Program-made: the position numbers and the translations under genes
Shown: positions 1-64,000 of the stretch, piece by piece
Numbering within the stretch: the first letter of the stretch is position 1
How the letters are laid out: every line of letters begins with the position of its first letter
The notes under the pieces: model-generated
What the model was told of the DNA's origin: nothing
Database searches by the model: none
The model's input: only the letters and a program-made list of their open reading frames with translations
From: Salinisphaera sp. Q1T1-3
Lineage (GTDB): Bacteria; Pseudomonadota; Gammaproteobacteria; Nevskiales; Salinisphaeraceae
Length of the DNA: 64,000 nt
Reading direction: 5' to 3'
Assembly (NCBI RefSeq): GCF_003602005.1
Contig: NZ_QZWD01000006.1
Span: 1-64,000, forward strand

Positions 1-147
1 GCCCAGATCGCGCCGCACCAGTCGGTGGCGATGGGTGAGAGCGTCACGCTGGGCTGCGCGGCCGACAAGCTCTATCTGTTCGATACGAACGACGAGAAGG
101 CGCTGGTCGGCATCGATATCGCGGCTGCCGATCGCGGCGCTGCCTGA
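1..147 (+). CDS. Sugar/polyol ABC transporter ATP-binding protein, C-terminal end (partial)
   Basis: The frame is open from the first base and ends in TGA at 145-147, giving the last 48 residues of a protein that begins outside the window. The stretch around residues 10-30 (MGESVTLGCAADKLYLFD) resembles the C-terminal TOBE-like segment of MalK/UgpC/SmoK-type ATPases, where a 'xLHLFD' sequence is common. The Walker and signature motifs are not in the window, so the family call rests on this tail and on context. A polyol dehydrogenase starts 71 bases downstream on the same strand, the usual arrangement of mannitol/sorbitol ABC operons, so it probably energises polyol uptake. Confidence 0.6.
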   Translation, partial: AQIAPHQSVAMGESVTLGCAADKLYLFDTNDEKALVGIDIAAADRGAA

Positions 148-218
148 ACCGCTGATGATTTTGCGACGGCGGTGGCGCCCGGCGTGCCGTCGTTGTCTTT
201 CGCACGAGAGAGTCCGCC

Positions 219-1691
219 ATGCCTGCACTGAATGACAAGACCCTGCATACCCTCGACGAGCGCGTAGCCACGCCGGACTACGACCGAAGCCAGGTCACGA
301 CCGGCATCGTGCATTTCGGTGTCGGAGGATTCCATCGCGCCCATCAGGCCATGTATCTCGATGCGCTGATGAACGACGGCAAGGCTCTGGACTGGGGGAT
401 CTGCGGCGTCGGCGTCATGCCGAGCGACAAGCGCATGGCCGATGTCATGGCCGCCCAGGACGGACTGTATACGCTGGTTCTCAAGCATGCCGACGGGACC
501 TACGAGCCGCGTGTGGTCGGCTCGATCGTCGATTACAAGTTCGCGCCGGATGATGTCGAGGACGTGCTCGAGACGATGGCGGCCGAAACCACGCGCATCG
601 TCTCGCTCACGATCACCGAGGGCGGCTATAACTTCCATCACGTCACCGGCGAATTCGATTTCGACAACGCCGACGTGGCCCACGATCTGGCCGATGGCGC
701 GGCGCCGAAGACTACCTTCGGTCTGGTCACGGAGGCGCTGCGGCGGCGACGGGACCGGGGCGTCCCCCCGTTCACGCTGATGTCCTGCGATAACATCCAG
801 GGCAACGGTGATGTCGCCAGGAAGATGTTCACGGCCTTTGCCGAGGCCAAGGACGCCGAGCTCGGGGCCTGGATCGTCGACAACGTCCACTTCCCGAATT
901 CCATGGTTGATCGCATCACCCCGGTGACCACCGATGGGGACCGGGCCGAGGTACGCGAGCGGTTCGCCATCGATGACGCCTGGCCGGTGGTCTGCGAGCC
1001 GTTCACCCAGTGGGTACTGGAAGATCACTTCAATCTCGGTCGGCCGCCGTATGAAGAGGTCGGCGTCCAGATCGTCGATGACGTCATGCCCTATGAGCTG
1101 ATGAAGCTGCGCCTGCTCAACGCGAGTCATCAGGCATTGACCTATTTCGGTTATCTGGCCGGCTATCGCTATGCCCACGAAGTCTGCCAGGACAAGCTGT
1201 TCGCCGACTTTTTGATGGCCTACATGACACACGAGGGCCAGCCCACGCTGTCACCGGTGCCGGGCGTGGATCTCGAGGATTACAAGAAGACCCTGATCGC
1301 GCGCTTCTCCAACCCGGAGATTCGCGACACCCTGGCACGGTTGTGTGCCGAATCTTCCGATCGCATCCCGAAATGGTTGTTGCCGGTCATCCGCGAACAG
1401 CTGGCGGCCGGCGGTGAGATCAAGCGCAGTGCGGCGGTCGTGGCGAGCTGGGCACGCTATGCCGAAGGCACTGATGAAGCCGGCGAGCCGATCGAAATCG
1501 TCGACCGCCTCGCCGACGATCTGAAGACGATCGCGGCGCGCAACCGCGAAAACCCGACGGCGTTCATTGAGAACCGTGAGGTGTTCGGCGATCTCGTCGA
1601 CGAGCCGCGTTTCGTGGCGGCCTACAAGGAAACACTGGCGCGACTGCACGAGCAGGGCGCGCGCGCGGCCATCGAGGTGCTCGTCCGGTAA
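219..1691 (+). CDS. Mannitol 2-dehydrogenase family polyol dehydrogenase
   Basis: A 490-residue cytoplasmic enzyme of the long-chain mannitol/polyol dehydrogenase family, which oxidises D-mannitol (or D-arabinitol, sorbitol) to the ketose with NAD+. The N-terminal HFGVGGFHRAHQA (about residues 32-44) is the characteristic nucleotide-binding start. The catalytic K-x4-N-x2-H signature is present as KLRLLNASH (K296, N301, H304). Length matches the family (about 490). The ATG at 219 follows a GAGAG-type Shine-Dalgarno sequence. It lies just after an ABC ATPase end, so it is probably the last gene of a polyol uptake and oxidation operon. Exact substrate cannot be decided from sequence alone; the fructose formed would need a kinase not seen here. 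Confidence 0.9.
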   Translation: MPALNDKTLHTLDERVATPDYDRSQVTTGIVHFGVGGFHRAHQAMYLDALMNDGKALDWGICGVGVMPSDKRMADVMAAQDGLYTLVLKHADGTYEPRVVGSIVDYKFAPDDVEDVLETMAAETTRIVSLTITEGGYNFHHVTGEFDFDNADVAHDLADGAAPKTTFGLVTEALRRRRDRGVPPFTLMSCDNIQGNGDVARKMFTAFAEAKDAELGAWIVDNVHFPNSMVDRITPVTTDGDRAEVRERFAIDDAWPVVCEPFTQWVLEDHFNLGRPPYEEVGVQIVDDVMPYELMKLRLLNASHQALTYFGYLAGYRYAHEVCQDKLFADFLMAYMTHEGQPTLSPVPGVDLEDYKKTLIARFSNPEIRDTLARLCAESSDRIPKWLLPVIREQLAAGGEIKRSAAVVASWARYAEGTDEAGEPIEIVDRLADDLKTIAARNRENPTAFIENREVFGDLVDEPRFVAAYKETLARLHEQGARAAIEVLVR

Positions 1692-1724
1692 AGAGCTCAG
1701 GGATGCTGCCTGTCGCATGCGCGT

Positions 1725-1749
1725 ATTGCAAATGAGAAGTATTTGCAAT
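1725..1749. promoter_or_regulatory. Perfect inverted repeat, candidate Fur box before a TonB receptor gene
   Basis: ATTGCAAAT (1725-1733) and ATTTGCAAT (1741-1749) form a perfect 9-bp inverted repeat around a 7-bp centre. The inner 19 bases (1728-1746) match the classical E. coli Fur consensus at about 12 of 19 positions by hand comparison. It lies 76 bases upstream of the receptor start, so iron-dependent repression is likely. The symmetry also fits another dimeric repressor. Confidence 0.55.
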
Positions 1750-1824
1750 AAAGTTCTGTCTCGATTTTGACGCGCTGCAGGTCAGCGCGTGGCGCCTTCC
1801 TGCGCCGATACGAGGGGACGAGGC

Positions 1825-4113
1825 ATGATGGGACAGGTAGGGGCGCATACCAGCTTGCGTTGCGGGTCGGTGAGCCTGTCGAAGGTTATCGCGATTGTCT
1901 TGTGCTTGCCTGTTACAAGTGCGTGGGCCCAGGACAATACCGCGCCGGTACCGGCACCGGACGTTGCGCGCGCGGACGGGGCGGTCGCTGCGCCCGAATC
2001 AAGCGATACGGATACTGATCGCGGCACCGCTGATGCCACCACGCTCGGCACCATTGATGTCGTCGGCGAGGCTGTCGGTGGGAACACCGTTCCGCCCGCG
2101 TATGCCGGTGGCCAGGTGGCGACCGGCGGGCGCATTGGTGCGCTTGGCGAGAAAGACGCGGCAAATGTGCCGTTTTCCGTGATCAGCTATACCGATCAGC
2201 TGATCAAGAACCAGCAGGCCTCGACGGTTGGCGATGTCCTTCTGAACAACGCTTCTGTGCAGCAGGCGTTCGGCTTCGGCAATTTTGCCCAGATTTTTCT
2301 TGTGCGCGGGTTTCGCTTGGCCGGCGACGATCTGTCTTTTGGTGGCCTTTACGGGGTCTTGCCGCGCCAGATCGTGCAAACCAATTTCGTCAATCGTGTC
2401 GAACTGTTTCTCGGCGCCAACGCGTTCACCAATGGGGTATCGCCGACGGGTAGTGGTGTCGGTGGCCAGGTCAATCTCGAGCCCAAGCGTGCTGAAGATC
2501 AGCCGACGCGGCAGTTCACGCTGGGCTATGCATCCGATGCCCGCTTCATCCAGTCGTTTGATCTGGGCCAGCGGTTCGGTGACGACAAACAATTCGGCGC
2601 CCGACTCAACGTACGGCACGAGAAAGGCGATACCGCGATCGATGGCGCAAATCTCGGGGATACATCCGTTGGCCTGGGGCTCGATTATCGAGGCGAGCGA
2701 GCTCGTCTGTCGTTCGACTTCGGGTATCAGCGCCAGCACATCAAGCACGGTCGTTCGGTGGTCTACACGAGCGGGTTGACGGGCAATGAAATTCCAGCGC
2801 CGCCCGACGCCTCGACGAACTATGCACCGTCGTTCAACTCCTCTGAACTGGAAAACGAATTCGGCATGCTGCGGGGCGAATTCGATATCACGAATCACTG
2901 GACCGCGTATGCGGCAGTGGGCGCCAACCACGGCAAGGAAGACGGGCAGTATGGCTCGCCAACCGTCACCAATCTGAATGGAGATGCCACGGTATCCCGC
3001 CTTGGCGTACCGTACGAGACCCATGCCTTTACCGGGCAGGCGGGGCTTCGCGGCGCTTTCGATACCGGGGCGATCAGTCATCGGATTGCTCTCGGCTACT
3101 CGGGCTATTATCAGCGCTCCGATACGGCCTACACGCTGTCGGACACGGTCGATACCAATATCTACGAGCCGCGGAACATCGGTTATCTGCCGACGCTTTT
3201 TGAAGGCGGGGATCTGGATGACCCGAACGTGCGCAATCGGGTGCGTTCGAGCGGTTGGTCGTTCTCCGACACGCTCGGCTTTTTCGGCGATCGTGTATTG
3301 GTGACTGCCGGCGCGCGTTATCAGGCGAATCACGTCTTCAATTACACCTATGAGGGCGAGCCGTCGGGCGGGGCCATACGCGGACACGACGTCTCGCCGG
3401 CCTACGGTATCGTTTACAAGCCGACCTCGTGGGCCTCCTTGTACGCCAACCACATCGAAGGACTTCAACCAGGTGACGCGGCGCCGTCGGGGGCTGCCAA
3501 CGTCGGTGAAGTGGTTGGCTTGGTCGACTCCTCCCAGTACGAGGTCGGCGGCAAGCTCGATTTCGGGACCATGGGCGGCAGTCTGTCCCTGTATCAGATC
3601 CGCCAGCCTCAGGGGTATATCAACGACAACGGCATCTACGGTTACTTTGGCGACCAACGCAATCGCGGTGTCGAGCTCAACGTTTACGGCAAGCCGACCG
3701 AGCTTTTGACCATCAATGCCAGCGCCACGTATATCGACGCCGATCAAGTCGATACCAACAATCCGGCCACCGATGGGCGCACTGCCGTCGGGGTTCCCGA
3801 TTATCGGCTTGTGCTGGGCGGTGACTACCAGCTACCGGGGGCGCCGCGGTGGCATCTCAACGGCCGTGTCATCCGGTCGGGTAAGCAATATGCCGATGCA
3901 ACCAACGATCTGAAGGTCGATGGCTGGACCCGGGTGGATCTCGGCGTGCGGTACAGGATGCCCTTGGGGCCGAACGATGCCCGCAATATCGTATGGCGAG
4001 CCAACGTCGACAACGTTGCCGATTCGGACTACTGGGCATCGGCGCAGGGCGGGTATCTGTCCCAGGGCGAGCCGCGAACGTTCAAACTCTCCGCCACGGT
4101 CAATTTCGACTAG
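1825..4113 (+). CDS. TonB-dependent siderophore receptor
   Basis: Outer-membrane siderophore receptor of 762 residues. A signal peptide (about residues 1-36, ending TSAWA-Q) is followed by a plug domain that opens PPAYAGGQVATGGRIG and contains the conserved region 'QIFLVRGFRLAGDDLSFGGLYGVLP'-like around residues 155-180. The rest is a 22-strand barrel-type sequence rich in Y-x-aromatic patterns, ending NFD with a terminal region typical of outer-membrane proteins. ATG 1825 was chosen over an in-frame codon at 1789 because AGGGGACGAGG lies just ahead of it and a signal peptide follows at once. A paralogue with the same plug motif is encoded at 43736-46000. The TAG stop is part of CTAG at the border of a repeat element. 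The ligand cannot be predicted. Confidence 0.93.
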   Translation: MMGQVGAHTSLRCGSVSLSKVIAIVLCLPVTSAWAQDNTAPVPAPDVARADGAVAAPESSDTDTDRGTADATTLGTIDVVGEAVGGNTVPPAYAGGQVATGGRIGALGEKDAANVPFSVISYTDQLIKNQQASTVGDVLLNNASVQQAFGFGNFAQIFLVRGFRLAGDDLSFGGLYGVLPRQIVQTNFVNRVELFLGANAFTNGVSPTGSGVGGQVNLEPKRAEDQPTRQFTLGYASDARFIQSFDLGQRFGDDKQFGARLNVRHEKGDTAIDGANLGDTSVGLGLDYRGERARLSFDFGYQRQHIKHGRSVVYTSGLTGNEIPAPPDASTNYAPSFNSSELENEFGMLRGEFDITNHWTAYAAVGANHGKEDGQYGSPTVTNLNGDATVSRLGVPYETHAFTGQAGLRGAFDTGAISHRIALGYSGYYQRSDTAYTLSDTVDTNIYEPRNIGYLPTLFEGGDLDDPNVRNRVRSSGWSFSDTLGFFGDRVLVTAGARYQANHVFNYTYEGEPSGGAIRGHDVSPAYGIVYKPTSWASLYANHIEGLQPGDAAPSGAANVGEVVGLVDSSQYEVGGKLDFGTMGGSLSLYQIRQPQGYINDNGIYGYFGDQRNRGVELNVYGKPTELLTINASATYIDADQVDTNNPATDGRTAVGVPDYRLVLGGDYQLPGAPRWHLNGRVIRSGKQYADATNDLKVDGWTRVDLGVRYRMPLGPNDARNIVWRANVDNVADSDYWASAQGGYLSQGEPRTFKLSATVNFD

Positions 4114-4270
4114 GGCCGGTTAATATGTCCCGCGTGCGCGGCGCCGGCGCTCATTTTTTTGCAAGACAAGACTACGGACGTGTACGGCCGTCACTCTGGC
4201 GTCGCGAACGACAACGCCGGATTGCGCAAGAAATGACCGCCGTCCCGTCGGGTCGCGCCCGAAATCGCGC
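4110..4270. repeat. CTAG-bordered dispersed repeat, copy B1
   Basis: Starts CTAG-GGCCGGTTAATATG immediately at the stop codon of the receptor gene. Bases about 4128-4270 match the reverse complement of 56086-56225 at roughly 80-85% by eye, including the block GCGCTCATTTTTTTGCAAG and a shared CCGTCCCGTCGGGT. It has no coding potential. The right-hand end is not defined: no second CTAG is visible before the fabH-like gene. It lies between convergent genes. Confidence 0.7.
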
Positions 4271-4622
4271 CCTGCGCGCCTTGCCGGATCATGATTTTGG
4301 GCAGCAACCCGACCCGCGCGGATCGGGTTGAAAGGGCCTGGGACAGCTTGAGATCTCGCACGCGTGTCCGATGTCCGGCGCGAGCCGTCGGATCGTGGCG
4401 TGTCTCGATGAAGGCTCGCCGTGCCGGCATCGATCTGCGATCGATCGGCCCTCGTTGGACCGGTCGCTGCGGGACAGGTCGCCACGGCACCGCCGCCGCG
4501 AATCTTCGAGTCGGCGGACAAGCGGCAGCCGGCCCGCGTAATCGACTGCCGGTGTCCTTCGATCGGTATTGGCCTGTCGTTGTTCGACCGCGTATGCGGC
4601 CTGTTTTTTTAAGCGATGTGGC
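4271..4622. other. Non-coding gap between convergent genes
   Basis: No gene is supported here. The one clear structure is a hairpin with 8-bp arms CAACCCGA (4305-4312) and TCGGGTTG (4323-4330). The preceding TTTTGGGCAGCAACCCGA repeats a segment of element B2 in the direct orientation, which suggests rearrangement within B1. A run of seven T at 4605-4611 follows only a weak 4-bp stem, so I do not call a terminator. Confidence 0.5.
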
Positions 4623-5669
4623 TCAGTCCTGCGGACTCATCAGAAAATCGGCGGGCAGGCGCACGAGCGTGGCACCCCAGGACAGCCCGACGCCGAAGCC
4701 GACCAGCAGGACCAGTGCGCCCGGCTTGATCTGGCCGGACAGCACGGCGCGCTTGAGCGCGATCGGCACGCTGCAGGAGACGGTGTTGCCGATATCCTCC
4801 ATGCAGACCACGAATTTTTCTTCGGGCAGTTTGAGTCGCTCGCGAATACCGTCGAGCACCATGGCGCTGGCCTGGTGCGGTACGACGGCATCGACATCGT
4901 CGAGCGTGATGCCGGCTTTCTCGCAGGTCTCATGCACGGCGCGGGGCACTTCGCGCAGCGTGAATTCGACCACGGCCCGACCGTTCATGAAGATGTTGTT
5001 GTCCGAGCGGACGTTGCCGTGGCGATCGGTGTATTCCTCGGCCTCGGCCCGGGCACTGCGCCTGCGCATGCCCGAGGTCGGCACGATGAGATCTTGCGCG
5101 CCCCGGCCGTCGGTGCCGTAGACGAACGGGCCGATCCGCGGCTCGCCGTCGGCTTCGCGATCGGTCAGCAGGGTCGCTGCGGCTGCATCGCCGAACAGGG
5201 CGCGCACGCTCTTGTCGCCGGGGTGGACGAACTTCGAGTAGGTATCGGCGGTGATGAGCAATAGACGCTTGGCCTGGCCGGACTCGATCAACGCCTTGGC
5301 CACGCCGAGTGCATAGATATAGCCGGAACAGCCCAGGTTGATGTCCAGCGCACCGATATGGGTGGGCAGCCCCAGCCGTTGCTGGACCAGGCAGGCCGTG
5401 GTCGGGGCCAGGTAATCCGGCGTCTGGGTGGTGAAGATCAGGTAATCGATCTCCTCGCGGGCCACGCCGGCCTTTTCGATCAGCCGTTCGGCAGCGATGA
5501 CGCCGAAGTCCGAGGCGCACTCGTCGTCCGAGGCGACATGGCGCGCGCGGATGCCGGTTTTTTCAGCGATGCGCTCAAGTGGCCAGTTCGGAAAGCGCGC
5601 GGCGATCTCTTCGATCGATTCGGTGCGCGCCGGCAGCATGTATTCGACGGCGTCAATGACAGCAGGCAT
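4623..5669 (-). CDS. fabH: 3-oxoacyl-ACP synthase III (KAS III / FabH) family protein
   Basis: Cytoplasmic condensing enzyme of 348 residues, thiolase-fold. KAS III enzymes join an acyl-CoA primer to malonyl-ACP. The catalytic triad is intact: Cys114 in NLGCSGYIYA, His265 in VVPHQAS and Asn295 in GNTVSCS. The start at 5669 (MPAVIDAVEY) was chosen over an upstream codon because AGAGG precedes it and the N-terminus matches the family. It stands alone, not in a fab operon, so it may be a second FabH that primes special fatty acids or a DarB-like enzyme instead of the housekeeping copy. The adjacent rhodanese gene shares its direction, about 200 bases upstream. Confidence 0.88.
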   Translation of the reverse strand: MPAVIDAVEYMLPARTESIEEIAARFPNWPLERIAEKTGIRARHVASDDECASDFGVIAAERLIEKAGVAREEIDYLIFTTQTPDYLAPTTACLVQQRLGLPTHIGALDINLGCSGYIYALGVAKALIESGQAKRLLLITADTYSKFVHPGDKSVRALFGDAAAATLLTDREADGEPRIGPFVYGTDGRGAQDLIVPTSGMRRRSARAEAEEYTDRHGNVRSDNNIFMNGRAVVEFTLREVPRAVHETCEKAGITLDDVDAVVPHQASAMVLDGIRERLKLPEEKFVVCMEDIGNTVSCSVPIALKRAVLSGQIKPGALVLLVGFGVGLSWGATLVRLPADFLMSPQD

Positions 5670-5867
5670 CGGACCTCTATCCGGCTGATCGGGTGATGCG
5701 ATCGGGCATCGCACGTGCCCGGTCGGTTTGTTTCGTCGACGCCCTGAGCTCGACGCCGGCGCGGCGACGCGCACAATATCCGCGTCGTGGTCGATAACGT
5801 CAACGCATGCGCACGCCCCGGCGTCTCGACATTACCGAATATGGCGCCGGGGGGCCACAGGCGGGGT

Positions 5868-6248
5868 CTATTCGACCGGGTAGCCGGCCGCGGCCCAGTC
5901 GGCATAGCCGCCGCCCATGGCACGGACGTCTTCATACCCGCAGGCCCGCAGGATCTCGGCCGCGCGCTCGGCCCGTGCGCCGACCTTGCAATAGGTGACG
6001 ATCGGTTGATCCAGCGGCAGATCGATCTCGGGGTCGCTGGCCAGCAGCGGCAGCGAGATATGACGCGCCGCGGCAATATGGCCGGCCTGCCATTCATCGA
6101 CCTCGCGCACGTCGATGAGGACGGCGCCGTCAGTCTGTGCGGTACGAGCAGCGTGATGATCGATCATGGGGGTGTCTTCGGACAGGTAGGGGGCACGGGG
6201 ATCGTCTCGGTCGCTCGCGCCGATGAATTGGCGGATGCGCTCGAACAT
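5868..6248 (-). CDS. Rhodanese-like domain protein
   Basis: A single rhodanese domain of 126 residues with a short N-terminal extension. The domain shows VLIDVREVDEWQAGHI (about 43-58) and the active-site loop CKVGAR with Cys87 and Arg92, followed by a C-terminal GGGYADWAAAGYP as in GlpE/PspE-type proteins. Such proteins transfer sulfane sulfur from donors such as thiosulfate to thiol acceptors. No signal peptide is evident, so it is probably cytoplasmic. It is transcribed away from the fhuC-like gene, with a shared intergenic region that carries a Fur-like palindrome. Confidence 0.88.
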   Translation of the reverse strand: MFERIRQFIGASDRDDPRAPYLSEDTPMIDHHAARTAQTDGAVLIDVREVDEWQAGHIAAARHISLPLLASDPEIDLPLDQPIVTYCKVGARAERAAEILRACGYEDVRAMGGGYADWAAAGYPVE

Positions 6249-6392
6249 GACGGGCTCCGTCTGATATAGGTGGAAGGTGCAATGATCGACAGGTTACGCG
6301 ACCTGACACGCGCTGTCCGCTGTCCGCTGTGCTTTCGCGGTGTCGCCCGTCGGCAACGGGCGACGGTGCGGGGATATCGCGATTCGCTCTCA

Positions 6393-6411
6393 TTGATACT
6401 CATTCGTATCT
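6393..6411. promoter_or_regulatory. Candidate Fur box upstream of the fhuCDB-like operon
   Basis: The repeat GATAC (6395-6399) / GTATC (6406-6410) sits in ATTGATACTCATTCGTATC, matching the E. coli Fur consensus at about 10 of 19 positions by hand. It is about 55 bases upstream of the first gene of a siderophore importer operon, which is the expected place for a Fur operator. Confidence 0.5.
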
Positions 6412-6465
6412 GGCTTATTCTCGGTCCGTCATACACGGTGCGCGGCTAGCGCATCCGGAGCCGTC

Positions 6466-7233
6466 ATGTTCGAAGTCAATGCCTGCCGTTTCGAAGTGCA
6501 GGGGCGCTGCCTGCTCGAGGCATCCGACCTGCGCTTCAGTGAAGGCAAGGTCTACGGGCTGATCGGACACAACGGGTCGGGCAAGTCCACGTTGTTGAAG
6601 CTGCTGGCGCGTCAGCAGTGCGCCAGCTGCGGCGAAGTCTGTCTCAACGGCCGTGCCGTGGATACGTGGGGGCATCGCGAGTTCGCGCGCAACGTGGCCT
6701 ATCTGCCCCAGCATCTGCCCAGCGCGGCCAGTCTGACGGTGCGCGAGCTCGTCGCCTTCGGGCGCTATCCCTGGCATGGCCTGCTCGGACGCATGTCCAA
6801 GAAGGACAAGGCCGAAGTGGGTCGCGCGCTGGAGCGCACCCAGACCGAGCAGTTCGCCGACCGGATGGTCGATACGCTGTCCGGCGGTGAACGCCAGCGG
6901 GTCTGGCTGGCCATGCTGCTGGCCCAGGGCAGCCGGTTCCTGTTGCTCGATGAGCCGCTCTCGGCGCTGGATATCGCGCATCAGGTGGATACGTTGTCCC
7001 TCATTCGCCGGCTGTGCAGCGATCTCGGCGTGGGCGTGATCATCGTGCTGCACGACGTGAACATGGTGTCGCGCTACTGCGACGAGCTCGTGGCACTACG
7101 CGACGGTCGGCTGCTGGCCCAGGGCACCCCGCGTGAGCTCATGCAGGACGCCACCCTCGAATCCATCTACGGCATCCGCATGAGCGTGATGGCGCATCCG
7201 ACGGATCAGCATCCTATCGCTGTCGTACAGTGA
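6466..7233 (+). CDS. fhuC: Iron-siderophore ABC transporter ATP-binding protein (FhuC-like)
   Basis: Cytoplasmic ATPase of a siderophore importer, 255 residues. Walker A is GHNGSGKST (34-42), the Q-loop region LPQHLPSA is near 80-87, the ABC signature LSGGERQR is at 138-145 and Walker B LLLDEP is at 159-164. The sequence RYPWHGLLGR near 100-109 is typical of FhuC/FepC-type ATPases. ATG at 6466 follows GGAG with good spacing. It overlaps the next gene by 4 bases (GTGA), so translation is coupled through the binding protein to the permease. Iron control is expected from the upstream Fur-like site. Confidence 0.92.
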   Translation: MFEVNACRFEVQGRCLLEASDLRFSEGKVYGLIGHNGSGKSTLLKLLARQQCASCGEVCLNGRAVDTWGHREFARNVAYLPQHLPSAASLTVRELVAFGRYPWHGLLGRMSKKDKAEVGRALERTQTEQFADRMVDTLSGGERQRVWLAMLLAQGSRFLLLDEPLSALDIAHQVDTLSLIRRLCSDLGVGVIIVLHDVNMVSRYCDELVALRDGRLLAQGTPRELMQDATLESIYGIRMSVMAHPTDQHPIAVVQ

Positions 7234-8198
7234 CGTACGCCCCGGTTGCAGGCCTGTGCCGGCGCGGGCCCGGCATCGTCGCGCTCGTCGGTCTGGTACT
7301 GGCCCTGTTCGGTCTGGCGGCCCAGGCGTCGGCAGCGTCGCGTGACACGACCGATGACGCGAGTCCCCCGACCCCGAGACTGGCCACGCTGGATTGGGGA
7401 ATCGCTCAGAATCTGGTCGCCATGGGCGTGTCGCCGATCGCCGTGGGCCAGACGGCCGGCTATGCCACCTGGGTAGCGGATCCGCCGCTGCCGAAGGGCA
7501 CGTGCAATCTGGGCAATCGGGCACAGCCGAATCTGGAGTTGCTCGATCAGCTCGACCCCGACCGGATTCTGATCACCCGGTTTTATGCGCCGGCGGGCCC
7601 GCGGCTGAAGCAGATTGCGCCGGTGACCAGCGTCGATACCTACGGCCAGCCGGGCGATGTCTGGACCAACACCGTCGATGCCGTGAAACGGCTTGGCCAG
7701 ATCGCCCATCGGTCGGCTGCGGCACAGGCATTGATCGCCCGCGTCGAGTCTGATGTGCGCAAGGCTGCCGATCAGCTGCCGTCGTCGACCAAGCCGTTGC
7801 TGGTCCTCCAGTTTTCTGGCCCGCAGCACGTGCGGGTCTACGGCCAGGGCAGCCTGATCCAGGCCACGATGCAACGCATGGGCCTGACCAGTGCCTGGCA
7901 GGGCGAAACGACACCCTGGGGATTTTCCTACGTGCCGATCTCGCGACTGGCCGAGATCAAGACCGGCCAGATGGTCGTGGTCGGGCCGATACCGGTCGGG
8001 ATCGCGGAACAGATCAAGAACAGCCGCGTCTGGCAGAGTCTGCCGATCGTCAAGGATGCACCGGTGCTCTACATACCGCAGGTCTGGAGCTTTGGCGGAC
8101 TGCCGTCGGCCACGCGCTTTGCGCGTCTGATCAGCCATGCGCTGCGTGAAGCGCCGGCCAGTGGCCCGGGATGGCCTGTGAAGGCGGCCGGGGCATGA
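7230..8198 (+). CDS. fhuD: Iron-siderophore ABC transporter periplasmic binding protein (FhuD-like)
   Basis: Periplasmic receptor of 322 residues that hands ferric siderophore to the inner-membrane permease. A hydrophobic segment (about 10-35, GIVALVGLVLALFGLAAQASA) is a cleavable signal peptide. After it comes the family opening PRLATLDWGIAQNLVAMGVSP and later LELLDQLDPDRILITRFY, typical of FhuD/BtuF fold proteins. The GTG start overlaps the TGA of fhuC, and the stop overlaps the fhuB ATG, so the three form one tightly packed operon. Confidence 0.9.
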   Translation: MTYAPVAGLCRRGPGIVALVGLVLALFGLAAQASAASRDTTDDASPPTPRLATLDWGIAQNLVAMGVSPIAVGQTAGYATWVADPPLPKGTCNLGNRAQPNLELLDQLDPDRILITRFYAPAGPRLKQIAPVTSVDTYGQPGDVWTNTVDAVKRLGQIAHRSAAAQALIARVESDVRKAADQLPSSTKPLLVLQFSGPQHVRVYGQGSLIQATMQRMGLTSAWQGETTPWGFSYVPISRLAEIKTGQMVVVGPIPVGIAEQIKNSRVWQSLPIVKDAPVLYIPQVWSFGGLPSATRFARLISHALREAPASGPGWPVKAAGA

Positions 8199-10174
8199 AT
8201 CGCCGACCTCGTATCACGCCCGCCCGCCTGTGCGGGTTTCTGGGGCTGCCGGTCGTGGTGTTGGCGGTCGCGGCGCTGCGGGCGACCACCGAGGGCAACC
8301 TGCAGGCGATCTGGGCCGGGCCGGGCGCCGACGACATCACATCGGTTCTGGTCTATTTCAGCTGGTTGCCGCGACTGGTCGTAGCGCTCATCGCCGGCGC
8401 CGGGCTGGCGCTGGCCGGTGTTTTGATGCAGCAGACGCTGCGTAATCCGCTGGCCTCGCCGACGACACTCGGCGTGGCGACCGGTGCCCAGGCCCTGCTG
8501 CTGGTGGCGACTCTATTCGCCCCCGGCCTGTTGATCTACGGGCGCGGTCTGATCGCCTTCATTGGCGGCGCGCTCGCGGTGGCATTGGTGTTCGCGCTGG
8601 CCTGGCGACGGGGATTGGCGCCCACGGTCCTGGTGTTGGCCGGGCTGGTGGTCAATCTTTATCTCGGGGCGGTATCGCTGGCGCTGATCCTGTTCAATCA
8701 GGAAAGCCTGCATGGCCTGATGATCTGGGGCGCCGGCTCCCTGGCACAGCAGAACTGGTCGGACGTGGTGCATCTGGCCCCGTGTCTCGTCATCGTCGCG
8801 CTCGGCGCCGGTATTCTGTCGCGATCGCTGGCCTTGCTGGATCTGGACGAGGTCAACGCCCGCAATCTGGGCGTGTCGATGCTCTGGCTGCGGACGGTCA
8901 GCCTGGGGCTGGCCGTGTTCGTCACGGCCAGTATCGTCTCGCGGCTCGGATTGATCGGCTTCATCGGCCTGGCCTCGCCGGCGATCGTGCGTCTGGCCGG
9001 TGCGCGTACGCTCAAGGCCCGGCTGATCTGGTCGCCGCTGTTCGGGGCGTTGCTGCTGACCCTGACCGATCTCGCGCTGCAGCTCATCGCCGGGCGCAAT
9101 GCGGCCCTGATTCCCACGGGGGCGACCACGGCAGCGCTCGGCGCGCCGTTGTTGCTCTGGCTGGTGCCGCGGCTGTCGATGAACGCGCGCTCGCCGAACA
9201 CGAATGCGCCGCCGCCCATACCGCGTCGCAACGCCCCGTGGCGGCTCATCGGCTTCGCCGTGGTCGCCACACTGGTGATGATCATCATTGCGCTGTTCGC
9301 CGGGCGCGATGCGCACGGCTGGAATGCCCCGTTCGCGCTGCCCTGGGCAGAGACCGGTCACTGGCGGGCGCCCCGCGTGCTCGCGGCCGGCATGGCCGGA
9401 ATGCTGCTGGCGCTGGCCGGAACGCTCATCCAGCGGGTCTCGGGCAATCCGATGGCCAGCCCGGAAGTCCTGGGCGTGAGCGCCGGCACCGGCATGGGGT
9501 TGCTGGCCCTGATCTGGTTCGTGCCGGGCGCGGGGACACTGGCGCTGCTCGGCGCCGGGACCGGTGGCGCGCTGACCACGCTCGTGGTGCTGATCGCCAT
9601 CAACGCCCGCTCGGGCTTCGAGCCGGAGCAGCTGCTGTTGACCGGTATCGCCGTCATGTTCGCCTTCGATGCCATTCAGCGAATCGTGTTGGCCGGCAAC
9701 GATCCGCGGACCCAGTCGATGCTCGCCTGGGTTTCGGGATCGACCTATTTCGTCGACATGCACACGGCGATCGTGATTTCTAGCGTCGGCCTGGTGCTGG
9801 TGGCGTTGGCATGGCCGCTGGGTCGCTGGCTCGACGTTCTGCCACTCGGTGAGCTGGTCTCGCGTGCGCTGGGTCTGCATGTGACGGTCAGCCGGGTGGT
9901 GTTGCTTGGCCTGGTGGCCGTGCTCACGGCGGCGGCCACGCTGATCGTCGGGCCGCTGTCGTTCGTCGGCCTGCTGGCGCCTCATCTGGCGCGCCTGTCC
10001 GGATTGGCCCGTGCCCGGCCACACATGGCCGGCGCCATGGTGTTTGGCGCCTTGTTGATGATCGCGGCCGACTGGGTGGGTCGACAGGTCATCTTCCCGA
10101 ACGAGATACCGGCCGGCCTGGTCGCCACCCTGATTGGCGGCAGCTATTTCATGTGGCGTCTGCGACGACTCTGA
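8195..10174 (+). CDS. fhuB: Fused iron-siderophore ABC permease (FhuB-like)
   Basis: Inner-membrane permease of 659 residues made of two homologous FecCD-type halves in one chain, as in E. coli FhuB; most siderophore systems use two separate proteins. The first half (about 1-325) carries QQTLRNPLASPTTLGVATGA, the second (about 350-659) carries QRVSGNPMASPEVLGVSAGT, the same cytoplasmic-loop motif repeated. About 18-20 hydrophobic segments are visible. The ATG at 8195 makes an ATGA overlap with fhuD; an in-frame ATG at 8171 is the alternative. The fused form favours a hydroxamate-type siderophore, though that is inference. Confidence 0.92.
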   Translation: MNRRPRITPARLCGFLGLPVVVLAVAALRATTEGNLQAIWAGPGADDITSVLVYFSWLPRLVVALIAGAGLALAGVLMQQTLRNPLASPTTLGVATGAQALLLVATLFAPGLLIYGRGLIAFIGGALAVALVFALAWRRGLAPTVLVLAGLVVNLYLGAVSLALILFNQESLHGLMIWGAGSLAQQNWSDVVHLAPCLVIVALGAGILSRSLALLDLDEVNARNLGVSMLWLRTVSLGLAVFVTASIVSRLGLIGFIGLASPAIVRLAGARTLKARLIWSPLFGALLLTLTDLALQLIAGRNAALIPTGATTAALGAPLLLWLVPRLSMNARSPNTNAPPPIPRRNAPWRLIGFAVVATLVMIIIALFAGRDAHGWNAPFALPWAETGHWRAPRVLAAGMAGMLLALAGTLIQRVSGNPMASPEVLGVSAGTGMGLLALIWFVPGAGTLALLGAGTGGALTTLVVLIAINARSGFEPEQLLLTGIAVMFAFDAIQRIVLAGNDPRTQSMLAWVSGSTYFVDMHTAIVISSVGLVLVALAWPLGRWLDVLPLGELVSRALGLHVTVSRVVLLGLVAVLTAAATLIVGPLSFVGLLAPHLARLSGLARARPHMAGAMVFGALLMIAADWVGRQVIFPNEIPAGLVATLIGGSYFMWRLRRL

Positions 10175-10509
10175 CGGCCGCGCGCCGAATACGATCAAAA
10201 TCGGCTGGCCGGTAGTCCCGGCGTGCCAGCTGAAACGCCATGACGTGGTCCGAAGCGCCCGATGTGAAACGCAGCCGGCGGCGGGGCGGCTCGGTGTCAT
10301 CGTTGTGCGTTGCCGGACGTGGGTCACAGCCTGGGTCTGTGTTGGCTGAAACGCGTGAATCGGCGATGTCGATCAAGCATGGGCGGTGCCGAAAGGAGCA
10401 TTGTCGTGTCTGCTCGGGGCAGGCGCTCTGCCCGGAGAGCGGTTCACATGCCCCGGCAGTCTGACTCGGTGCGCGTGTGTTGCACGGCGACAGACGCTGC
10501 CCGACATCT
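10175..10509. other. Non-coding gap, possibly debris of the copA remnant
   Basis: Beyond the last base where CopA-like sequence can be followed (about 10510, reading leftwards on the minus strand), long open frames persist but none resembles a known protein. I see no gene, terminator or repeat. It is probably remnant DNA left after deletion of the 3' two-thirds of the copper oxidase gene. Confidence 0.4.
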
Positions 10510-11136
10510 TTATCTGGGAAGAACATAGTGGCCAGACCGATCTCCCCGAAGCTCCAGTCGTTCAGCACGAGCACATACTCGCGTTCGGCTGGATGGCGTT
10601 CGCCGCCTGCCGGGTGAACGACCAGTGGGCCGGTCTGGCCGATCTGCTCCTGAAAACCGGAATGGCTGTGATACCAGTAAGTACCGGCTTGACGCAGCGG
10701 AAAGGCCGCCTCGAAGGTTTCACCGGCCGGGATGCCGGGAAACGCCACACCGAGTACCCATCCTTCTGGAACGGCAACAGGAGACCGTGCCAGTGGATAG
10801 AACTCGTCTCATCGAGATGATTGTGGACGCGTAGGCGCGCCGTCTGGCCTTCCCAGAGCTCGATCAAGGGGCCAGGCGTGCTGCCGTTGAGGGTGATGGC
10901 CGAGGCTTTTGCGCCGGCAATGTGAATCCGCTGGCGCCGGATATGCAGGTCGAAGACCACTCGCGCGGCTGCCCGGCGCCGACCGTCGCAGCGGCAGGTG
11001 ACAGATGGGGCATACGCGGGGCGCGGGCGGTGCGCGCATAAGCGGGCAGCAGACTCGCGAGGCCGGTCAGAGCGACAGAAGCACCGAGACCGCGCAGCAG
11101 CCGCCGGCGCCCTGTGTCGAGCGTATCGTTTGTCAT
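10510..11136 (-). pseudogene. copA: Truncated, frameshifted CopA-type multicopper oxidase
   Basis: Three minus-strand frames each carry a consecutive piece of a copper-resistance multicopper oxidase. From 11136 there is a Tat signal, GRRRLLRGLGASVALTG ending LLPAYA. The next frame (about 10990-10760) reads FDLHI, then LNGSTPGPLIELWEGQTARL and SIHWHGLLLPFQKDG, the first cupredoxin copper motif HWHG. The third frame (from about 10748) reads FPGIPAGETFEAAFPLRQAG and TYWYHSHSGFQEQ, the second copper motif HSH, then EREYVLVLNDWSF. After that the similarity stops, so the second and third cupredoxin domains are missing. Two frameshifts plus truncation make it non-functional. CopA normally sits in the periplasm and protects against Cu(I). 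Confidence 0.85.
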
Positions 11137-11489
11137 GCGGGGGCTTCCTCACGACGGCAGTCATAGGGCACGCGCGCTCGGCGATGAGCGTGAAAAAGGG
11201 GCGTCTCGCCACGTCCGACATTACTGGCGTCCGGAGAGATGGCGCGGTGTGATTGATTGAAAGCGCGGGCAATCGACTCGCAGGCATCGGCAGCTCCGAG
11301 ATGGCTGCTCGAATAGTCCGCCTCGGTCTCGCCAGGCGCGGCCAGGCCTGCGCCGGCCCTGATCGTGGCCGACGCGGTCTTGGAAATGGTCATGGAGATG
11401 TCTCGTGCGCGTGTGCCGGCACGTGCCGCAGCACATGCCGGCGCGATCAAGAGAACGGCGGCGCGTTCAGCGCCGGCCGGGCGGTCGGT
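11137..11489. other. Gap upstream of the copA remnant, no supported gene
   Basis: An 86-codon minus-strand frame starting at 11393 is open but resembles nothing I know and lacks a clear ribosome site. Given the adjoining pseudogene, this is more likely to be the decayed promoter region or a lost small gene of a former copper operon. Confidence 0.35.
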
Positions 11490-11831
11490 TCAGACCGGCC
11501 GGCGAGACGGCGGACGATACGGTGTCGTGTGGAAACCGGTTTGCAATGGCGCCGTCATTGATCGTGGCCCCGGGACCGCGGCACGTAGGGACGTGCCGGT
11601 AGACGCCATGCTCGGCAGGCCGGGCGGCGAACAATGACTGGCCGGATTGCAGCAGGGTAGGCCGGATGTATCGCTGGCCGCGGGGGCTGCATGATCGATG
11701 CTCGTAGCGGCCCTTGCAGACAGCGTTGCATTCGAAACCTCGTGCTGGTCGAAAGGCATGGTGGCCATGGCCGTCGGGGCCAAGGCGGCCTGCCAGGTCA
11801 GAATCAGCACGATGAGGATTCGGGCACCCAT
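11490..11831 (-). CDS. Small secreted Cys/His-containing hypothetical protein
   Basis: A 113-residue frame with a convincing signal peptide (MGARILIVLILTWQAALAPTAMA) followed by a low-complexity Ala/Ser/Pro-rich chain. It contains CCNPASHC near residue 60, a possible metal-binding cluster. Small secreted Cys/His proteins are common at the head of copper-resistance operons, and this one reads towards the copA remnant, so it may be a surviving first gene of that operon. No good Shine-Dalgarno is visible and its start codon lies only 9 bases from a repeat element, which may have separated it from its promoter. I do not recognise the family; it may itself be decaying. Confidence 0.4.
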   Translation of the reverse strand: MGARILIVLILTWQAALAPTAMATMPFDQHEVSNATLSARAATSIDHAAPAASDTSGLPCCNPASHCSPPGLPSMASTGTSLRAAVPGPRSMTAPLQTGFHTTPYRPPSRRPV

Positions 11832-11840
11832 GTCGGCAGA

Positions 11841-12025
11841 TTATTAATCCGGCACCAAAACAGCTGACGACGTCAGCTGTTTTCAACGCCATCGAAAGAT
11901 AAACGCCGGCACTTGTCCGTCTTTTTATTTTCAATGGCTTCACGGCCGTTGGCCGTGGCGCGCGTGCTTTCGCACACGCGCGTTATCAACCCGAAGAATC
12001 ATCTATTTTTATGCCGGGTTAATAG
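11841..12025. repeat. MITE-like structured element, copy D1
   Basis: About 185 bp with imperfect terminal inverted repeats: TTATTAATCCGGCA (11841-11854) and TGCCGGGTTAATAG (12012-12025). Inside lies a 27-bp palindrome with arms AAAACAGCTGACG and CGTCAGCTGTTTT (11857-11883) and a single-base centre. Next come the pairing segments CGCCATCGAAA and TTTTCAATGGC, then CGGCCGTTGGCCG and a GC-rich hairpin CGCGCGTGC...GCACACGCG. The copy at 55878-56059 is close to identical over its length and has the same orientation. It is non-coding. Confidence 0.85.
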
Positions 12026-12341
12026 CGAGCCCGCCGCCGGGCGGCAACCGGTAAAACAAGCGCGCTACGGACACGATAGCGGTACCGCGCTTGGGCTGGC
12101 GCCGCGTGCGAATGCACGAGTTTCCGGACGAAGGCAGGCCCGAGAGCCCGGCGTTCATTCGGATTGGGCCCAAGACCGGCGACGGCGCCAGTCGCACGGA
12201 CAAGAGCCCGTCTGTCATGCAGCCGCGTTTCGCCCGCGACCGATCGGCTTGCGCGACAAGTTGGCGCAATATCGGCAGTTGGCGCGGTCAAGTACCGCAA
12301 GGGGCGGCCCGGTGTGGCGGGCCGCTCTGGAGTGCGCCGGT
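12026..12341. other. Gap downstream of a receptor gene
   Basis: No recognisable gene. A strong hairpin, GCGGCCC (about 12305-12311) pairing with GGGCCGC (about 12319-12325), lies 17 bases beyond the receptor stop but has no T-run in either direction. It may stabilise the 3' end of the receptor mRNA. Confidence 0.4.
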
Positions 12342-14624
12342 TTATTGCCAGCGGTAACTCACGCTCGCGGTGGTCCGGCGTTCGGCGCCGTAGTAGCAGA
12401 AGGTCTCGGCAGACAGGCAAGAGGCGACGTAGCGCTTGTCGAACATGTTCTGCATGTTGACCGCGACGCGCCAGCCTTTCAGGCGTTGCGACAGGGCGCC
12501 GAGCGTGTAATGCACCGTGCCGTCGAAGACGGTGTAGTCCGGCACTTCCGCCGTGTTGGCGTTGCCGATCGGCTGGGTGCCGACATAGCGCACGCCGAAA
12601 CCGCCGCCCAGGCCCTGGAGCCGACCGGTCGGTTGGGTGTAGTCGAGCCAGACCGAGCCGGTGTAGGTCGGCGTTTGGTTGAGTTCGTTGCCGCGATTGC
12701 CTTCGTCCGAGCGCGTGATCTCGGAATCCAGATAGGTGCCGGCCAGTGACAGATCGAGGCCGGCGGCAAGGCTGGCCTTGGCTTCGATCTCGGCGCCCTT
12801 GACCTCGACTTCGCCGGTCTGGGTCACCGTGCCGTCGGGCAGCGTGTCGCCGGTGACATTCTTCTGGCGAATCTTGAACAGGGACGCGGTGATCAGGGCA
12901 TCGATGCCGTTCGGCTGGTATTTCACGCCGATTTCGTACTGGTTGCCCTGCGTCGGTTCGCGCACGTTGGGCGAGACACCGTCGGTGCTCGGCGGTTGGA
13001 ACGACTCGGTATAGCTGAAATACGGCGACAGGCCGAAGTCGAAAGCATAAAGCGCGCCGGCCCGCACGGTGGCCGAATAGTCGACCCGGTCTTGATGGTC
13101 GTTGGTGTCGTAGATCGTCTGCGCGGTCTGGATCCGGTCGTAGCGGCCGCCGCCGATGAGTACGAGGTTGCCGAGCGCGATCTGGTCCTGGAGATAGTAG
13201 CCGAGCTGGTCCTGGTCGAAACCGTAGTGCTGGGTCGACGGATAGACGATGCGCTGGTGGTAATCCGGATCGTCGAGCGAGAGCGTCGGCGGGAGCGACG
13301 ACGGGGTCGTGGCCGTCGCGGCGCTGCCGTAACCGTATTGTCGATTGGCGTTGAGGTTCTGGTAGTCCATGCCGGCAAGCACGGTATGGCCGAGCGGGCC
13401 GGTATCGAAGGTCAGCAGCAGTTGGTTGTCGACCGCGATGCTGTCCAGCGACTCGTCCGAGACGACCGACCCGCGGGTCAGCGCGCGCTGGGTGGCCGGA
13501 TCGGCATAGCCGCGGGCGTAGACGCTGTGATACTGCACCTCGCTCTGCAGATAACGCAGATTCTGTCGGAACTCGACATGCTCGTTGAAGCGATGGGAGA
13601 ACTCGGTGCCGATCTGTTTCTGTCGGCGGTAGAAGCTGTCGAACCCGCGGTCGCCGACGAAGAACCCGCGTGGGATACGCGAGCCGTCATCCCTTGGGTT
13701 GACCGTGCCGGCGTAGGGCAGGCCGCCGGGGGAGCCGACCTCCGGGTCGTTGCGATACTCGGCCATGACCGTCAGTTCGGTGGCATCGGAGATATCAAAG
13801 GTCACCGACGGCGCGATGGAAAACGTCGAGGTGTCCGGTGTCGCTCGCAGACCGTCCTGGCGTCCGCCCACGCCCACGACGCGATAACGCACGTTGCCGT
13901 CGGCGTCGGCCTGGCCGTTCAGATCGAAACCGCCGCGCACGCGCCCGTCGTCACCGCCCTGGACAAAGACCTGATTGACGGCATCTTTCGACGGTCGCTT
14001 GGATACGAGATTGACCACGCCGCCCGGCGGCGTCTGGCCGTAGAGTACCGAGGCGGGGCCTTTGAGGATATCGACCCGCTCGAGCAGAAATGGATCAACG
14101 CGGGGGATGGTGTAGAAATAACCGCCCAGACGCAGGCCGTTGAGATAGAGATCCGGGCTGAAACCGCGCAGGTTGAACAGATCATAGCGATTCTGGCCCG
14201 CCCCGCGTAGCTCGGGCACGCCGCCGCTGCTGTAGCGTAGGACCTGGCTCAGGCTGGTCGCGTTCTGAGCCTCGATCTGATCGGCCGTGATCGTGGTCAC
14301 CGCCTGGGGGACACGAATCAACGGGGTATCGGTCTTGGTGGCCGAGCGGTTGCGCTTGGCAACATAGCCATCGACCGGGGCGGTGGCGCTTTCAAGCAGT
14401 TGCCCGACCACATCGATGCTCTCCAGTCGCGTGTTGGGCGTGGTGGCGGCATCGCCAGCCGAGGCGGTCATGTTGTCACGGGTCGCCGCTGGCCGGGGTG
14501 GCGTATCAGGGGCAGCAACGGCGTTCGGCACCGAACTCAGGCTCAACCCGCAGACCGTGCCGATCAGCAGCGGGAAACGCAGGTCGAACCGCGATCGGCC
14601 GGCAAGAAACCATTGATGCCCCAT
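12342..14624 (-). CDS. TonB-dependent siderophore receptor (FhuA/FoxA-like)
   Basis: Outer-membrane ferric-siderophore receptor of 760 residues. The signal peptide is about residues 1-38. The plug domain contains VPQAVTTITADQIEAQNATS, then LFNLRGFSPDLYLNGLR and the strongly conserved ERVDILKGPASVLYGQTPPGG followed by VNLVSKRP, the hallmark of hydroxamate-type receptors. The chain ends VSYRWQ. The ATG at 14624 is preferred to the one at 14633 because GGGGG then falls at a proper distance. A Fur-like box sits just upstream. It belongs with the fhuCDB-like operon and the exporter and FhuF genes to form a siderophore island. Confidence 0.94.
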   Translation of the reverse strand: MGHQWFLAGRSRFDLRFPLLIGTVCGLSLSSVPNAVAAPDTPPRPAATRDNMTASAGDAATTPNTRLESIDVVGQLLESATAPVDGYVAKRNRSATKTDTPLIRVPQAVTTITADQIEAQNATSLSQVLRYSSGGVPELRGAGQNRYDLFNLRGFSPDLYLNGLRLGGYFYTIPRVDPFLLERVDILKGPASVLYGQTPPGGVVNLVSKRPSKDAVNQVFVQGGDDGRVRGGFDLNGQADADGNVRYRVVGVGGRQDGLRATPDTSTFSIAPSVTFDISDATELTVMAEYRNDPEVGSPGGLPYAGTVNPRDDGSRIPRGFFVGDRGFDSFYRRQKQIGTEFSHRFNEHVEFRQNLRYLQSEVQYHSVYARGYADPATQRALTRGSVVSDESLDSIAVDNQLLLTFDTGPLGHTVLAGMDYQNLNANRQYGYGSAATATTPSSLPPTLSLDDPDYHQRIVYPSTQHYGFDQDQLGYYLQDQIALGNLVLIGGGRYDRIQTAQTIYDTNDHQDRVDYSATVRAGALYAFDFGLSPYFSYTESFQPPSTDGVSPNVREPTQGNQYEIGVKYQPNGIDALITASLFKIRQKNVTGDTLPDGTVTQTGEVEVKGAEIEAKASLAAGLDLSLAGTYLDSEITRSDEGNRGNELNQTPTYTGSVWLDYTQPTGRLQGLGGGFGVRYVGTQPIGNANTAEVPDYTVFDGTVHYTLGALSQRLKGWRVAVNMQNMFDKRYVASCLSAETFCYYGAERRTTASVSYRWQ

Positions 14625-14640
14625 GATATCCATCCCCCTA

Positions 14641-14665
14641 AATGCGAATTATTCTTAGTATCATT
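14641..14665. promoter_or_regulatory. Candidate Fur box of the receptor gene
   Basis: On the minus strand this reads AATGATACTAAGAATAAT followed by TCGCATT, matching the E. coli Fur consensus at about 13 of 19 positions by hand. It lies 17-41 bases upstream of the chosen start. The core ATGCGAATTATT recurs almost exactly in the box before the fhuF gene. Confidence 0.65.
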
Positions 14666-14839
14666 CAGCAGGCATGATCGGTCAACAACGACCGTTGGCG
14701 CGCCTCACGACGCCAACCGATGTGGCTTGGGATGAGGCGATCATTTCCGGGTGGGCCTGTCGCATGCGCCGCGATTCGATGCCGGTATCGGGCATGCAGG
14801 CCTGGGCAGCCGACGCGGTGACGGCTGGGCATAAACCGG

Positions 14840-16489
14840 TCAGCTGATTCGCGCCACGGCGTCCTGGCTGGCGGCATGACGGGCGTCGCCCGTCAGCTCG
14901 ACGAGGCAGCCGGCGCGCATTTCCAGCAGACGGTCGGCCGCGGCGAAATAGGTATCGTCGTGGCTGATCGCGACCACGGTATGCCCCATGTCGCGAAACG
15001 CCGGCAGCAGCTCGTGATAGAACACGCGGCGGAAGATCGGGTCCTGGTCGGCGGCCCATTCGTCGAGCAAGAGAATATCGCGACGCTCGGCCAGCGCCGT
15101 GAGCATGGCCACGCGCTTGCGCTGGCCCTGCGACAGACGGGTATCGAGCAGAGTCGCGCCTTCGCGTGAGAGCTTGCCGTCGAGCTGCAAACGCTGACAC
15201 CAATGATCGATGAAGGCGTCATCGGCCCGATCGCCGTCGGCGCCGAGCAGGCGGTCGAACAGATGAAAATCGGTGAACACGGCCGAGAAGAGACGACGTA
15301 TACGGGCTCGATCGGCGGTGACGTCGGTGTCGTCGAGCATGAGCCGACCGCCGCCCGGCGCAGAGAGACCTGCCAGCAATCGCGCGAAGGTGGTCTTGCC
15401 GGACCCGTTGCCGCCGATGATGAAGACCAGTTCACCGCGCTCGAGCGTGAAATCGATCGGGCCGATGGCAAAGCCGTTATCGTCATCGGCGTCGTAGACG
15501 AACGTCGCCTCTGCCAGGGCGATACGTTGCCAGTCGACTGTCTCGGGTGTCGTGTCGAAATCGGCACGATAGGGGGCAAGTTCGAGTGCTGCCAGTTTGT
15601 TGAAGGCCACCTGGGCGTTGAGCAGTGTCGGCAATGCGCCGACGGCCGAAATCATCGGCGTACGCAGGAACAACAGCGTCAGCGCGAAGGTGGCCGCGGT
15701 GGCATTGGAGGCCCATGCCAGCCCGTTGGCCAGAAAGAAGACCAGGCCGATCGCCCCCAGCATCATGATGTTCGTCCAGTTGCTGGCCGACAGATGATAG
15801 GTGTCCGCGCGGATGATGTGATGCCGATAGGCCAGGGCATCGCCTCGGAAGCGGCGTTCGTAGATATCCGCCGCGCGCTGACGGTTGAGCGCCAGTTCCT
15901 TGCGCCCGTGAATGATCGTCTCGTAGTCGTCGTAGAGCGCGTCCTCGGATTCGCGAACCTCGTGCAGATGGGCATACACCCGGCGTACGAGCCAGGCGCC
16001 CACGGCCATCGTGGCCGCAATCCAGATCGCGGCCAGCAGCAGAATCGGCATCGACAGCCAGCCGAGATAGACCACGCTGGCCAGCGTGAGCACGACGCCC
16101 TGTACCAGCTCGGGCAGGCGTACGAACGCGATGGTCACGTTGCGCACGTCGGCGGACAGGCTGGCCAACAGCGCTGCGGAGCCGATCGTCTCCAGACGCG
16201 CGATGTCGGTTTCCATGATCCGGCGGACCAGCCGCGCGCGCAGATGGTAGACGAAGTAATGGCCCAGCGTGGTCAGGCCGAGCTGGGCGCCCAGGGCGAC
16301 CACGAGCAGCAGCAGGATCAATCCAAAGAATTCGGGCAGGGCGGCCAGCGTGGCGTCGCCGCGCTCGATCAGGCGCTGGTTGATGAAGGCGATGACACCG
16401 ATGCCCAGAGCCGCGTTGGCCAGGCTGGCGAGCATCACGGCAGAAAAGGCGAGTCGATACTCGCGCATCACCAGGCGCAGTAGATCCAT
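14840..16489 (-). CDS. Cyclic-peptide/siderophore exporter, fused ABC transporter (PvdE/YojI/SyrD family)
   Basis: A 549-residue half-transporter with six N-terminal membrane segments (about 10-300) and a C-terminal ATPase. Walker A is GGNGSGKTT, the signature is the divergent LSQGQRKR, and Walker B runs into LLLDEWAADQDP, a sequence typical of PvdE, SyrD and YojI. These proteins move peptide siderophores or cyclic peptides across the inner membrane. The ATG at 16489 replaces a TTG at 16537. The fhuF gene ends 51 bases upstream on the same strand, so they are probably co-transcribed. No peptide synthetase is in the window, so the cargo could be an intermediate made elsewhere or a recycled apo-siderophore. 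Confidence 0.9.
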   Translation of the reverse strand: MDLLRLVMREYRLAFSAVMLASLANAALGIGVIAFINQRLIERGDATLAALPEFFGLILLLLVVALGAQLGLTTLGHYFVYHLRARLVRRIMETDIARLETIGSAALLASLSADVRNVTIAFVRLPELVQGVVLTLASVVYLGWLSMPILLLAAIWIAATMAVGAWLVRRVYAHLHEVRESEDALYDDYETIIHGRKELALNRQRAADIYERRFRGDALAYRHHIIRADTYHLSASNWTNIMMLGAIGLVFFLANGLAWASNATAATFALTLLFLRTPMISAVGALPTLLNAQVAFNKLAALELAPYRADFDTTPETVDWQRIALAEATFVYDADDDNGFAIGPIDFTLERGELVFIIGGNGSGKTTFARLLAGLSAPGGGRLMLDDTDVTADRARIRRLFSAVFTDFHLFDRLLGADGDRADDAFIDHWCQRLQLDGKLSREGATLLDTRLSQGQRKRVAMLTALAERRDILLLDEWAADQDPIFRRVFYHELLPAFRDMGHTVVAISHDDTYFAAADRLLEMRAGCLVELTGDARHAASQDAVARIS

Positions 16490-16540
16490 GGGCTTCGGTC
16501 GGGGCTGTGGGCGGCGCGGCCGGGACGGGCGCGCCAAGCG

Positions 16541-17293
16541 TCATGCCTGATCGGCGAGTGCGCAAGCCGGCTCGCGTTTGACCGCACGCGGACAATTCGA
16601 GCAAAGCCCCCAGCAGGCATCCAGATCGCGCACGCAGCACAGGCGTCGACACTCGCTCGCCGGTTCGCCGTTGCCGTCGCAGCAGCCCTGCGGGAGCGTC
16701 TTGAACGGGGCATGAAACGGGTTGAAGCCACCGTCCGGGCGCGCAGCGCTCTCGACCAGGTCCCGGGCCGCGGCAAGCGCATGTCGCTGGCCGCGTCGCT
16801 GGCCTTCAAGCTGTTCGAGTGCCCAGGCGAAGTACATCGAGGCATTCGATGCATAGACACGCCTGGCCAGGCCGGCGCCGGCACAGAGCGCGCCGATGAC
16901 CGGCGAGATTGCATCGTCGATGAGCGACGAATAATCATGCCCCGTGCCCACCGGTCCCAGCGGATCGGCGGCGAAGACGAAACCGGCTGGCGTGCCGTCC
17001 TCGCCCCGCGTGAACGCCCAGGGCGCGGTTCGGAAATCGATCGCCCGATCGAGACAGCACTGCAGCACGAGCGAGGGGATGACCAGCCGCGCGAACACGA
17101 ACTTGGACCACTGCGATGCCACGGCACGCGGTTCACAGGCCCCGCAGGAGCGGCTGTAGCAGGACAGCATCGGCGTGATCGCGGTGGCATCGGCAAGTGC
17201 TGCGGACGGCGAGGCCCCGGCCGGTTCGTCGGGCTGGATGACGAACAGCGTGCGGGCAAAGCTCAGGTTGTCGTGAAAGCACTCGGGATGCAT
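16541..17293 (-). CDS. fhuF: Siderophore-iron reductase FhuF
   Basis: A 250-residue cytoplasmic or membrane-associated [2Fe-2S] protein that reduces ferric siderophore after import so iron is released. The C-terminus carries the defining C-C-x10-C-x2-C cluster: Cys219, Cys220, Cys231 and Cys234 in RRLCCVRDLDACWGLCSNC. The N-terminal half is divergent, as is normal for this family. It is followed by the exporter gene and preceded by a good Fur-like box, so reductase and exporter should be induced together under iron limitation. Confidence 0.9.
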   Translation of the reverse strand: MHPECFHDNLSFARTLFVIQPDEPAGASPSAALADATAITPMLSCYSRSCGACEPRAVASQWSKFVFARLVIPSLVLQCCLDRAIDFRTAPWAFTRGEDGTPAGFVFAADPLGPVGTGHDYSSLIDDAISPVIGALCAGAGLARRVYASNASMYFAWALEQLEGQRRGQRHALAAARDLVESAARPDGGFNPFHAPFKTLPQGCCDGNGEPASECRRLCCVRDLDACWGLCSNCPRAVKREPACALADQA

Positions 17294-17310
17294 CGCGGAT
17301 CGACCATGTC

Positions 17311-17332
17311 CTGGATGCGAATAATTATCGAT
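17311..17332. promoter_or_regulatory. Candidate Fur box of the fhuF-exporter operon
   Basis: GATGCGAATAATTATCGAT matches the Fur consensus well in its right half (AATAATTATC, 9 of 10) and at about 12 of 19 overall. It lies about 20 bases upstream of the fhuF start and shares ATGCGAATNATT with the box at 14641. Confidence 0.65.
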
Positions 17333-17380
17333 ACGTTAACCTGATTGTGGAGCCAGGACAAAACATCGGCATACTGATCG

Positions 17381-17404
17381 ATCTGACAAGTGTTATTGTC
17401 AGAT
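17381..17404. promoter_or_regulatory. Perfect inverted repeat upstream of the monooxygenase gene
   Basis: ATCTGACAA (17381-17389) and TTGTCAGAT (17396-17404) are exact inverted copies separated by 6 bases. The site lies 70 bases upstream of the monooxygenase start and is distinct from the Fur-like box. It has the size and symmetry of an operator for a dimeric repressor or activator (TetR-type, for instance), but no regulator gene is adjacent. Confidence 0.55.
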
Positions 17405-17473
17405 AATCCGAAGATTGCTATTTTCAGAAATGCGGCCGATATGCCGCCCGCTCTTTATGCGACGGAGTTCGTC

Positions 17474-19033
17474 ATGGCTGCCATCAGCACGCTTTCCAGG
17501 CTCAATCCACTGGCGCGCCAGCGCATCGATACCGACATGGATATCGTCATCGTCGGCGCCGGTTTTTCCGGGCTCGGCATGGCCATCCAGCTCAAGGAAG
17601 CGGGCATCGACGATGTCACCATTATCGAGCGTGCCGCCGAGGTCGGCGGTACCTGGCGGGACAATCACTATCCCGGAGCGGCCTGCGATGTGGCCTCGCA
17701 CCTGTATTCGTTCTCGTTCGAGCAGAACCCGAACTGGTCGCGCGCGTTCGGTCAGCAGCCGGAGATTTTCGACTACATCAAGCGCACGGCGGCCAAGTAC
17801 GATCTCTATCGTCATATCCGCTTCAACACGACGATCACACGGGCCTGGTTCGATGAGACCGAGGGCCGCTGGCATGCGATGACCGATACCGGCGAAGCGC
17901 TGACCGCGCGCGTGGTGATCTCGGCGGTCGGGGCGTTGTCGGATCCGGCCTATCCGCGTATCGAGGGGCTGGAGACGTTTCAGGGCAAACTCATGCATAC
18001 CGCCGCGTGGGACGACAATTACGATCTGGCCGGCAAGCGCGTCGCGGTGATCGGTTCCGGCGCCTCGGCGATCCAGGTGGTCCCCGAGATTCAGAAAGCC
18101 GCGGCGCGGATGACGGTCTTCCAGCGCACGCCCAGCTGGATCATGCCCAAGCCCGATCGGCCGATTCCGGACAAGGAACAGGCTGAATATGCCGAGCACC
18201 CGTTCCAGCTGCACAAGCGGCGTTTTCGGATCTACTGGATGAGCGAGCTGTTCGCGCCGTTCATCATTTCCGATCGTCCGTTCTTCAAGAAGCGCGCGAC
18301 GAGGATCGCCAAGAGCCACATGCGCAAGCAGGTGCCGGACCCGACGATGCGCCAGACCGTGACACCCGGCTACGCGATCGGCTGCAAGCGGATTCTCATC
18401 TCCAACGACTGGTATCCGGCGATCCAGGCTGACAACGCCGAGCTGATCGCCGACGGGCCGGCACGAATCACCGCCAACGGCATCGTGACCCGGGACGGGC
18501 GCGAGATCGAGGTCGATGCGATCGTCTGTGCGACCGGTTTCAAGGTGCCTACCAAAGCCGCGCCGTTTCCGGTCCAGGGGCTGGGCGGGCGCGATCTCAA
18601 CACCCAATGGGAGGACGGCGCCGAGGCCTACAAGGGCGTGGCGGTGGCCGGTTTCCCGAACCTGTTCTTCCTGATGGGCCCGAACACCGGGCCGAGCCAT
18701 ACCTCGGTCCTGGCGTTCACCGAAATGCAGATGGAATACATCGCCAAGGCCATCGGCCACATGGCACGCCACAGGCTCAAGTGGCTGGCGGTAAAGAAGA
18801 CAGTTCAGGATCGCTTCAATCGCGGTATCCAGAAACGCATGAAGCACACATCGTGGACGTCGGGTTGCACCAGCTGGTATCTGACGGATTCCGGCAAGAA
18901 CACGACGCTTTATCCCGGCTTCAACTGGGAATATCGGATGCGGCTCTGGCTTTTCCGGTCCGGCGAGTACGACGCCAAGCCGATGGGCCGCGGCGCCGGC
19001 GCAAAGACCGCGGCGTCACGCCGGGCCGCCTGA
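17474..19033 (+). CDS. Flavin-containing Baeyer-Villiger-type monooxygenase
   Basis: A 519-residue FAD- and NADPH-dependent monooxygenase. The FAD Rossmann motif is GAGFSGLG (28-35) and the second, NADPH-binding motif is GSGASA near 194-199. Between them is FQGKLMHTAAWD (169-180), which fits the type I Baeyer-Villiger fingerprint F-x-G-x3-H-x3-W-D. Such enzymes convert ketones to esters or lactones. The ATG at 17474 was chosen because GGAG precedes it at good spacing. It is divergent from fhuF. A siderophore N-hydroxylase role is less likely because the fingerprint points to the Baeyer-Villiger group. Regulation is probably by the palindrome at 17381. Confidence 0.88.
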   Translation: MAAISTLSRLNPLARQRIDTDMDIVIVGAGFSGLGMAIQLKEAGIDDVTIIERAAEVGGTWRDNHYPGAACDVASHLYSFSFEQNPNWSRAFGQQPEIFDYIKRTAAKYDLYRHIRFNTTITRAWFDETEGRWHAMTDTGEALTARVVISAVGALSDPAYPRIEGLETFQGKLMHTAAWDDNYDLAGKRVAVIGSGASAIQVVPEIQKAAARMTVFQRTPSWIMPKPDRPIPDKEQAEYAEHPFQLHKRRFRIYWMSELFAPFIISDRPFFKKRATRIAKSHMRKQVPDPTMRQTVTPGYAIGCKRILISNDWYPAIQADNAELIADGPARITANGIVTRDGREIEVDAIVCATGFKVPTKAAPFPVQGLGGRDLNTQWEDGAEAYKGVAVAGFPNLFFLMGPNTGPSHTSVLAFTEMQMEYIAKAIGHMARHRLKWLAVKKTVQDRFNRGIQKRMKHTSWTSGCTSWYLTDSGKNTTLYPGFNWEYRMRLWLFRSGEYDAKPMGRGAGAKTAASRRAA

Positions 19034-19088
19034 GGGGCGGCAACGCGGTCACGTGCGAAGTGTTAACACGCCCTGGCGCGGCGGCCGT

Positions 19089-21617
19089 TCAGCTGCCGCC
19101 GCGCAAGGCCTGCCAGGCCGGCTGGCGTCGGACATCGCCGAGGGCGGCGACGCCCGCGGCTGCGATCAGCCCCACGGCGATGACGACGGCCAGCAGCCAG
19201 ACGCCGAGTCGAGAAGCGTAATCGACGTGCAACGCATAATGGGCGATCAGCCCGGCGGCGAGCCGGGCCGCCAGCGCTGCCGAGCCGGCGGTGATCGCGC
19301 CGATGACCAGACATTCGCTCCAGGCCGCGCGGCGCAACCGGGCCGATGTCGCCCCGAGCGCCCGCAGGACCGCGGCTTCGCGACGGCGTGTCTCGCGATG
19401 CACGCCCATGGCTGCTGCCAGCACCACCAGCCCAGCCGCCAACGTGAAGCCGAAGACGAGTTCCACGGCCAACGTCACGCGATCGACCAGGGTCTGCACC
19501 CGGGCGAGCAGCGCCGTGATATCGATGACGTTGAGGTTGGGATAGGCACGAACCAGCGCGGCCAGAGCGGCTTCCTTGCCGGGCGGCAGATAGAAGCTGG
19601 TGATCCAGCGCACCGGGTAGCCGTCGAGCCCGCCGGGCGGGACCAGCACGAAGAAATTCGGTTGCAGGCTGGACCAGTCGATCGAGCGGATACTCGTGAT
19701 CTCTAGCGTCAAGGCCTGGCCGGCGACATCGAAGGCCAGCCGATCCCCCACGCCGATATCGAGCCGGCGCGCCACCGACTCGGCAATCGAGGTCTTGATC
19801 GGGCCGTGGTCGGCCGCGGTCTGGTGTTCTGCCCACCAATGGCCGGCCACGATCCGGTTGTCGGCCTTCAGTTGGTTGGTCCAGGACAGATTCAAGGCGC
19901 GCTCGGCCAGCCGGCCAGCCTGTTTTCTGAGGGCGGCGTCCCGGTCCAGTGTCTGGCCGTTCACGGCCGTCAGCCGCGCCCGCACGATCGGGTAGAACGT
20001 GGGCGTATTGATGCCGTGTTCGTGCAAAAGATCGGCAATGCCGCCGCGCTGGTCGGTATTGACGTTGATCACGAAACGGTTCGGTGCATCCTGGGCGATC
20101 CGGGTCTGCCAGCCGGCCAGCAGGTCGCCCCGGACGACGACGAGCACGAACAGCACCGTCAGCCCGAGGGCCACGGCCACACACTGGACCATCACCGTCG
20201 CCCGGCGACGCAGCACGCCGTCGAGCCCGAGTCGCAGTGCGCCCGGCAGACGCACGTCCAGGCGTTGACGCAGTCGGGCCAGTATCGCCAGCAGGGCCCA
20301 GGCGATGAGTGCGAAGGCCGCGGCCGCGCCAGCGAGGCCGGCGAGCACCCAGCCGGTGAGCGCGATGTCGCCGGTCGCCGCCGCCGCCATGACGGCGACG
20401 CTCGCAATCGCGGCGCCATGGATAGGCCAGCGACGGGTCGTGCCCGGGTCGTTGCTGCGTGCCAGGACACGCGCCGGCGGCGTGGCCAGCGCCGTGCGCT
20501 GGGCCGGCCAGGCAAAGCCTGCGATCAGCACCACGGCCGTGCCGATCGCCGGCCAGCTCGCCCACCAATGCCCGGCCGGCAGGGCGATCGTGAACAATGT
20601 GTCGATCACGCGAATCAGCCCGTAGGCGACGGTCTCGCCCAGCAGCCAGCCGGCGACGAGCCCGACCGCACCGAGCAGGGCGAGCTGGGTGGCCAACAGG
20701 CGACGAAGCACGCCGCGTGCGGCACCGAGCGTCTTGTAGAGCGCGATGGCATCACGCTGGGCTGCGGCGTGCCGGGTTGCGCACAGGGCAATCGCCACAC
20801 CGGCCAAGACCACCGCAGCCAGGGCGGCCAGGTTGAGAAAGACCGCGGCCTTGTCCATCGCCGCCGCCAACCCGCGATTGGCCGATCGAGGATCGACGAG
20901 ACGCTCGCCGGGCGCAAGCGTCGGTGCCAGCTGCGCGCGTACCGCGGCGATCGCTGTCGGTGGGCCGCCGATGAGGGTGTCGTGATCGAGCCGGGCGCCC
21001 GGGCCGGTCAGGCCGGTGGGGGCCAGATCGGCCGTGGCCATGAGCACGCTCGGGGCTGTGTCGAACAGGGCCGAGCCGCCGCCGGGGCTTGCGGTGACGA
21101 GGGCGGCGACGGTCAACGTGGTATCGCCCACGGCCAACCGGTCGCCGAGGCCGACGTTCAGCCGTGCTGCCGCCGCCGGGGCGATCCAGACCGTGCCGCG
21201 CGCCGGTCCGTGGTCGACGTCGATCGTTCGGCCATCGCGTTCGAGCGTGATCGCCCCGGCCAGCGGATAGTGCGGCGATACCGCGGACAGGGAAACCCGC
21301 AACAGGCGATCGCCCGCGGCCAGCGCAGTGTTCATCTGTACGCGTGTCGCGGTGTCGAGGTTCGATCCAGCCAGCAGGCGGGTCTGTGCCGATGAGGGCG
21401 GGGCGTCCGAGGCCAGCACCAGGTCGGCGCCGAGCGTGGTGGCGGCCTGGGCCACCACGGCGGCGTCCACGCGATCGGTCAGCCGGGTCACGGCCGTGAC
21501 GGCGGCAACGGCGACGATCAGGGCCGCCACCAACAGGCGAGCCGCGCCGGGACCGGTCAGGGCGCGCCGGGCATCGCGGGCGGCCAGCCGCAGGCCCGGT
21601 CGGGCGGGGTTAGGCAT
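19089..21617 (-). CDS. ybbP: FtsX-family ABC transporter permease (YbbP-like)
   Basis: Inner-membrane protein of 842 residues with the YbbP layout: an N-terminal membrane anchor, a large periplasmic domain, and FtsX-type membrane bundles, with about ten hydrophobic segments in all. FtsX-type sequence such as VELVFGFTLAAGLVVLAAAM is near residues 700-720. The start at 21617 overlaps the end of the ATPase gene by 8 bases, so they form an operon. The YbbAP complex is thought to act on hydrophobic molecules at the envelope, and its gene order next to tesA is conserved in many proteobacteria. Confidence 0.9.
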   Translation of the reverse strand: MPNPARPGLRLAARDARRALTGPGAARLLVAALIVAVAAVTAVTRLTDRVDAAVVAQAATTLGADLVLASDAPPSSAQTRLLAGSNLDTATRVQMNTALAAGDRLLRVSLSAVSPHYPLAGAITLERDGRTIDVDHGPARGTVWIAPAAAARLNVGLGDRLAVGDTTLTVAALVTASPGGGSALFDTAPSVLMATADLAPTGLTGPGARLDHDTLIGGPPTAIAAVRAQLAPTLAPGERLVDPRSANRGLAAAMDKAAVFLNLAALAAVVLAGVAIALCATRHAAAQRDAIALYKTLGAARGVLRRLLATQLALLGAVGLVAGWLLGETVAYGLIRVIDTLFTIALPAGHWWASWPAIGTAVVLIAGFAWPAQRTALATPPARVLARSNDPGTTRRWPIHGAAIASVAVMAAAATGDIALTGWVLAGLAGAAAAFALIAWALLAILARLRQRLDVRLPGALRLGLDGVLRRRATVMVQCVAVALGLTVLFVLVVVRGDLLAGWQTRIAQDAPNRFVINVNTDQRGGIADLLHEHGINTPTFYPIVRARLTAVNGQTLDRDAALRKQAGRLAERALNLSWTNQLKADNRIVAGHWWAEHQTAADHGPIKTSIAESVARRLDIGVGDRLAFDVAGQALTLEITSIRSIDWSSLQPNFFVLVPPGGLDGYPVRWITSFYLPPGKEAALAALVRAYPNLNVIDITALLARVQTLVDRVTLAVELVFGFTLAAGLVVLAAAMGVHRETRRREAAVLRALGATSARLRRAAWSECLVIGAITAGSAALAARLAAGLIAHYALHVDYASRLGVWLLAVVIAVGLIAAAGVAALGDVRRQPAWQALRGGS

Positions 21618-22299
21618 GATCGGCGACCAGGCGTCCGTCGACGAGCCGCAGACATCGATCGCAGCGCGCGGCCAGCGTGTCGTCGTGGGTCACCAGCACC
21701 AGCGTTGTGCCATGGGCAGTGTTCATCGCGAACAGTCGCTCGATGACCTGTTCGCCGGTCGCCCGGTCGAGGTTGCCGGTCGGTTCGTCGGCGAACAACA
21801 GATCCGGCTGACAGGCAAAGGCCCGGGCCAGGGCCACGCGCTGTTGCTCCCCGCCGGAGAGCTGGCGCGGGGTATGTCCGGCGCGGGCGGTCAGGCCGAC
21901 GTCGGCGAGCAGGGTAGCGGCTCTTTCGCGTGCGGCCGGGCGGGCCGTGCCGGCCAGCTCCAGGGCCAGCATCACGTTCTCTTGTGCCGACAGGCCGTCG
22001 AGCAACTGGAAGGACTGGAAGACGAAGCCGACACGCCCGGCTCGCCAGGCCGCGCGCGCGTCCTCGTCCAGGCCGGCGAGATCGCGGCCGAGCAGGGTGA
22101 TGGTGCCGGCACTCGGCACATCCAGGCCGGCCAACAGCGCCAGCAGGCTCGATTTGCCCGAGCCGGAGGTCCCCACGATGGCCAGTCTTTCGCCGACGGC
22201 CACTGCGAGATCCAGCGCCTCAAGAATCGTCAGTGTCTGGTGGCCGCTGGTGACGGTCTTGGCTATGTTGTTCGCTTGAATCGCGTACGGAATCGACAT
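21610..22299 (-). CDS. ybbA: ABC transporter ATP-binding protein (YbbA/LolD-like)
   Basis: A 229-residue ATPase of the MacB/LolD group and partner of the adjacent FtsX-type permease. Walker A is GTSGSGKSS, the signature LSGGEQQRVALARA and Walker B LLFADEPTGNLD. The N-terminus (MSIPYAIQANNIAKTV) is short, as expected. The start codon is only 2 bases from the divergent tesA start, so each gene's ribosome site and promoter must lie within the other's coding sequence. Confidence 0.93.
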   Translation of the reverse strand: MSIPYAIQANNIAKTVTSGHQTLTILEALDLAVAVGERLAIVGTSGSGKSSLLALLAGLDVPSAGTITLLGRDLAGLDEDARAAWRAGRVGFVFQSFQLLDGLSAQENVMLALELAGTARPAARERAATLLADVGLTARAGHTPRQLSGGEQQRVALARAFACQPDLLFADEPTGNLDRATGEQVIERLFAMNTAHGTTLVLVTHDDTLAARCDRCLRLVDGRLVADHA

Positions 22300-22301
22300 C
22301 G

Positions 22302-22985
22302 ATGACGACTATCCTGCTACAGGGCCGGGGGCGGTTGATCCACGCACGGTGCATCGCGGCGTGGGTTTTGCTGCTCTGTGCCTGGAGTGTGGCCGGCACG
22401 GCGGCGGCAGCGCCCACGGTGCTGGTGTTCGGAGACAGCCTGAGTGCCGCGCATGGGATGGCGCAGTCGCAAGGCTGGGTCGCACTCATGCGCAAGCGCC
22501 TGGCACAGTCGTATCCGGGCACGCGGGTGGTCAATGCCAGTGTCTCCGGCGAAACCACGGCCGGCGGGCGCGAACGGTTCGATGCGGCACTGCGTCGGGC
22601 CGAGCCGGATATCGTCGTGCTCGAACTCGGCGGCAACGACGGCCTGCAGGTCCTCGATACCCGGGCCATGCACGACAATCTGGCGGCCATGATCGAGGCC
22701 GCCCAGCACGCCGGCGCGCGCGTGCTGCTGCTCGGCATGCGGATTCCGCCGAACTTCGGCCCGGTCTATACGACACGGTTTCATGCGGTCTTCGAGAGCC
22801 TTGCGCAACAGTACGACGTGGCTTACGACCCGTTCTTCCTGGCGCCGATCGCCGACGATCGCAGCCATTTCCAGTCTGATGGCATCCACCCGACGGCGGC
22901 CGTACAGCCCGTGCTCGCCAAGCGTGTCATCGCCGACCTGCAGCCGTTGCTCTCGTCCGCCCACCGCCAAGGCGATCAGTCGTAG
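22302..22985 (+). CDS. tesA: Periplasmic SGNH esterase TesA (acyl-CoA thioesterase I / lysophospholipase L1)
   Basis: A 227-residue GDSL hydrolase. A signal peptide (about 15-37) ends TAAAA. Block I is VFGDSLSAAHGM with catalytic Ser46, block III has ELGGNDGL, and block V is DGIHPTAAVQP holding the Asp and His of the triad. TesA acts in the periplasm on thioesters, lysophospholipids and small esters. It diverges from ybbA, as in E. coli. Its 3' end overlaps the convergent amidase gene by 10 bases. Confidence 0.93.
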   Translation: MTTILLQGRGRLIHARCIAAWVLLLCAWSVAGTAAAAPTVLVFGDSLSAAHGMAQSQGWVALMRKRLAQSYPGTRVVNASVSGETTAGGRERFDAALRRAEPDIVVLELGGNDGLQVLDTRAMHDNLAAMIEAAQHAGARVLLLGMRIPPNFGPVYTTRFHAVFESLAQQYDVAYDPFFLAPIADDRSHFQSDGIHPTAAVQPVLAKRVIADLQPLLSSAHRQGDQS

Positions 22986-24445
22986 CCCGGCGGCCGGTCG
23001 GCCGTCAGACCGAGCTCGCGCAGGGCGTCGGCGAACGCAATCGTGGTGTGATCGTGGCCGTAATCGCCGACGATCTGTACGGCGATCGGCAGGCCTTCGG
23101 CCGTACGCCCGATCGGGGCGACGGTCGCCGGCAGGCCAGCCAGTGTCGCCGGCGCGATCCAGCGGAAGAGCTGACTATAAGGCTTGTCGCGGCCGTCGAT
23201 ATCGATGGTGCGGTCGAACAGGTTGCCGGCCTGCTGATGCCGGATCGCCGGTACCCCGACCGCCGGCATGAGCAGCACGTCGTGCGCGGCGAACAGCGCG
23301 TGCCAGTCCGCGCGCAACCGGGCCCGGGCCTCGTGATCGGCGACCCAGGCGCGATGGCTGCCGGTGGCCCGCGAAACGAAGCCGCCGAGTGTGCCGCGTT
23401 CGGTACGGCGCAGTACGGATAACAGGGCCGCACCGCGTCGGGCCTTGTTGTACAGCTTGTCCGGCAGCCCGCCGCCAACCAGGGCATTGAGCAGCCGATC
23501 GTACAGATCGTAGCCCGGCTCGAACCCGCCCGGCAGATCGCCCAGGGCGCTCAGTTCGGCCCCGGCCGTGCCGAGTCGGGTGACAAGCTGCGCGAGTGGG
23601 CCACGCACGGCCTCGGCGACCGGTGCGGTCTCGTCTTCGAGATAGGTGGCGATCCGAAAATCCGCGACCCGCCGCATGCGCGGCCGCGGCAGGCGGACCT
23701 GCCAGGCCGCGGCGTCGATCGCGCGTGGCCCGGCGATCACATCCAGCAGCAAGGACAGGTCGCGCGGGTGACGTGCCAGCGGGCCGGCCACGCACAGATC
23801 CGGTTCGGCCATCGTGCCGGGTGGACCGGGCACATGGCCGCGCATCGGCACCAGGCCATAGCTGGGCTTGTGTCCGTAGATGCCACACCAGGCCGCCGGC
23901 GTGCGGATCGAGCCGGCCAGGTCCGAGCCGAGCTCGACCGGGGTGATACCGGCCGCGACCGCCGCGGCCGCGCCGCCGGATGACCCGCCGGGCGTCCGGG
24001 CCGGGTCCCAGGGATTGTTCGTCGTGCCGTAGATGCGGTTGTAGGTCTGCACGTCCTGGGCCAGTCGTGGCGTGTTGGTCTTGCCGAAGACGATCGCGCC
24101 GGCAGCCTTGAGGCGCGCGACGGCATCCGCATCGGTGTGGCTGACGTGATCGGTCAGCCGCGGTTCGCCGACCACGGTCGCCAGGCCGGCGACCTCGAAC
24201 GTGTCCTTGATCGTCATCGGCACGCCGTGCAGCGCGCCTCGGGATTCGCCCGTGGCGAGCGCGGCATCGGCGGCATCGGCTGCCGCCCGCGCGCCTTCGA
24301 TATCGGTGACGACGACGGCGTTGAGCGGCCCGTTGCAGCGCGTGTAACGCGTCAGATAATGCTCGAGCGCGGCACGACTCGTCGTCTCGCCGGCCGCGAT
24401 GGAAGCGGCCAGCTCGCCGGCCGACAACGCGTGAATCTCAGGCAT
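22976..24445 (-). CDS. Amidase-signature family amidase
   Basis: A 489-residue cytoplasmic hydrolase of the amidase-signature family, which cleaves C-N bonds in amides. The Ser-cisSer-Lys triad is visible as Lys80 in MTIKDTF, Ser155 in TPGGSSGGAA and Ser179 in SDLAGSIR. The glycine/serine-rich signature spans about 150-182. Length is typical for the family. Without GatB/GatC neighbours or the GatA context, a tRNA amidotransferase role is unlikely. The substrate cannot be inferred. It converges on and overlaps tesA. Confidence 0.9.
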   Translation of the reverse strand: MPEIHALSAGELAASIAAGETTSRAALEHYLTRYTRCNGPLNAVVVTDIEGARAAADAADAALATGESRGALHGVPMTIKDTFEVAGLATVVGEPRLTDHVSHTDADAVARLKAAGAIVFGKTNTPRLAQDVQTYNRIYGTTNNPWDPARTPGGSSGGAAAAVAAGITPVELGSDLAGSIRTPAAWCGIYGHKPSYGLVPMRGHVPGPPGTMAEPDLCVAGPLARHPRDLSLLLDVIAGPRAIDAAAWQVRLPRPRMRRVADFRIATYLEDETAPVAEAVRGPLAQLVTRLGTAGAELSALGDLPGGFEPGYDLYDRLLNALVGGGLPDKLYNKARRGAALLSVLRRTERGTLGGFVSRATGSHRAWVADHEARARLRADWHALFAAHDVLLMPAVGVPAIRHQQAGNLFDRTIDIDGRDKPYSQLFRWIAPATLAGLPATVAPIGRTAEGLPIAVQIVGDYGHDHTTIAFADALRELGLTADRPPGYD

Positions 24446-24491
24446 GGGCGCTCTCCGTCCTGGTTGATGTCGTTAGTCGAATCGTCGCTGT

Positions 24492-25547
24492 TCAACGGCC
24501 GGTCGGGGCCGGACCCTCGTCGAGGGTGTCGGCGAGTGCGGCCCGAAAGCGTTCCGGCGCCTCGATGAACGGCAGATGCCCGAGGCCGTCGAGCAGGATG
24601 CGCTGCCCGTGGGGCATGGCCGCGACCGCGTTCTTCGACAGGGCCGGGTAGTCGCCGAGGGTGGCGGCCTTGTCGTTCGAGACGAGATCCTTGCCAAGGG
24701 CCGTGCGATCCAGCGCCCCGACGATCAGCGTGGTCGGCATCGTCAGATCCCTGAATTCGTAGACCACCGGCTCGTTGTAGATCATGTCGTAGGTTGCGGC
24801 ACTCACCCAGGCCAGCCGATCCTTGTCCGGGCTGGCATACATGCCCGCCAGCATCTTTGCCCAGGGGGCGTAGGCCGGCTTCCAGGTGCCGTGGTAATAG
24901 CTCTGCTTCTGATAGGCCTGGATGCCGGCATAGTCTTTTTTCATATCGCGGGCATACCAGGCGTTCATGCCACGATAGGGCACGCCCTTGGCTTTCCAGT
25001 CTTCCAGCCCGATCGGATCGACGAGGATCAACCGACGGGTCGTGTCCGGATACATCAGCGCGAAGCGGGTCGCCAGCATGCCGCCCATCGAATGGCCGAG
25101 GATGACGGCATGGTCGATCCCGAGATGGTCCAGCAGGGTCTGCGTGTTCGCGGCCAGGTGGGCGAAGGTATAGCTATAGGTCGCCGGCTTGTCCGACTTG
25201 CCGAAACCGACCTGGTCGGGGATGACCACGCGATAGCCGCGCTCGGCAAGCCAGTGCGCGGTCTCGCCCCAGTAGGCGCCGGAGAAGTTCTTGCCGTGCA
25301 GCAGCACGATCGTCGGCGCCGTGCGCTTGTCGCGATCACCGCCGGGCGCGATATCCATGTAGGCCATCGACACCGGACCGCGAGGGGTGTCCAGCGTCAG
25401 TCGCGATACCGGGGCCGGGTAATCGTAATTGCCGAGATTGATGCCAAGCGGTTCGACCGCCGCGGCCAGGCTGATCCCGGGAATCCCCAGGGCGAACATG
25501 AACAGCGCGGCAACGAGGTGTCGGGTGCGACGAGTGGACTGGGCCAT
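24492..25547 (-). CDS. Secreted alpha/beta-fold hydrolase
   Basis: A 351-residue protein with an N-terminal signal peptide (about 1-30, AALFMFALGIPGISLAAA). The alpha/beta-hydrolase core shows the oxyanion segment VLLHGKNFSG, the nucleophile elbow GHSMGG with Ser153, a probable acid Asp in VGALDRTA and His in LGHLPF. It resembles haloperoxidase/esterase-type hydrolases, but nothing fixes the substrate. It lies 46 bases upstream of the amidase on the same strand and may share a transcript with it. It is divergent from the RND pump operon. Confidence 0.85.
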   Translation of the reverse strand: MAQSTRRTRHLVAALFMFALGIPGISLAAAVEPLGINLGNYDYPAPVSRLTLDTPRGPVSMAYMDIAPGGDRDKRTAPTIVLLHGKNFSGAYWGETAHWLAERGYRVVIPDQVGFGKSDKPATYSYTFAHLAANTQTLLDHLGIDHAVILGHSMGGMLATRFALMYPDTTRRLILVDPIGLEDWKAKGVPYRGMNAWYARDMKKDYAGIQAYQKQSYYHGTWKPAYAPWAKMLAGMYASPDKDRLAWVSAATYDMIYNEPVVYEFRDLTMPTTLIVGALDRTALGKDLVSNDKAATLGDYPALSKNAVAAMPHGQRILLDGLGHLPFIEAPERFRAALADTLDEGPAPTGR

Positions 25548-25736
25548 GACGAATATCGGAATGGGCTCTCATGGCCAGCATAACCCGGTCGGTTGTCGCG
25601 TTTGTCCCGTTCGGAGGCATCGCCCGTATATTCGATCCCGTGGACCAGCTCGCCTTGGGCGGGGTAGCAGGGTGCGGACATGACGTGGGGGACGAGAGTG
25701 CGAGCGAAGACGGCACGCGTGAGCGCGGCCGGGGCG

Positions 25737-26915
25737 ATGAGACACACCGCCGTGCGGTTGTCCGGATTACTCGTGGTCGCGCTGTTCTGGCTGAGCGGCG
25801 CCGAAGCCGCGGCCCCGGTCGGCGTCACCGAAGCCGAAAAACGGCCCTGGACGCAGCGGCTGTCGTTGCATGGCACGCTGACCTCGCCCCGCGATGCCGA
25901 GATCACGCCGCGCGTAGCCGGGCTGGTCGCCGCGGTCGATATCGAGGCCGGTGATCGCGTGGCCGCCGGCGATACGCTGGTCACGCTCGATCAACGGTTG
26001 GATACGCTGACGCTCGAGACCCGGCTCGCCGAGCGCCGGGCGGCCCGTGCGCGGCTGGCCGAGGTACGACGGCTGGCTGCGGAAGCTCGTCAGCTCGCCC
26101 GCGAGAACGCGATCGCCGACACGGAACTGGCCGCGCGACAGGCCGAGGTGGAAGCCCGGGCCGCCGAGGTTGCGCGTCTGTCGGCTGCGATCGCGCGCCA
26201 GCGTGAAACAGTGGATCGGCATCGCGTGATCGCGCCGTTTGCCGGTGTCGTGCGCGAGCGCCGCGTCGAACCCGGCGAGTATGCCGCGACGAGCACCGTG
26301 ATCGCCGGGCTCGTCGCCACCGATCGCCTGCGTGCCGATATAGCGGCTCCGCAGGCTTATTTCGGACTGATCACACCCGGCATGCCGGTCACGATCGAGT
26401 TGGCCGCGGCGGCCGGCGGCCAACGCCGCACGACGGTTGACGTAGTGGTGCCGGCCGCCGGTGCCACCGCGCGCAGTTTTCTGGTACGCAGCTTTATCGA
26501 CAACGCCGACGGGCGATTGACGCCCGGCATGTCGATCCGCGGGGTCTTTTCGCTGGCTACGCCCGAGCCGGTGGTCCAGGTCCCGCGTGATGCGCTCGTG
26601 CGTGTGCCGGGCGGCGGGGTACGGGTCTGGACGGCCACGGTCGGTGACGACGGCACACAACGGGCGATCCAGCGCCAGGTGACGATCGGCCGCTCGGCGG
26701 ATGGTCGCGTCGAGGTGGCCCGCGGACTGGCCGCCGGCGACATCGTGATCGTGCGCGGTAACGAAACCCTGTCTCAAGGTCAGGCCGTCGAGATCGTCGA
26801 GCGGCTGCCGATGACCGCCGCACCGCAGGCGAACGATGCGGCCGCGATGTTGCCGCCAGCTCGGGCCGGGCCCCGACTGGCGGTGAGCGGTGCCCACGGC
26901 CTGTCGGCACGCTGA
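25737..26915 (+). CDS. RND efflux periplasmic adaptor (membrane fusion protein)
   Basis: A 392-residue adaptor. From the ATG at 25737 a signal peptide (RHTAVRLSGLLVVALFWLSG) precedes a lipoyl half-motif (TSPRDAEITPRVAGLVAAVD), an Ala/Arg/Glu-rich coiled-coil hairpin (about 90-155), the returning lipoyl half (VIAPFAGVVRERRVEPGEY) and beta-barrel and membrane-proximal domains. An in-frame ATG at 25680 would add 19 residues before the signal peptide. The stop is 2 bases before the pump gene. No outer-membrane TolC-type gene is nearby, so the complex probably borrows one. Confidence 0.88.
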   Translation: MRHTAVRLSGLLVVALFWLSGAEAAAPVGVTEAEKRPWTQRLSLHGTLTSPRDAEITPRVAGLVAAVDIEAGDRVAAGDTLVTLDQRLDTLTLETRLAERRAARARLAEVRRLAAEARQLARENAIADTELAARQAEVEARAAEVARLSAAIARQRETVDRHRVIAPFAGVVRERRVEPGEYAATSTVIAGLVATDRLRADIAAPQAYFGLITPGMPVTIELAAAAGGQRRTTVDVVVPAAGATARSFLVRSFIDNADGRLTPGMSIRGVFSLATPEPVVQVPRDALVRVPGGGVRVWTATVGDDGTQRAIQRQVTIGRSADGRVEVARGLAAGDIVIVRGNETLSQGQAVEIVERLPMTAAPQANDAAAMLPPARAGPRLAVSGAHGLSAR

Positions 26916-26917
26916 TC

Positions 26918-29900
26918 ATGTTCGACGCCATCGTCAAACGCGGCACGCTGACCGCGATCATCGTTCTGCTGATCTGTCTGTTCGGCGTTCTCGCTGCTTT
27001 CAAGCTACCGGTTCAGATGATTCCCGATCTGGCCGTGCGCACCGTCACCGTGACCACGAGCTGGCCCGGCGCCACCCCGCAGGACATCGAGAACGAGATC
27101 CTCATCGAGCAGGAGGAATACCTCGCCAACATCATCGGCCTGTCGCGCATGGAGGCCACGGCCCGCACCGGGCGGGCGCGCATCGAGCTGGAGTTTCCGT
27201 TCTCCACCGATGTCAACGATGCGCTGATCCGGGTTACCAACGCCCTGATGCAGGTGCCGGGCTATCCCGAGGATGTAGACGAGCCGGAAGTGGTCGCGGC
27301 CTCGTTCTCCCAGAACTCGTTCATGTATTTCAACGTGGCGCCGGTTGCCGGCAATCCCGCCGGGCTGGACATGGATTTCATGCGCGATTTCGTCGACGAC
27401 GAGGTCCGACGGCGGATGGAGCAGGTCGACGGCGTGGCCGATGTGGCGGTTTCCGGCGGTGCCGATCGCCAGATCCAGGTCCACGTCGACACCGCCCAAC
27501 TGGCCGCGCGTGAAATCCCGCTGGCCGCGGTGCGCGATGCGATCCGCGCGCGTAACAACGATATCTCCGGCGGCGACATGAACGCCGGCAAGCGGCGGTA
27601 TCTGGTGCGCACGGTCGGGCGCTTCGCGGATGTGGGTGGCCTCGCCGACGTGGTCGTCGATCGCACCGGCGATACGGTGACCCGGCTGGGCGATGTGGCC
27701 GACGTGCGCCTGGATCACGCCGAAGTCCGCGAGATCGCCTATTTCAACGATCAGCCCATCGTCCGGTTGATGGTCCGGCGCCAGCCGGGCTCGAATGTGC
27801 TGGCGATCAAGTCGGCGATGCGCGATCTGGTGCCCGAGATCAATGACACGGTACTGGCGCCGGCCGGGATGCGCCTGACGCTGTCGGCCGACGACACGGT
27901 CTACGTCTCGCAGTCGATCGTTTCGGTCTGGCGCAATCTGGCGATCGGGGCCGTGCTGGCCGCGATCGTGATGTTTCTGTTCCTGCGCTCGGTGGCGGCC
28001 ACCGCCATCGTGGTGCTGGCGGTCCCGATCTGTGCGATCTCGGCGTTCATCGGGCTGGCCGTGTTCGGGCGCACGATCAATGTCATCTCGCTGGCCGGCA
28101 TCGCGTTTGCCATCGGCATGACGCTGGACAACGCCATCGTCGTGCTCGAGAACATCATGCGGCTGCGGGCCGCCGGGCGCGATCGCATCGCGGCTGCGGT
28201 GGCAGGCGTGGCCGAGGTGTGGCCGGCCGTGGCGGCCTCCACGCTGACCACCATCATGGTCTTCGCGCCGGTATTGTTCATCACCCAGAAGGCCGGCCAG
28301 CTGTATTCGGATATCTCGATCGCGATTTCAGCGGCCATCCTGACGTCGATGGCGGTGGCGATCCTGGTCGTGCCCACGGCCGCCGCGAAGCTGCTGCCGA
28401 GGCCCGCGCGGCGACGCGACGACGAGCACCGTCCGGGCGAGAGCGATGACGCGTCCGGTGTGCACCCCGTGATCGCCGCGATCGGCTGGCTGATCGCGCG
28501 TCGACGCCGGCGCTACGGCGCGATGGCCACGATCGGCGGCGCGCTGGCGCTGGGGCTCGTGCTGCTCACCCCGCCGGCCGAGTATCTGCCCGAGGGCGAG
28601 GAGGCCAAGACCTTTTCCTACATGGTGCCGCCCCCTGGCTACAACCTCGACACGATGGACGCCATCTCGACCGAGATTCGCGATGCACTGATGGCCTACG
28701 TGCCGGACGACACGGGCGAGATCCGGGCCACCGACGGCGCCGTGCCGCCGATCGCCTATCTCAACATGAACGTCACGCCCGATGAGATGCGCATCATCGC
28801 CGAACCGGTCGATGCGGCGCGTATCGACGAACTGATGCGCACGTTGAACGAACGCTTCGCGCGTTATCCCGGCATGCGCGCGTTCTCGACCAAGGGTTCG
28901 ATCATCTCGTCCAACGACGGCGGCACGCGGGCGATCAACGTCGATATCGCCGGCAACGATCTGGCTCGCGTCTACGCCGCGGCCTCGGCGATCTACGATC
29001 GGGCGAGCGCGGTGTTCGACGGCCCGCAGCTACGCGCCGAGCCGGCATCGTTATCGCTCGGCCAGCCGCTGCTGCGGGTCGAGCCCGATTTTGCCCGCGT
29101 GACCGAGCTGGGACTTGCGCCGGCGGATGTCGGCTTTGCCGTGGCCGTGCTCACCGACGGCGGTTACGTCGACGAATACTACTTCGCCGACGACAAGGCC
29201 GATATCTATCTCTACGACGCGACCGGCAAGCTCGACGACGTCGATGCGCTGTCGCGGATACCGATCACGACACCGTCCGGCATTCTGCCGTTGATCGACA
29301 TGGCCACGGTGGTACCGACCGTCGATGCCGACGTCATCCGTCGGCTCAACAGCCGGCGTACGGTCACTCTGCGCATCATCCCGCCGGGCGATGTCGCACT
29401 GGAGGCCGGCGTGGCCCGGGTCCACGACGACATCATCGCACCGCTGCGCGATAACGGCGCGATCGATGCAGCACTGTCGCTGGATATCTCCGGTGCGGCC
29501 GACGAACTGGCCGTCACCCGCGATGCGTTGTTCTCCAACTATGTCGTCGCACTGCTCATCTGTTATCTGCTGCTGGTCGCGATCTTCACGCACTGGGGCT
29601 ATCCGCTGTTGATTCTGACCACCGTGCCGCTCGGCATCGCCGGCGGCGTGATCGGATTGTCGATGCTCAACGCGGTTGGCGGCCTGTTGCCCCTGGTTGG
29701 CCTGCAGGCCGTGTCCTCGCCGTTCGATCTGATCACCATGCTCGGCTTTCTGATCCTCGTGGGTACCGTGGTCAACAACCCGATCCTCATCGTCGAAAAG
29801 GCACGGGCGAACGTCGCGGCCGGGGCTGTGGCCGTGGATGCGGTGAGCGATGCCGTCGCCTCGCGCCTGCGCCCGATCCTGATGACGACGATCACCACGA

Positions 29901-30076
29901 CCTTTGGGCTGGCGCCGCTGGTGTTTTTGCCCGGTGCCGGGACTGAGCTCTACCGCGGGCTCGGCGCGATCGTGCTGTTCGGACTGTTGTTCACCATGTT
30001 CACCACGCTGACGTTCCTGCCTGCCATGCTGACCGGCGTGCTGGCATTCGATGAGCGGCGGGGGGCTCGCCCTTGA
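26918..30076 (+). CDS. RND-family efflux transporter permease
   Basis: A 1052-residue inner-membrane antiporter with the duplicated RND architecture: TM1, a periplasmic porter/docking loop, TM2-7, a second loop and TM8-12. The N-terminus (IVKRGTLTAIIVLLICLFGV) and later AAFKLPVQMIPDLAVRTVTV are typical. The proton-relay positions are unusual: TM4 reads MTLDNAIVVLEN (Asp404-Asn405, where AcrB has two Asp) and TM10 reads TVVNNPILIVE (Asn953, where AcrB has Lys940). It therefore belongs to a divergent RND subgroup, and coupling may differ from AcrB. Substrates are unknown. It is co-transcribed with the adaptor. Confidence 0.92.
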   Translation: MFDAIVKRGTLTAIIVLLICLFGVLAAFKLPVQMIPDLAVRTVTVTTSWPGATPQDIENEILIEQEEYLANIIGLSRMEATARTGRARIELEFPFSTDVNDALIRVTNALMQVPGYPEDVDEPEVVAASFSQNSFMYFNVAPVAGNPAGLDMDFMRDFVDDEVRRRMEQVDGVADVAVSGGADRQIQVHVDTAQLAAREIPLAAVRDAIRARNNDISGGDMNAGKRRYLVRTVGRFADVGGLADVVVDRTGDTVTRLGDVADVRLDHAEVREIAYFNDQPIVRLMVRRQPGSNVLAIKSAMRDLVPEINDTVLAPAGMRLTLSADDTVYVSQSIVSVWRNLAIGAVLAAIVMFLFLRSVAATAIVVLAVPICAISAFIGLAVFGRTINVISLAGIAFAIGMTLDNAIVVLENIMRLRAAGRDRIAAAVAGVAEVWPAVAASTLTTIMVFAPVLFITQKAGQLYSDISIAISAAILTSMAVAILVVPTAAAKLLPRPARRRDDEHRPGESDDASGVHPVIAAIGWLIARRRRRYGAMATIGGALALGLVLLTPPAEYLPEGEEAKTFSYMVPPPGYNLDTMDAISTEIRDALMAYVPDDTGEIRATDGAVPPIAYLNMNVTPDEMRIIAEPVDAARIDELMRTLNERFARYPGMRAFSTKGSIISSNDGGTRAINVDIAGNDLARVYAAASAIYDRASAVFDGPQLRAEPASLSLGQPLLRVEPDFARVTELGLAPADVGFAVAVLTDGGYVDEYYFADDKADIYLYDATGKLDDVDALSRIPITTPSGILPLIDMATVVPTVDADVIRRLNSRRTVTLRIIPPGDVALEAGVARVHDDIIAPLRDNGAIDAALSLDISGAADELAVTRDALFSNYVVALLICYLLLVAIFTHWGYPLLILTTVPLGIAGGVIGLSMLNAVGGLLPLVGLQAVSSPFDLITMLGFLILVGTVVNNPILIVEKARANVAAGAVAVDAVSDAVASRLRPILMTTITTTFGLAPLVFLPGAGTELYRGLGAIVLFGLLFTMFTTLTFLPAMLTGVLAFDERRGARP

Positions 30077-30132
30077 ACTCGGTGACAACGGCCCGATTTA
30101 TTGTGTCCAATACATCAAATTGAGCGGTCGTC

Positions 30133-31218
30133 ATGGCCAAGCCCGATCTGTTTCAACCCTGGACCCTGCGAGACGTCACGTTTCCCAACCGGATATTCGT
30201 CTCGCCGATGTGTCAGTACTCGGCCGAAGACGGCTATCCGAACGACTGGCATTTCGTCCATCTCGGTTCGCGTGCCGTGGGCGGTGCCGGCCTGGTGATG
30301 CTCGAGGCGACCGCCGTGACACCCGAAGGGCGTATTTCACCCGGCGATCTGGGCATCTGGTCGGATGATCACATCAGCGAATTCAAGCGCAACGTGGATT
30401 TCATCCATGCCCAGGGCACGGCAGCCGGCGTGCAGCTGGGCCACGCCGGTCGCAAGGCCTCCTGTGCGGCGCCGTGGGTCGACGGCGGGCGCGCACTCAC
30501 GGCCGACGAGGGCGCCTGGCAGACCGTGGGCCCGAGCGCGGTGGCCTTTTCCGAAGATTCGCCAACGCCGCATGCCCTGAGCGTCGACGAGATCGGCGAG
30601 ATTATCGAGGCGTTCGTGGCTGCGGCCCGGCGTGCCGAAGCAGCCGGCATGGACATGATCGAGATCCACGGGGCGCACGGTTATCTGTTGCACGAGTTCC
30701 TGTCGCCGCTGGCGAATCGGCGTGACGATGAATACGGCGGTTCGCTGGAAAACCGTTGCCGCCTGGCGCTGGAAATCACGCAGGCCGTGCGTGCGGTCTG
30801 GCCGGCGAACAAGCCGCTTTTCTTCCGTATTTCGGCCTCGGATTTCGCCGAAGGCGGCTGGACGATCGAGGACACCGTTCAGCTCGCCGCCTGGCTCAAG
30901 GACGCTGGCGTCGACGTGCTGGACTGCTCCGGCGGCGGCAACGTCCCGAACCCGGATATTCCCGTCGGGCCCGGTTATCAGACCGAATTCGCGGCCCGCG
31001 TGAAGCGCGAGACCGGCCTGGCCACGGGCGCGGTCGGCATGATCACCGACCCGGTACAGGCCGAGCACATCGTGCACTCCGGCCAGGCCGACTGTGTACT
31101 GCTCGCCCGCGAGCTGTTGCGCGATCCGTATTTTGCGCTGCGGGCCGCGGCCGAACTGCACGGCGACGTACACGACAACATCGACGTGCCCAAGCAGTAT
31201 CGGCGGGCGTTCCGCTGA
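30133..31218 (+). CDS. Old Yellow Enzyme family NADH:flavin oxidoreductase (YqjM/XenA type)
   Basis: A 361-residue FMN-containing TIM-barrel ene-reductase that reduces activated C=C bonds of enones and nitro-compounds. YqjM-class features are PMCQYSA with the redox-tuning Cys near residue 25, GHAGRKAS (about 102-109), the active-site HGAHGYLLHEFLSP (about 179-192) and a C-terminal LARELLRDPYF. Length is typical of the XenA/YqjM class. It follows the RND gene after 56 bases and could be read through from it. The physiological substrate is unknown. Confidence 0.92.
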   Translation: MAKPDLFQPWTLRDVTFPNRIFVSPMCQYSAEDGYPNDWHFVHLGSRAVGGAGLVMLEATAVTPEGRISPGDLGIWSDDHISEFKRNVDFIHAQGTAAGVQLGHAGRKASCAAPWVDGGRALTADEGAWQTVGPSAVAFSEDSPTPHALSVDEIGEIIEAFVAAARRAEAAGMDMIEIHGAHGYLLHEFLSPLANRRDDEYGGSLENRCRLALEITQAVRAVWPANKPLFFRISASDFAEGGWTIEDTVQLAAWLKDAGVDVLDCSGGGNVPNPDIPVGPGYQTEFAARVKRETGLATGAVGMITDPVQAEHIVHSGQADCVLLARELLRDPYFALRAAAELHGDVHDNIDVPKQYRRAFR

Positions 31219-31359
31219 TCGGGCCGTCATCGTACGACTGATGGGCTGCGATCGGCCGTACCCATCGGTTCATGGCTGATAGCCAGGTATGCGGTTACAG
31301 CCCGGCGACTCCAGCCGACAGAACAGCATCTCGTGTCGGCTGGCCCCGGTTTGGTTGTC

Positions 31360-31635
31360 CTAGGGCCTGTTGATGTTTCGTTCGAGCCCCTTTTCGTCGA
31401 GAGACCGCAGTGTGTCCGGCAAGGCGCGAGTCGCCGTATCGTTGCGTGCCACGGTCAAGGCACGCAACGCGGCGTGGCGCGGCCGACGGGGCCACCCCTA
31501 AGGGCCAGCGGCCAGGTGATGACAATCCAGCGTTATCGCGCGCTCACGTGGCTGGCCACGCCAGGCGCACGATGCCTTGTCTTGTCGCCGCTTGGCCGCT
31601 GGTGCGGCGGTCTATCCCGTGACGACGCGCCCTAG
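31360..31635. repeat. CTAG-flanked MITE-like element, copy A1
   Basis: A 268-bp non-coding segment (31364-31631) bounded by CTAG at 31360-31363 and 31632-31635, as expected for a 4-bp target duplication. The left end is GGGCCTGTTGATGTTTCG. The first ~120 bp match the reverse complement of the element at 52257-52425 at about 85% by eye, for example GTGTGTCCGGCAAGGC. The right CTAG contains the stop codon of the beta-galactosidase gene. It lies between convergent genes. Confidence 0.8.
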
Positions 31636-33770
31636 TCGCGCAGCCGGATTACGGCACAGCCGTAACCGTTGAGCGCCAGCGTATCTTCGACGGTCGCGCC
31701 AGTCAGCAGATCGGTACCGGTCGGTGGGTTGGTGATGCGTGTCGGCGTATGTTCGGTGTTCAGCAGGAACAACAGGCGGCGCCCCTCGGCTTCACGCAGC
31801 GTGGCATCGATGCCGGTCGGAAGGCCCTCGACCAGCGGCGCGATATCGGCTTCCGCGGCGAGCCAGTCGACGAGGGCCTCGGCCAGATCGTCGGTCAGAT
31901 AGGTGCCGAGATAGATCACCTGGCCGCTCCCCACACGTCGACGAGTGATCGCGGCGCGACCGGCCAGAAACCGATTCGACCAGGTGCCGATGACCTCAGC
32001 ATCGACGGCAGGCTCCAGGATTTCGTAGCCGTGGCCGGCGGTCAGTTCCCGACCGGCAAAGGTGAAGTGATAACGACGCCGCCCGGATTCGGTGTCTCGT
32101 GCGGTCTCGACGTAGTGCCCTGCGCCGGGCCGGTCGCGATCCATCATCTCGCCTTGGTCGGGGGCGGCGAGCCGGCCGAACTCTTCGACCGTTACGCCGG
32201 TCAGCGCGCTGAGGGCCGGGCCCGGGGCAGACGTACGGATGACATGGTTGTGGCGATCGCGCGAGCCGGTGCGCGCGCCGATGATGACGGTGCCGCCGTT
32301 TTCGGCAAAGCGCGCCAGCCGAGCGACCCAGTCGTCGTCGAACATCAGCCAGTGCGGCACGTAGAAGATCTTGAGCCGTTCGAGCGTGTCTTCGGGATGG
32401 GCAAAGCCGGTGGCGATGCCGCGCATGAAACAGGCCCGATGCAGCAGCGTGCCGTCGTCCTGCGGCGAGGGAAAGCCGATCGGATAGGTCTCGTGGGCGA
32501 TCTCGTTATCGAAATCGGCCCCGGCGATACCGACATCGATACGCACGGCCGTACCGAGCAGCGCCGGAGCGAGCGCTTGAATCTCCTGGCCGATCTGTTT
32601 GGCTTCGTCGAAACGCCGGCGCGGGATGTCGTCATGATCCAGAATGCCCATCCAGTAGATTTCGGCGCCGAAATGGGCCGGTCGCCAGCGGAAGAACATC
32701 AGACCGTCGGCGCCGTGGGCGAGCGAGGAAAACGCCATGCGCCGCATCTCGCCCGGCTCCGGAACGAGGGTCGAAAACACGACCTGGCTGCCGAAACCGG
32801 ACTGTTGCTCGGGCACGATGAAGTTGCCGGCAAAGCCGCGACACTTGTCGAGGAAGCTGGCCTGTTGATGGGCATGGCCGCCGGTACGCCATTTCTCTTC
32901 GTGGAGCAGCGGGTAGACATCGTAGCCGACGAAGTCGAGATCGTCGGCGAAACCGCCGCGAAAATCGACGTCGGCCAGTCGCCCCATGTTGTGGAACACG
33001 AACCAGTCGGGATTCATGCGCCGCAGAATTTCGACCTGATCGCGCTGGAAGCGCATGGTCGCGAAGGCCAGGAAGCGGTGATAGTCCTGGACATGGCCGG
33101 GGCTGCAATGCACCGGGGCGTTGGGTCGCGGTAAAACGACCTGATCGAAACTGCGATAGGCCGTGGCCCAGAAGTTACCGCCCCAGGCAGCGTTCAAGGC
33201 CTCGATCGTGCCGTACTTGTGCTCGCAGAAGATCTGGAATTCGGCCTCGCTGGCCGCCGAATACGACACCGACATGCTGGTGTTGAGTTCGTTGTCGGTC
33301 TGCCAGCCGATGACGTGCGGATTGTCGCGATAGTGGGTGGCCATCGCTTCGGTGATCTGGCACGAGTAGGCCCGGAACAGCGGATGGGCGGTGTCGGCGT
33401 GCTGGCGCGAGCCGTGATGCATGCGCCGGCCCTGGCCGTCGACGCGCAGGATCTCGGGGTATTTGGCGGTCAGCCAGCGCGGCGGCGTGGCGGTCGGCGT
33501 ACACAGGATGGTCTGGATACCGTGGGCGGCAAGTCCTTCGATGGCGCGGTCGAACAGACCGAAGTCGTAGCGGCCCTCGATCGGTTCGAACAGATGCCAG
33601 GCGAATTCGCCGAGGCGCACGGTATTGAAGCCACATTCGGCCATGCGTGCAGCATCTCGGTCCCAGTAGCTCTCATCGACATGTTCGGGATAGTGCGGTA
33701 CGCCGTAGACAAAAGTGTCGGTGGTGATCGGCCGCCAGGCGGACAGCGGCTTGTTCGCGGTGTTTTTCAT
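31632..33770 (-). CDS. Beta-galactosidase, glycoside hydrolase family 42
   Basis: A 712-residue retaining beta-galactosidase. The N-terminal TIM barrel has VYGVPHYPEH near residues 21-30 and FNTVRLGEFAWHLFEP near 48-63. The acid/base Glu161 is in GWQTDNEL, and the likely nucleophile Glu321 is in IVPEQQSGFG. A trimerisation domain and a small C-terminal beta domain follow. There is no signal peptide, so it is cytoplasmic and acts on imported galactosides. The start overlaps the upstream ATPase gene by 4 bases (ATGA), making it the last gene of a five-gene uptake operon. The TAG stop lies inside the CTAG that borders element A1. Confidence 0.93.
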   Translation of the reverse strand: MKNTANKPLSAWRPITTDTFVYGVPHYPEHVDESYWDRDAARMAECGFNTVRLGEFAWHLFEPIEGRYDFGLFDRAIEGLAAHGIQTILCTPTATPPRWLTAKYPEILRVDGQGRRMHHGSRQHADTAHPLFRAYSCQITEAMATHYRDNPHVIGWQTDNELNTSMSVSYSAASEAEFQIFCEHKYGTIEALNAAWGGNFWATAYRSFDQVVLPRPNAPVHCSPGHVQDYHRFLAFATMRFQRDQVEILRRMNPDWFVFHNMGRLADVDFRGGFADDLDFVGYDVYPLLHEEKWRTGGHAHQQASFLDKCRGFAGNFIVPEQQSGFGSQVVFSTLVPEPGEMRRMAFSSLAHGADGLMFFRWRPAHFGAEIYWMGILDHDDIPRRRFDEAKQIGQEIQALAPALLGTAVRIDVGIAGADFDNEIAHETYPIGFPSPQDDGTLLHRACFMRGIATGFAHPEDTLERLKIFYVPHWLMFDDDWVARLARFAENGGTVIIGARTGSRDRHNHVIRTSAPGPALSALTGVTVEEFGRLAAPDQGEMMDRDRPGAGHYVETARDTESGRRRYHFTFAGRELTAGHGYEILEPAVDAEVIGTWSNRFLAGRAAITRRRVGSGQVIYLGTYLTDDLAEALVDWLAAEADIAPLVEGLPTGIDATLREAEGRRLLFLLNTEHTPTRITNPPTGTDLLTGATVEDTLALNGYGCAVIRLRD

Positions 33771-34927
33771 GCGTCGACCATTTCGGGTTCAGAGCGGATA
33801 TCGGCCGTTCGGGCAGACGTGAGCGTCTTGCCCTCGGCATCGAACAGATACACATCGGCGGCATCGAAACCGATGGACACCGCGTCATCGCGCCGCAAGG
33901 TGATGCGGCCGTCGGTCTGGGCCGTCAGATGTCCGAGGCCGTTCTCCGATTCGATCGCGCGGACCGGGGCGGCATCGAGATAGGCGATGGCTTCGCGTCC
34001 GAGCTGCTCGATCAGGCCGATTCGGGCGGATAGCTGATGGTCGCCTTGGCCGTCGAGACGGATCGACTCGGGCCGCAGGCCGATGACAACCTCATCGCCC
34101 ACGGCAACACGAGCCTCGTTGTGTATGTCAAGACGGATACGTGCCAGGCCTTCGCTGTCCACGACGGCGGACCCATCGGCGACCTCGACCGCGCGCGTCG
34201 AGATGAAATTCATCCGCGGCGAGCCGAGAAAGCCGGCGACGAAACGGTTGCGCGGATTGGTATAGAGTTCGACCGGGGTGCCGATCTGCTCGACGACCCC
34301 GTGGTTCATCAACACGATCCGGGTGGCCATGGTCATGGCCTCGACCTGATCGTGCGTGACATAGACCATGGTGGCCTCGAGCCGTCGATAGAGCAGGCCG
34401 ATTTCCACGCGCATCTGTGTACGCAGCGCGGCATCGAGATTCGACAGCGGCTCGTCGAACAGGAATACCGACGGCGACCGGGTGATGGCCCGGCCGATCG
34501 CTACCCGCTGACGCTGACCGCCGGACAGCTGGCGCGGGCGCATCGCCAGATAATCGTTGATCTGCAGGATCTCGGCAGCCCGTTTCACCGCTTTCTGGAT
34601 TTCGGCCTTGGGCCGGCCCGCCATGCGCAGGCCGAAACCCATGTTCTCGGCGACCGTCATATGCGGATAGAGCGCATAGGACTGAAAGACCATGGCGATA
34701 TCGCGATCGCCCGGTTCTTCGCGGGTTACGTCTCGCCCACCGATGAGAATCTGCCCCGAATCGATCGACTCCAGCCCGGCGATGCTCTTGAGCAGGGTGG
34801 ATTTGCCGCAGCCCGACGGGCCAACCACGACGATGAACTCCTTATCCTTGGCGGTCAGGTTGATATCGGCCAGTACAGTCGTGTCGCCGTAGCGCTTGGT
34901 GATGCCATTGAGTTCGAGATCGTTCAT
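33767..34927 (-). CDS. Sugar ABC transporter ATP-binding protein (MalK/UgpC family)
   Basis: A 386-residue ATPase for the adjacent permeases. Walker A is GPSGCGKST (about 36-44), the signature LSGGQRQRVAIGRA (about 134-147), Walker B VFLFDEPLSNLDAAL, and the H-loop VTHDQVEAM. A C-terminal TOBE/MalK regulatory domain follows (GLRPESIRLDG). It lies 46 bases after the second permease and overlaps the GH42 gene by 4 bases. Substrate is inferred from the beta-galactosidase: a beta-galactoside or galacto-oligosaccharide. Confidence 0.93.
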   Translation of the reverse strand: MNDLELNGITKRYGDTTVLADINLTAKDKEFIVVVGPSGCGKSTLLKSIAGLESIDSGQILIGGRDVTREEPGDRDIAMVFQSYALYPHMTVAENMGFGLRMAGRPKAEIQKAVKRAAEILQINDYLAMRPRQLSGGQRQRVAIGRAITRSPSVFLFDEPLSNLDAALRTQMRVEIGLLYRRLEATMVYVTHDQVEAMTMATRIVLMNHGVVEQIGTPVELYTNPRNRFVAGFLGSPRMNFISTRAVEVADGSAVVDSEGLARIRLDIHNEARVAVGDEVVIGLRPESIRLDGQGDHQLSARIGLIEQLGREAIAYLDAAPVRAIESENGLGHLTAQTDGRITLRRDDAVSIGFDAADVYLFDAEGKTLTSARTADIRSEPEMVDA

Positions 34928-34973
34928 GAGTTGACTCGTCCGTCGTTTGTCCGTGGTACCGGCGGTGCCGTGT

Positions 34974-35825
34974 TCAGCCCTTGACGGCGCCCATCGTCAG
35001 CCCGCGCACGAAATGGCGTTGCATGAAGAAGAACAGCATCACCGGCGGGATGGCGATCACGATCGTTGCCGCCGAAATGAGGTTCCAGTTCGCGACGTAC
35101 TGGCCCTTGAGATTGGCCAGCCCCGCAGTGACCGGTTTCACCGCATCGCTCGGCGAAAGCACCACGGCCCAGAAGTAGTCGTTCCAGATGAAGGTGAAGG
35201 CCAGGATCGACAGGGCCGCCAGCGCTGGTCGCACGAGCGGCACGACGACATGGATGAGCGTCTGCAGCGGCGACGCGCCTTCGGCGCGCGCGGCCTCGAA
35301 CAGCTCGCCGGGCAGCGCCGCGATGAAATTACGCATGAACAGCGTGGCGAAGCCGGTCTGGAAGGCCGTATGGAAGATGATCAACGCCAGATACGTGTTG
35401 TAGATGCCGAGGTCGAGCGTGAGATTGCGCACCGGGATCATCATGATCTGGAAAGGCAGGAAATTGCCGCCGATGAAGATCGCGAACAGCAGTGTGTTGC
35501 CGCGAAAGCGATAGCGCGAGAGCACGAAGCCCGTCAGCGTCGACAGACACAGCACTCCGATCACCGATGGGATGGTGATGATCAGACTGTTGAGGAAGTA
35601 GCGTCCCATCGGCGTTTGTGTGAACACGCCGGTGTAGTTGGCGATCAGGTCGAAACCGGACGGCCAGCCCCAATAGTCGCCGGCCGCGATATCGGCCGCC
35701 GGGCGGATAGACGTGAGGATGATTGCAAGCAATGGCAGCAGCCACAGAAACAACACGAGCGTGACACTGCCGAGGTATAGGCTTTTCCTGGCCGGCTCAC
35801 CGGCCTTAATCTGTCGTGGATACAT
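34974..35825 (-). CDS. Sugar ABC transporter permease, MalG-like
   Basis: A 283-residue inner-membrane permease with six hydrophobic segments. The binding-protein-dependent transport loop is visible as FEAARAEGASPLQTLIHVVVPLVRPAL (EAA motif, about residues 182-208). The start at 35825 shares one base with the stop of the upstream permease (TGATG), so the two are translationally coupled. It is the second of the two membrane subunits of the galactoside importer. Confidence 0.92.
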   Translation of the reverse strand: MYPRQIKAGEPARKSLYLGSVTLVLFLWLLPLLAIILTSIRPAADIAAGDYWGWPSGFDLIANYTGVFTQTPMGRYFLNSLIITIPSVIGVLCLSTLTGFVLSRYRFRGNTLLFAIFIGGNFLPFQIMMIPVRNLTLDLGIYNTYLALIIFHTAFQTGFATLFMRNFIAALPGELFEAARAEGASPLQTLIHVVVPLVRPALAALSILAFTFIWNDYFWAVVLSPSDAVKPVTAGLANLKGQYVANWNLISAATIVIAIPPVMLFFFMQRHFVRGLTMGAVKG

Positions 35826-36709
35826 CACGCGCCCTCGCGTTCCATGCGCAGCATGCGGTGGAGATACCAGGCGATGAACACCGCCATGACCACGAACAGC
35901 ACGGCCGCGATGGCCGCGCCGTAGCCGAAGCGATAAGCCTCGATGGACTGTTCGTACATCTGATAGGCCAGCACGTTCGACGAGCCGAACGGCCCGCCGG
36001 AAGTCATCACGGAAATCATGTCGAACGAGCGCAGCGCGCCGATTACGGTGACCGCGATCGCGATGAAATTCACCTGGCGCAGTTGGGGCAGCACCACATG
36101 GCGCAGCATGTGCCAGCCTTTCGCGCCGTCGACACGGGCCGCGGCGATCTGGCTCTCGTCCAGATTGTTCAGCCCGGCCATGAACAGAATCATGCAGAAC
36201 GAGACCTGCGGCCAGAGGGCGGCGATCACCACGGCGACCGTCACCCATTCCGGATTAGACAACAGCGCCGGCGCGGTCGCGCCTATTGCCTTGAAGATAA
36301 GCGCCAGCAGGCCGTTGGTCGGGTCATAGAACCAGGCGAAGACCACGCCCACAGCCACCTGCGACATCACCAGCGGCATGAAGAACAGCGACTTCACCAG
36401 CCGCATGCCGCGGATTTGCTGGTTCACCAGTAGCGCGATCGCCAGCCCCAGCGGCGGGGCTGCCATGAACATCACCAGCCAGATGATGTTGTTCTTGAGT
36501 GAGGTATAGAACTGTGGGTCGTGGAGCAGTTCGACGTAGTTGGACAAACCGGCCCAGGTCATGGGGCCGAAACCGTCCCAGCGGAAGAAGCTGATCGCCA
36601 GGCTCTGGGCCGAGGACGCGACGATCACCCCCCAGAACAGAATCACGCCCGGCGCGAGGAAAATGACCGGCCAGAGCCAGCATCGATGACGTCGCCACAG
36701 GGTCTTCAC
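35825..36709 (-). CDS. Sugar ABC transporter permease, MalF-like
   Basis: A 294-residue inner-membrane permease. The GTG at 36709 is chosen because a perfect GGAGG lies 6 bases ahead of it and the first membrane segment (LWPVIFLAPGVILFWGVI) follows; an upstream in-frame start would add 49 residues with no membrane features and overlap the binding-protein gene. The EAA loop reads IAAARVDGAKGWHMLRHVVLPQLRQV (about 190-215). It pairs with the MalG-like subunit. Confidence 0.92.
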   Translation of the reverse strand: MKTLWRRHRCWLWPVIFLAPGVILFWGVIVASSAQSLAISFFRWDGFGPMTWAGLSNYVELLHDPQFYTSLKNNIIWLVMFMAAPPLGLAIALLVNQQIRGMRLVKSLFFMPLVMSQVAVGVVFAWFYDPTNGLLALIFKAIGATAPALLSNPEWVTVAVVIAALWPQVSFCMILFMAGLNNLDESQIAAARVDGAKGWHMLRHVVLPQLRQVNFIAIAVTVIGALRSFDMISVMTSGGPFGSSNVLAYQMYEQSIEAYRFGYGAAIAAVLFVVMAVFIAWYLHRMLRMEREGA

Positions 36710-36761
36710 GATCGGCCTCCCGGGTGGTTGTCGACGGTAGCCGGACACATCGGTACCCTCC

Positions 36762-38021
36762 TCATGCCGGCGCGTAGACGCGCTTGCGCACGCGATCGAG
36801 CTCGGCTCGGATCGCCTTCTCGCGCTCTGGATACACCCTGAACTCCTGGAAACCATTCAGCCCGGCCCGGGCCATCGCCGGCTCGGTGTCCCGGTCGTAG
36901 TACTGCGACGTGCCCTGGCTGGCCCGCAATAGTTCGGTGGCCGTGCGCATGAGCGGATTGTCTCCCGGCGACATGTCGCTGCGCGGCGGCACGCTGCCGA
37001 TGGGCGCGATGAACTTGGCGAGCACCTCCGGTTGATAGAAATACCCCAGGAACTCCTGTGCCAGTGCCTGATGTCTGGCGCGTGCCGGGATATGGATCGA
37101 GTTCGAGGCGAAATCCTCGAATGGGCCGATCGAGGCGTTGTACATGGGAAACCGGATCAGTCGAAGCTGGTCGACCGCATCGGCCGGCATCGCCCCCTGG
37201 ATGAAATTGGATAGATCCATCATCGCCGCCTTGCCCTGGGCGAGAAACGCGGCCGCCTGCTGCCAGGCATAGGAGGTGCCGTGCTTGAGGAAAAAGCCGT
37301 CGTGGATCATCTCCGCCCAGTGTGCGAAGACCGGGTCGAGCGATGTATCGGAATAGGCCATCTCACCCCGCATGAGGGCCATGTGCTTTTCCAGGCCGTT
37401 AATACGCAGATTCAGGTGATCGAACCAGCCCGCGGCCGGCCATTGTTCCTTGGTTCCCATGGAGACCGGGATCAATCCCGCCTGTCGAGCTGCTGCGCAG
37501 GTGCGATGGAAGTCCTCGAACGTTGCAGGCGGTGACAGGTCGTGACGCGCGAAGACATCGGCGCGGTAATAAAGCCCCCAGAACAACCCACCCAGCGGCA
37601 AGCCGTACTGTCGGCCATTGACCGAGACGGTCTTGAGCAGGGGCCCGAGGGGTTTAGCGAAATTCTGGCGGGCGACCAGCTCGGAGATGTCGGCAAACAG
37701 ACCCAGCTGCACGAACTGACGCATCCGGGCGCCGGAGAACCAGAAGCAGATATCCGGCGGGTCGGCGACCAGATAGTTGCGAATCGCGGTCTTGTTGGCC
37801 TCGTGGGCGATGTTGTTCAACGTTACCCGGACGCCGACGCGACGGCCGAAATCGGCGACGATCTCCCGAAACACGGCATACTGGCCGGTATTCAGGTCGC
37901 TGGTGATGACCAGCTCGCGTTGTGTGGCGATCGCCGGCGCGCCGAACCCGGACAGGGCAAGCCCACAACCGAGGCCCTGAATCACCCGGCGACGCGTCAT
38001 GCCACGATGACATTCCGTCAT
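36762..38021 (-). CDS. Sugar ABC transporter substrate-binding protein with Tat-type signal
   Basis: A 419-residue periplasmic binding protein, family-1 type. The N-terminus has MTRRRVIQGLGCGLALSGFG, a twin-arginine-like signal that is uncommon for sugar-binding proteins and suggests folding before export. The mature part opens RELVITSDLNTGQYAVFREIV and contains DPPDICFWFSGARMRQFV. ATG 38021 follows GGAGGAG; the signal peptide proper may begin at the next Met seven codons on. First gene of the galactoside operon; its ribosome site abuts the palindrome at 38037-38070, so the divergent ROK regulator probably represses it. Confidence 0.9.
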   Translation of the reverse strand: MTECHRGMTRRRVIQGLGCGLALSGFGAPAIATQRELVITSDLNTGQYAVFREIVADFGRRVGVRVTLNNIAHEANKTAIRNYLVADPPDICFWFSGARMRQFVQLGLFADISELVARQNFAKPLGPLLKTVSVNGRQYGLPLGGLFWGLYYRADVFARHDLSPPATFEDFHRTCAAARQAGLIPVSMGTKEQWPAAGWFDHLNLRINGLEKHMALMRGEMAYSDTSLDPVFAHWAEMIHDGFFLKHGTSYAWQQAAAFLAQGKAAMMDLSNFIQGAMPADAVDQLRLIRFPMYNASIGPFEDFASNSIHIPARARHQALAQEFLGYFYQPEVLAKFIAPIGSVPPRSDMSPGDNPLMRTATELLRASQGTSQYYDRDTEPAMARAGLNGFQEFRVYPEREKAIRAELDRVRKRVYAPA

Positions 38022-38036
38022 GACTGCGTTCTCCTC

Positions 38037-38070
38037 CATGTCCGATCTGATGTTTCTTATGTCGGACATG
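38037..38070. promoter_or_regulatory. Palindromic operator between the binding-protein gene and the ROK regulator
   Basis: CATGTCCGA (38037-38045) and TCGGACATG (38062-38070) are exact inverted copies around a 16-base centre. The left arm touches the ribosome site of the binding-protein gene and the right arm ends 17 bases before the regulator start. This is the expected place for a ROK repressor operator controlling both directions. Confidence 0.65.
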
Positions 38071-38086
38071 AGTAAGCTAGCGAGCT

Positions 38087-39286
38087 TTGAATGGCGGCGT
38101 CAAAATTATTTCAACAGATGAATTAATTGTGGAAATTTCCGAAATCACCGGCCGGAAAAGCGATAAGGAAGAGAAGAAACGTTTCATTGTCAATTGCTTG
38201 CGTAAGAGCGGTCAGCTCAGCCGTCGCGAAATCGCGACCCGCTCCGGCCTGAGCCCGGCGACGGTTTCGGCACTGGTTACCGAGCTGCTTGACGAGGCGT
38301 TGGTCGTCGAGGAAGACGCCGTGAAAAGCCCGGGCGGCCGACGTCCGACGCCGATTCGCATCAATTACGAAGATGGCCTGGCGATCGGCATCAAACTCAA
38401 CTTTAGTCGCATCGAAGGCGTGCTCACCGATATGTCCACCGGAATTGCCGATCGGTGTGAGTGCCAACTCATTGATCGTGAAGTCGAAACCGTTCTCGAC
38501 GCCGTCGAATGGGTGGTCCGGGCGCTGATGCGTACATCGGCAGCCGCCGCGCGGCCAGTCCACGGTATCGGTGTCGCGATTCCCGGTGCGATCGACACGA
38601 TCAACGGAATCTGCCGAGTGAGTCATCGGCTCGGCTGGCGAGACGTGGCCTTCGCCGAGCGACTTCGCGCGCGACTCGACGTGCCCGTCCACATCGATGA
38701 CGACAGCCATGCGTTCGCGCTGGCGCAGTCGCTGTTTGGCCTGGGATTGACACGGCGCTCGTTCGCGACCCTGGCGATCGGCGACGGCATCAGTGTCGGC
38801 ATGGTGCTCGCGGGGAAGGTGCATCGCGGCGAGACCGGGGCCGCCGGCAAGCTCGGCCACGTGCGCCACGCCGTCGATGGGCGGCGCTGCGAATGCGGAC
38901 GTGTCGGTTGTCTGCAGGCGATGCATGCGGTCGGCGGGATGCTGGCGCAGTGGCGCGGCACTGCCGATCGCCGCACTTTCGCCTCCGACTTCGCTGGCCT
39001 GGTCTCGGCGGCCCAGGCCGGCCATGCCAGCGCGCTCGCGATCGCCCGTTCAGCCGGTGAAGCGATCGGGCAACATCTCGCCACCTTCGTCAACGTTGCC
39101 GATCTGCGGGCTATCGTGCTCGGCGGCGAAGCGGTCGCGCTGGGCGATGCGTTGATCGAGCCGCTCGGCGACCAGCTCGGCGCCCTGGTGTTCGGTGCGC
39201 CCGTCGTGCTGACGATCGACGAACACAGCGATTTTTGGAGCCGCGGCGCTGCCGCGTTGGTCACACAGATACAGTTTGATTTCTAG
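38087..39286 (+). CDS. ROK family transcriptional regulator (NagC/XylR type)
   Basis: A 399-residue sugar-responsive repressor. The N-terminal winged helix-turn-helix is LSRREIATRSGLSPATVSALVTELL (about 44-68). The C-terminal ROK kinase-like domain has the DGISVGMVLAGKVHRGETGAAGKLGH segment and the zinc motif CECGRVGCLQ. The start is uncertain: the only upstream option is TTG at 38087 without a clear ribosome site, and GTG at 38129 is an alternative. It is divergent from the galactoside operon with a shared palindrome. Its stop TAG is part of a CTAG that opens a repeat element. Confidence 0.88.
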   Translation: MNGGVKIISTDELIVEISEITGRKSDKEEKKRFIVNCLRKSGQLSRREIATRSGLSPATVSALVTELLDEALVVEEDAVKSPGGRRPTPIRINYEDGLAIGIKLNFSRIEGVLTDMSTGIADRCECQLIDREVETVLDAVEWVVRALMRTSAAAARPVHGIGVAIPGAIDTINGICRVSHRLGWRDVAFAERLRARLDVPVHIDDDSHAFALAQSLFGLGLTRRSFATLAIGDGISVGMVLAGKVHRGETGAAGKLGHVRHAVDGRRCECGRVGCLQAMHAVGGMLAQWRGTADRRTFASDFAGLVSAAQAGHASALAIARSAGEAIGQHLATFVNVADLRAIVLGGEAVALGDALIEPLGDQLGALVFGAPVVLTIDEHSDFWSRGAAALVTQIQFDF

Positions 39287-39425
39287 GGCCTGCCCCTGGC
39301 GGTATACGTCGTCGGTCCGGCATCAGGGCAGACGAATTCGTCTGCTGCTTTCAGCGCCATTGAAAAATAGAAGTCGACCCGGTCTATCTTTTATTTTTCA
39401 ATGGCGTAGAAAGATTTCGCCGTAG
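39283..39425. repeat. CTAG-bordered structured element, divergent copy C
   Basis: Begins CTAG-GGCCTGCCCCTGG at the regulator's stop codon. It contains a perfect 18-bp palindrome GCAGACGAATTCGTCTGC, then CGCCATTGAAAAATA pairing with TATTTTTCAATGGCG. The order of parts mirrors elements D1 and D2 (TCCGGCA, palindrome, CGCCAT...ATGGC stem) although the primary sequence is well diverged. It lies between convergent genes and could terminate transcription from both sides. Confidence 0.6.
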
Positions 39426-39439
39426 CCCGCAGGCGCGTG

Positions 39440-41095
39440 TCAGTTCGCAAAATCACTATCTTCGCGCTCGGTGCATAGGTTGCCCGTCAGCCAGGTACAG
39501 GTGTCTGTGATCGCTTGACGTGCCAGTCTCGAAATCGCCATGGCTTCAAGAAAACTGTGCATGGCGCCGGGGTAGATATGGCAGGTTGTGTTGACGCCGG
39601 CCGATTTCAATCGCTGGCGCATCTCAAGATTCTCCGGTGCCAGCAGATCACGCTCGGCGACGATGAACAGGGTGGGCGGCAGATCGGCGACATCGGCATG
39701 GATCGGCGCCAGCAGCGGATCGGTGTTGTCCGTCGCATCACCTCGATAAAGAGCTGAGAATTCATCCATTTCGGCGGCGGTAAGCATGTCCTTTTCGCGG
39801 CCGACGGCGTCACGTGTTTCCGCGTCCACGGGGGCGCCGAAGGCGCCGTAGTTGAGTACGAGAGCTGCGATGTGGCGCTTGCCGCCCCGGTCACGCTCGT
39901 GCAGGGCGGCTGCCAACGATAGATTGCCGCCGGCTGAATCGCCGCCGAGGGCGATGCGCGTGGCATCCACGCCAAGGCTTTCGGCGTGCGCGGCGATCCA
40001 TTCGACGGCTGCACACACCTGCTCGAGTGCGGCGGGATACGGGTGCTCGGGGGCCAGCGCATAGTCCACACCGATCACGGTGATGCCGGCACCGGCGGCG
40101 TACTCGCGCATCAGCCGGTCATGCGTGTCCAGGCTGAACAAGGCCCAGCCGCCGCCGTGGAGATAGACCAGCGCCGGTTTGATCGTGCCCGGCTCCGGGT
40201 CGTAAATGCGGAGGCGAATATCGCCCCAGGGATGCACGATTGTGCGCTCGAGACGCTGGGCGATGGTTGGCCCACCGAGCGTCCAGCGTCGCCGTACCTG
40301 CTCGGCGACGATGCGCCGGCCTGGCCAGTCGAGTTCGCGCCCGGCCGACAGACGATGGCTATCGGCCTTGATTGCCTGCACGAAATAATCGAGCGCCGGC
40401 TCCAGTTCCGAATCGACGACTTCATGGGCCGCGGCGCTCGAGGCGCCCGGCCCGGTCGATTCCGGTTGTCGGCCGGTATGGGCACCGAAACGCAGGATCC
40501 AGTCTCGTACGGCTTTTCGATAGGGCCGGTCCAGGGCAGCAAGAATATCGGCGAATTCTGTATCGCTTTCGTCCTGGCTGACCTTGAATGTGCTACGAAT
40601 ATCTTCGATCGGCGCTCGAAAAGCGACGACACCCCGGGCCAGGCCTTCGTAGCGCCCGCCCATTTCCTCGATGGCCCAGCGGTTCGGACGATCACTTTCC
40701 ATATCGTCGATCAGATCCTTGAGCCGTTTGCCGATGGTCTCGGCATCATGCTCGAGCTCGACCCGAACGGTGAACATGGCGCAGGTGAAATTCCAGGTCG
40801 GGGCCTGCGTACGATCACGAAACCAGGAGGGGGAGATATAGCTCTGGGGGCCCATCACCAGAATATGTGCCTGTGGGGCGTCCGCCAGTTGCGTGACCTG
40901 TGGGTTGGCACGCGCGAAATGGCCGACTACGGCGATAGGTCGCCCGGCGTTGTCGCACTCGATCTGTATTGGGAGCGGCGTGGCGTACGTCGCATCCGCT
41001 GCGCTCACGATCCAGGCCAACGGCGTCTGGGCGACGAGCTGGCGTATATCTGCATCCGTATGGGCACGGAAGATATTCTTTCTACCGATAGTCAT
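39440..41095 (-). CDS. Fusion protein: PaiB-like FMN-binding domain plus hormone-sensitive-lipase-type esterase
   Basis: A single 551-residue frame joins two families normally found as separate proteins. Residues 1-190 match PaiB (an FMN-binding split-barrel 'negative transcriptional regulator' of about 207 residues), with SYISPSWF (85-92) and APTWNFTCAMF (98-108). Residues about 230-545 form an alpha/beta esterase of the HSL/Aes type: HGGGW (313-317), GDSAGG with Ser387, Asp483 in ERDLL and His513 in AMHSF, all catalytic residues present. An Ala/Ser/Gly-rich linker (205-225) separates them. ATG 41095 follows AAGG at good spacing; GTG 41113 is an alternative. Function of the combination is unknown. 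Confidence 0.88.
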   Translation of the reverse strand: MTIGRKNIFRAHTDADIRQLVAQTPLAWIVSAADATYATPLPIQIECDNAGRPIAVVGHFARANPQVTQLADAPQAHILVMGPQSYISPSWFRDRTQAPTWNFTCAMFTVRVELEHDAETIGKRLKDLIDDMESDRPNRWAIEEMGGRYEGLARGVVAFRAPIEDIRSTFKVSQDESDTEFADILAALDRPYRKAVRDWILRFGAHTGRQPESTGPGASSAAAHEVVDSELEPALDYFVQAIKADSHRLSAGRELDWPGRRIVAEQVRRRWTLGGPTIAQRLERTIVHPWGDIRLRIYDPEPGTIKPALVYLHGGGWALFSLDTHDRLMREYAAGAGITVIGVDYALAPEHPYPAALEQVCAAVEWIAAHAESLGVDATRIALGGDSAGGNLSLAAALHERDRGGKRHIAALVLNYGAFGAPVDAETRDAVGREKDMLTAAEMDEFSALYRGDATDNTDPLLAPIHADVADLPPTLFIVAERDLLAPENLEMRQRLKSAGVNTTCHIYPGAMHSFLEAMAISRLARQAITDTCTWLTGNLCTEREDSDFAN

Positions 41096-41303
41096 GACAG
41101 CCTTGAAATACACGCCGGGCGGCGTCGCCGGCCCGGCACGAAAGAGGACAAACAGGGGGTGTGATGAAACGACGGCGCCCGTGCGCGTTCGCTGCTGCGT
41201 CTGTCTGTGAAAGCTTTAGATCCGGTGCCACGATGTCCGAATTGGCATCGGTTGGGCGTTGGACAAGCGGCAAACCGTTGTCCACGCGCCGCCTGTGGCC
41301 GGA

Positions 41304-43304
41304 TCAATGACCTGTCGCATCGTCGTCGTCGAGATAACGATTCAACCAGTCCAGAACACGTTGCTGGATATCGGCGCGATATGACGCGCCGACGCTGTGC
41401 CCGAACCAGTGCGGGGCCTTGGGATAGCCGATGAGTGCGCTGGGCTGGTCGGTATCGTGGGCGAGGGCACGATGCAACATCCGGCCCTGAAAGAAGGGCA
41501 CGCGGGTATCGGCTTCGCCGTGCAGGATCAGCACTGGCATGTGCACATCATTGACGAAGTTGATCGGCGAACGGGCCGCGTACTCGGCGTGATGGCGGCT
41601 CGGATCGCCGAAGTACGGCCCCATGAAGGACAGGCCCACGTCGGAGGAAAGCGCCATGGATTGCAGATCCGAAATGCCGGCGCCGACGATCGCGGCCTTG
41701 AACGGGTCGTCCTGCGTGGCCGCCCACGCAGACATGAAGCCGCCATAGCTCCAGCCACCGATCGCGACACGGTCGATATCGATGACGCCGCGCTCGGCGA
41801 GCGCATGAACGCCGGTCAGGATGTCCTGAAAATCCGCGCCGCCCCAGTCGTGCCGGTTGGCCAGTGCAAAAGCGGGACTGCGCCCGGCCGAGCCCCGCGG
41901 GTTGGGCAGGAGCACGGCATAGCCGTGCGAGGCGAGCACCTGGCCCCAGTTCACCCAGGAACCCTGCCAACCGTCGTACCACGACTCATACGGCCCGCCG
42001 TGTATCTCGACCAGTGTCTTGTAGGGCCCCGAGGTGCCGTCGGCGGGCGTCACGAGCATCCCGTGGATCGTGTATTGCCCGTCGCGGCTCTGCCAGTGCA
42101 CGCGTCGTACGTTGGCCGTGCGCCAGTTCGCGACTTCGGAATTGACGTGTGTCAGCCGATGCGGGCTGTCCTCCCGGGGTTTGAACCAGACCTGCGCCGG
42201 CTCGACGCGCGTCGAGGCGACATAGGCCAGCCCGCCGTTGTCGGTCCGGCTGAAATCGAAAGGATCTCCCTTGAAGGCCAGGCCTTCGCGTACGCGCCCG
42301 GTGCTGGCATCAACCTGGGCAAACTGCGGCGTCATGTTCGAAAACGCGAGCGCGGTCAATGTCTGGCCGTCCTGGTTCCAGCGCACGCTACGGAGATTGC
42401 CCGGCCAGTTCGCGCCGAGCACGGTGTTATTGTTCTTGTCGAGATCATGGACGGCAACGACCGCGGTAATCCCGTCGGCCTGGAAATAGCCATAGACCAC
42501 TTGGCGCCCGTCCGGGGAGAATGACGGATGCACGGCGGTGGCATGATGCGGTAGCGGGGTCCATGGTCCGCTATCGAGCGCAAGCACGGCGACATGCGAT
42601 GTGTACCAGTACGCCTGCGGTGTGTTGGTGTCGGCGTATCGGACCAGCAGGCGCTTGCCTTCCGGCCCCCAGGCGACATCGAAGACAAAGCGACCGTCGT
42701 CGCCGGCCACGCGATGTGCTTTGCCGTCATGGGCATCAACCATATAGAGCACATCGTGGCCGTCCGGCGCATCCGCCGGAGCGGGCTTGTCGGTCGCGTC
42801 GGGATTGTCCGCGGCGAGATGCACGATGGCCGCGATCCGGTTGCCGTCGGGTGACCAGCGAAAATCGGTGACACTGCCGGCGAGAGCGGTCAGCCGTTGC
42901 GGCGGCGCCGATAACGGCGCTGCGATCCAGATTTGTTGATCACCCGATTTCGCCGATGTCTTGTCGTCATCCGAACGGCTGCCGGCGCGCAGAAAGGCCA
43001 GTCGGTCGCTGCCTGGCGACCAGCGAGGGTTGTTGTCGCCGTCACGTGAATGTGCGAGCGGCCGCGGCTGTGGGTTGGGTCCTGTGACGGTCTGCCAGAG
43101 ACGGGCCGGGCCGGGTTTGGCGCTACCGGCCACAGGTCGGCGTAGCGTATAGACGACGGTCTGCCCATCGGGGGCGATCCGCGGTGTGTCGACATGGTCG
43201 AGGGTGGCAATGTCCTCCGGCGTGATCGGATGTTTTTCGGCCGCCGAGGCCAGGAGCGGGTGAACGCTCCATAGAAGAAGAAACAGCGATAGACAAAGAC
43301 GCAT
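41304..43304 (-). CDS. S9 family prolyl oligopeptidase-like peptidase (secreted)
   Basis: A 666-residue serine peptidase. A signal peptide (MRLCLSLFLLLWSVHPLLASA) places it in the periplasm. An N-terminal beta-propeller with repeated WSPDG/FSPDG-type turns (about 60-400) precedes the alpha/beta-hydrolase domain with GGWSYGGFMSAW (Ser519), typical of the dipeptidyl/acylaminoacyl peptidase branch. Asp and His of the triad are likely in LHGEADTRVPF and KAPHWFG. ATG 43304 follows AGGAG; longer frames upstream look spurious. It probably degrades short peptides imported across the outer membrane. Confidence 0.92.
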   Translation of the reverse strand: MRLCLSLFLLLWSVHPLLASAAEKHPITPEDIATLDHVDTPRIAPDGQTVVYTLRRPVAGSAKPGPARLWQTVTGPNPQPRPLAHSRDGDNNPRWSPGSDRLAFLRAGSRSDDDKTSAKSGDQQIWIAAPLSAPPQRLTALAGSVTDFRWSPDGNRIAAIVHLAADNPDATDKPAPADAPDGHDVLYMVDAHDGKAHRVAGDDGRFVFDVAWGPEGKRLLVRYADTNTPQAYWYTSHVAVLALDSGPWTPLPHHATAVHPSFSPDGRQVVYGYFQADGITAVVAVHDLDKNNNTVLGANWPGNLRSVRWNQDGQTLTALAFSNMTPQFAQVDASTGRVREGLAFKGDPFDFSRTDNGGLAYVASTRVEPAQVWFKPREDSPHRLTHVNSEVANWRTANVRRVHWQSRDGQYTIHGMLVTPADGTSGPYKTLVEIHGGPYESWYDGWQGSWVNWGQVLASHGYAVLLPNPRGSAGRSPAFALANRHDWGGADFQDILTGVHALAERGVIDIDRVAIGGWSYGGFMSAWAATQDDPFKAAIVGAGISDLQSMALSSDVGLSFMGPYFGDPSRHHAEYAARSPINFVNDVHMPVLILHGEADTRVPFFQGRMLHRALAHDTDQPSALIGYPKAPHWFGHSVGASYRADIQQRVLDWLNRYLDDDDATGH

Positions 43305-43577
43305 GAGCCGGCATCTCCTGCAGACCGTCTGACCCGCGCATCGAGTCGCGAGCCACGGTCTGAATGATCGTTTGATCCGGATCCCGGACCGCCGCATCTG
43401 CAGCGATCCGGTCACCGGTCGTCCACGGGGCACCAAGACAGCCGAATACGGGCGCGGCCTACAGCGCCCGCAAGGCAAAGACGGACCCGCTCCGGCCTCG
43501 TCCCGGGTGGATTGTCGAAAGCGCCTCATATCGACGGGGCTGGGCGTGGCAGGGCACCACATCGCAAGGCGCGATTT
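43305..43577. other. Promoter region of the S9 peptidase and undefined sequence
   Basis: Upstream region of the minus-strand peptidase gene. Only the AGGAG ribosome site at its left edge is recognisable. No gene is supported. The far end of element A3 probably lies somewhere in this stretch, but I could not identify a matching CTAG border. Confidence 0.35.
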
Positions 43578-43739
43578 GCGGCCCAACCCAAAGGGACAAG
43601 TGCCCCAAAATCAAAAACACGATGGCAATCCAGCGTTCCAGCCCGCTGGCGCAGAATGACTGCGCGGCGCGTGTGACGCCTCGTCTTACCGCAAGACAGC
43701 ACTTGACGCGGACTCGAACGAATCATCAACAGGCCCTAG
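43578..43739. repeat. CTAG-bordered MITE-like element, copy A3
   Basis: Read on the minus strand it begins CTAG-GGCCTGTTGATGATTCG, nearly the same end as copies A1 and A2. It shares GATGGCAATCCAGCGTT with A1 (GATGACAATCCAGCGTT at 31515) and CCCTTTGGGTTGGGCCGC with A2. The CTAG at 43736-43739 includes the stop codon of the TonB receptor gene. The distal end is unresolved. Confidence 0.65.
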
Positions 43740-46000
43740 AAATCCACCGTAGCGGACAGTTTGAATGTGCGCGGGTCGCCCTGGGTCAGGTAGCCGCTCT
43801 GGGCCGATGCCCAGTAGTCGGAATTGGCCACATTCGTCACGTTCGCCCGCCAGGTGATGTGACGCTCGTTATCGCCCCAGGGCATCTTGTAGCGCAGCCC
43901 GAGATCGATTCGCGTCCAGGGGGCGAGCTTGAGCGTATTCGCTGCGTCTGCATATTGCGTGCCGCTGCGAATCACACGGGCGTTGGCCGACCAGTTCGGC
44001 AGGCTCGGCAATTGCCAGTCGCCCTGGAAGACAAACCGGTAATCGGCCACCCCGACTGCATTATTGCCGTCGTTGGCGCCGTTCGCGGTATCCGAAAGCT
44101 CGGGGTCGATCCAGCTCGCGCTGGCCATCAGCCGCAGTCGCTTCGTGGGTTTGCCGAAAACGCTGACCTCGAGGCCACGGTTACGCTGTTTGCCGTAGTA
44201 ACCGTAGATGTTGGTGACCGGGTCGGTGTACGCGCTCGGCTGCTCGATCTCGTAGAGAGCCAGACTGCCGCCGATCGTTCCGAAATCGACCTTGCCGCCA
44301 ACTTCGTTCTGCTTGGATTCGGCGATACCGACCACCTGGCCGAAATTGGCGGACTGCGTCGGCGCAGAGTCGCCGGCCTGGAGTGCTTCGATATGGTTGG
44401 CGTACAGCGACAGCCAGTCCAGCGGTTTGACCACCACGCCATAGGCCGGGGAGACCGCGTGATTGACGATGGCCGGCTCGTTGAACACGCCCTCCGCGCT
44501 GTAGTTCTCGATCCGCAGCGATTGATAGCGCGCCCCCACCGTGAGCAGCAGTTTGTCGTTGAACAGGCCGGCGGTATCGGAAATCGCCCAGCCGTCGGCG
44601 CGGTGCCGATTGCGAATCGGCGGGTTGTCGAAATCGCCGCCGGAAACGACGGTCGGCGGGCTCGGCAGCGCCGCGGGATCGTAGATGTTGGTCGACTGCA
44701 GAGCCGCTAGGCTCGACTGCCGATAGGCCGTGTTCATTCGACGGTAATAGCCCGAGTAGCCGACATTGATCTTGTGGCTGATGGGGCCTGTATCGAAGTT
44801 GCCCCGAAACCCGGCTTGACCGGTGAACAGATTCGCTTCGTAGGGCACGCTGATCCGATAAGCCCCGGCATTGCCCTGATCGTCCTGCAACAACAAGCCG
44901 GCGTAGTCGCTATCCTCGCGTGAGTGATTGGCGCCGATCGCGGCATAGCCGGTCCAGTGATCGGTGAAATCGAACGAGCCGCGCAGCAGGCCGAATTCCG
45001 TCTTGAGCTCGGTCTGAGCATAGGACGGCGCGTAGTTGGTATCGGCATCGGGCGGCTCGGGAACTTCTGTTGCGTTGCTGGTATAGATGACCGAGCGGAA
45101 ATGCTTGAGGTGCTGGCGCTGGTAGCCGAAATAGGCCGACGCCCGGGCCCGCTCGCCGCGATAGTCCAGGCCGAGCCCGACCGATGTGTCGGCCGCGTTT
45201 TCATCGTTGAGTGCGGTATCGCCTTTTTCGTGCTGGGCATCCAGACGGACCCCGAAACGCTGGTTCTTGCCAAAGCGACGGCCCACGTCGACTTCCTGCT
45301 CGAACTGCGAATCCGAGGCATAGCCGAGTTTCAGACGGCTGATCGGATCGTCGGTCGCCCATTTGGGCTCGAGATTGACCGCGCCGCCAACGCCCGAACC
45401 GCCTGGCGATACGCCGTTGGCGAACGCGTTCGCGCCCTTGAAGAGCTCGACCCGGTTCACGAAATTGGTCTGCACGATCTGGCGTGGCAGCACGCCATAG
45501 AGGCCGCCGAAGGAAATATCCTGGCCGTAGAGCGGGAAACCGCGAATCTGAAATATTTCGCCAGCGGTACCCGAGCCGTAGGCCTTCTGGACCCCAGCAT
45601 CGTTTTCCAGTACCGAGCCGACTGTATCGTCTTGCTGGTTATCGATGATCTGCGATGTATAGCTGATGACGCTGAACGGTGTATTGAAGGCATCCTGCTC
45701 GCCCAGGACACCGATGCGCCCGCCTGAGGCGACCTGGCCGCCGGCATACGCGGGGGGCGGGTTGGTACCCCCGGTCAGTTGTCCGGTCACGAGCATATCG
45801 CCGAGCGTGGTCGTGCCGGCGGCCGGCGTCGTGCTTGGCGCGGCCGGTGCGACGTCTCCCGCCGGGGCAGGTGCTGCGATGTCACGACCCTGATCGTCGG
45901 GCTCGGCGCCATAGGCATTGAGACTGCCGACCAGCGTGATGGACAGCAGACCCATCGATCGATGACAGGCAATGACCCTTCGAAGATATGTAGCAAACAT
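43736..46000 (-). CDS. TonB-dependent siderophore receptor (paralogue of the one at 1825)
   Basis: Outer-membrane receptor of 754 residues, including a signal peptide (about 1-32, ending NAYGA). The plug opens NPPPAYAGGQVASGGRIG, followed by NTPFSVISYTSQIIDNQQ, and QIRGFPLYGQDISFGGLYG near 150-168. These match the receptor at 1825-4113 closely, so the two are paralogues with probably different ligands. The barrel ends KLSATVDF with the usual terminal Phe. ATG 46000 follows GGGGG. I see no convincing Fur box upstream. Its TAG stop lies in the CTAG of element A3. Confidence 0.93.
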   Translation of the reverse strand: MFATYLRRVIACHRSMGLLSITLVGSLNAYGAEPDDQGRDIAAPAPAGDVAPAAPSTTPAAGTTTLGDMLVTGQLTGGTNPPPAYAGGQVASGGRIGVLGEQDAFNTPFSVISYTSQIIDNQQDDTVGSVLENDAGVQKAYGSGTAGEIFQIRGFPLYGQDISFGGLYGVLPRQIVQTNFVNRVELFKGANAFANGVSPGGSGVGGAVNLEPKWATDDPISRLKLGYASDSQFEQEVDVGRRFGKNQRFGVRLDAQHEKGDTALNDENAADTSVGLGLDYRGERARASAYFGYQRQHLKHFRSVIYTSNATEVPEPPDADTNYAPSYAQTELKTEFGLLRGSFDFTDHWTGYAAIGANHSREDSDYAGLLLQDDQGNAGAYRISVPYEANLFTGQAGFRGNFDTGPISHKINVGYSGYYRRMNTAYRQSSLAALQSTNIYDPAALPSPPTVVSGGDFDNPPIRNRHRADGWAISDTAGLFNDKLLLTVGARYQSLRIENYSAEGVFNEPAIVNHAVSPAYGVVVKPLDWLSLYANHIEALQAGDSAPTQSANFGQVVGIAESKQNEVGGKVDFGTIGGSLALYEIEQPSAYTDPVTNIYGYYGKQRNRGLEVSVFGKPTKRLRLMASASWIDPELSDTANGANDGNNAVGVADYRFVFQGDWQLPSLPNWSANARVIRSGTQYADAANTLKLAPWTRIDLGLRYKMPWGDNERHITWRANVTNVANSDYWASAQSGYLTQGDPRTFKLSATVDF

Positions 46001-46084
46001 TGGTTGCCCCCATGGTTTGTCTCCCCGAAAGCCGAATTTCCGTTCGGATTCAAAATAAAAAGATGAAATATCAATCGCGTGATC

Positions 46085-46109
46085 GCGCCGTTTTCGGCGC
46101 TTGTTTATT
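46085..46109 (+). terminator. Possible hairpin terminator upstream of the MocR gene
   Basis: GCGCCG-TTTT-CGGCGC (46085-46100) followed by TTGTTTATT. The stem is strong but the T-tract is interrupted, and no plus-strand gene ends just before it. It could insulate the regulator from antisense transcription out of the receptor gene. Confidence 0.3.
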
Positions 46110-46190
46110 ACTCTGTCTTGATTCGATGTCAGTGGCGCTCGATTGGACTCGGTCGTGAGCGGGCCGGACGTCTGACCGGCCGGTGGTGGT

Positions 46191-46227
46191 TATAATTGTG
46201 GCAATCGCTCTTTAATGTCCTAGGACA
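46191..46227 (+). promoter_or_regulatory. -10 box and palindromic operator of the MocR-type gene
   Basis: A consensus -10 hexamer TATAAT is at 46191-46196, 40 bases before the start codon; a good -35 is not obvious. The perfect 12-bp palindrome TGTCCTAGGACA (46216-46227) falls between the expected transcript start and the ATG at 46236 and contains the AGGA that would serve as ribosome site. This suggests autoregulation by occlusion. Confidence 0.5.
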
Positions 46228-46235
46228 ATATAATA

Positions 46236-47543
46236 ATGACCTATGACGAAATGCAAATCCAGGGTCGGACAGCGGACGAGATCGTCGCCAGTGTGCGTTC
46301 GCTCGTCGCCGCCGGGCGGCTTCGCAGCGGCGATCCGCTGCCGGCGGTCCGACAGCTGGCCCTGACGCTTGGGATCAATCGCAATACGGCGGCGGCGGCT
46401 TATCGCCGTCTGAATGAAGTCGGCCTGGCCCGTAGTGCCGGCCGCCGGGGAACCCGTATTTCGCCGCCGCCGTCGCTCGGTGAGCAGGAAGGGGCGAGTG
46501 TCGACACCGCGCTCGTGGACTTGGCCGACGGCAATCCCGATCGGGATTGCCTGCCGGATATCAATCGGGTGATCCACGCCTGCGACTTCAAACACTCGCT
46601 CTACGGTGAGAGCACGTTCAATTCGGCGCTGCGGCGCTACGCCGCGGCCTGGTTTGACGAGGATTGCCCAGGCGATGCCGATATTCTGGTCACCCACGGT
46701 TGTGTCGATGCGATCGAGCGTCTGGCGCAGGCGCGACTGGTGCCGGGCGATCGTGTCGCCGTGGAGGATCCCTGTTTCCTGGGTACCATCAATGCCTTGC
46801 GCCTATCGGCGATGCACGCGGTCGGCGTTGCCGTCGATGCTGAAGGCATACAGCCCGAGGCACTTCGCCAGACGCTGCGCGGCGGGGCACGGGCGGTGTT
46901 GCTGACCGCGCGTGCCCAGAATCCGACCGGATTCTCGATGAGCCGCGAGCGGGCGGCGGCAATCGCGGCGGTACTAGGCGAGCATCCGGACGTAATGGTG
47001 ATCGTCGACGATCACTTTGCGCTGCTGGCGAACACGGATTATCACGCCCCTATTCCGTCCACGACGGGCTCGTGGGCGGTTATTCGTTCACTGGCCAAGC
47101 CGGTCGGCCCGGATATTCGCGTGGCCTTGCTGGCCTGCGATCGGACGACCGGCGAGCGCCTGCGCACTCGCCTGGCGCCGGGGATGACATGGGTGAGCCA
47201 TTTTCTGCAGACGCTGGCGATTTCCTGTCTCGAAGACCCGCAAGTCAAGACCCTGCTGGCCGAGTCGAAGATCCAGTACGCCACACGACGAGAAGCGATG
47301 CAGGCCGCGCTGCAACACGTCGGTTTTGCATCGCCGTTGACCACCGATGGCCTCAATGTCTGGATCCCGCTGTCTTGCGACCCTAGCGCGGTGGTCAACG
47401 CGATGGCCCGTCGCGGCTGGCTCGTGCGGGCCAGTACCGCATTCGAGGTTTCGCAGCAGAGCCGGGCGATCCGGGTCACGACATCGCGTTTGTCGCCCCC
47501 CGAAGCCGAGCGTTTTGCCGCCGCGCTCGCTGAGGCGATTTAA
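46236..47543 (+). CDS. MocR/GntR family regulator with aminotransferase-like domain (PtsJ-like)
   Basis: A 435-residue PLP-dependent transcription factor. The N-terminal GntR winged helix has GDPLPAVRQLALTLGINRNTAAAAYRRL (about 33-60). The C-terminal fold-type I aminotransferase domain shows DGNPDRDCLPD, NPTGFSMS and the Schiff-base lysine Lys288 in SLAKPVGPD. Sequence order resembles PtsJ, which controls pyridoxal kinase genes in enterobacteria, but no vitamin B6 gene is adjacent. Such proteins bind DNA and sense PLP or an amino-compound. A palindrome overlaps its own ribosome site. Confidence 0.9.
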   Translation: MTYDEMQIQGRTADEIVASVRSLVAAGRLRSGDPLPAVRQLALTLGINRNTAAAAYRRLNEVGLARSAGRRGTRISPPPSLGEQEGASVDTALVDLADGNPDRDCLPDINRVIHACDFKHSLYGESTFNSALRRYAAAWFDEDCPGDADILVTHGCVDAIERLAQARLVPGDRVAVEDPCFLGTINALRLSAMHAVGVAVDAEGIQPEALRQTLRGGARAVLLTARAQNPTGFSMSRERAAAIAAVLGEHPDVMVIVDDHFALLANTDYHAPIPSTTGSWAVIRSLAKPVGPDIRVALLACDRTTGERLRTRLAPGMTWVSHFLQTLAISCLEDPQVKTLLAESKIQYATRREAMQAALQHVGFASPLTTDGLNVWIPLSCDPSAVVNAMARRGWLVRASTAFEVSQQSRAIRVTTSRLSPPEAERFAAALAEAI

Positions 47544-47771
47544 TGACGGGGCTGCGGTGGCGTACGGCATCGCAACAGCCCGGCAACCGCTGCTGTTGTC
47601 CCCGACTTTTGCCGGTTCGGCAGGCTGCCACGTTGTGCCCGAGTGATTGCCCGATATCGGCATGTTGGCTCGACGACGACCAGCAGATTTCGATCGGCGG
47701 CTCGGCCCCGCGTCGTTTGGTGCGACCTTCTATAATCGGGTGATGAAACCAGCTCTGACAATGGACCGGCC

Positions 47772-48989
47772 ATGGCCTTGAGCCGTGAGGCGAGGGTCTG
47801 GGCGATCGCCGGCGTGGCGTTCGTGGGCGGCGTTGGCGGGGGCGTGGTATTTCCGATCCTGCCGGTGGTGGGGGCCGCGCTCGGCATCAGCGGTGTGATG
47901 ATCGGGCTGATTCTGTCGATGAACCGCATCACGCGGTTGGCGATGAATCCGGCGACGGGCACGCTCATCGATCGCTTCGGCGCGCGTATGCCGGTGGCGG
48001 TCGGGCTGGCGTTGGAAACCGTGGGCACGCTCGCTTATGTGGTCGCGCTCGACTCGCATCTGCCGACGGTCTGGTTCCTGCTCGGTCGGGCGATCTGGGG
48101 GATCGGCTCCTCCGGTGTGCTGGTGGGGGCGCTGGCCGCGGCGTTGGCATTGTCCGACGATCGATCGCGCGGCAGGACGACCGCGCGTGTGCGCACCGCC
48201 ATCAGTATCGGTTTTCCCGCGGGGCTGGTGATCGGCGGTCTGGTGGCCGATCTGGTCTCCGATGCGGCTGCGTTCTGGGTGGCCACGGGGCTGACGTTCG
48301 GCGTCGGGCTCTTGGCCCTGGTCGTGATGCCGGATCACGGTGAGCGCCGAGCCGACCGCCCGCCGCCCCCACGCGGCCGCGAGGCCTGGACGACGGTGCT
48401 TGCCCTGCCGACCTTACGGATCATCTTCGCGGCCAATGCGCTGTTGTTCTTTTCGTTATCGGGTGTGTTGCTGGCGACCATCGCGCTGATGGTGGACAGC
48501 CGGGGGCTATCGGTATTCGGCATGGGCGTACAGGGCAGCGCAGGGCTGTTGATGGCGGTGCTGACCGCGGCCCGGGCGAGCGCGTCGTTGTTGATCGGCC
48601 GCCATCTGGACCGCCGTCGCGGGCGCACGGGACTCTTGTTGCCGGCGATGGCGGCGGTCGCGGCCGGTTTCATGATTCTGGGCCTGGCGGCTCACACGCC
48701 GGTGGCCGTCGTCGGTCTGGTACTGGCCGGCGCCGGGGCGGGGGGACTGACCATCCCCATGCTCACATTGCTTGGCGACGTGGCACCGGCCGATCTGCAC
48801 GGTCGAGCCCTGTCGGTCTATCAGTGGTCATCGGATATCGGAGGGGCACTCGGGCCCATGCTGGGTCTGTCGGTCGGCCGTTGGCTGGGCTTCGGGCCGA
48901 CCTACGCGCTCGTCGGGCTGGCGGTGTTGATGATGGCGTTGCCGCTGCGACGGCTGGTTGCCAGCGAGCAGGCCGGGGGGCGGCGCTAA
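47772..48989 (+). CDS. MFS transporter
   Basis: A 405-residue inner-membrane carrier with about twelve hydrophobic segments. The N-terminal half has the loop sequence GTLIDRFGARMPVAVGL (about 57-73), a form of the MFS G-x3-D-R-x-G-R motif A, and the second half has GRHLDRRRGRTGLLL near 276-290, the equivalent repeat. This is typical of the DHA1 drug:H+ antiporter group, but the substrate is unknown. It converges on and overlaps the metallophosphoesterase gene by 4 bases. Confidence 0.88.
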   Translation: MALSREARVWAIAGVAFVGGVGGGVVFPILPVVGAALGISGVMIGLILSMNRITRLAMNPATGTLIDRFGARMPVAVGLALETVGTLAYVVALDSHLPTVWFLLGRAIWGIGSSGVLVGALAAALALSDDRSRGRTTARVRTAISIGFPAGLVIGGLVADLVSDAAAFWVATGLTFGVGLLALVVMPDHGERRADRPPPPRGREAWTTVLALPTLRIIFAANALLFFSLSGVLLATIALMVDSRGLSVFGMGVQGSAGLLMAVLTAARASASLLIGRHLDRRRGRTGLLLPAMAAVAAGFMILGLAAHTPVAVVGLVLAGAGAGGLTIPMLTLLGDVAPADLHGRALSVYQWSSDIGGALGPMLGLSVGRWLGFGPTYALVGLAVLMMALPLRRLVASEQAGGRR

Positions 48990-49903
48990 AGCGCGTCAAC
49001 CGGCGCCGGGCTGGCCCCGTCGTCCGTTACGGGCAGTGCCTCGCGCGCGACGATATTGCCGTCGGCATCGACCCAGCGGGTTTCTGCTGTGGTCTCGTTT
49101 TCGGTGACGTCGAGAGCGATGTGATGACGACGCGCCCCGCCGTTTTCGATGCGTGGAACCCGAGCCGCGTTGATGTACAGCGTGTCGTGGGCAACGGCTG
49201 CAGTCCGACGCCAGACGCGGCCATCCTTGCTCAAGTGATGCATGTGCCCGGCGACCACGGCTCGCACGCGATGCCCGGTCGCGCGGGCATGGGTAATCGC
49301 CTCGGCCAGATCCACGTCGCCGAAATCGCCGCGTGCGGGGTCGAAATCACAGCCGAAGGGCGCGTCCGGTGTCTCGCCGAGTCCGGCCGGGCCGTTGTGG
49401 GCCAGAATCACGATATCGCGGGCGGCCTCATCGATGACACGGCATAACGCCGCGCGGCTGCCGTCCAGATCGGTCACGCCGTGCACACGCGATAGATAAT
49501 CGCGGAAATACAGTCGGTCGCCGCCCATGGCGTGCGGACGGGCGACGACGAGATCCAGGTTCTCGGCCAGCGGGTGCCGGCTGTAGGCGCCAAGCGTGAT
49601 CGGGGACAGTGTTTCGGCCAGCCGGGCGACGCGTTCGGGCATGCCGAGTGCTGTCACGCGTTTGAGCCGGGGATGATCGGCCATCTCGGCATAGAGCTGG
49701 ACGAGGCCGGTGGCGTCGTGATTGCCGGCGATCATGTAGGCCGGCGGCGTGAGCGCGGACAGGGCGCGCGCGATTGGCAGGCTGCCGACAAACCGCGGCA
49801 GATCACCGGTCAACAGCAGGGCATCGTAGCCGGCCGTATTGAAAAAACGCGTGTCCTGTTCGTCCCACGCGCCGTGGATATCACCGACGAGTCCGATCTG
49901 CAT
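48986..49903 (-). CDS. Calcineurin-like metallophosphoesterase (TIGR04168-like)
   Basis: A 305-residue cytoplasmic phosphoesterase. The dimetal motifs are GDIHGAWDEQDTRFF (residues 7-21), LLTGDLPRF, IAGNHDATG and GHMHH, in the order expected for calcineurin-type enzymes. WDEQDTRFF resembles the TIGR04168 group known from cyanobacteria and plants, whose substrate is unclear. The ATG at 49903 is taken because the catalytic domain starts at residue 3; the frame extends upstream without matching sequence. Confidence 0.88.
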   Translation of the reverse strand: MQIGLVGDIHGAWDEQDTRFFNTAGYDALLLTGDLPRFVGSLPIARALSALTPPAYMIAGNHDATGLVQLYAEMADHPRLKRVTALGMPERVARLAETLSPITLGAYSRHPLAENLDLVVARPHAMGGDRLYFRDYLSRVHGVTDLDGSRAALCRVIDEAARDIVILAHNGPAGLGETPDAPFGCDFDPARGDFGDVDLAEAITHARATGHRVRAVVAGHMHHLSKDGRVWRRTAAVAHDTLYINAARVPRIENGGARRHHIALDVTENETTAETRWVDADGNIVAREALPVTDDGASPAPVDAL

Positions 49904-49967
49904 GCCTGTGTTTATACGAGTGCCGGTCGAATGCGTCAAAGCGCGCCCGGCCCGCGCCGCCGAAGGC

Positions 49968-49982
49968 GCGACATTGTGTCGC
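49968..49982. promoter_or_regulatory. Candidate RegA/PrrA-type binding site
   Basis: GCGAC-ATTGT-GTCGC is an inverted repeat that fits GCGNC-N5-GNCGC, the consensus described for PrrA/RegA. It is 65 bases upstream of a TonB receptor gene whose downstream neighbours are regB and regA homologues. One site is weak evidence; the assignment is inference. Confidence 0.4.
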
Positions 49983-50047
49983 ATGGGCAGGGTGGGCGCC
50001 CGCGGCTAGCCTGTCGCCGCGCACGCAATGCATCGGGGGCGACAGGC

Positions 50048-52210
50048 ATGAAGACAGGCTGGGGTGGATTTCTGTTCGGCGCGGCGGCCGGATTGTGCGG
50101 GCCGGGCGCGGCCATGGCACAGGCGCCGGCGGCCGCAGCGCCGAGTTCCGGGGCGACACAGCAACTCGCACCGGTCACGGTGACCGGTCAGCGCGATACG
50201 GCGAGCCAGGTCACGCTGCCGCTGGCACCTGAGACGGTCGATACCGCCGCCGCCATGAAAGACGTGCCCGGCGGCGCGGTGAGCAATAACGGCGGGGTGT
50301 CCGGGCAGACCCAGTTCCGCGGGCTGTCCGGTTATCGAAACCAGGTGAACATCGACGGCATGGGCATCGCCTCCGGCGGGCCGAACTGGATGGACCCGCC
50401 ACTGCACTATGCGCCGGCCGCGCTGGTCGACACACTCTCGGTGACGCGCGGTATTCCCTCGGTCGCCGACAGCATCGATGCGATCGGCACGACCATCGAT
50501 GCCACGACGAAGGGCAGCCGGTTCACCGAGGGCGACAACTATGTATTACACGGCTTTGGCGAATCGACGGTTCGTAGCGTCGACGATGGTTATAGCCTGA
50601 CCGGGCAGGCCAATCTGTCGAACGACCACAATCGGCTCGGCGTGACGGTGTCCACCGATCAGGCCGGCGGCGAGCGCACCCCCTACGGCGTGCTGCGCGC
50701 CAGTGCCTACGACCGCAAGCAGTACGGCCTGAATTTCGGGCATCGCGGGCGGCTCGGTGAGACCTCCGGGTTCGTGCGGGCCCAGCGCACCGGTGATTCC
50801 GGCAATCCGGATCTGCCGCTGGATATCGACTTCTTTCATACCTGGCTCGGTGAACTCAAGCAGGATTTCTCGCTCGGTGACTGGCGCATGACCGCCCAGC
50901 TCGACGGCAATCACGTCGAGCACCGTATGGACAACTATCTCATGCGCCCGACGCCGGATTTCTCGCCCTTGAACGGGGCGGCGCCGGATCCGCGCTATAT
51001 CCGCGCGCGAAGCCAGCGTTATGCCACGAAGCTGCACGCGGCACACGACCTGGCGGGCGGCACGTTCAAGGCCGGTTTCGACGGCAGTTGGGCCCAGCAC
51101 GATGCGTTCGTCGGCAACCCCGACAACCCGATGTTCCGCGTCGATGCCTTCAGCGATATCCGACGGGATACCTACAGCGGCTTTGCCCAGTGGGCCGGCA
51201 GGCTGGATACGCCGAGCCAGGGCCTGCTCTCGGATCGCTGGCATGGGGAACTCGGTGTGCGCTATACGCGAGTGCAGACCGCGGCCGGGCCGGGCGGCGT
51301 GGCGCCGTCCCTGCCGATGCCGGCACAGCGTCTGGCATCGCGTTTCGCCGATGCCGATCGCGATCAGACCGATAACAACGTGGATGTGGTTGCCAAGCTG
51401 GCACGGGACATCGGCCAGCGCTGGCAGGCGAAACTCGCGCTGGCACGCAAGACCCGCTCGCCATACTACCTTGAGCGTTATGCCTATATTCCGCTGGAAG
51501 CCTCGGCCGGGGCGGCCGATGGCAACAACGTGATCGGGCGCACCACACTGAATCCCGAGACCGCCTACATGGTGGATCTGGGGCTGGATTTCACCGGCAG
51601 CCGGCTGAGCGTGTCGCCAGCGGCTTATTATCACCGCATCAACGACTATATCGATCCGACGCCCTACACCGGTGGCGATGCCGATGTCGCACGGGTTTCC
51701 AACGTCAACGGCGACTCGACGCCGCTCCAGTACAGCAACATCGAAGCCGAGATCTATGGTGCGGATATCGACGCGCGCTACGCGCTCACCGACCACTGGC
51801 ATCTCGACGGTGGCGGCGGTTATACCCGCGGCCGACGAACGGACACTCACGACAGTCTCTATCGCATCGCCCCGGGCAATCTACGGGGCGCCGTATCCTG
51901 GCAGTCGGCGCAATGGACGCTGCGGCTGGCCGAGCGCTATGTCTTTGCCCAGCATCACACCGCCGATTATCGACGCGATGCGCGCGTCGATGATCCCGCC
52001 ACGGGCGGCTATGCCCTGACCGACGTCTCGGCTCGTTATCGGGCCACCGGTAACGCCTGGGTCGAGGTTGGCGTCGAGAATCTGCTGAACCGGGGCTACC
52101 GGGATTACATGTCGGGCTTCAATCGGGCCGGTGACAGCGCCGTGCCGGTCGGTGCGCGTCTGCCCGGTGCCGGGCGCAACGCTTATGCCACGCTGCATGT
52201 CTCGTTCTAA
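50048..52210 (+). CDS. TonB-dependent receptor
   Basis: A 720-residue outer-membrane receptor. It has a signal peptide (about 1-25, ending GAAMA), a TonB-box-like start LAPVTVTGQ, and a plug with NWMDPPLHYAPA near 117-128 and DTLSVTRGIPSVADS. The barrel ends NAYATLHVSF with the terminal Phe. The MDPP segment is reminiscent of copper-type receptors (OprC/NosA), but the usual GPQTV-like plug motif is replaced, so the ligand stays open. The ATG at 50048 is chosen because the signal peptide starts there; the frame runs far upstream without meaning. Confidence 0.9.
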   Translation: MKTGWGGFLFGAAAGLCGPGAAMAQAPAAAAPSSGATQQLAPVTVTGQRDTASQVTLPLAPETVDTAAAMKDVPGGAVSNNGGVSGQTQFRGLSGYRNQVNIDGMGIASGGPNWMDPPLHYAPAALVDTLSVTRGIPSVADSIDAIGTTIDATTKGSRFTEGDNYVLHGFGESTVRSVDDGYSLTGQANLSNDHNRLGVTVSTDQAGGERTPYGVLRASAYDRKQYGLNFGHRGRLGETSGFVRAQRTGDSGNPDLPLDIDFFHTWLGELKQDFSLGDWRMTAQLDGNHVEHRMDNYLMRPTPDFSPLNGAAPDPRYIRARSQRYATKLHAAHDLAGGTFKAGFDGSWAQHDAFVGNPDNPMFRVDAFSDIRRDTYSGFAQWAGRLDTPSQGLLSDRWHGELGVRYTRVQTAAGPGGVAPSLPMPAQRLASRFADADRDQTDNNVDVVAKLARDIGQRWQAKLALARKTRSPYYLERYAYIPLEASAGAADGNNVIGRTTLNPETAYMVDLGLDFTGSRLSVSPAAYYHRINDYIDPTPYTGGDADVARVSNVNGDSTPLQYSNIEAEIYGADIDARYALTDHWHLDGGGGYTRGRRTDTHDSLYRIAPGNLRGAVSWQSAQWTLRLAERYVFAQHHTADYRRDARVDDPATGGYALTDVSARYRATGNAWVEVGVENLLNRGYRDYMSGFNRAGDSAVPVGARLPGAGRNAYATLHVSF

Positions 52211-52252
52211 TCATTCACCGGCTCGGGCGGCATCGCCGCCAACAGTGCGACA

Positions 52253-52429
52253 CTAGGGCCTGTTGATGTTCCCTTCGGGTTGGGCCGCCCATGAAAAATC
52301 GACGATGGGCGCCCGGCGGCGTTGCGAGCCTTGATCGTGGCACGCCACGATACCGCGACTCGTGCCTTGCCGGACACACGGCGGTCTCTTGACGAAAAGG
52401 CGCTCGAACGAAACCTCAACACGCCCTAG
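52253..52429. repeat. CTAG-flanked MITE-like element with terminal inverted repeats, copy A2
   Basis: The best-defined copy: 169 bp (52257-52425) flanked by CTAG at 52253-52256 and 52426-52429. The left end is GGGCCTGTTGATGTTCCC and the right end, read inwards, is GGGCGTGTTGAGGTTTCG, an inverted repeat with few mismatches over 14-15 bases. About 120 bp match A1 in inverse orientation. It is too short to encode a transposase. It sits 35 bases upstream of the regB-like start. Confidence 0.85.
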
Positions 52430-52463
52430 TCTCGAACCAGCGGACCGACAGGACATCACGACC

Positions 52464-53738
52464 GTGCGATACAGCCACGACGGCGCCGGCCATGAAGCCG
52501 GGTTTTCGCTACAGCCGGCTTCGGTGATCCGGCTGCTGGCGCGGCTGCGCACGCTGGCCGCGGTATTGCTCGTCGTCGCGATTGCGGCGATGTGGGTTGC
52601 CGGCTTTGCGACCGGCGTGGCCGTCTGGTCGTTGCCGGTTGCACTGCTCGTGTTCAATCGCTGGCTGAAGAGTGTCCGCGGGCGGCGCCCGGCCGGCCGT
52701 GCTCTGGTCTGGCATCTGCTCTTCGATACGCTCGTGCTGTTCGCCTTCTTCTGGCTGATCGGCGGGGCGACCAACCCGTTCGTCTCGTTGTTCCTGTTGC
52801 CGGTGGCCTTTGCCGGTGCCGCGCTTGACCTGCGCCGCGCCGCCGCGGTCACGCTGTGGTCGATCATCTGTTACACGGTCCTGTTGTGGCGTTATCTGGC
52901 CCGCGTCGCCGATTCAACGGCTGTGATGGGCTTCGAGCGGCATGTGATCGGCATGTGGGCAATGTTCGTACTCGCCGCCTTGTTGCTGTGCGGGTTTCTG
53001 CTGGCGCTGGCCATGCAGGTGCGTGAGCGCGAGCGGGAACTGGCCGAGACGCGCGAGCGCGCCCTGCGCGATGACACGCTCGTCTCGGTGGCGACCGTGG
53101 CCGCAGGGGCGGCGCATGCGTTGAATACTCCTCTGTCCACGATTGTCGTGGCCGCCGAGTCGGTCATGGAGCATCCGCGCCTACCGGCCGACGTGCGCGA
53201 AGATGTGGTCGCGATCCGCGAGCAGGCCGATGTCGCGGCCGGGGAGCTTCGGGCGCTGGTCGCCGCGCGCGACCCGGCTGCCCAGACCACCACCGATATC
53301 GCGCGCTTTCTGGATGGCGTACTGGCGCGCTGGCACACGCGTCGCCCCGAGATCGAGCTCGACACACAGGCCTGGTCGCCGCTGGCCGCCTCGGCTGTCC
53401 GTCATGATCCAGCGCTGGCGCAGGCTCTGCACAACCTGCTCGATAACGCCGCCGACGCGGCCCGGGCGGCGGCCCGGCCGCGGCTGCAGCTGGGCCGTCG
53501 TGAACAGCATCGTCACATCGAGCTGACGATCGATGATCCCGGGCCGGCGGCAGCCGAGCGCCTGAGCCGGGCCGAACAGCCCTCGACCAAGCCGGATGGG
53601 CTGGGACTCGGCCTGCCGCTGGCTCGGGCGAGTCTGGCCCGTCTCGGGGCCTCGCTGGTCTTCGAGGCGACCCCGGACGGGGGCACGCGCACCCGTATCG
53701 TGGTGCCGCTCGCGGCGCTGGCGAGCAAGACACGATGA
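52464..53738 (+). CDS. regB: Redox sensor histidine kinase, RegB/PrrB/RoxS family
   Basis: A 424-residue membrane kinase. Six hydrophobic segments fill residues 25-185, and the conserved quinone-site heptapeptide is GGATNPF (100-106). The H-box is GAAHALNTPLSTI with His218; most HisKA kinases have Glu or Asp after His, and here it is Ala. The ATPase domain shows NLLDNAADA and DGLGLGLPL. No Cys lies after the H-box, so the RegB redox cysteine is absent. The GTG start at 52464 is inferred from the end of element A2 and an upstream AGGA. It overlaps regA by 4 bases. The pair controls respiratory and redox genes in relatives. Confidence 0.88.
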   Translation: MRYSHDGAGHEAGFSLQPASVIRLLARLRTLAAVLLVVAIAAMWVAGFATGVAVWSLPVALLVFNRWLKSVRGRRPAGRALVWHLLFDTLVLFAFFWLIGGATNPFVSLFLLPVAFAGAALDLRRAAAVTLWSIICYTVLLWRYLARVADSTAVMGFERHVIGMWAMFVLAALLLCGFLLALAMQVRERERELAETRERALRDDTLVSVATVAAGAAHALNTPLSTIVVAAESVMEHPRLPADVREDVVAIREQADVAAGELRALVAARDPAAQTTTDIARFLDGVLARWHTRRPEIELDTQAWSPLAASAVRHDPALAQALHNLLDNAADAARAAARPRLQLGRREQHRHIELTIDDPGPAAAERLSRAEQPSTKPDGLGLGLPLARASLARLGASLVFEATPDGGTRTRIVVPLAALASKTR

Positions 53739-54304
53739 GCGCCTTGCATATTCTGTTGGTCGACGATGACCCGGTCTTCACGCGAACCCTGTCGCGCGCG
53801 CTGGCGCGTCTCGGCCACGAGGTCACGGTCGCCGCGAGCCCGGACGCCGCGTTGGCCGAGGTCGTTGCCGTGGACGCGGTCTTCGATGCCGCGATCATCG
53901 ATCTGCGGCTCGGCGACCGGAGCGGGCTCGCCCTCATTGCGCCGCTGCTGGCCGAGATGCCGGCGCTGCGGATTCTCATGCTGACCGGTTATGCCAGCAT
54001 CGCCACGGCCATCGAGGCGATCAAGCGCGGGGCGTTCAATTATCTGCCCAAGCCGGCGGGCGCGCGCCAGATCCTGGCCGCACTGGCGCATGACGGGGTC
54101 GCTGACGCCGCGCTGGCCACCCATGAAACGCCGACATCGCTGCGACGTCTGGAATGGGAGCATATCCAGCATGTGCTGGCCGAGCATTCTGGCAATGTCT
54201 CGGCCACGGCCCGGGCGCTGGGCATGCACCGACGCACGCTGCAGCGCAAACTGGCCAAACGGCCGACGCGGGAAAGCGGCGCGCGTCCGGCCGATGATCC
54301 TTGA
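53735..54304 (+). CDS. regA: Response regulator, RegA/PrrA/RoxR family
   Basis: A 189-residue two-domain regulator. The receiver has DDD at 10-12, the phospho-acceptor Asp56 in IIDLRLGD and Lys in YLPKPA. The C-terminal Fis-type helix-turn-helix SGNVSATARALGMHRRTLQRKL is the nearly invariant RegA DNA-binding region. Its start overlaps the kinase stop (ATGA). Together they form a redox-responsive two-component system, and one GCGNC-type site lies upstream of the preceding receptor gene. Confidence 0.93.
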   Translation: MSALHILLVDDDPVFTRTLSRALARLGHEVTVAASPDAALAEVVAVDAVFDAAIIDLRLGDRSGLALIAPLLAEMPALRILMLTGYASIATAIEAIKRGAFNYLPKPAGARQILAALAHDGVADAALATHETPTSLRRLEWEHIQHVLAEHSGNVSATARALGMHRRTLQRKLAKRPTRESGARPADDP

Positions 54305-54359
54305 AACCACCGCGTTGGCATCGAGTCGACGGCGCAGCCCGTCGCGAAGGAGAACGCAC

Positions 54360-54455
54360 ATGACAGGCATCATCATTTTCGCGCTGGCCATGGTGCCGTT
54401 CATCGGCCTGCTGGCCTGGTTGGGTTACCGGATTCTCGGCAGCGATCGCGATTGA
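54360..54455 (+). CDS. 31-residue single-span membrane peptide
   Basis: ATG at 54360 is preceded by AAGGAG at ideal spacing (54348-54353), the best ribosome site in this neighbourhood. The peptide is one hydrophobic helix (TGIIIFALAMVPFIGLLAWL) followed by a positive-then-acidic tail GYRILGSDRD. It starts 55 bases after the regA stop on the same strand and is probably co-transcribed. It is not a sequence I recognise; size and shape recall small oxidase subunits or regulators such as CydX or CcoS, but no oxidase gene is present here. The strong ribosome site argues it is translated. Confidence 0.65.
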   Translation: MTGIIIFALAMVPFIGLLAWLGYRILGSDRD

Positions 54456-54644
54456 TCCGGGTCGCGCTTTTCGGGCGGCCGATCATCGGCATGCTCGAAA
54501 CGCCGTGGCGCATCGAGCCGGCCCGACGCGCGGTGCGACGGGGCACGTGTTCGCTTGCCGGCGTGGACGCTGATCGTCGCAGGGGCGACAATCGGCGCTC
54601 GCTGCGGCTCGGGGCCGCAACGCTTCATTGCCGGTGAATCAGTT

Positions 54645-55871
54645 ATGTCCGAGTCTTCGCACCAGAGCCCGTCGACCGATACGAGTGCGGTTGAAGCCGG
54701 CCCGCGTCGCGTGGTCGAGCGCGGTGAGCGACGCTTCGTCCTGCTCGGCACCGCGCATGTTTCGCGAGCGAGTGCCGACGAAGTGCGTACCGAGATCGAG
54801 ACCGGCGACTACGACCGGGTCGCGATCGAGCTTTGCGACGCCCGACACACCGCCCTGACGCGCCAGGCCGAAATGGCCGATATGGACCTGTTCGCCGTGA
54901 TCCGGAATGGACAGGCCGGCATGGTCGCGGCCAGCCTCGCGCTTGGCGCCTATCAGCAACGCCTGGCCGACCAGTTCGGCATCGAGCCCGGCGCCGAGAT
55001 GCGGGCGGCCATCGAGGCCTGCGAGGCACGTCAGACCCCGCTCGTGCTCGTCGATCGCAATATCGGCATCACGCTCAAGCGCGTCTATCGCAAGATTCCC
55101 TGGTGGCAACGGGCCACGGTGCTCACCGGCCTGGCCACGAGCCTGGTGTCGTCCGACAAGATCAGCGAGGACGATATCGAGAAGCTCAAGGAAGGGGACA
55201 TGCTCGAGTCCACTTTCAACGATTTCGCTGCCGAATCCGCGCATATGCATGCCGCCCTGATCGACGAGCGCGATCAGTACATGGCTGCGAAGCTGCTCAG
55301 CGACGCTGAAACGCCCGGCACGACGCTGGTCGTGGTCGGGGCCGGCCACCTCAAGGGGCTAGCCGGTTATCTCGAGGCCGGCATGGCCGATCCGGCCGAT
55401 CGGGTGGCAGCCCTGGATGCCGTGCCGCCGGGCGCGCGCTGGGTGAAATGGATCCCCTGGATCGTGGTCGCGCTGGTAGTGGCCGGCTTCGCGCTCGGTT
55501 TCTCGCGCAGCACGGGCCTCGGTCAACAGATGGTCGTGGAATGGATCGTGATCAACGGCGCCCTGTCCGCGCTGGGGACGGCGATCGCGCTCGGGCATCC
55601 GTTGTCCATCGTGGCCGCGTTCATCGGCGCCCCGATCACCTCGCTCAACCCCACCATCGGCGCCGGCATGGTCGTGGCCGCGGTGGAGCTGATGATGCGA
55701 AAGCCGCGGGTTGGTGATTTCGCCACGCTCAAATCCGATGTGACTCGCATCCGTGGCTGGTGGCGCAATCGGGTCTCCCGCACGCTGCTCGTCTTTCTCG
55801 GCGCTACGCTGGGTTCGGCGCTCGGCACGTATATCGCCGGCTTCCGCATCATCGGGCAACTGGTCGGCTAG
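54645..55871 (+). CDS. TraB family protein
   Basis: A 408-residue protein of the TraB/PrgY type. The N-terminal soluble domain (about 25-255) has FVLLGTAHVSRASADEV near 31-47 and VVVGAGHLKGL near 222-232, the two conserved GTAH/GAGH motifs of a Tiki/TraB-like putative metallohydrolase fold. Four hydrophobic segments make up the C-terminal part (about 265-400), with ALGHPLSIVAAFIGAPITSLNP in the middle. Role in bacteria is poorly known. The ATG at 54645 was chosen by similarity. The TAG stop is part of CTAG bordering a repeat element. Confidence 0.85.
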   Translation: MSESSHQSPSTDTSAVEAGPRRVVERGERRFVLLGTAHVSRASADEVRTEIETGDYDRVAIELCDARHTALTRQAEMADMDLFAVIRNGQAGMVAASLALGAYQQRLADQFGIEPGAEMRAAIEACEARQTPLVLVDRNIGITLKRVYRKIPWWQRATVLTGLATSLVSSDKISEDDIEKLKEGDMLESTFNDFAAESAHMHAALIDERDQYMAAKLLSDAETPGTTLVVVGAGHLKGLAGYLEAGMADPADRVAALDAVPPGARWVKWIPWIVVALVVAGFALGFSRSTGLGQQMVVEWIVINGALSALGTAIALGHPLSIVAAFIGAPITSLNPTIGAGMVVAAVELMMRKPRVGDFATLKSDVTRIRGWWRNRVSRTLLVFLGATLGSALGTYIAGFRIIGQLVG

Positions 55872-56059
55872 GAGCTGTTATTGATCCGGCACCCAAACAG
55901 CTGACGACGTCAGCTGTTTTCAACGCCATCGAAAGAAACGCCGGGACTTGTCCATCTTTTTATTTTCAATGGCTTCGCGGCCGTTGGCCGTGGCGCGCGT
56001 GCTGTCGCACACGCGCGTTATTAACCCGAAAATCATCTATTTTTATGCCGGATTAATAA
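55868..56059. repeat. MITE-like structured element, copy D2
   Basis: CTAG (55868-55871, the stop codon of the TraB gene plus one base) is followed by GAGCTG and then TTATTGATCCGGCA (55878-55891). The matching inverted end TGCCGGATTAATAA is at 56046-56059 (13 of 14 bases). The interior repeats D1 with the palindrome around CAGCTGACGACGTCAGCTG, the CGCCATCGAAA...TTTTCAATGGC stem and the CGCGCGTGC hairpin. It abuts element B2, so the two may form one composite unit of about 364 bp. Confidence 0.85.
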
Positions 56060-56085
56060 CACTTCGCACGTGACCGCATTACCGG

Positions 56086-56235
56086 TTTTGGGCACAACCC
56101 GACGGGACGGCGATCATTTTTGCGCAATCGGCGTTGTCGTTCGCCACGGTAGAATGATGGCCGTACGCGCCCGATGCCTTGTCTTGCAAAAAAATGAGCG
56201 CCGGCGCGGCGCACGCGACAAGTGTGAACAGGCCC
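56086..56235. repeat. Dispersed repeat, copy B2
   Basis: Inverted copy of B1 (4110-4270), roughly 80-85% similar by eye, with the shared block CTTGCAAAAAAATGAGCGCC near 56184-56203. Read on the minus strand its outer end is GGGCCTGTTCACACTTG, preceded by CCAG where other copies have CTAG. It is non-coding and directly follows D2. Confidence 0.7.
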
Positions 56236-56444
56236 TGGCGCGTCCGTATCTCGGTCTGGGGCCGGGATGAGTACCGAGACGACCCCGCTGGCCGCCGGAT
56301 GCTCGCGACAGTGGGCGTCCGGGCCGGGCAGGCGCGTCATCGACCGGTCGTGCTTTGCCGATGATTGAACCTTGTCATCGAATCGCCCACCGAGCGACGC
56401 GGCACGATCCAGACGCGCCCCCTGGCTTACCTGATGGCGCTGCT

Positions 56445-57437
56445 CTAATCGGTTGGCAAGCGGTCGCCGGCGTTCTGACGCATGCTGTCCGAGGCCTGGG
56501 CCAGACCGAGCACGGTCTGGGCGATTGACTGGGTCGTGGCCAGCGTGTCGATGGCGCCCGTGCGCAGGGCGCCGAGGATGCCGTTGACCTTGGTCGGCTC
56601 GCTGGCCGTGGCGATCACGTCCGGGATCTGGCGCAGATGATCGATGGTCAGGCCGATCACGCGGCCAACCATGGGCGTGTGGGCGAGATTGCCGTCTATA
56701 TCGATGAAATCGTAGCCCATGATGTCGCCGACCACGCCAAGCTGACGCACGGCGTTGATCTCTTCGTTCGTGAACCAGCCGGTGCGCACCATGTTGCTGT
56801 CTTCGAGGATATCGCCGACGCCGACCACGGCGACATCGGCTTGCTGGGCCTGTGCCAGGGAATGGCGCACCGTGTCGTTGGCCACCAGGGCATTGCGCGT
56901 GGCCTGATCGGCGACGATGGCCGGGGCATAGAGGGTGACGCTTTCGCCGCCGAAACGTTGGGCCAGACGACGACAGATCTGGTCCGCATTCATCGCGTCA
57001 CCGCCGCGATAGGAGCCGCCGATGGCACAGACGAATGTGCACTGGCGTTGCTGGTCCGAGACCACCTGGGCGGGCACGGTGGCGACGTTGCGCCCCATGC
57101 CGACCGCGACCACGCTCGTGTCATGCAGCGCTCGATCAAGATAGCGCGCCACAAGTCCGGCGAGCAGTTCGCGCTGACGGTCCGGATCGCGATGATCGAC
57201 TGAAATGATCGCCCGCTTGATGCCAAAGCGCTGGATCAGGGCCTGTTCCAGTGCCGCGGTCTTGTCCGGTGGATGGGACAGGCGGACGCAGATCTCGACA
57301 ATGCCCTCCGAGACGGCGCGCTTGAGCAGGCGCCCGACCTTCACGCGCGAGATGTCGAAACGCTGGGCCAGCTCTTCCTGAGTCAGGCCATCGATATGGT
57401 AGAGCTTGGCAAGCTGTGTCAGTTCGTCGGAAGACAT
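56445..57437 (-). CDS. SorC/DeoR family sugar-binding transcriptional regulator
   Basis: A 330-residue regulator. The N-terminal helix-turn-helix is LTQEELAQRFDISRVKVGRLLKRA (about 18-41), and the SorC effector domain follows, with VVAVGMGRNVATVP, IGGSYRG and VGVGDI, the sugar-phosphate-binding pattern. It is divergent from the polyol dehydrogenase and transporter genes, so it most likely controls them in response to a polyol or a phosphorylated intermediate, like EryD in erythritol loci. Two palindromic sites lie in the shared intergenic region. Confidence 0.9.
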   Translation of the reverse strand: MSSDELTQLAKLYHIDGLTQEELAQRFDISRVKVGRLLKRAVSEGIVEICVRLSHPPDKTAALEQALIQRFGIKRAIISVDHRDPDRQRELLAGLVARYLDRALHDTSVVAVGMGRNVATVPAQVVSDQQRQCTFVCAIGGSYRGGDAMNADQICRRLAQRFGGESVTLYAPAIVADQATRNALVANDTVRHSLAQAQQADVAVVGVGDILEDSNMVRTGWFTNEEINAVRQLGVVGDIMGYDFIDIDGNLAHTPMVGRVIGLTIDHLRQIPDVIATASEPTKVNGILGALRTGAIDTLATTQSIAQTVLGLAQASDSMRQNAGDRLPTD

Positions 57438-57500
57438 GATGAATCGTCGCTCCGGTTAGGCCTTTTCAGGGGGCGCGCCGGTGTTCATCGCAGTACGAGC

Positions 57501-57517
57501 ACCGAATGAACGTTCGG
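57501..57517. promoter_or_regulatory. Candidate regulator operator 1 (ACCGAATGAA type)
   Basis: ACCGAATGAACGTTCGG has inverted arms CCGAA (57502-57506) and TTCGG (57513-57517) around TGAACG, with GAACGTTC palindromic at its core. It is 64 bases upstream of the SorC-type gene. The half ACCGAATGA recurs at 57730. Confidence 0.5.
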
Positions 57518-57729
57518 ACAGAAGGCGTGCACGTGATCATCGCCGTGGATGTTACGTCGGTTGGCCTTTTTGTCTAGTACAGCGTCCGGTAATTGTATTA
57601 GACGATCGGATAATCCCCTTAATGGCGGGCATTTATGGCTCATACGAAAGTCTAGGTCTGAAAAGCCCCTCGACGCGTTGACCGTCCCACAGGGCCGGCC
57701 TACTATCGTTTGGACTTAAACAAATGAAT
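57518..57729. other. Intergenic DNA between the regulator and the dehydrogenase
   Basis: Divergent promoter region, AT-richer than its surroundings. I see no gene. Two CTAG tetranucleotides (about 57573 and 57651) occur here without any recognisable element end. Confidence 0.4.
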
Positions 57730-57755
57730 ACCGAATGATCATATGTTCACTCGGT
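57730..57755. promoter_or_regulatory. Candidate regulator operator 2 (ACCGAATGA palindrome)
   Basis: ACCGAATGAT (57730-57739) and TTCACTCGGT (57746-57755) form an inverted repeat with 8 of 10 positions paired around CATATG. The half-site repeats the one at 57501. It is 82 bases upstream of the dehydrogenase start, as expected for a SorC-type operator of the catabolic operon. Confidence 0.55.
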
Positions 57756-57836
57756 GTTCGCGATCAGAACGGCCTTCAGCGCTCGTGCGTGAACAAATGT
57801 CCGGGCCAGCCGTTGCCAATGCCAAGGAGCCGCGCC

Positions 57837-58964
57837 ATGTCCGATGTGATCGATCGTCCCGCAGCCGATACCCCCGCCGGTGATATTCCCAAGACCATGC
57901 AGGCCGTCGTCTGCTATGCGCCGGGCGACTATCGTCTCGAGGAAGTCGAAGTCCCGACCCCGGGGCCGGGCGAGATTCTGTGCCGCGTGGAGTTGGTCGG
58001 CATCTGCATGTCGGATGTGAAGACTTATCACGGCGCGCCGTCCTTCTGGGGTGACGATACCCAGCCGCGTTACGTGAAGCCGCCGATGATTCCCGGCCAC
58101 GAGTTCATCTGTCGTGTGGTCGCGCTCGGTGAAGGCGCCGGTGAGGCCAAGAATGTGGCGGTCGGCGACCGGGTCATCTCCGAGCAGATCGTGCCCTGCT
58201 GGGATTGCCGTTTCTGCAACCGCGGCCAGTACTGGATGTGCGACAAGCACGACCTGTACGGCTTCCAGTCGAACGTCAACGGCGCGTTTGCCCAGTACAT
58301 GATCTTCACCAAGGAAGGCATCGTGCATCAGGTGCCCGACCACGTGCCGGCCGAGGAGGCGGTGCTGGTCGAGCCGCTGGCCTGTTCGCTGCACGCCGCC
58401 GACCGCGCCCAGGTCACGCCCGACGACGTGGTCGTGGTCGCCGGTGCCGGCACGCTGGGGCTTGGCATCATCGGCCAGATCGCGATGCAGAGCCCGAAGA
58501 AACTGATCGTGCTCGACATGAAGCCGGACCGCGTGAAGTTCGCCAAGCAGATGGGGGCCCACGAGGTCTGGAACCCGGCCGAGGTGGATGTCTATGAAAA
58601 GATCCGCGAGATCACTGACGGCTACGGCTGCGACATCTACGTGGAAGCGACCGGCCATCACGCGGCGGTCAATCAGGGCATCCACATGCTGCGCAAGCTC
58701 GGTCGTTTCGTGGAGTTCTCGGTCTTCGGCAGCGAGGTCACCCTGGACTGGTCGATCATCAGCGACCGCAAGGAACTGGACGTGCTGGGCTCGCATCTGG
58801 GGCCCTATACCTATCCGCGTGCCATTGAATTCGTCGCCAGCCGCAAGATCGACATGCGCGGCGTGGTCACTCACACCTATCCGATGTCCAAGTTCCATGA
58901 AGCACTGGAAGTGATGGAACGGGGCGAGGCGTCCATGAAGGTCGCGATCGACCCGCACAGCTGA
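57837..58964 (+). CDS. eltD: Zinc-dependent polyol dehydrogenase, probable erythritol/L-threitol dehydrogenase
   Basis: A 375-residue medium-chain dehydrogenase. A catalytic zinc ligand Cys lies in ICMSDVKTYH and the following GHEF gives His-Glu. The structural zinc site CWDCRFCNRGQYWMC has four Cys. The NAD Rossmann motif is GAGTLGLGIIG. The overall sequence, including VFGSEVTLDWSIISDRKELD, recalls the erythritol/L-threitol dehydrogenase EltD described for Mycobacterium, which forms erythrulose. ATG 57837 follows AAGGAG. The adjacent DAK-type kinase would phosphorylate the ketose, which supports a tetritol pathway. Another polyol remains possible. Confidence 0.8.
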   Translation: MSDVIDRPAADTPAGDIPKTMQAVVCYAPGDYRLEEVEVPTPGPGEILCRVELVGICMSDVKTYHGAPSFWGDDTQPRYVKPPMIPGHEFICRVVALGEGAGEAKNVAVGDRVISEQIVPCWDCRFCNRGQYWMCDKHDLYGFQSNVNGAFAQYMIFTKEGIVHQVPDHVPAEEAVLVEPLACSLHAADRAQVTPDDVVVVAGAGTLGLGIIGQIAMQSPKKLIVLDMKPDRVKFAKQMGAHEVWNPAEVDVYEKIREITDGYGCDIYVEATGHHAAVNQGIHMLRKLGRFVEFSVFGSEVTLDWSIISDRKELDVLGSHLGPYTYPRAIEFVASRKIDMRGVVTHTYPMSKFHEALEVMERGEASMKVAIDPHS

Positions 58965-59120
58965 TGTGGCCGGGCCGGGCGACGAGGGCGCCCGGCCGAA
59001 CGAATCACCAGACTAGCCAGGGCGTGCTTTCCGGGGTCGAAGCCGGAACGCGCCCCGCCGGGTTCTCGAACCCGGTGCCTTTTTCGAAAGGTTCCGCGAC
59101 AAGGGCCGGGAGAAACACGC

Positions 59121-59780
59121 ATGACATCGGCAACCCGCAACACTGGATCCCCGGGCATGTCATCGACCACCAAGACCGGCATCTGGGTCGGCGTCGTGGT
59201 CGTGCTGCTCGTGGCAATGGGCCTGGATACCAAGGTCGTGCCCGACGGCGCCGATATCGGGGCCGGGGCAGAACAGTTCTCGCCCGAACAATACGGCAAG
59301 AGCGAATTCCCGAGAATCCAGGGCAAGATCAGCGGCCGTGCCGCACCGGCGGCCGAGCTGGTCAGTGCCCTGTCCGACGATAAGGATGCCGCGACTGAAA
59401 AGTACGGCGTGGCCGGAGCGATCGGACCGGTGCTGTCGGTCAAGTTCCAGGGCCAGGTCGCCTCGTGCGATTCGGGGATCTGCACCGTGGATGTGCCGGA
59501 TGTCCCGGATTCGCAGACGATCCGGGTCCAGGTCGGCCCGGCGATCAATGGCACCGCGCTGCGTGACGGCGTGGGGGATATCAGCTTCGGCGACTTCAAG
59601 AACCAGATCGAGTATCAGAACGCGGCGTCGGGCATCAACAACGCCATGAAGCAGGAAGTGCTCGCCGACGTGAACCGTGATGCGCTCGAAGGCAAGACGG
59701 TGGATGTCACCGGTGTCTTCCAGCTGATCATCGACAACAACTGGCTGGTGACGCCGGTCAAGTTCAGCGTGTCGTCATGA
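59121..59780 (+). CDS. DUF2291 family protein
   Basis: A 219-residue protein with one N-terminal membrane anchor (about 21-37, TGIWVGVVVVLLVAMGL) and a periplasmic domain carrying YGVAGAIGPVLSVKFQGQV near 95-113 and SFGDFKNQIEYQNAASGINNAM near 155-176, the recognisable DUF2291 pattern. These proteins are found next to ribose-type ABC transporters and their role is not established. GGGAGAA precedes the ATG. The stop overlaps the ATPase start by 4 bases, so it belongs to the transporter operon. Confidence 0.82.
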   Translation: MTSATRNTGSPGMSSTTKTGIWVGVVVVLLVAMGLDTKVVPDGADIGAGAEQFSPEQYGKSEFPRIQGKISGRAAPAAELVSALSDDKDAATEKYGVAGAIGPVLSVKFQGQVASCDSGICTVDVPDVPDSQTIRVQVGPAINGTALRDGVGDISFGDFKNQIEYQNAASGINNAMKQEVLADVNRDALEGKTVDVTGVFQLIIDNNWLVTPVKFSVSS

Positions 59781-61312
59781 GCGATCTCGCCCGGGAACAG
59801 AACCAGCCCGTGCCGGTGCTCTCCGCGCGCGATATCGTCAAGAACTACGGCGGCGTGCGAGCGCTCAAGGGCGTGGATTTCGATATCTACCCCGGTACCG
59901 TCACCACGCTGTTCGGCGAGAACGGTGCCGGCAAGTCGACGTTGATGAAGATCCTGTCGGGCGTGGAGCGTCCGACCGACGGCCAGCTCATTCTCGACGG
60001 CGAGTCGGTTACATTCACCTCGACGGTCGATGCGCGAGACCGCGGTATTTCAATCATCCATCAGGAGTTGTCGCTGTCGCCCAACATGAGCGTGCGCGAC
60101 AACATCTTCATGGGCCGCGAGATCGTGCGGGCCGGGCGCGTCGATTACGCCGAGGAAGCCCGCCAGGCCGCAGCGCTCATGGCCGAGCTCGAGGAAGACA
60201 TCGATCCGCTGACGCCGGTCGGTGAACTGCGGGTCGGCCAGCAGCAGATCGTCGAGATCGCTCGGGCGCTGTCGGTCAACTCGCGGATTCTGATCATGGA
60301 CGAGCCGACCTCGGCGCTGTCGGCGTCCGAGATCGAGGTGCTGTTCAAGGTCATCCATGACCTCACCGATCGCGGCGTGGCCATCGTCTATATCTCGCAT
60401 CATCTCGAGGAAGCGCTCGAGATCACGGACTATGCGGTGGTGCTGCGTGACGGGGCGATGACCGCCAAGGAGACACGAGATCAGATCGACCTGCCGTGGA
60501 TCGTCCGTCACATGGTCGGCGATCACTTCGATCTGGGCTCGCCACCGGAAGGCTATACCTTCGGCGAGACCGCGTTGTCGGTCCAGTCGTTGACCGTGCC
60601 CGATGCCAGCGCGACCGGCCGGGCCGCGGTCGATGATCTGTCGCTGGAGGTCGCCGCCGGGGAGATCGTGTGTATCTACGGACTCATGGGGGCCGGGCGG
60701 ACGGAGCTGCTCGAGGCACTGGCCGGCGGCTCGGCCATCGAGCGTGGCCGGATCCTGCTCGACGGGCGGGATATCTCGCGCGACTCGATCGCCCAGCGGA
60801 TTGCCGCCGGGCTGTGTCTCGTGCCCGAGGACCGACAGCGCGATGGGCTCGTCCAGAGCATGACGGTCGGGCGCAATATGTCGCTGGCCAGTATTTCCGA
60901 GTTCGTGCGCAACCTGTTTCTGTCCTCTCGCGACGAGCGTTCGATCGTGGACGATTCGATCCGCGACGTGCACGTCAAGACCGATGGCCCGGACGCCATG
61001 ATCGGCTCGTTGTCCGGCGGCAACCAGCAGAAGGTCGTCATCGGCAAGATGATGTCGACGCACCCGAAGGTGATTCTGCTGGACGAGCCGTCGCGCGGCA
61101 TCGACATCGGCGCCAAGGCCGAAGTCTTCAAACTGCTCTCCGAGCGGGCCAAGCAGGGTGTGGCCGTCGTCTATTCGACCTCGGAAGTCAGCGAATGTCT
61201 GTCGATCGCGCATCGCATCATCGTGATGGGGCGCGGGCGCATCGTGGCCGAATTCGGGCCCGACGTCTCCAAGGAACAGATCATGGCGGCCTCCGGCGAA
61301 TCCGCCGACTGA
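59777..61312 (+). CDS. Sugar ABC transporter ATP-binding protein (RbsA-like, two nucleotide domains)
   Basis: A 511-residue ATPase with two fused domains. The first has Walker A GENGAGKST, signature LRVGQQQIVEIARAL and Walker B ILIMDEPTSAL. The second has the degenerate Walker A GLMGAGRTE and signature LSGGNQQKVVIGKM with VILLDEPSRGID, as is usual in RbsA/XylG/MglA. It powers uptake by the following permease. It starts inside the DUF2291 stop (ATGA) and is 43 bases from the permease gene. Confidence 0.94.
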   Translation: MSDLAREQNQPVPVLSARDIVKNYGGVRALKGVDFDIYPGTVTTLFGENGAGKSTLMKILSGVERPTDGQLILDGESVTFTSTVDARDRGISIIHQELSLSPNMSVRDNIFMGREIVRAGRVDYAEEARQAAALMAELEEDIDPLTPVGELRVGQQQIVEIARALSVNSRILIMDEPTSALSASEIEVLFKVIHDLTDRGVAIVYISHHLEEALEITDYAVVLRDGAMTAKETRDQIDLPWIVRHMVGDHFDLGSPPEGYTFGETALSVQSLTVPDASATGRAAVDDLSLEVAAGEIVCIYGLMGAGRTELLEALAGGSAIERGRILLDGRDISRDSIAQRIAAGLCLVPEDRQRDGLVQSMTVGRNMSLASISEFVRNLFLSSRDERSIVDDSIRDVHVKTDGPDAMIGSLSGGNQQKVVIGKMMSTHPKVILLDEPSRGIDIGAKAEVFKLLSERAKQGVAVVYSTSEVSECLSIAHRIIVMGRGRIVAEFGPDVSKEQIMAASGESAD

Positions 61313-61355
61313 CGGCGACGTCCGGCCCCAAGTAACCGACCAGGAATTACCAACA

Positions 61356-62510
61356 ATGAGCGAAACCAGCGCAAGCACGAGGCAGGCGGGCTCGTCCCGC
61401 GGCGGTCTGTTGTCCGGCGGGATCGATCCGCTGGCGCTACTGCTGGAAGGCCGGGCGTTCTTCGGCCTCGTGGCTATCATCATCGTGTTCTCCGTGTTGT
61501 CGCCGAACTATCTGACGGTCGACAACGTGCTGACCATGACCTCGCATGTGGCGATCTTCGGTCTGCTCGGCATGGGCATGCTGCTGGTCATCCTGACCGG
61601 CGGCATCGATCTGTCGGTGGGCTCGACGCTCGGTCTGTGTGGCGTCATGACCGGCTATTTCATTCACGGCATCGATCTCGGGCCGCTGGGCTACACGCTC
61701 TATCCCTCGATCTGGGTGGTCTTTCTGCTCGTCTGCGGCGTCGGCGCCCTGGTGGGTCTGATCAACGGCGTGCTCGTGGCCTATTTCCGCGTGCCGTCGT
61801 TCGTGGCCACGCTCGGTGCCCTGTATGCCGTGCGCGGCGTGGCCCTGCTGATCACCAACGGGCTGACCTACAACAACCTCAGCGGCAAGCCCGAACTCGG
61901 CAATACCGGGCTGGACTGGCTCGGCTTCAATCAGATTCTGGATGTGCCGGTCGGCATCATCATCATGGCCGTCGTGGCCGTGATCCTGGCCGTCACGCTC
62001 AATCGCACCGCCTTCGGCCGCTGGCTGTACGCCACCGGTGGCAATGCCCGTGCCGCGCGTCTGTCGGGCGTGCCGACCAAGCGGGTCACCGTGCTGGTCT
62101 TCGTGCTGTCGGGCGTCTGTGCAGCGATTGCCGGCATGGTCCTGACCTCGCAGCTGACCTCGGCCGGGCCCACGGCCGGTACGACCTACGAGCTGACCGC
62201 GATCGCCACCGTGGTGATCGGCGGCGCGGCGCTGGCCGGCGGTGTCGGCACCGTGCGCGGCACCCTGCTGGGCGCCTTCGTGATCGGTTTCCTGTCCGAC
62301 GGTCTGGTCATCGTCGGCGTGTCGAACTACTGGCAGATGGTGTTCACGGGTGTGGTGATCGTGCTCGCCGTGCTGTTGAACTCGATCGATTACAAGAGTC
62401 GTCGCGGCCAGAAAAACAAGTCCGGCGGCGATAACAACAAGCCGGCCGCATCGACGGCAACCACTGAAAAGTCCTCGTCGGTCGGAGCGTCGACGAGCGC
62501 CGGGGCGTAA
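61356..62510 (+). CDS. Sugar ABC transporter permease (RbsC-like)
   Basis: A 384-residue inner-membrane permease with about ten hydrophobic segments. Typical RbsC motifs are MLLVILTGGIDLSVGST (about 72-88), NRTAFGRWLYATGGNARAARLSGV (about 213-236) and TVVIGGAALAGGVGTVRGTLLGA (about 286-308). The C-terminal 40 residues are a hydrophilic tail rich in Lys, Asn, Ser and Thr, longer than in RbsC. It acts with the neighbouring ATPase and binding protein. Confidence 0.93.
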   Translation: MSETSASTRQAGSSRGGLLSGGIDPLALLLEGRAFFGLVAIIIVFSVLSPNYLTVDNVLTMTSHVAIFGLLGMGMLLVILTGGIDLSVGSTLGLCGVMTGYFIHGIDLGPLGYTLYPSIWVVFLLVCGVGALVGLINGVLVAYFRVPSFVATLGALYAVRGVALLITNGLTYNNLSGKPELGNTGLDWLGFNQILDVPVGIIIMAVVAVILAVTLNRTAFGRWLYATGGNARAARLSGVPTKRVTVLVFVLSGVCAAIAGMVLTSQLTSAGPTAGTTYELTAIATVVIGGAALAGGVGTVRGTLLGAFVIGFLSDGLVIVGVSNYWQMVFTGVVIVLAVLLNSIDYKSRRGQKNKSGGDNNKPAASTATTEKSSSVGASTSAGA

Positions 62511-62575
62511 TCCGAACGCGCCGGGCAATACACGCTCTGCAAGAAAAACGCGACTCACGCGACAAGGAGATAAGC

Positions 62576-63559
62576 ATGCTACGCAAGAAACTGGCTACCG
62601 CGGCCGCCGCTGCCGTGCTCGGGATGACGGCCTTCGCCGGTATCTCGACTGCATCGGCTGCCGACAACGGCAAGTTGATGACGATCATCGTCAACAACCC
62701 GTCGAACCCGTACTGGCAGACCGAAGGCAACGTGGCCGCCAAGCAGGCCAAGAAGCTGGGCTACAAGGCCAACGTGGTCGCCCACAACGGGGACACCAAC
62801 ACCGAACGCAACCAGATCGATACGGCCATCACCAACCACTCGGCGGCCATCATTCTCGATCCGGCCAACGCCGACGGCTCGATCGGTTCGGTCAAGAAGG
62901 CGGTTCAGGCTGATATTCCGGTCATCATCGTCAACGCGGAGATCAACCAGCAGGGGCTGGCCAAGGCACAGCTGGTTTCGAACAACGCCCAGGGCGCGGC
63001 CCTCGGTGCCCAGCAGTGGATCAAGGCGATGGGCACGACCGATGCCAAGTACGCCGAACTCAAGGGCCCGCCGTCCGACAATAACGCCGCCACGCGTGCC
63101 AATGGCTACAAGACGGTGCTGTCGCAGTATCCGGGCCTGAAGCAGGTCGCCTCGCAGGTTGCCAGCTGGGACCGCACGGAAGGCCACAACAAGATGCAGG
63201 GCATGCTGCAGGCCAACCCGGGCATCCAGGGCGTGATCTCGGGTAACGACGACATGGCGCTCGGTGCCATCTCGGCGCTCAAGGAAGCCGGCAAGCTCGA
63301 CCAGATCACGGTCGGCGGCTTCGACGGCTCGCCCGCGGCCATCGACGCCATCAAGAAGGGCGATCTGGCCTACACCGTGCTGCAGCCGGTCGCGGTCTTC
63401 GCCAAGAAGGCGGTCCAGGAAGCCGATCACTACATCAAGAACGGCAACACCGGCGTCAAGAACGAAAAGCAGCTGTTCGACTGCATCCTGATCACCAAGG
63501 ACAACGTCGATCAGTATGTGGCGCCGTTCACGCTGTCCAGCATGACCGACAAGTCGTAA
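62576..63559 (+). CDS. Sugar ABC transporter periplasmic binding protein (RbsB-like)
   Basis: A 327-residue binding protein of the ribose-type (peripla_BP_4) family. A clear signal peptide runs to STASA near residue 28. The mature domain begins KLMTIIVNNPSNPYWQTEG and has VISGNDDMALGAISALKEAG (about 220-239) and GGFDGSPAAIDAI, the conserved hinge-region segments. A strong intrinsic terminator follows it, which would raise its level above the genes downstream. Ligand is inferred to be a C4 polyol from the dehydrogenase and kinase. Confidence 0.93.
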   Translation: MLRKKLATAAAAAVLGMTAFAGISTASAADNGKLMTIIVNNPSNPYWQTEGNVAAKQAKKLGYKANVVAHNGDTNTERNQIDTAITNHSAAIILDPANADGSIGSVKKAVQADIPVIIVNAEINQQGLAKAQLVSNNAQGAALGAQQWIKAMGTTDAKYAELKGPPSDNNAATRANGYKTVLSQYPGLKQVASQVASWDRTEGHNKMQGMLQANPGIQGVISGNDDMALGAISALKEAGKLDQITVGGFDGSPAAIDAIKKGDLAYTVLQPVAVFAKKAVQEADHYIKNGNTGVKNEKQLFDCILITKDNVDQYVAPFTLSSMTDKS

Positions 63560-63582
63560 GCGCGACGCATTCGCCACGGACC

Positions 63583-63610
63583 ACGCGGGCCCAGACGGCC
63601 CGCGTTTTTT
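63583..63610 (+). terminator. Intrinsic terminator between the binding-protein gene and the kinase gene
   Basis: A perfect 9-bp stem, ACGCGGGCC (63583-63591) and GGCCCGCGT (63597-63605), with a 5-base loop and a run of six T (63605-63610). It is 24 bases after the binding-protein stop and 13 bases before the kinase ATG, so partial termination would set the ratio of transporter to kinase. Confidence 0.85.
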
Positions 63611-63622
63611 CTGGAGACACCC

Positions 63623-64000
63623 ATGAGTTACCTCGTCAACAACCCCGCCGATTTCGTCGATGAATCGATCGACGGTTTCGTCGCTGCCAACCACGATCTC
63701 GTCCGCCGGGTGCCGGGCGGCGTCGTTCGCGCGACGCGCACGCGCCCCGGCGAAGTGGCGGTGGTCATCGGCGGCGGCTCGGGGCACTATCCCGCCTTTG
63801 CCGGCCTGGTCGGTCAGGGGCTCGCCCACGGTGCGGCCATGGGCAACGTGTTCGCTTCGCCGTCTGCCCAGCAGATCTATTCCGTGGCCAAGGCCGCGGC
63901 CTCGGATGCCGGCGTCATCCTGTCGTTCGGCAACTACGCCGGCGACGTCCTGAACTTCGGCATCGCCGCGGAGCGCCTCAATGCCGAAGGCATCACCTGT
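63623..64000 (+). CDS. DAK-family (dihydroxyacetone/erythrulose) kinase, N-terminal part, cut by window end
   Basis: The first 126 codons of a DhaK-domain kinase, open to the last base. GGGSGHYPAFAGLVGQG (about 50-66), GNVFASPSAQQ and FGNYAGDVLNFG are the characteristic DhaK nucleotide- and ketose-binding segments. The covalent-binding His lies beyond the edge. Next to a tetritol dehydrogenase and transporter it fits an erythrulose kinase of the LerK/DerK type, but dihydroxyacetone kinase is possible. GGAG at 63613 serves as ribosome site. Isomerase genes would be expected further on. Confidence 0.85.
   Translation, partial: MSYLVNNPADFVDESIDGFVAANHDLVRRVPGGVVRATRTRPGEVAVVIGGGSGHYPAFAGLVGQGLAHGAAMGNVFASPSAQQIYSVAKAAASDAGVILSFGNYAGDVLNFGIAAERLNAEGITC

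Follow-up and report, generated by a model that had tools for sequence, protein, structure and literature searches.

The window analysed here is a stretch of 64,000 nucleotides of Salinisphaera sp. Q1T1-3 (contig NZ_QZWD01000006.1). On its minus strand, genes for a TonB siderophore receptor, an S9 peptidase and a fused protein follow one another, and a MocR-type regulator gene is divergent from the receptor gene (Table 1). The fused gene is a single stop-free frame that can be started at an ATG or at a GTG; the ATG lies six codons inside the GTG, the residue numbers used below count from the GTG, and subtracting 6 gives the numbering of the first-pass annotation of this DNA. A common transcript with the S9 peptidase gene is only putative, because a 208-base gap precedes the ATG of the fused gene. 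The peptidase probably starts further inside its frame, at a signal peptide recognised by eye, and its identity as a lasso-peptide isopeptidase was rejected (112 bits, where the cut-off is 400). The siderophore receptor scored only 42 bits with the FhuA model, far below the cut-off; it shares PPAYAGGQVA(S/T)GGRIG with another TonB siderophore receptor at 1789-4113, and the two look paralogous. On the other side, a sugar ABC transporter, a GH42-like beta-galactosidase and a ROK repressor (31632-39286) abut the fused gene and look like an unrelated sugar locus.

A hydroxamate-iron uptake (Fhu) cluster at 6466-17293 lies 22-35 kb from the fused gene and comprises FhuC, FhuD, FhuB, a receptor, an exporter and FhuF. 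FhuB scored over its curated cut-off, and FhuC and FhuD are best matches yet below theirs. Given this cluster, the organism probably imports hydroxamate siderophores. Two overlapping minus-strand frames at 10149-11287 are presumably fragments of a multicopper oxidase gene that seems to be broken.

Table 1. Features of the window, with residues numbered from the GTG start of the fused gene.
Feature	Position	Strand	Basis or remark
FhuA/FoxA-like receptor	12342-14633		best match FhuA, below cut-off
Cyclic-peptide-exporter-type ABC protein	14840-16537		over curated cut-off
Siderophore-iron reductase FhuF	16541-17293		over curated cut-off
Fused gene	39440..41095 (39440-41113 from GTG)	-	551 aa from ATG; 557 aa from GTG at 41113
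N half, residues 1-212, PaiB/FMN_bind_2 split-barrel, NohD-like	40478..41113	-	Pfam; model pLDDT 93.3; Foldseek
Linker, residues 213-236	40406..40477	-	pLDDT <50 at 216-228
HSL-type alpha/beta hydrolase, residues 237-545; HGGG 319-322, GDSAG 391-395	39479..40405	-	Pfam, fold
His65, predicted heme ligand (His61 of SbPZS, His65 of KtzT)	40919..40921	-	43/43 aligned N halves; excerpts of PMC13274692, PMC11705231
Thr106 of Thr-Lys dyad (NohD T98)	40796..40798	-	Thr 37/43, Ser 6/43
Lys177 of Thr-Lys dyad (NohD K167)	40583..40585	-	Lys 41/43, Arg 2/43
Catalytic Ser393	39935..39937	-	alignment
Catalytic Asp489	39647..39649	-	alignment
Catalytic His519, in HSFLEA (subfamily mark)	39557..39559	-	alignment; S520 50/51, E523 50/51
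S9 peptidase, Dpp5/lasso-isopeptidase-like	41304..43586	-	upstream of fused gene; below both curated cut-offs
TonB-dependent siderophore receptor	43736..46000	-	TIGR01783, 349 bits, cut-off 223.5
MocR-type regulator, divergent from receptor	46236..47543	+	MocR cluster in 5/39 paired loci

The first-pass annotation had read this frame as a PaiB-like domain and an HSL-type esterase joined by a flexible linker, and each of these parts was borne out. PF04299 (FMN_bind_2) matches residues 14-170 (E=5.3e-32, 111.2 bits against a cut-off of 22.4) and PF07859 (Abhydrolase_3) matches residues 315-522 (E=1.1e-62). The HSL assignment of the C half further agrees with the HGGG and GDSAG motifs, the triad and the whole fold, which spans whole HSL esterases at a best Z of 42-44. 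The residues proposed earlier as catalytic (Ser387, Asp483 and His513, here S393, D489 and H519) are each identical in all 51 aligned hydrolases, the window's included. Modelled at full length from 76 aligned sequences (mean pLDDT 86, pTM 0.65), the protein has two domains with a low-confidence stretch between them, in agreement with a flexible linker at about 213-236; the N half was also modelled alone, from 39 aligned sequences, and this model spans NohD chains over almost their full length.

Adjacent unfused pairs of the two genes with a 4-bp overlap are common, so an assembly or sequencing artefact that merged two such genes had to be weighed, as had been foreseen in the first-pass annotation. 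The GC3 is coding-like throughout (0.67 in the N half, 0.71 in the linker and 0.74 in the hydrolase), and within the window the ATGA stop/start overlap of the unfused relatives is confined to the two remaining frames, so that one indel could not recreate the two-gene form. Since more than one indel would be required and the fusion recurs in three other species, an artefact is scarcely credible. The fusion of a PaiB/FMN_bind_2 domain with a complete HSL-type hydrolase in one frame is thus confirmed as real.

The three other species are Pseudoxanthomonas broegbernensis, Luteimonas marina and Steroidobacter agaridevorans, giving four fused genomes with the window's. PF04299 is present in 58 of 369 class genomes, a comparison set not matched for taxonomy; among the places listed in them, only the window's sits in a frame longer than 350 aa, and it is the sole PF04299 match of its own genome. 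The refuting case named in the first-pass annotation, many known proteins of this architecture, thus did not arise among these places; the architecture is not unique, given the three further fused species and the many unfused adjacent pairs. Neither the fusion nor the pair was found in the open-licence literature.

No relative was confirmed when genome contigs were searched with the entire fused protein; from a scan with the hydrolase half, the best 80 of 553 confirmed loci were retained. For 61 relatives, the N half was covered by no match outside the window's genome among the matches listed, nor was it found, among the matches listed, in 13 other genomes of the genus. Same-genus PF04299 matches in two genomes (G002 and G013) were dropped as relatives, being weak and partial. 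The S9 neighbour was likewise not found in these 13 genomes at E<=1e-30, which implies that the locus was gained in the window's genome or lost elsewhere; the GC content around it (0.61-0.65 per kb, against 0.65 for the window) does not decide between gain and loss.

Within the best 80 of 553 loci, 39 of the 47 that belong to close hydrolase relatives contain a PaiB-like gene, and none of the 33 with remoter HSL hydrolases does (Fisher's test, p=3e-15, with kinship among loci uncorrected). The boundary between close (L071-L117) and remoter (L118-L150) loci was set post hoc at the last locus with a partner, and one of the four seed sequences of the PaiB profile was the window's. The 39 paired loci comprise 29 unfused same-strand neighbours, 2 fused genes and 8 cases in which the partner lies further off or on the opposite strand. 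The PaiB-like gene comes first in 8 of the 29 adjacent pairs and the hydrolase gene in 21, and a 4-bp overlap is frequent. PF04299 was found elsewhere (13 places) in all eight genomes whose hydrolase locus has no PaiB-like gene, and in five of these genomes a copy reaches 192-228 bits, like the paired ones (custom profile, 10 of 13 places). The non-local copy of Steroidobacter agaridevorans forms a further fusion, with a second hydrolase (L160).

Single loci illustrate both gene orders. In genome G029 a separate PaiB-like gene begins 3 bp after the end of a hydrolase gene (45% identity over 277 residues), the order opposite to that of the fusion. In genome G690 the two genes overlap by 4 bp in the fusion order, and an S9 peptidase and a pyrroline-5-carboxylate (P5C) reductase then follow. 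On plasmid pTM2 of Tistrella mobilis the pair is publicly annotated as separate genes, followed by an amidase. Further pairs were noticed in two Variovorax genomes (L166, L168 and L172), two of them in one genome. The fusion is a merger of this conserved two-gene module.

How often the merger took place depends on the half examined. In the hydrolase tree, the fused forms L071, L073 and L160 constitute one clade (100/99), and the window groups with unfused PaiB-first pairs of Lysobacteraceae (99/95). On the hydrolase trees the fused label needs two changes, either two fusions or a fusion and a split; the N-half tree would also allow a single origin. The trees with L160 drew on selected rows, 28 for the hydrolase and 24 for the N half; another hydrolase tree, without L160, combined 51 rows of the subfamily with 10 from the 33 remoter loci. 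The linkers of the fused forms are unlike in letters.

The nearest solved relative of the N half is NohD, an N-hydroxylamine dehydratase (phmmer 3.5e-22, against 1.8e-18 for PaiB; Foldseek 2.7e-17, with LnzB at 4.2e-17). Going by their titles, the NohD structures (PDB 9OQS-9OR1) show the protein with heme, its double mutant T98A/K167A together with heme and N-hydroxylated ornithine, and mutants carrying A59N, R144Y and V96A. No paper on the NohD enzyme was found in the open-licence literature. The best NohD match in 12 genomes is in Actinomadura (L162, 45% identical), where no HSL hydrolase was found in the surrounding DNA examined. By structure comparison, NohD (Z 22.2) and piperazate synthases (PZS; Z 21.4-21.8) are tied, the lead being below 1, and the listed flavin- and F420-type split barrels are at about 14 and under, against 19-22 for the heme families.

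In Bacillus, PaiB is paired with the acetyltransferase PaiA. It had been suggested from the first look at this frame that a flavin or regulatory PaiB domain might control or assist an acetyl-esterase, a reading that agrees with the Pfam name FMN_bind_2 and with the term transcriptional regulator applied to PaiB in excerpts of PMC13274692. The same excerpts state that PaiB binds heme and that most piperazate synthases carry an FMN-binding annotation. Because the top structural relatives are heme-binding (NohD, the piperazate synthases and PaiB 9VYC itself) and flavin- and F420-type barrels score far lower, a flavin or regulatory role is improbable, and the suggestion is probably wrong. The N half is likely to bind heme, as judged from these relatives and from the residues of the predicted site, and "FMN" is probably the wrong cofactor name for it.

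Residues were compared in 43 N halves (39 paired loci, three loci from G genomes and the window), with the row for L114 being its genome's second, non-adjacent PaiB-like copy. Besides the predicted heme ligand and the Thr-Lys dyad (Table 1), N70 (37/43), Q180 (43/43) and D181 (41/43) are conserved. PZS residues were mapped to the window at a constant offset of 4 (H65, N70, T106 and K177), counted by hand, and H57 as the NohD equivalent of the His was counted from the alignment. In piperazate synthase, according to excerpts of PMC13274692, His61 is the heme ligand, and Asn66, Thr102 and Lys173 are important and conserved in PaiB. Bacillus PaiB has the same His/Asn/Thr/Lys set without N-N bond-forming activity (same excerpts), so that this set is no proof of dehydratase function, and the His and the dyad, being common to PaiB and PZS, are not specific to NohD.

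Where NohD and PZS diverge, the window has the NohD-like A67 (Asn in 0/43) and R154 (Arg in 34/43), the PZS-like A104 (Ala in 29/43), and E182 (Glu in 36/43, Lys in 4/43) where PZS has a substrate-binding Lys; owing to this Glu, the substrate may differ from that of PZS. R154 corresponds to NohD R144 in alignments to the unmutated chain, and two alignments to the R144Y mutant shift the gap by one residue. An N half that forms an N-N bond as a piperazate synthase, beside a biosynthetic esterase, would agree with the nearly equal structural scores and with A104. However, Asn63, Tyr150 and Lys178 of PZS are Ala67, Arg154 and Glu182 in the window, the neighbours look catabolic and no NRPS gene was noticed by eye; the identity was rejected at these three positions and is very improbable. 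A NohD-like dehydration is the activity that we consider fairly likely for the N half, by analogy with its nearest solved relative. In excerpts of PMC11705231, PipS dehydrates several hydroxylamines to imines, which hydrolyse to aldehydes, and the Thr-Lys dyad is named.

For the hydrolase half, no NCBIfam HSL equivalog was above its own cut-off, and the chloramphenicol hydrolase model reached 155.6 bits against a cut-off of 500. EstDL136, an HSL relative, cuts the amide bond of chloramphenicol. Its structure title calls it chloramphenicol-metabolizing, and HSL relatives of this kind may cut amides.

The genes around the pairs were counted by mechanical ORF calling and clustering, with loci cut by contig ends scored as lacking a gene and clusters named from one or few representatives. 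TonB receptors (three clusters) occur in 27/39 paired loci against 0/33 remoter ones, a contrast inflated by the different taxonomy of the 33 control loci. The corresponding counts are 29/39 against 2/33 for a peptidase, amidohydrolase or amidase, 21/39 against 0/33 for an AraC regulator, 13/39 against 0/33 for a PepSY protein and 5/39 against 0/33 for P5C reductase; a MocR cluster is found in 5/39 paired loci. These contrasts are indicative only. Amino-acid permeases and, by eye, Lrp regulators also lie near pairs. In Burkholderiales and Tistrella loci ABC transporter genes were seen by eye, and no TonB cluster was noticed there.

The S9 cluster that includes the window's peptidase directly adjoins the pair in L066, L076 and L080. 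One receptor cluster comprises 17 receptors, of which two fragments were omitted and three of the 15 scanned belong to loci with no PaiB-like gene nearby; all 15 match TIGR01783, and 13 match FhuA and 13 FoxA at E<=1e-80. In the other large cluster (18 of 20 scanned) only TIGR01783 matched, 17 of 18 at E<=1e-30, with a best match of 4.6e-53 (in L066, 162 bits, below the cut-off). P5C reductase (TIGR00112) is over the cut-off in L066, L072 and L079, reaches 190.7 against 196.75 in L090, and was assigned in L080 and L082 by clustering alone. In L079 and L082 it lies within an amidohydrolase run, between the PaiB-like gene and the hydrolase.

In G029, one strand (L057:3289-8830) carries P5C dehydrogenase, DgcN, DgcA, the hydrolase and the PaiB-like gene. 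The scores are 736 bits for glutamate-semialdehyde dehydrogenase (cut-off 613.6), 444 for DgcN (480) and 413 for DgcA (400). The DgcN/DgcA pathway converts D-glutamate to L-glutamate. The gene series suggests a D-amino-acid branch, and a route from D-hydroxyornithine through D-glutamate to L-glutamate would fit it.

Our tentative reading, slightly short of an even chance, is that the fused protein is a bifunctional catabolic enzyme in which hydroxamate hydrolysis is followed by heme-dependent dehydration, in the catabolism of siderophore-like hydroxamates. The HSL serine hydrolase would cleave an N-acyl-N-hydroxy amide to a free N-hydroxylamine, e.g., N5-hydroxyornithine. The heme half (His65, Thr106/Lys177) would then dehydrate the hydroxylamine to an imine, yielding an aldehyde and ammonia, as suggested by NohD and PipS. 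With hydroxyornithine, the product would be glutamate semialdehyde/P5C, which could pass to P5C reductase or dehydrogenase in those loci that have one of them next to the pair. A fused or closely paired enzyme would serve to hand over the reactive hydroxylamine, and the gene order in the window (TonB receptor, S9 peptidase, fused enzyme) would fit the import and breakdown of a peptidic compound, probably a hydroxamate. The earlier idea that the esterase removes an acyl group and shares its work with the other half survives as a guess, to which heme-dependent dehydration of an N-hydroxylamine is now joined.

That the hydrolase cleaves hydroxamates, and that these originate from siderophores, is plausible, at a chance we would put just under one half, although the cleavage by this HSL subfamily is a guess. 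It is supported by the FhuA/FoxA-like receptors (13/15 of one cluster) and by PepSY in 13/39 loci; it is weakened because the window's own receptor, although of a siderophore type, scores poorly with FhuA, the other receptor cluster matches only TIGR01783 and P5C reductase is found in only 5/39 loci. The same enzyme pair might act on another substrate, in peptide, amide or dipeptide catabolism or on non-siderophore N-hydroxy compounds, or carry out other heme chemistry. The amidohydrolases, S9 prolyl-oligopeptidase types, amidase, amino-acid permeases, MocR and (by eye) Lrp near the pairs would agree with this, as would the ABC transporter genes adjoining the Tistrella pair and E182, unlike PZS. 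But those FhuA- and FoxA-like receptors and PepSY proteins speak against it, as does the crystallisation of NohD with N-hydroxylated ornithine, and we regard another substrate as a minority prospect of about one chance in three.

In public annotation, the family is called "FMN-binding negative transcriptional regulator", as for the unfused PaiB-like gene of Tistrella. From the pairing it can be argued that this PaiB-like group, at least, comprises heme enzymes acting after a hydrolase. With rather low confidence, the fusion and its widespread two-gene form could be a missing intracellular step of hydroxamate catabolism in Proteobacteria, with DgcN/DgcA serving the D form in one lineage. Niveispirillum irakense, which we take to be the present name of Azospirillum irakense, carries an unfused pair in strain DSM 11586 (locus L096). 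Titles cited in PMC11800396 record that Azospirillum irakense degrades desferrioxamine siderophores. If the hydroxamate reading is true, genes would be assigned to that old observation.

Several known systems resemble parts of the fused protein. NohD shares with the N half the fold (195 residues, 2.0 A), the heme-ligand His, the Thr-Lys dyad, and Ala and Arg at two of the three swapped positions, but it is a single-domain protein of 206 aa without an esterase domain, is 28-29% identical, and has V96 where the window has A104. PaiB (2OL5, 9VYC; PF04299) has the same fold, heme-ligand His and Thr/Lys, but stands alone, is described as a regulator and is less similar to the N half than NohD is. 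The piperazate synthases KtzT, PipS, LnzB and SbPZS share fold and heme site; in contrast, they are biosynthetic, and differ at the three SbPZS positions given above. The HSL-type esterases (Pyrobaculum calidifontis 3ZWQ/2YH2, Est8 4YPV and Aes 4KRX) have the fold, HGGG, GDSAG and triad of the C half, whereas the window's subfamily is marked by HSFLEA after the catalytic His and by a DTHDR motif. Finally, both genes of the DgcN-DgcA D-glutamate pathway, not found in the window, lie beside the unfused pair in G029.
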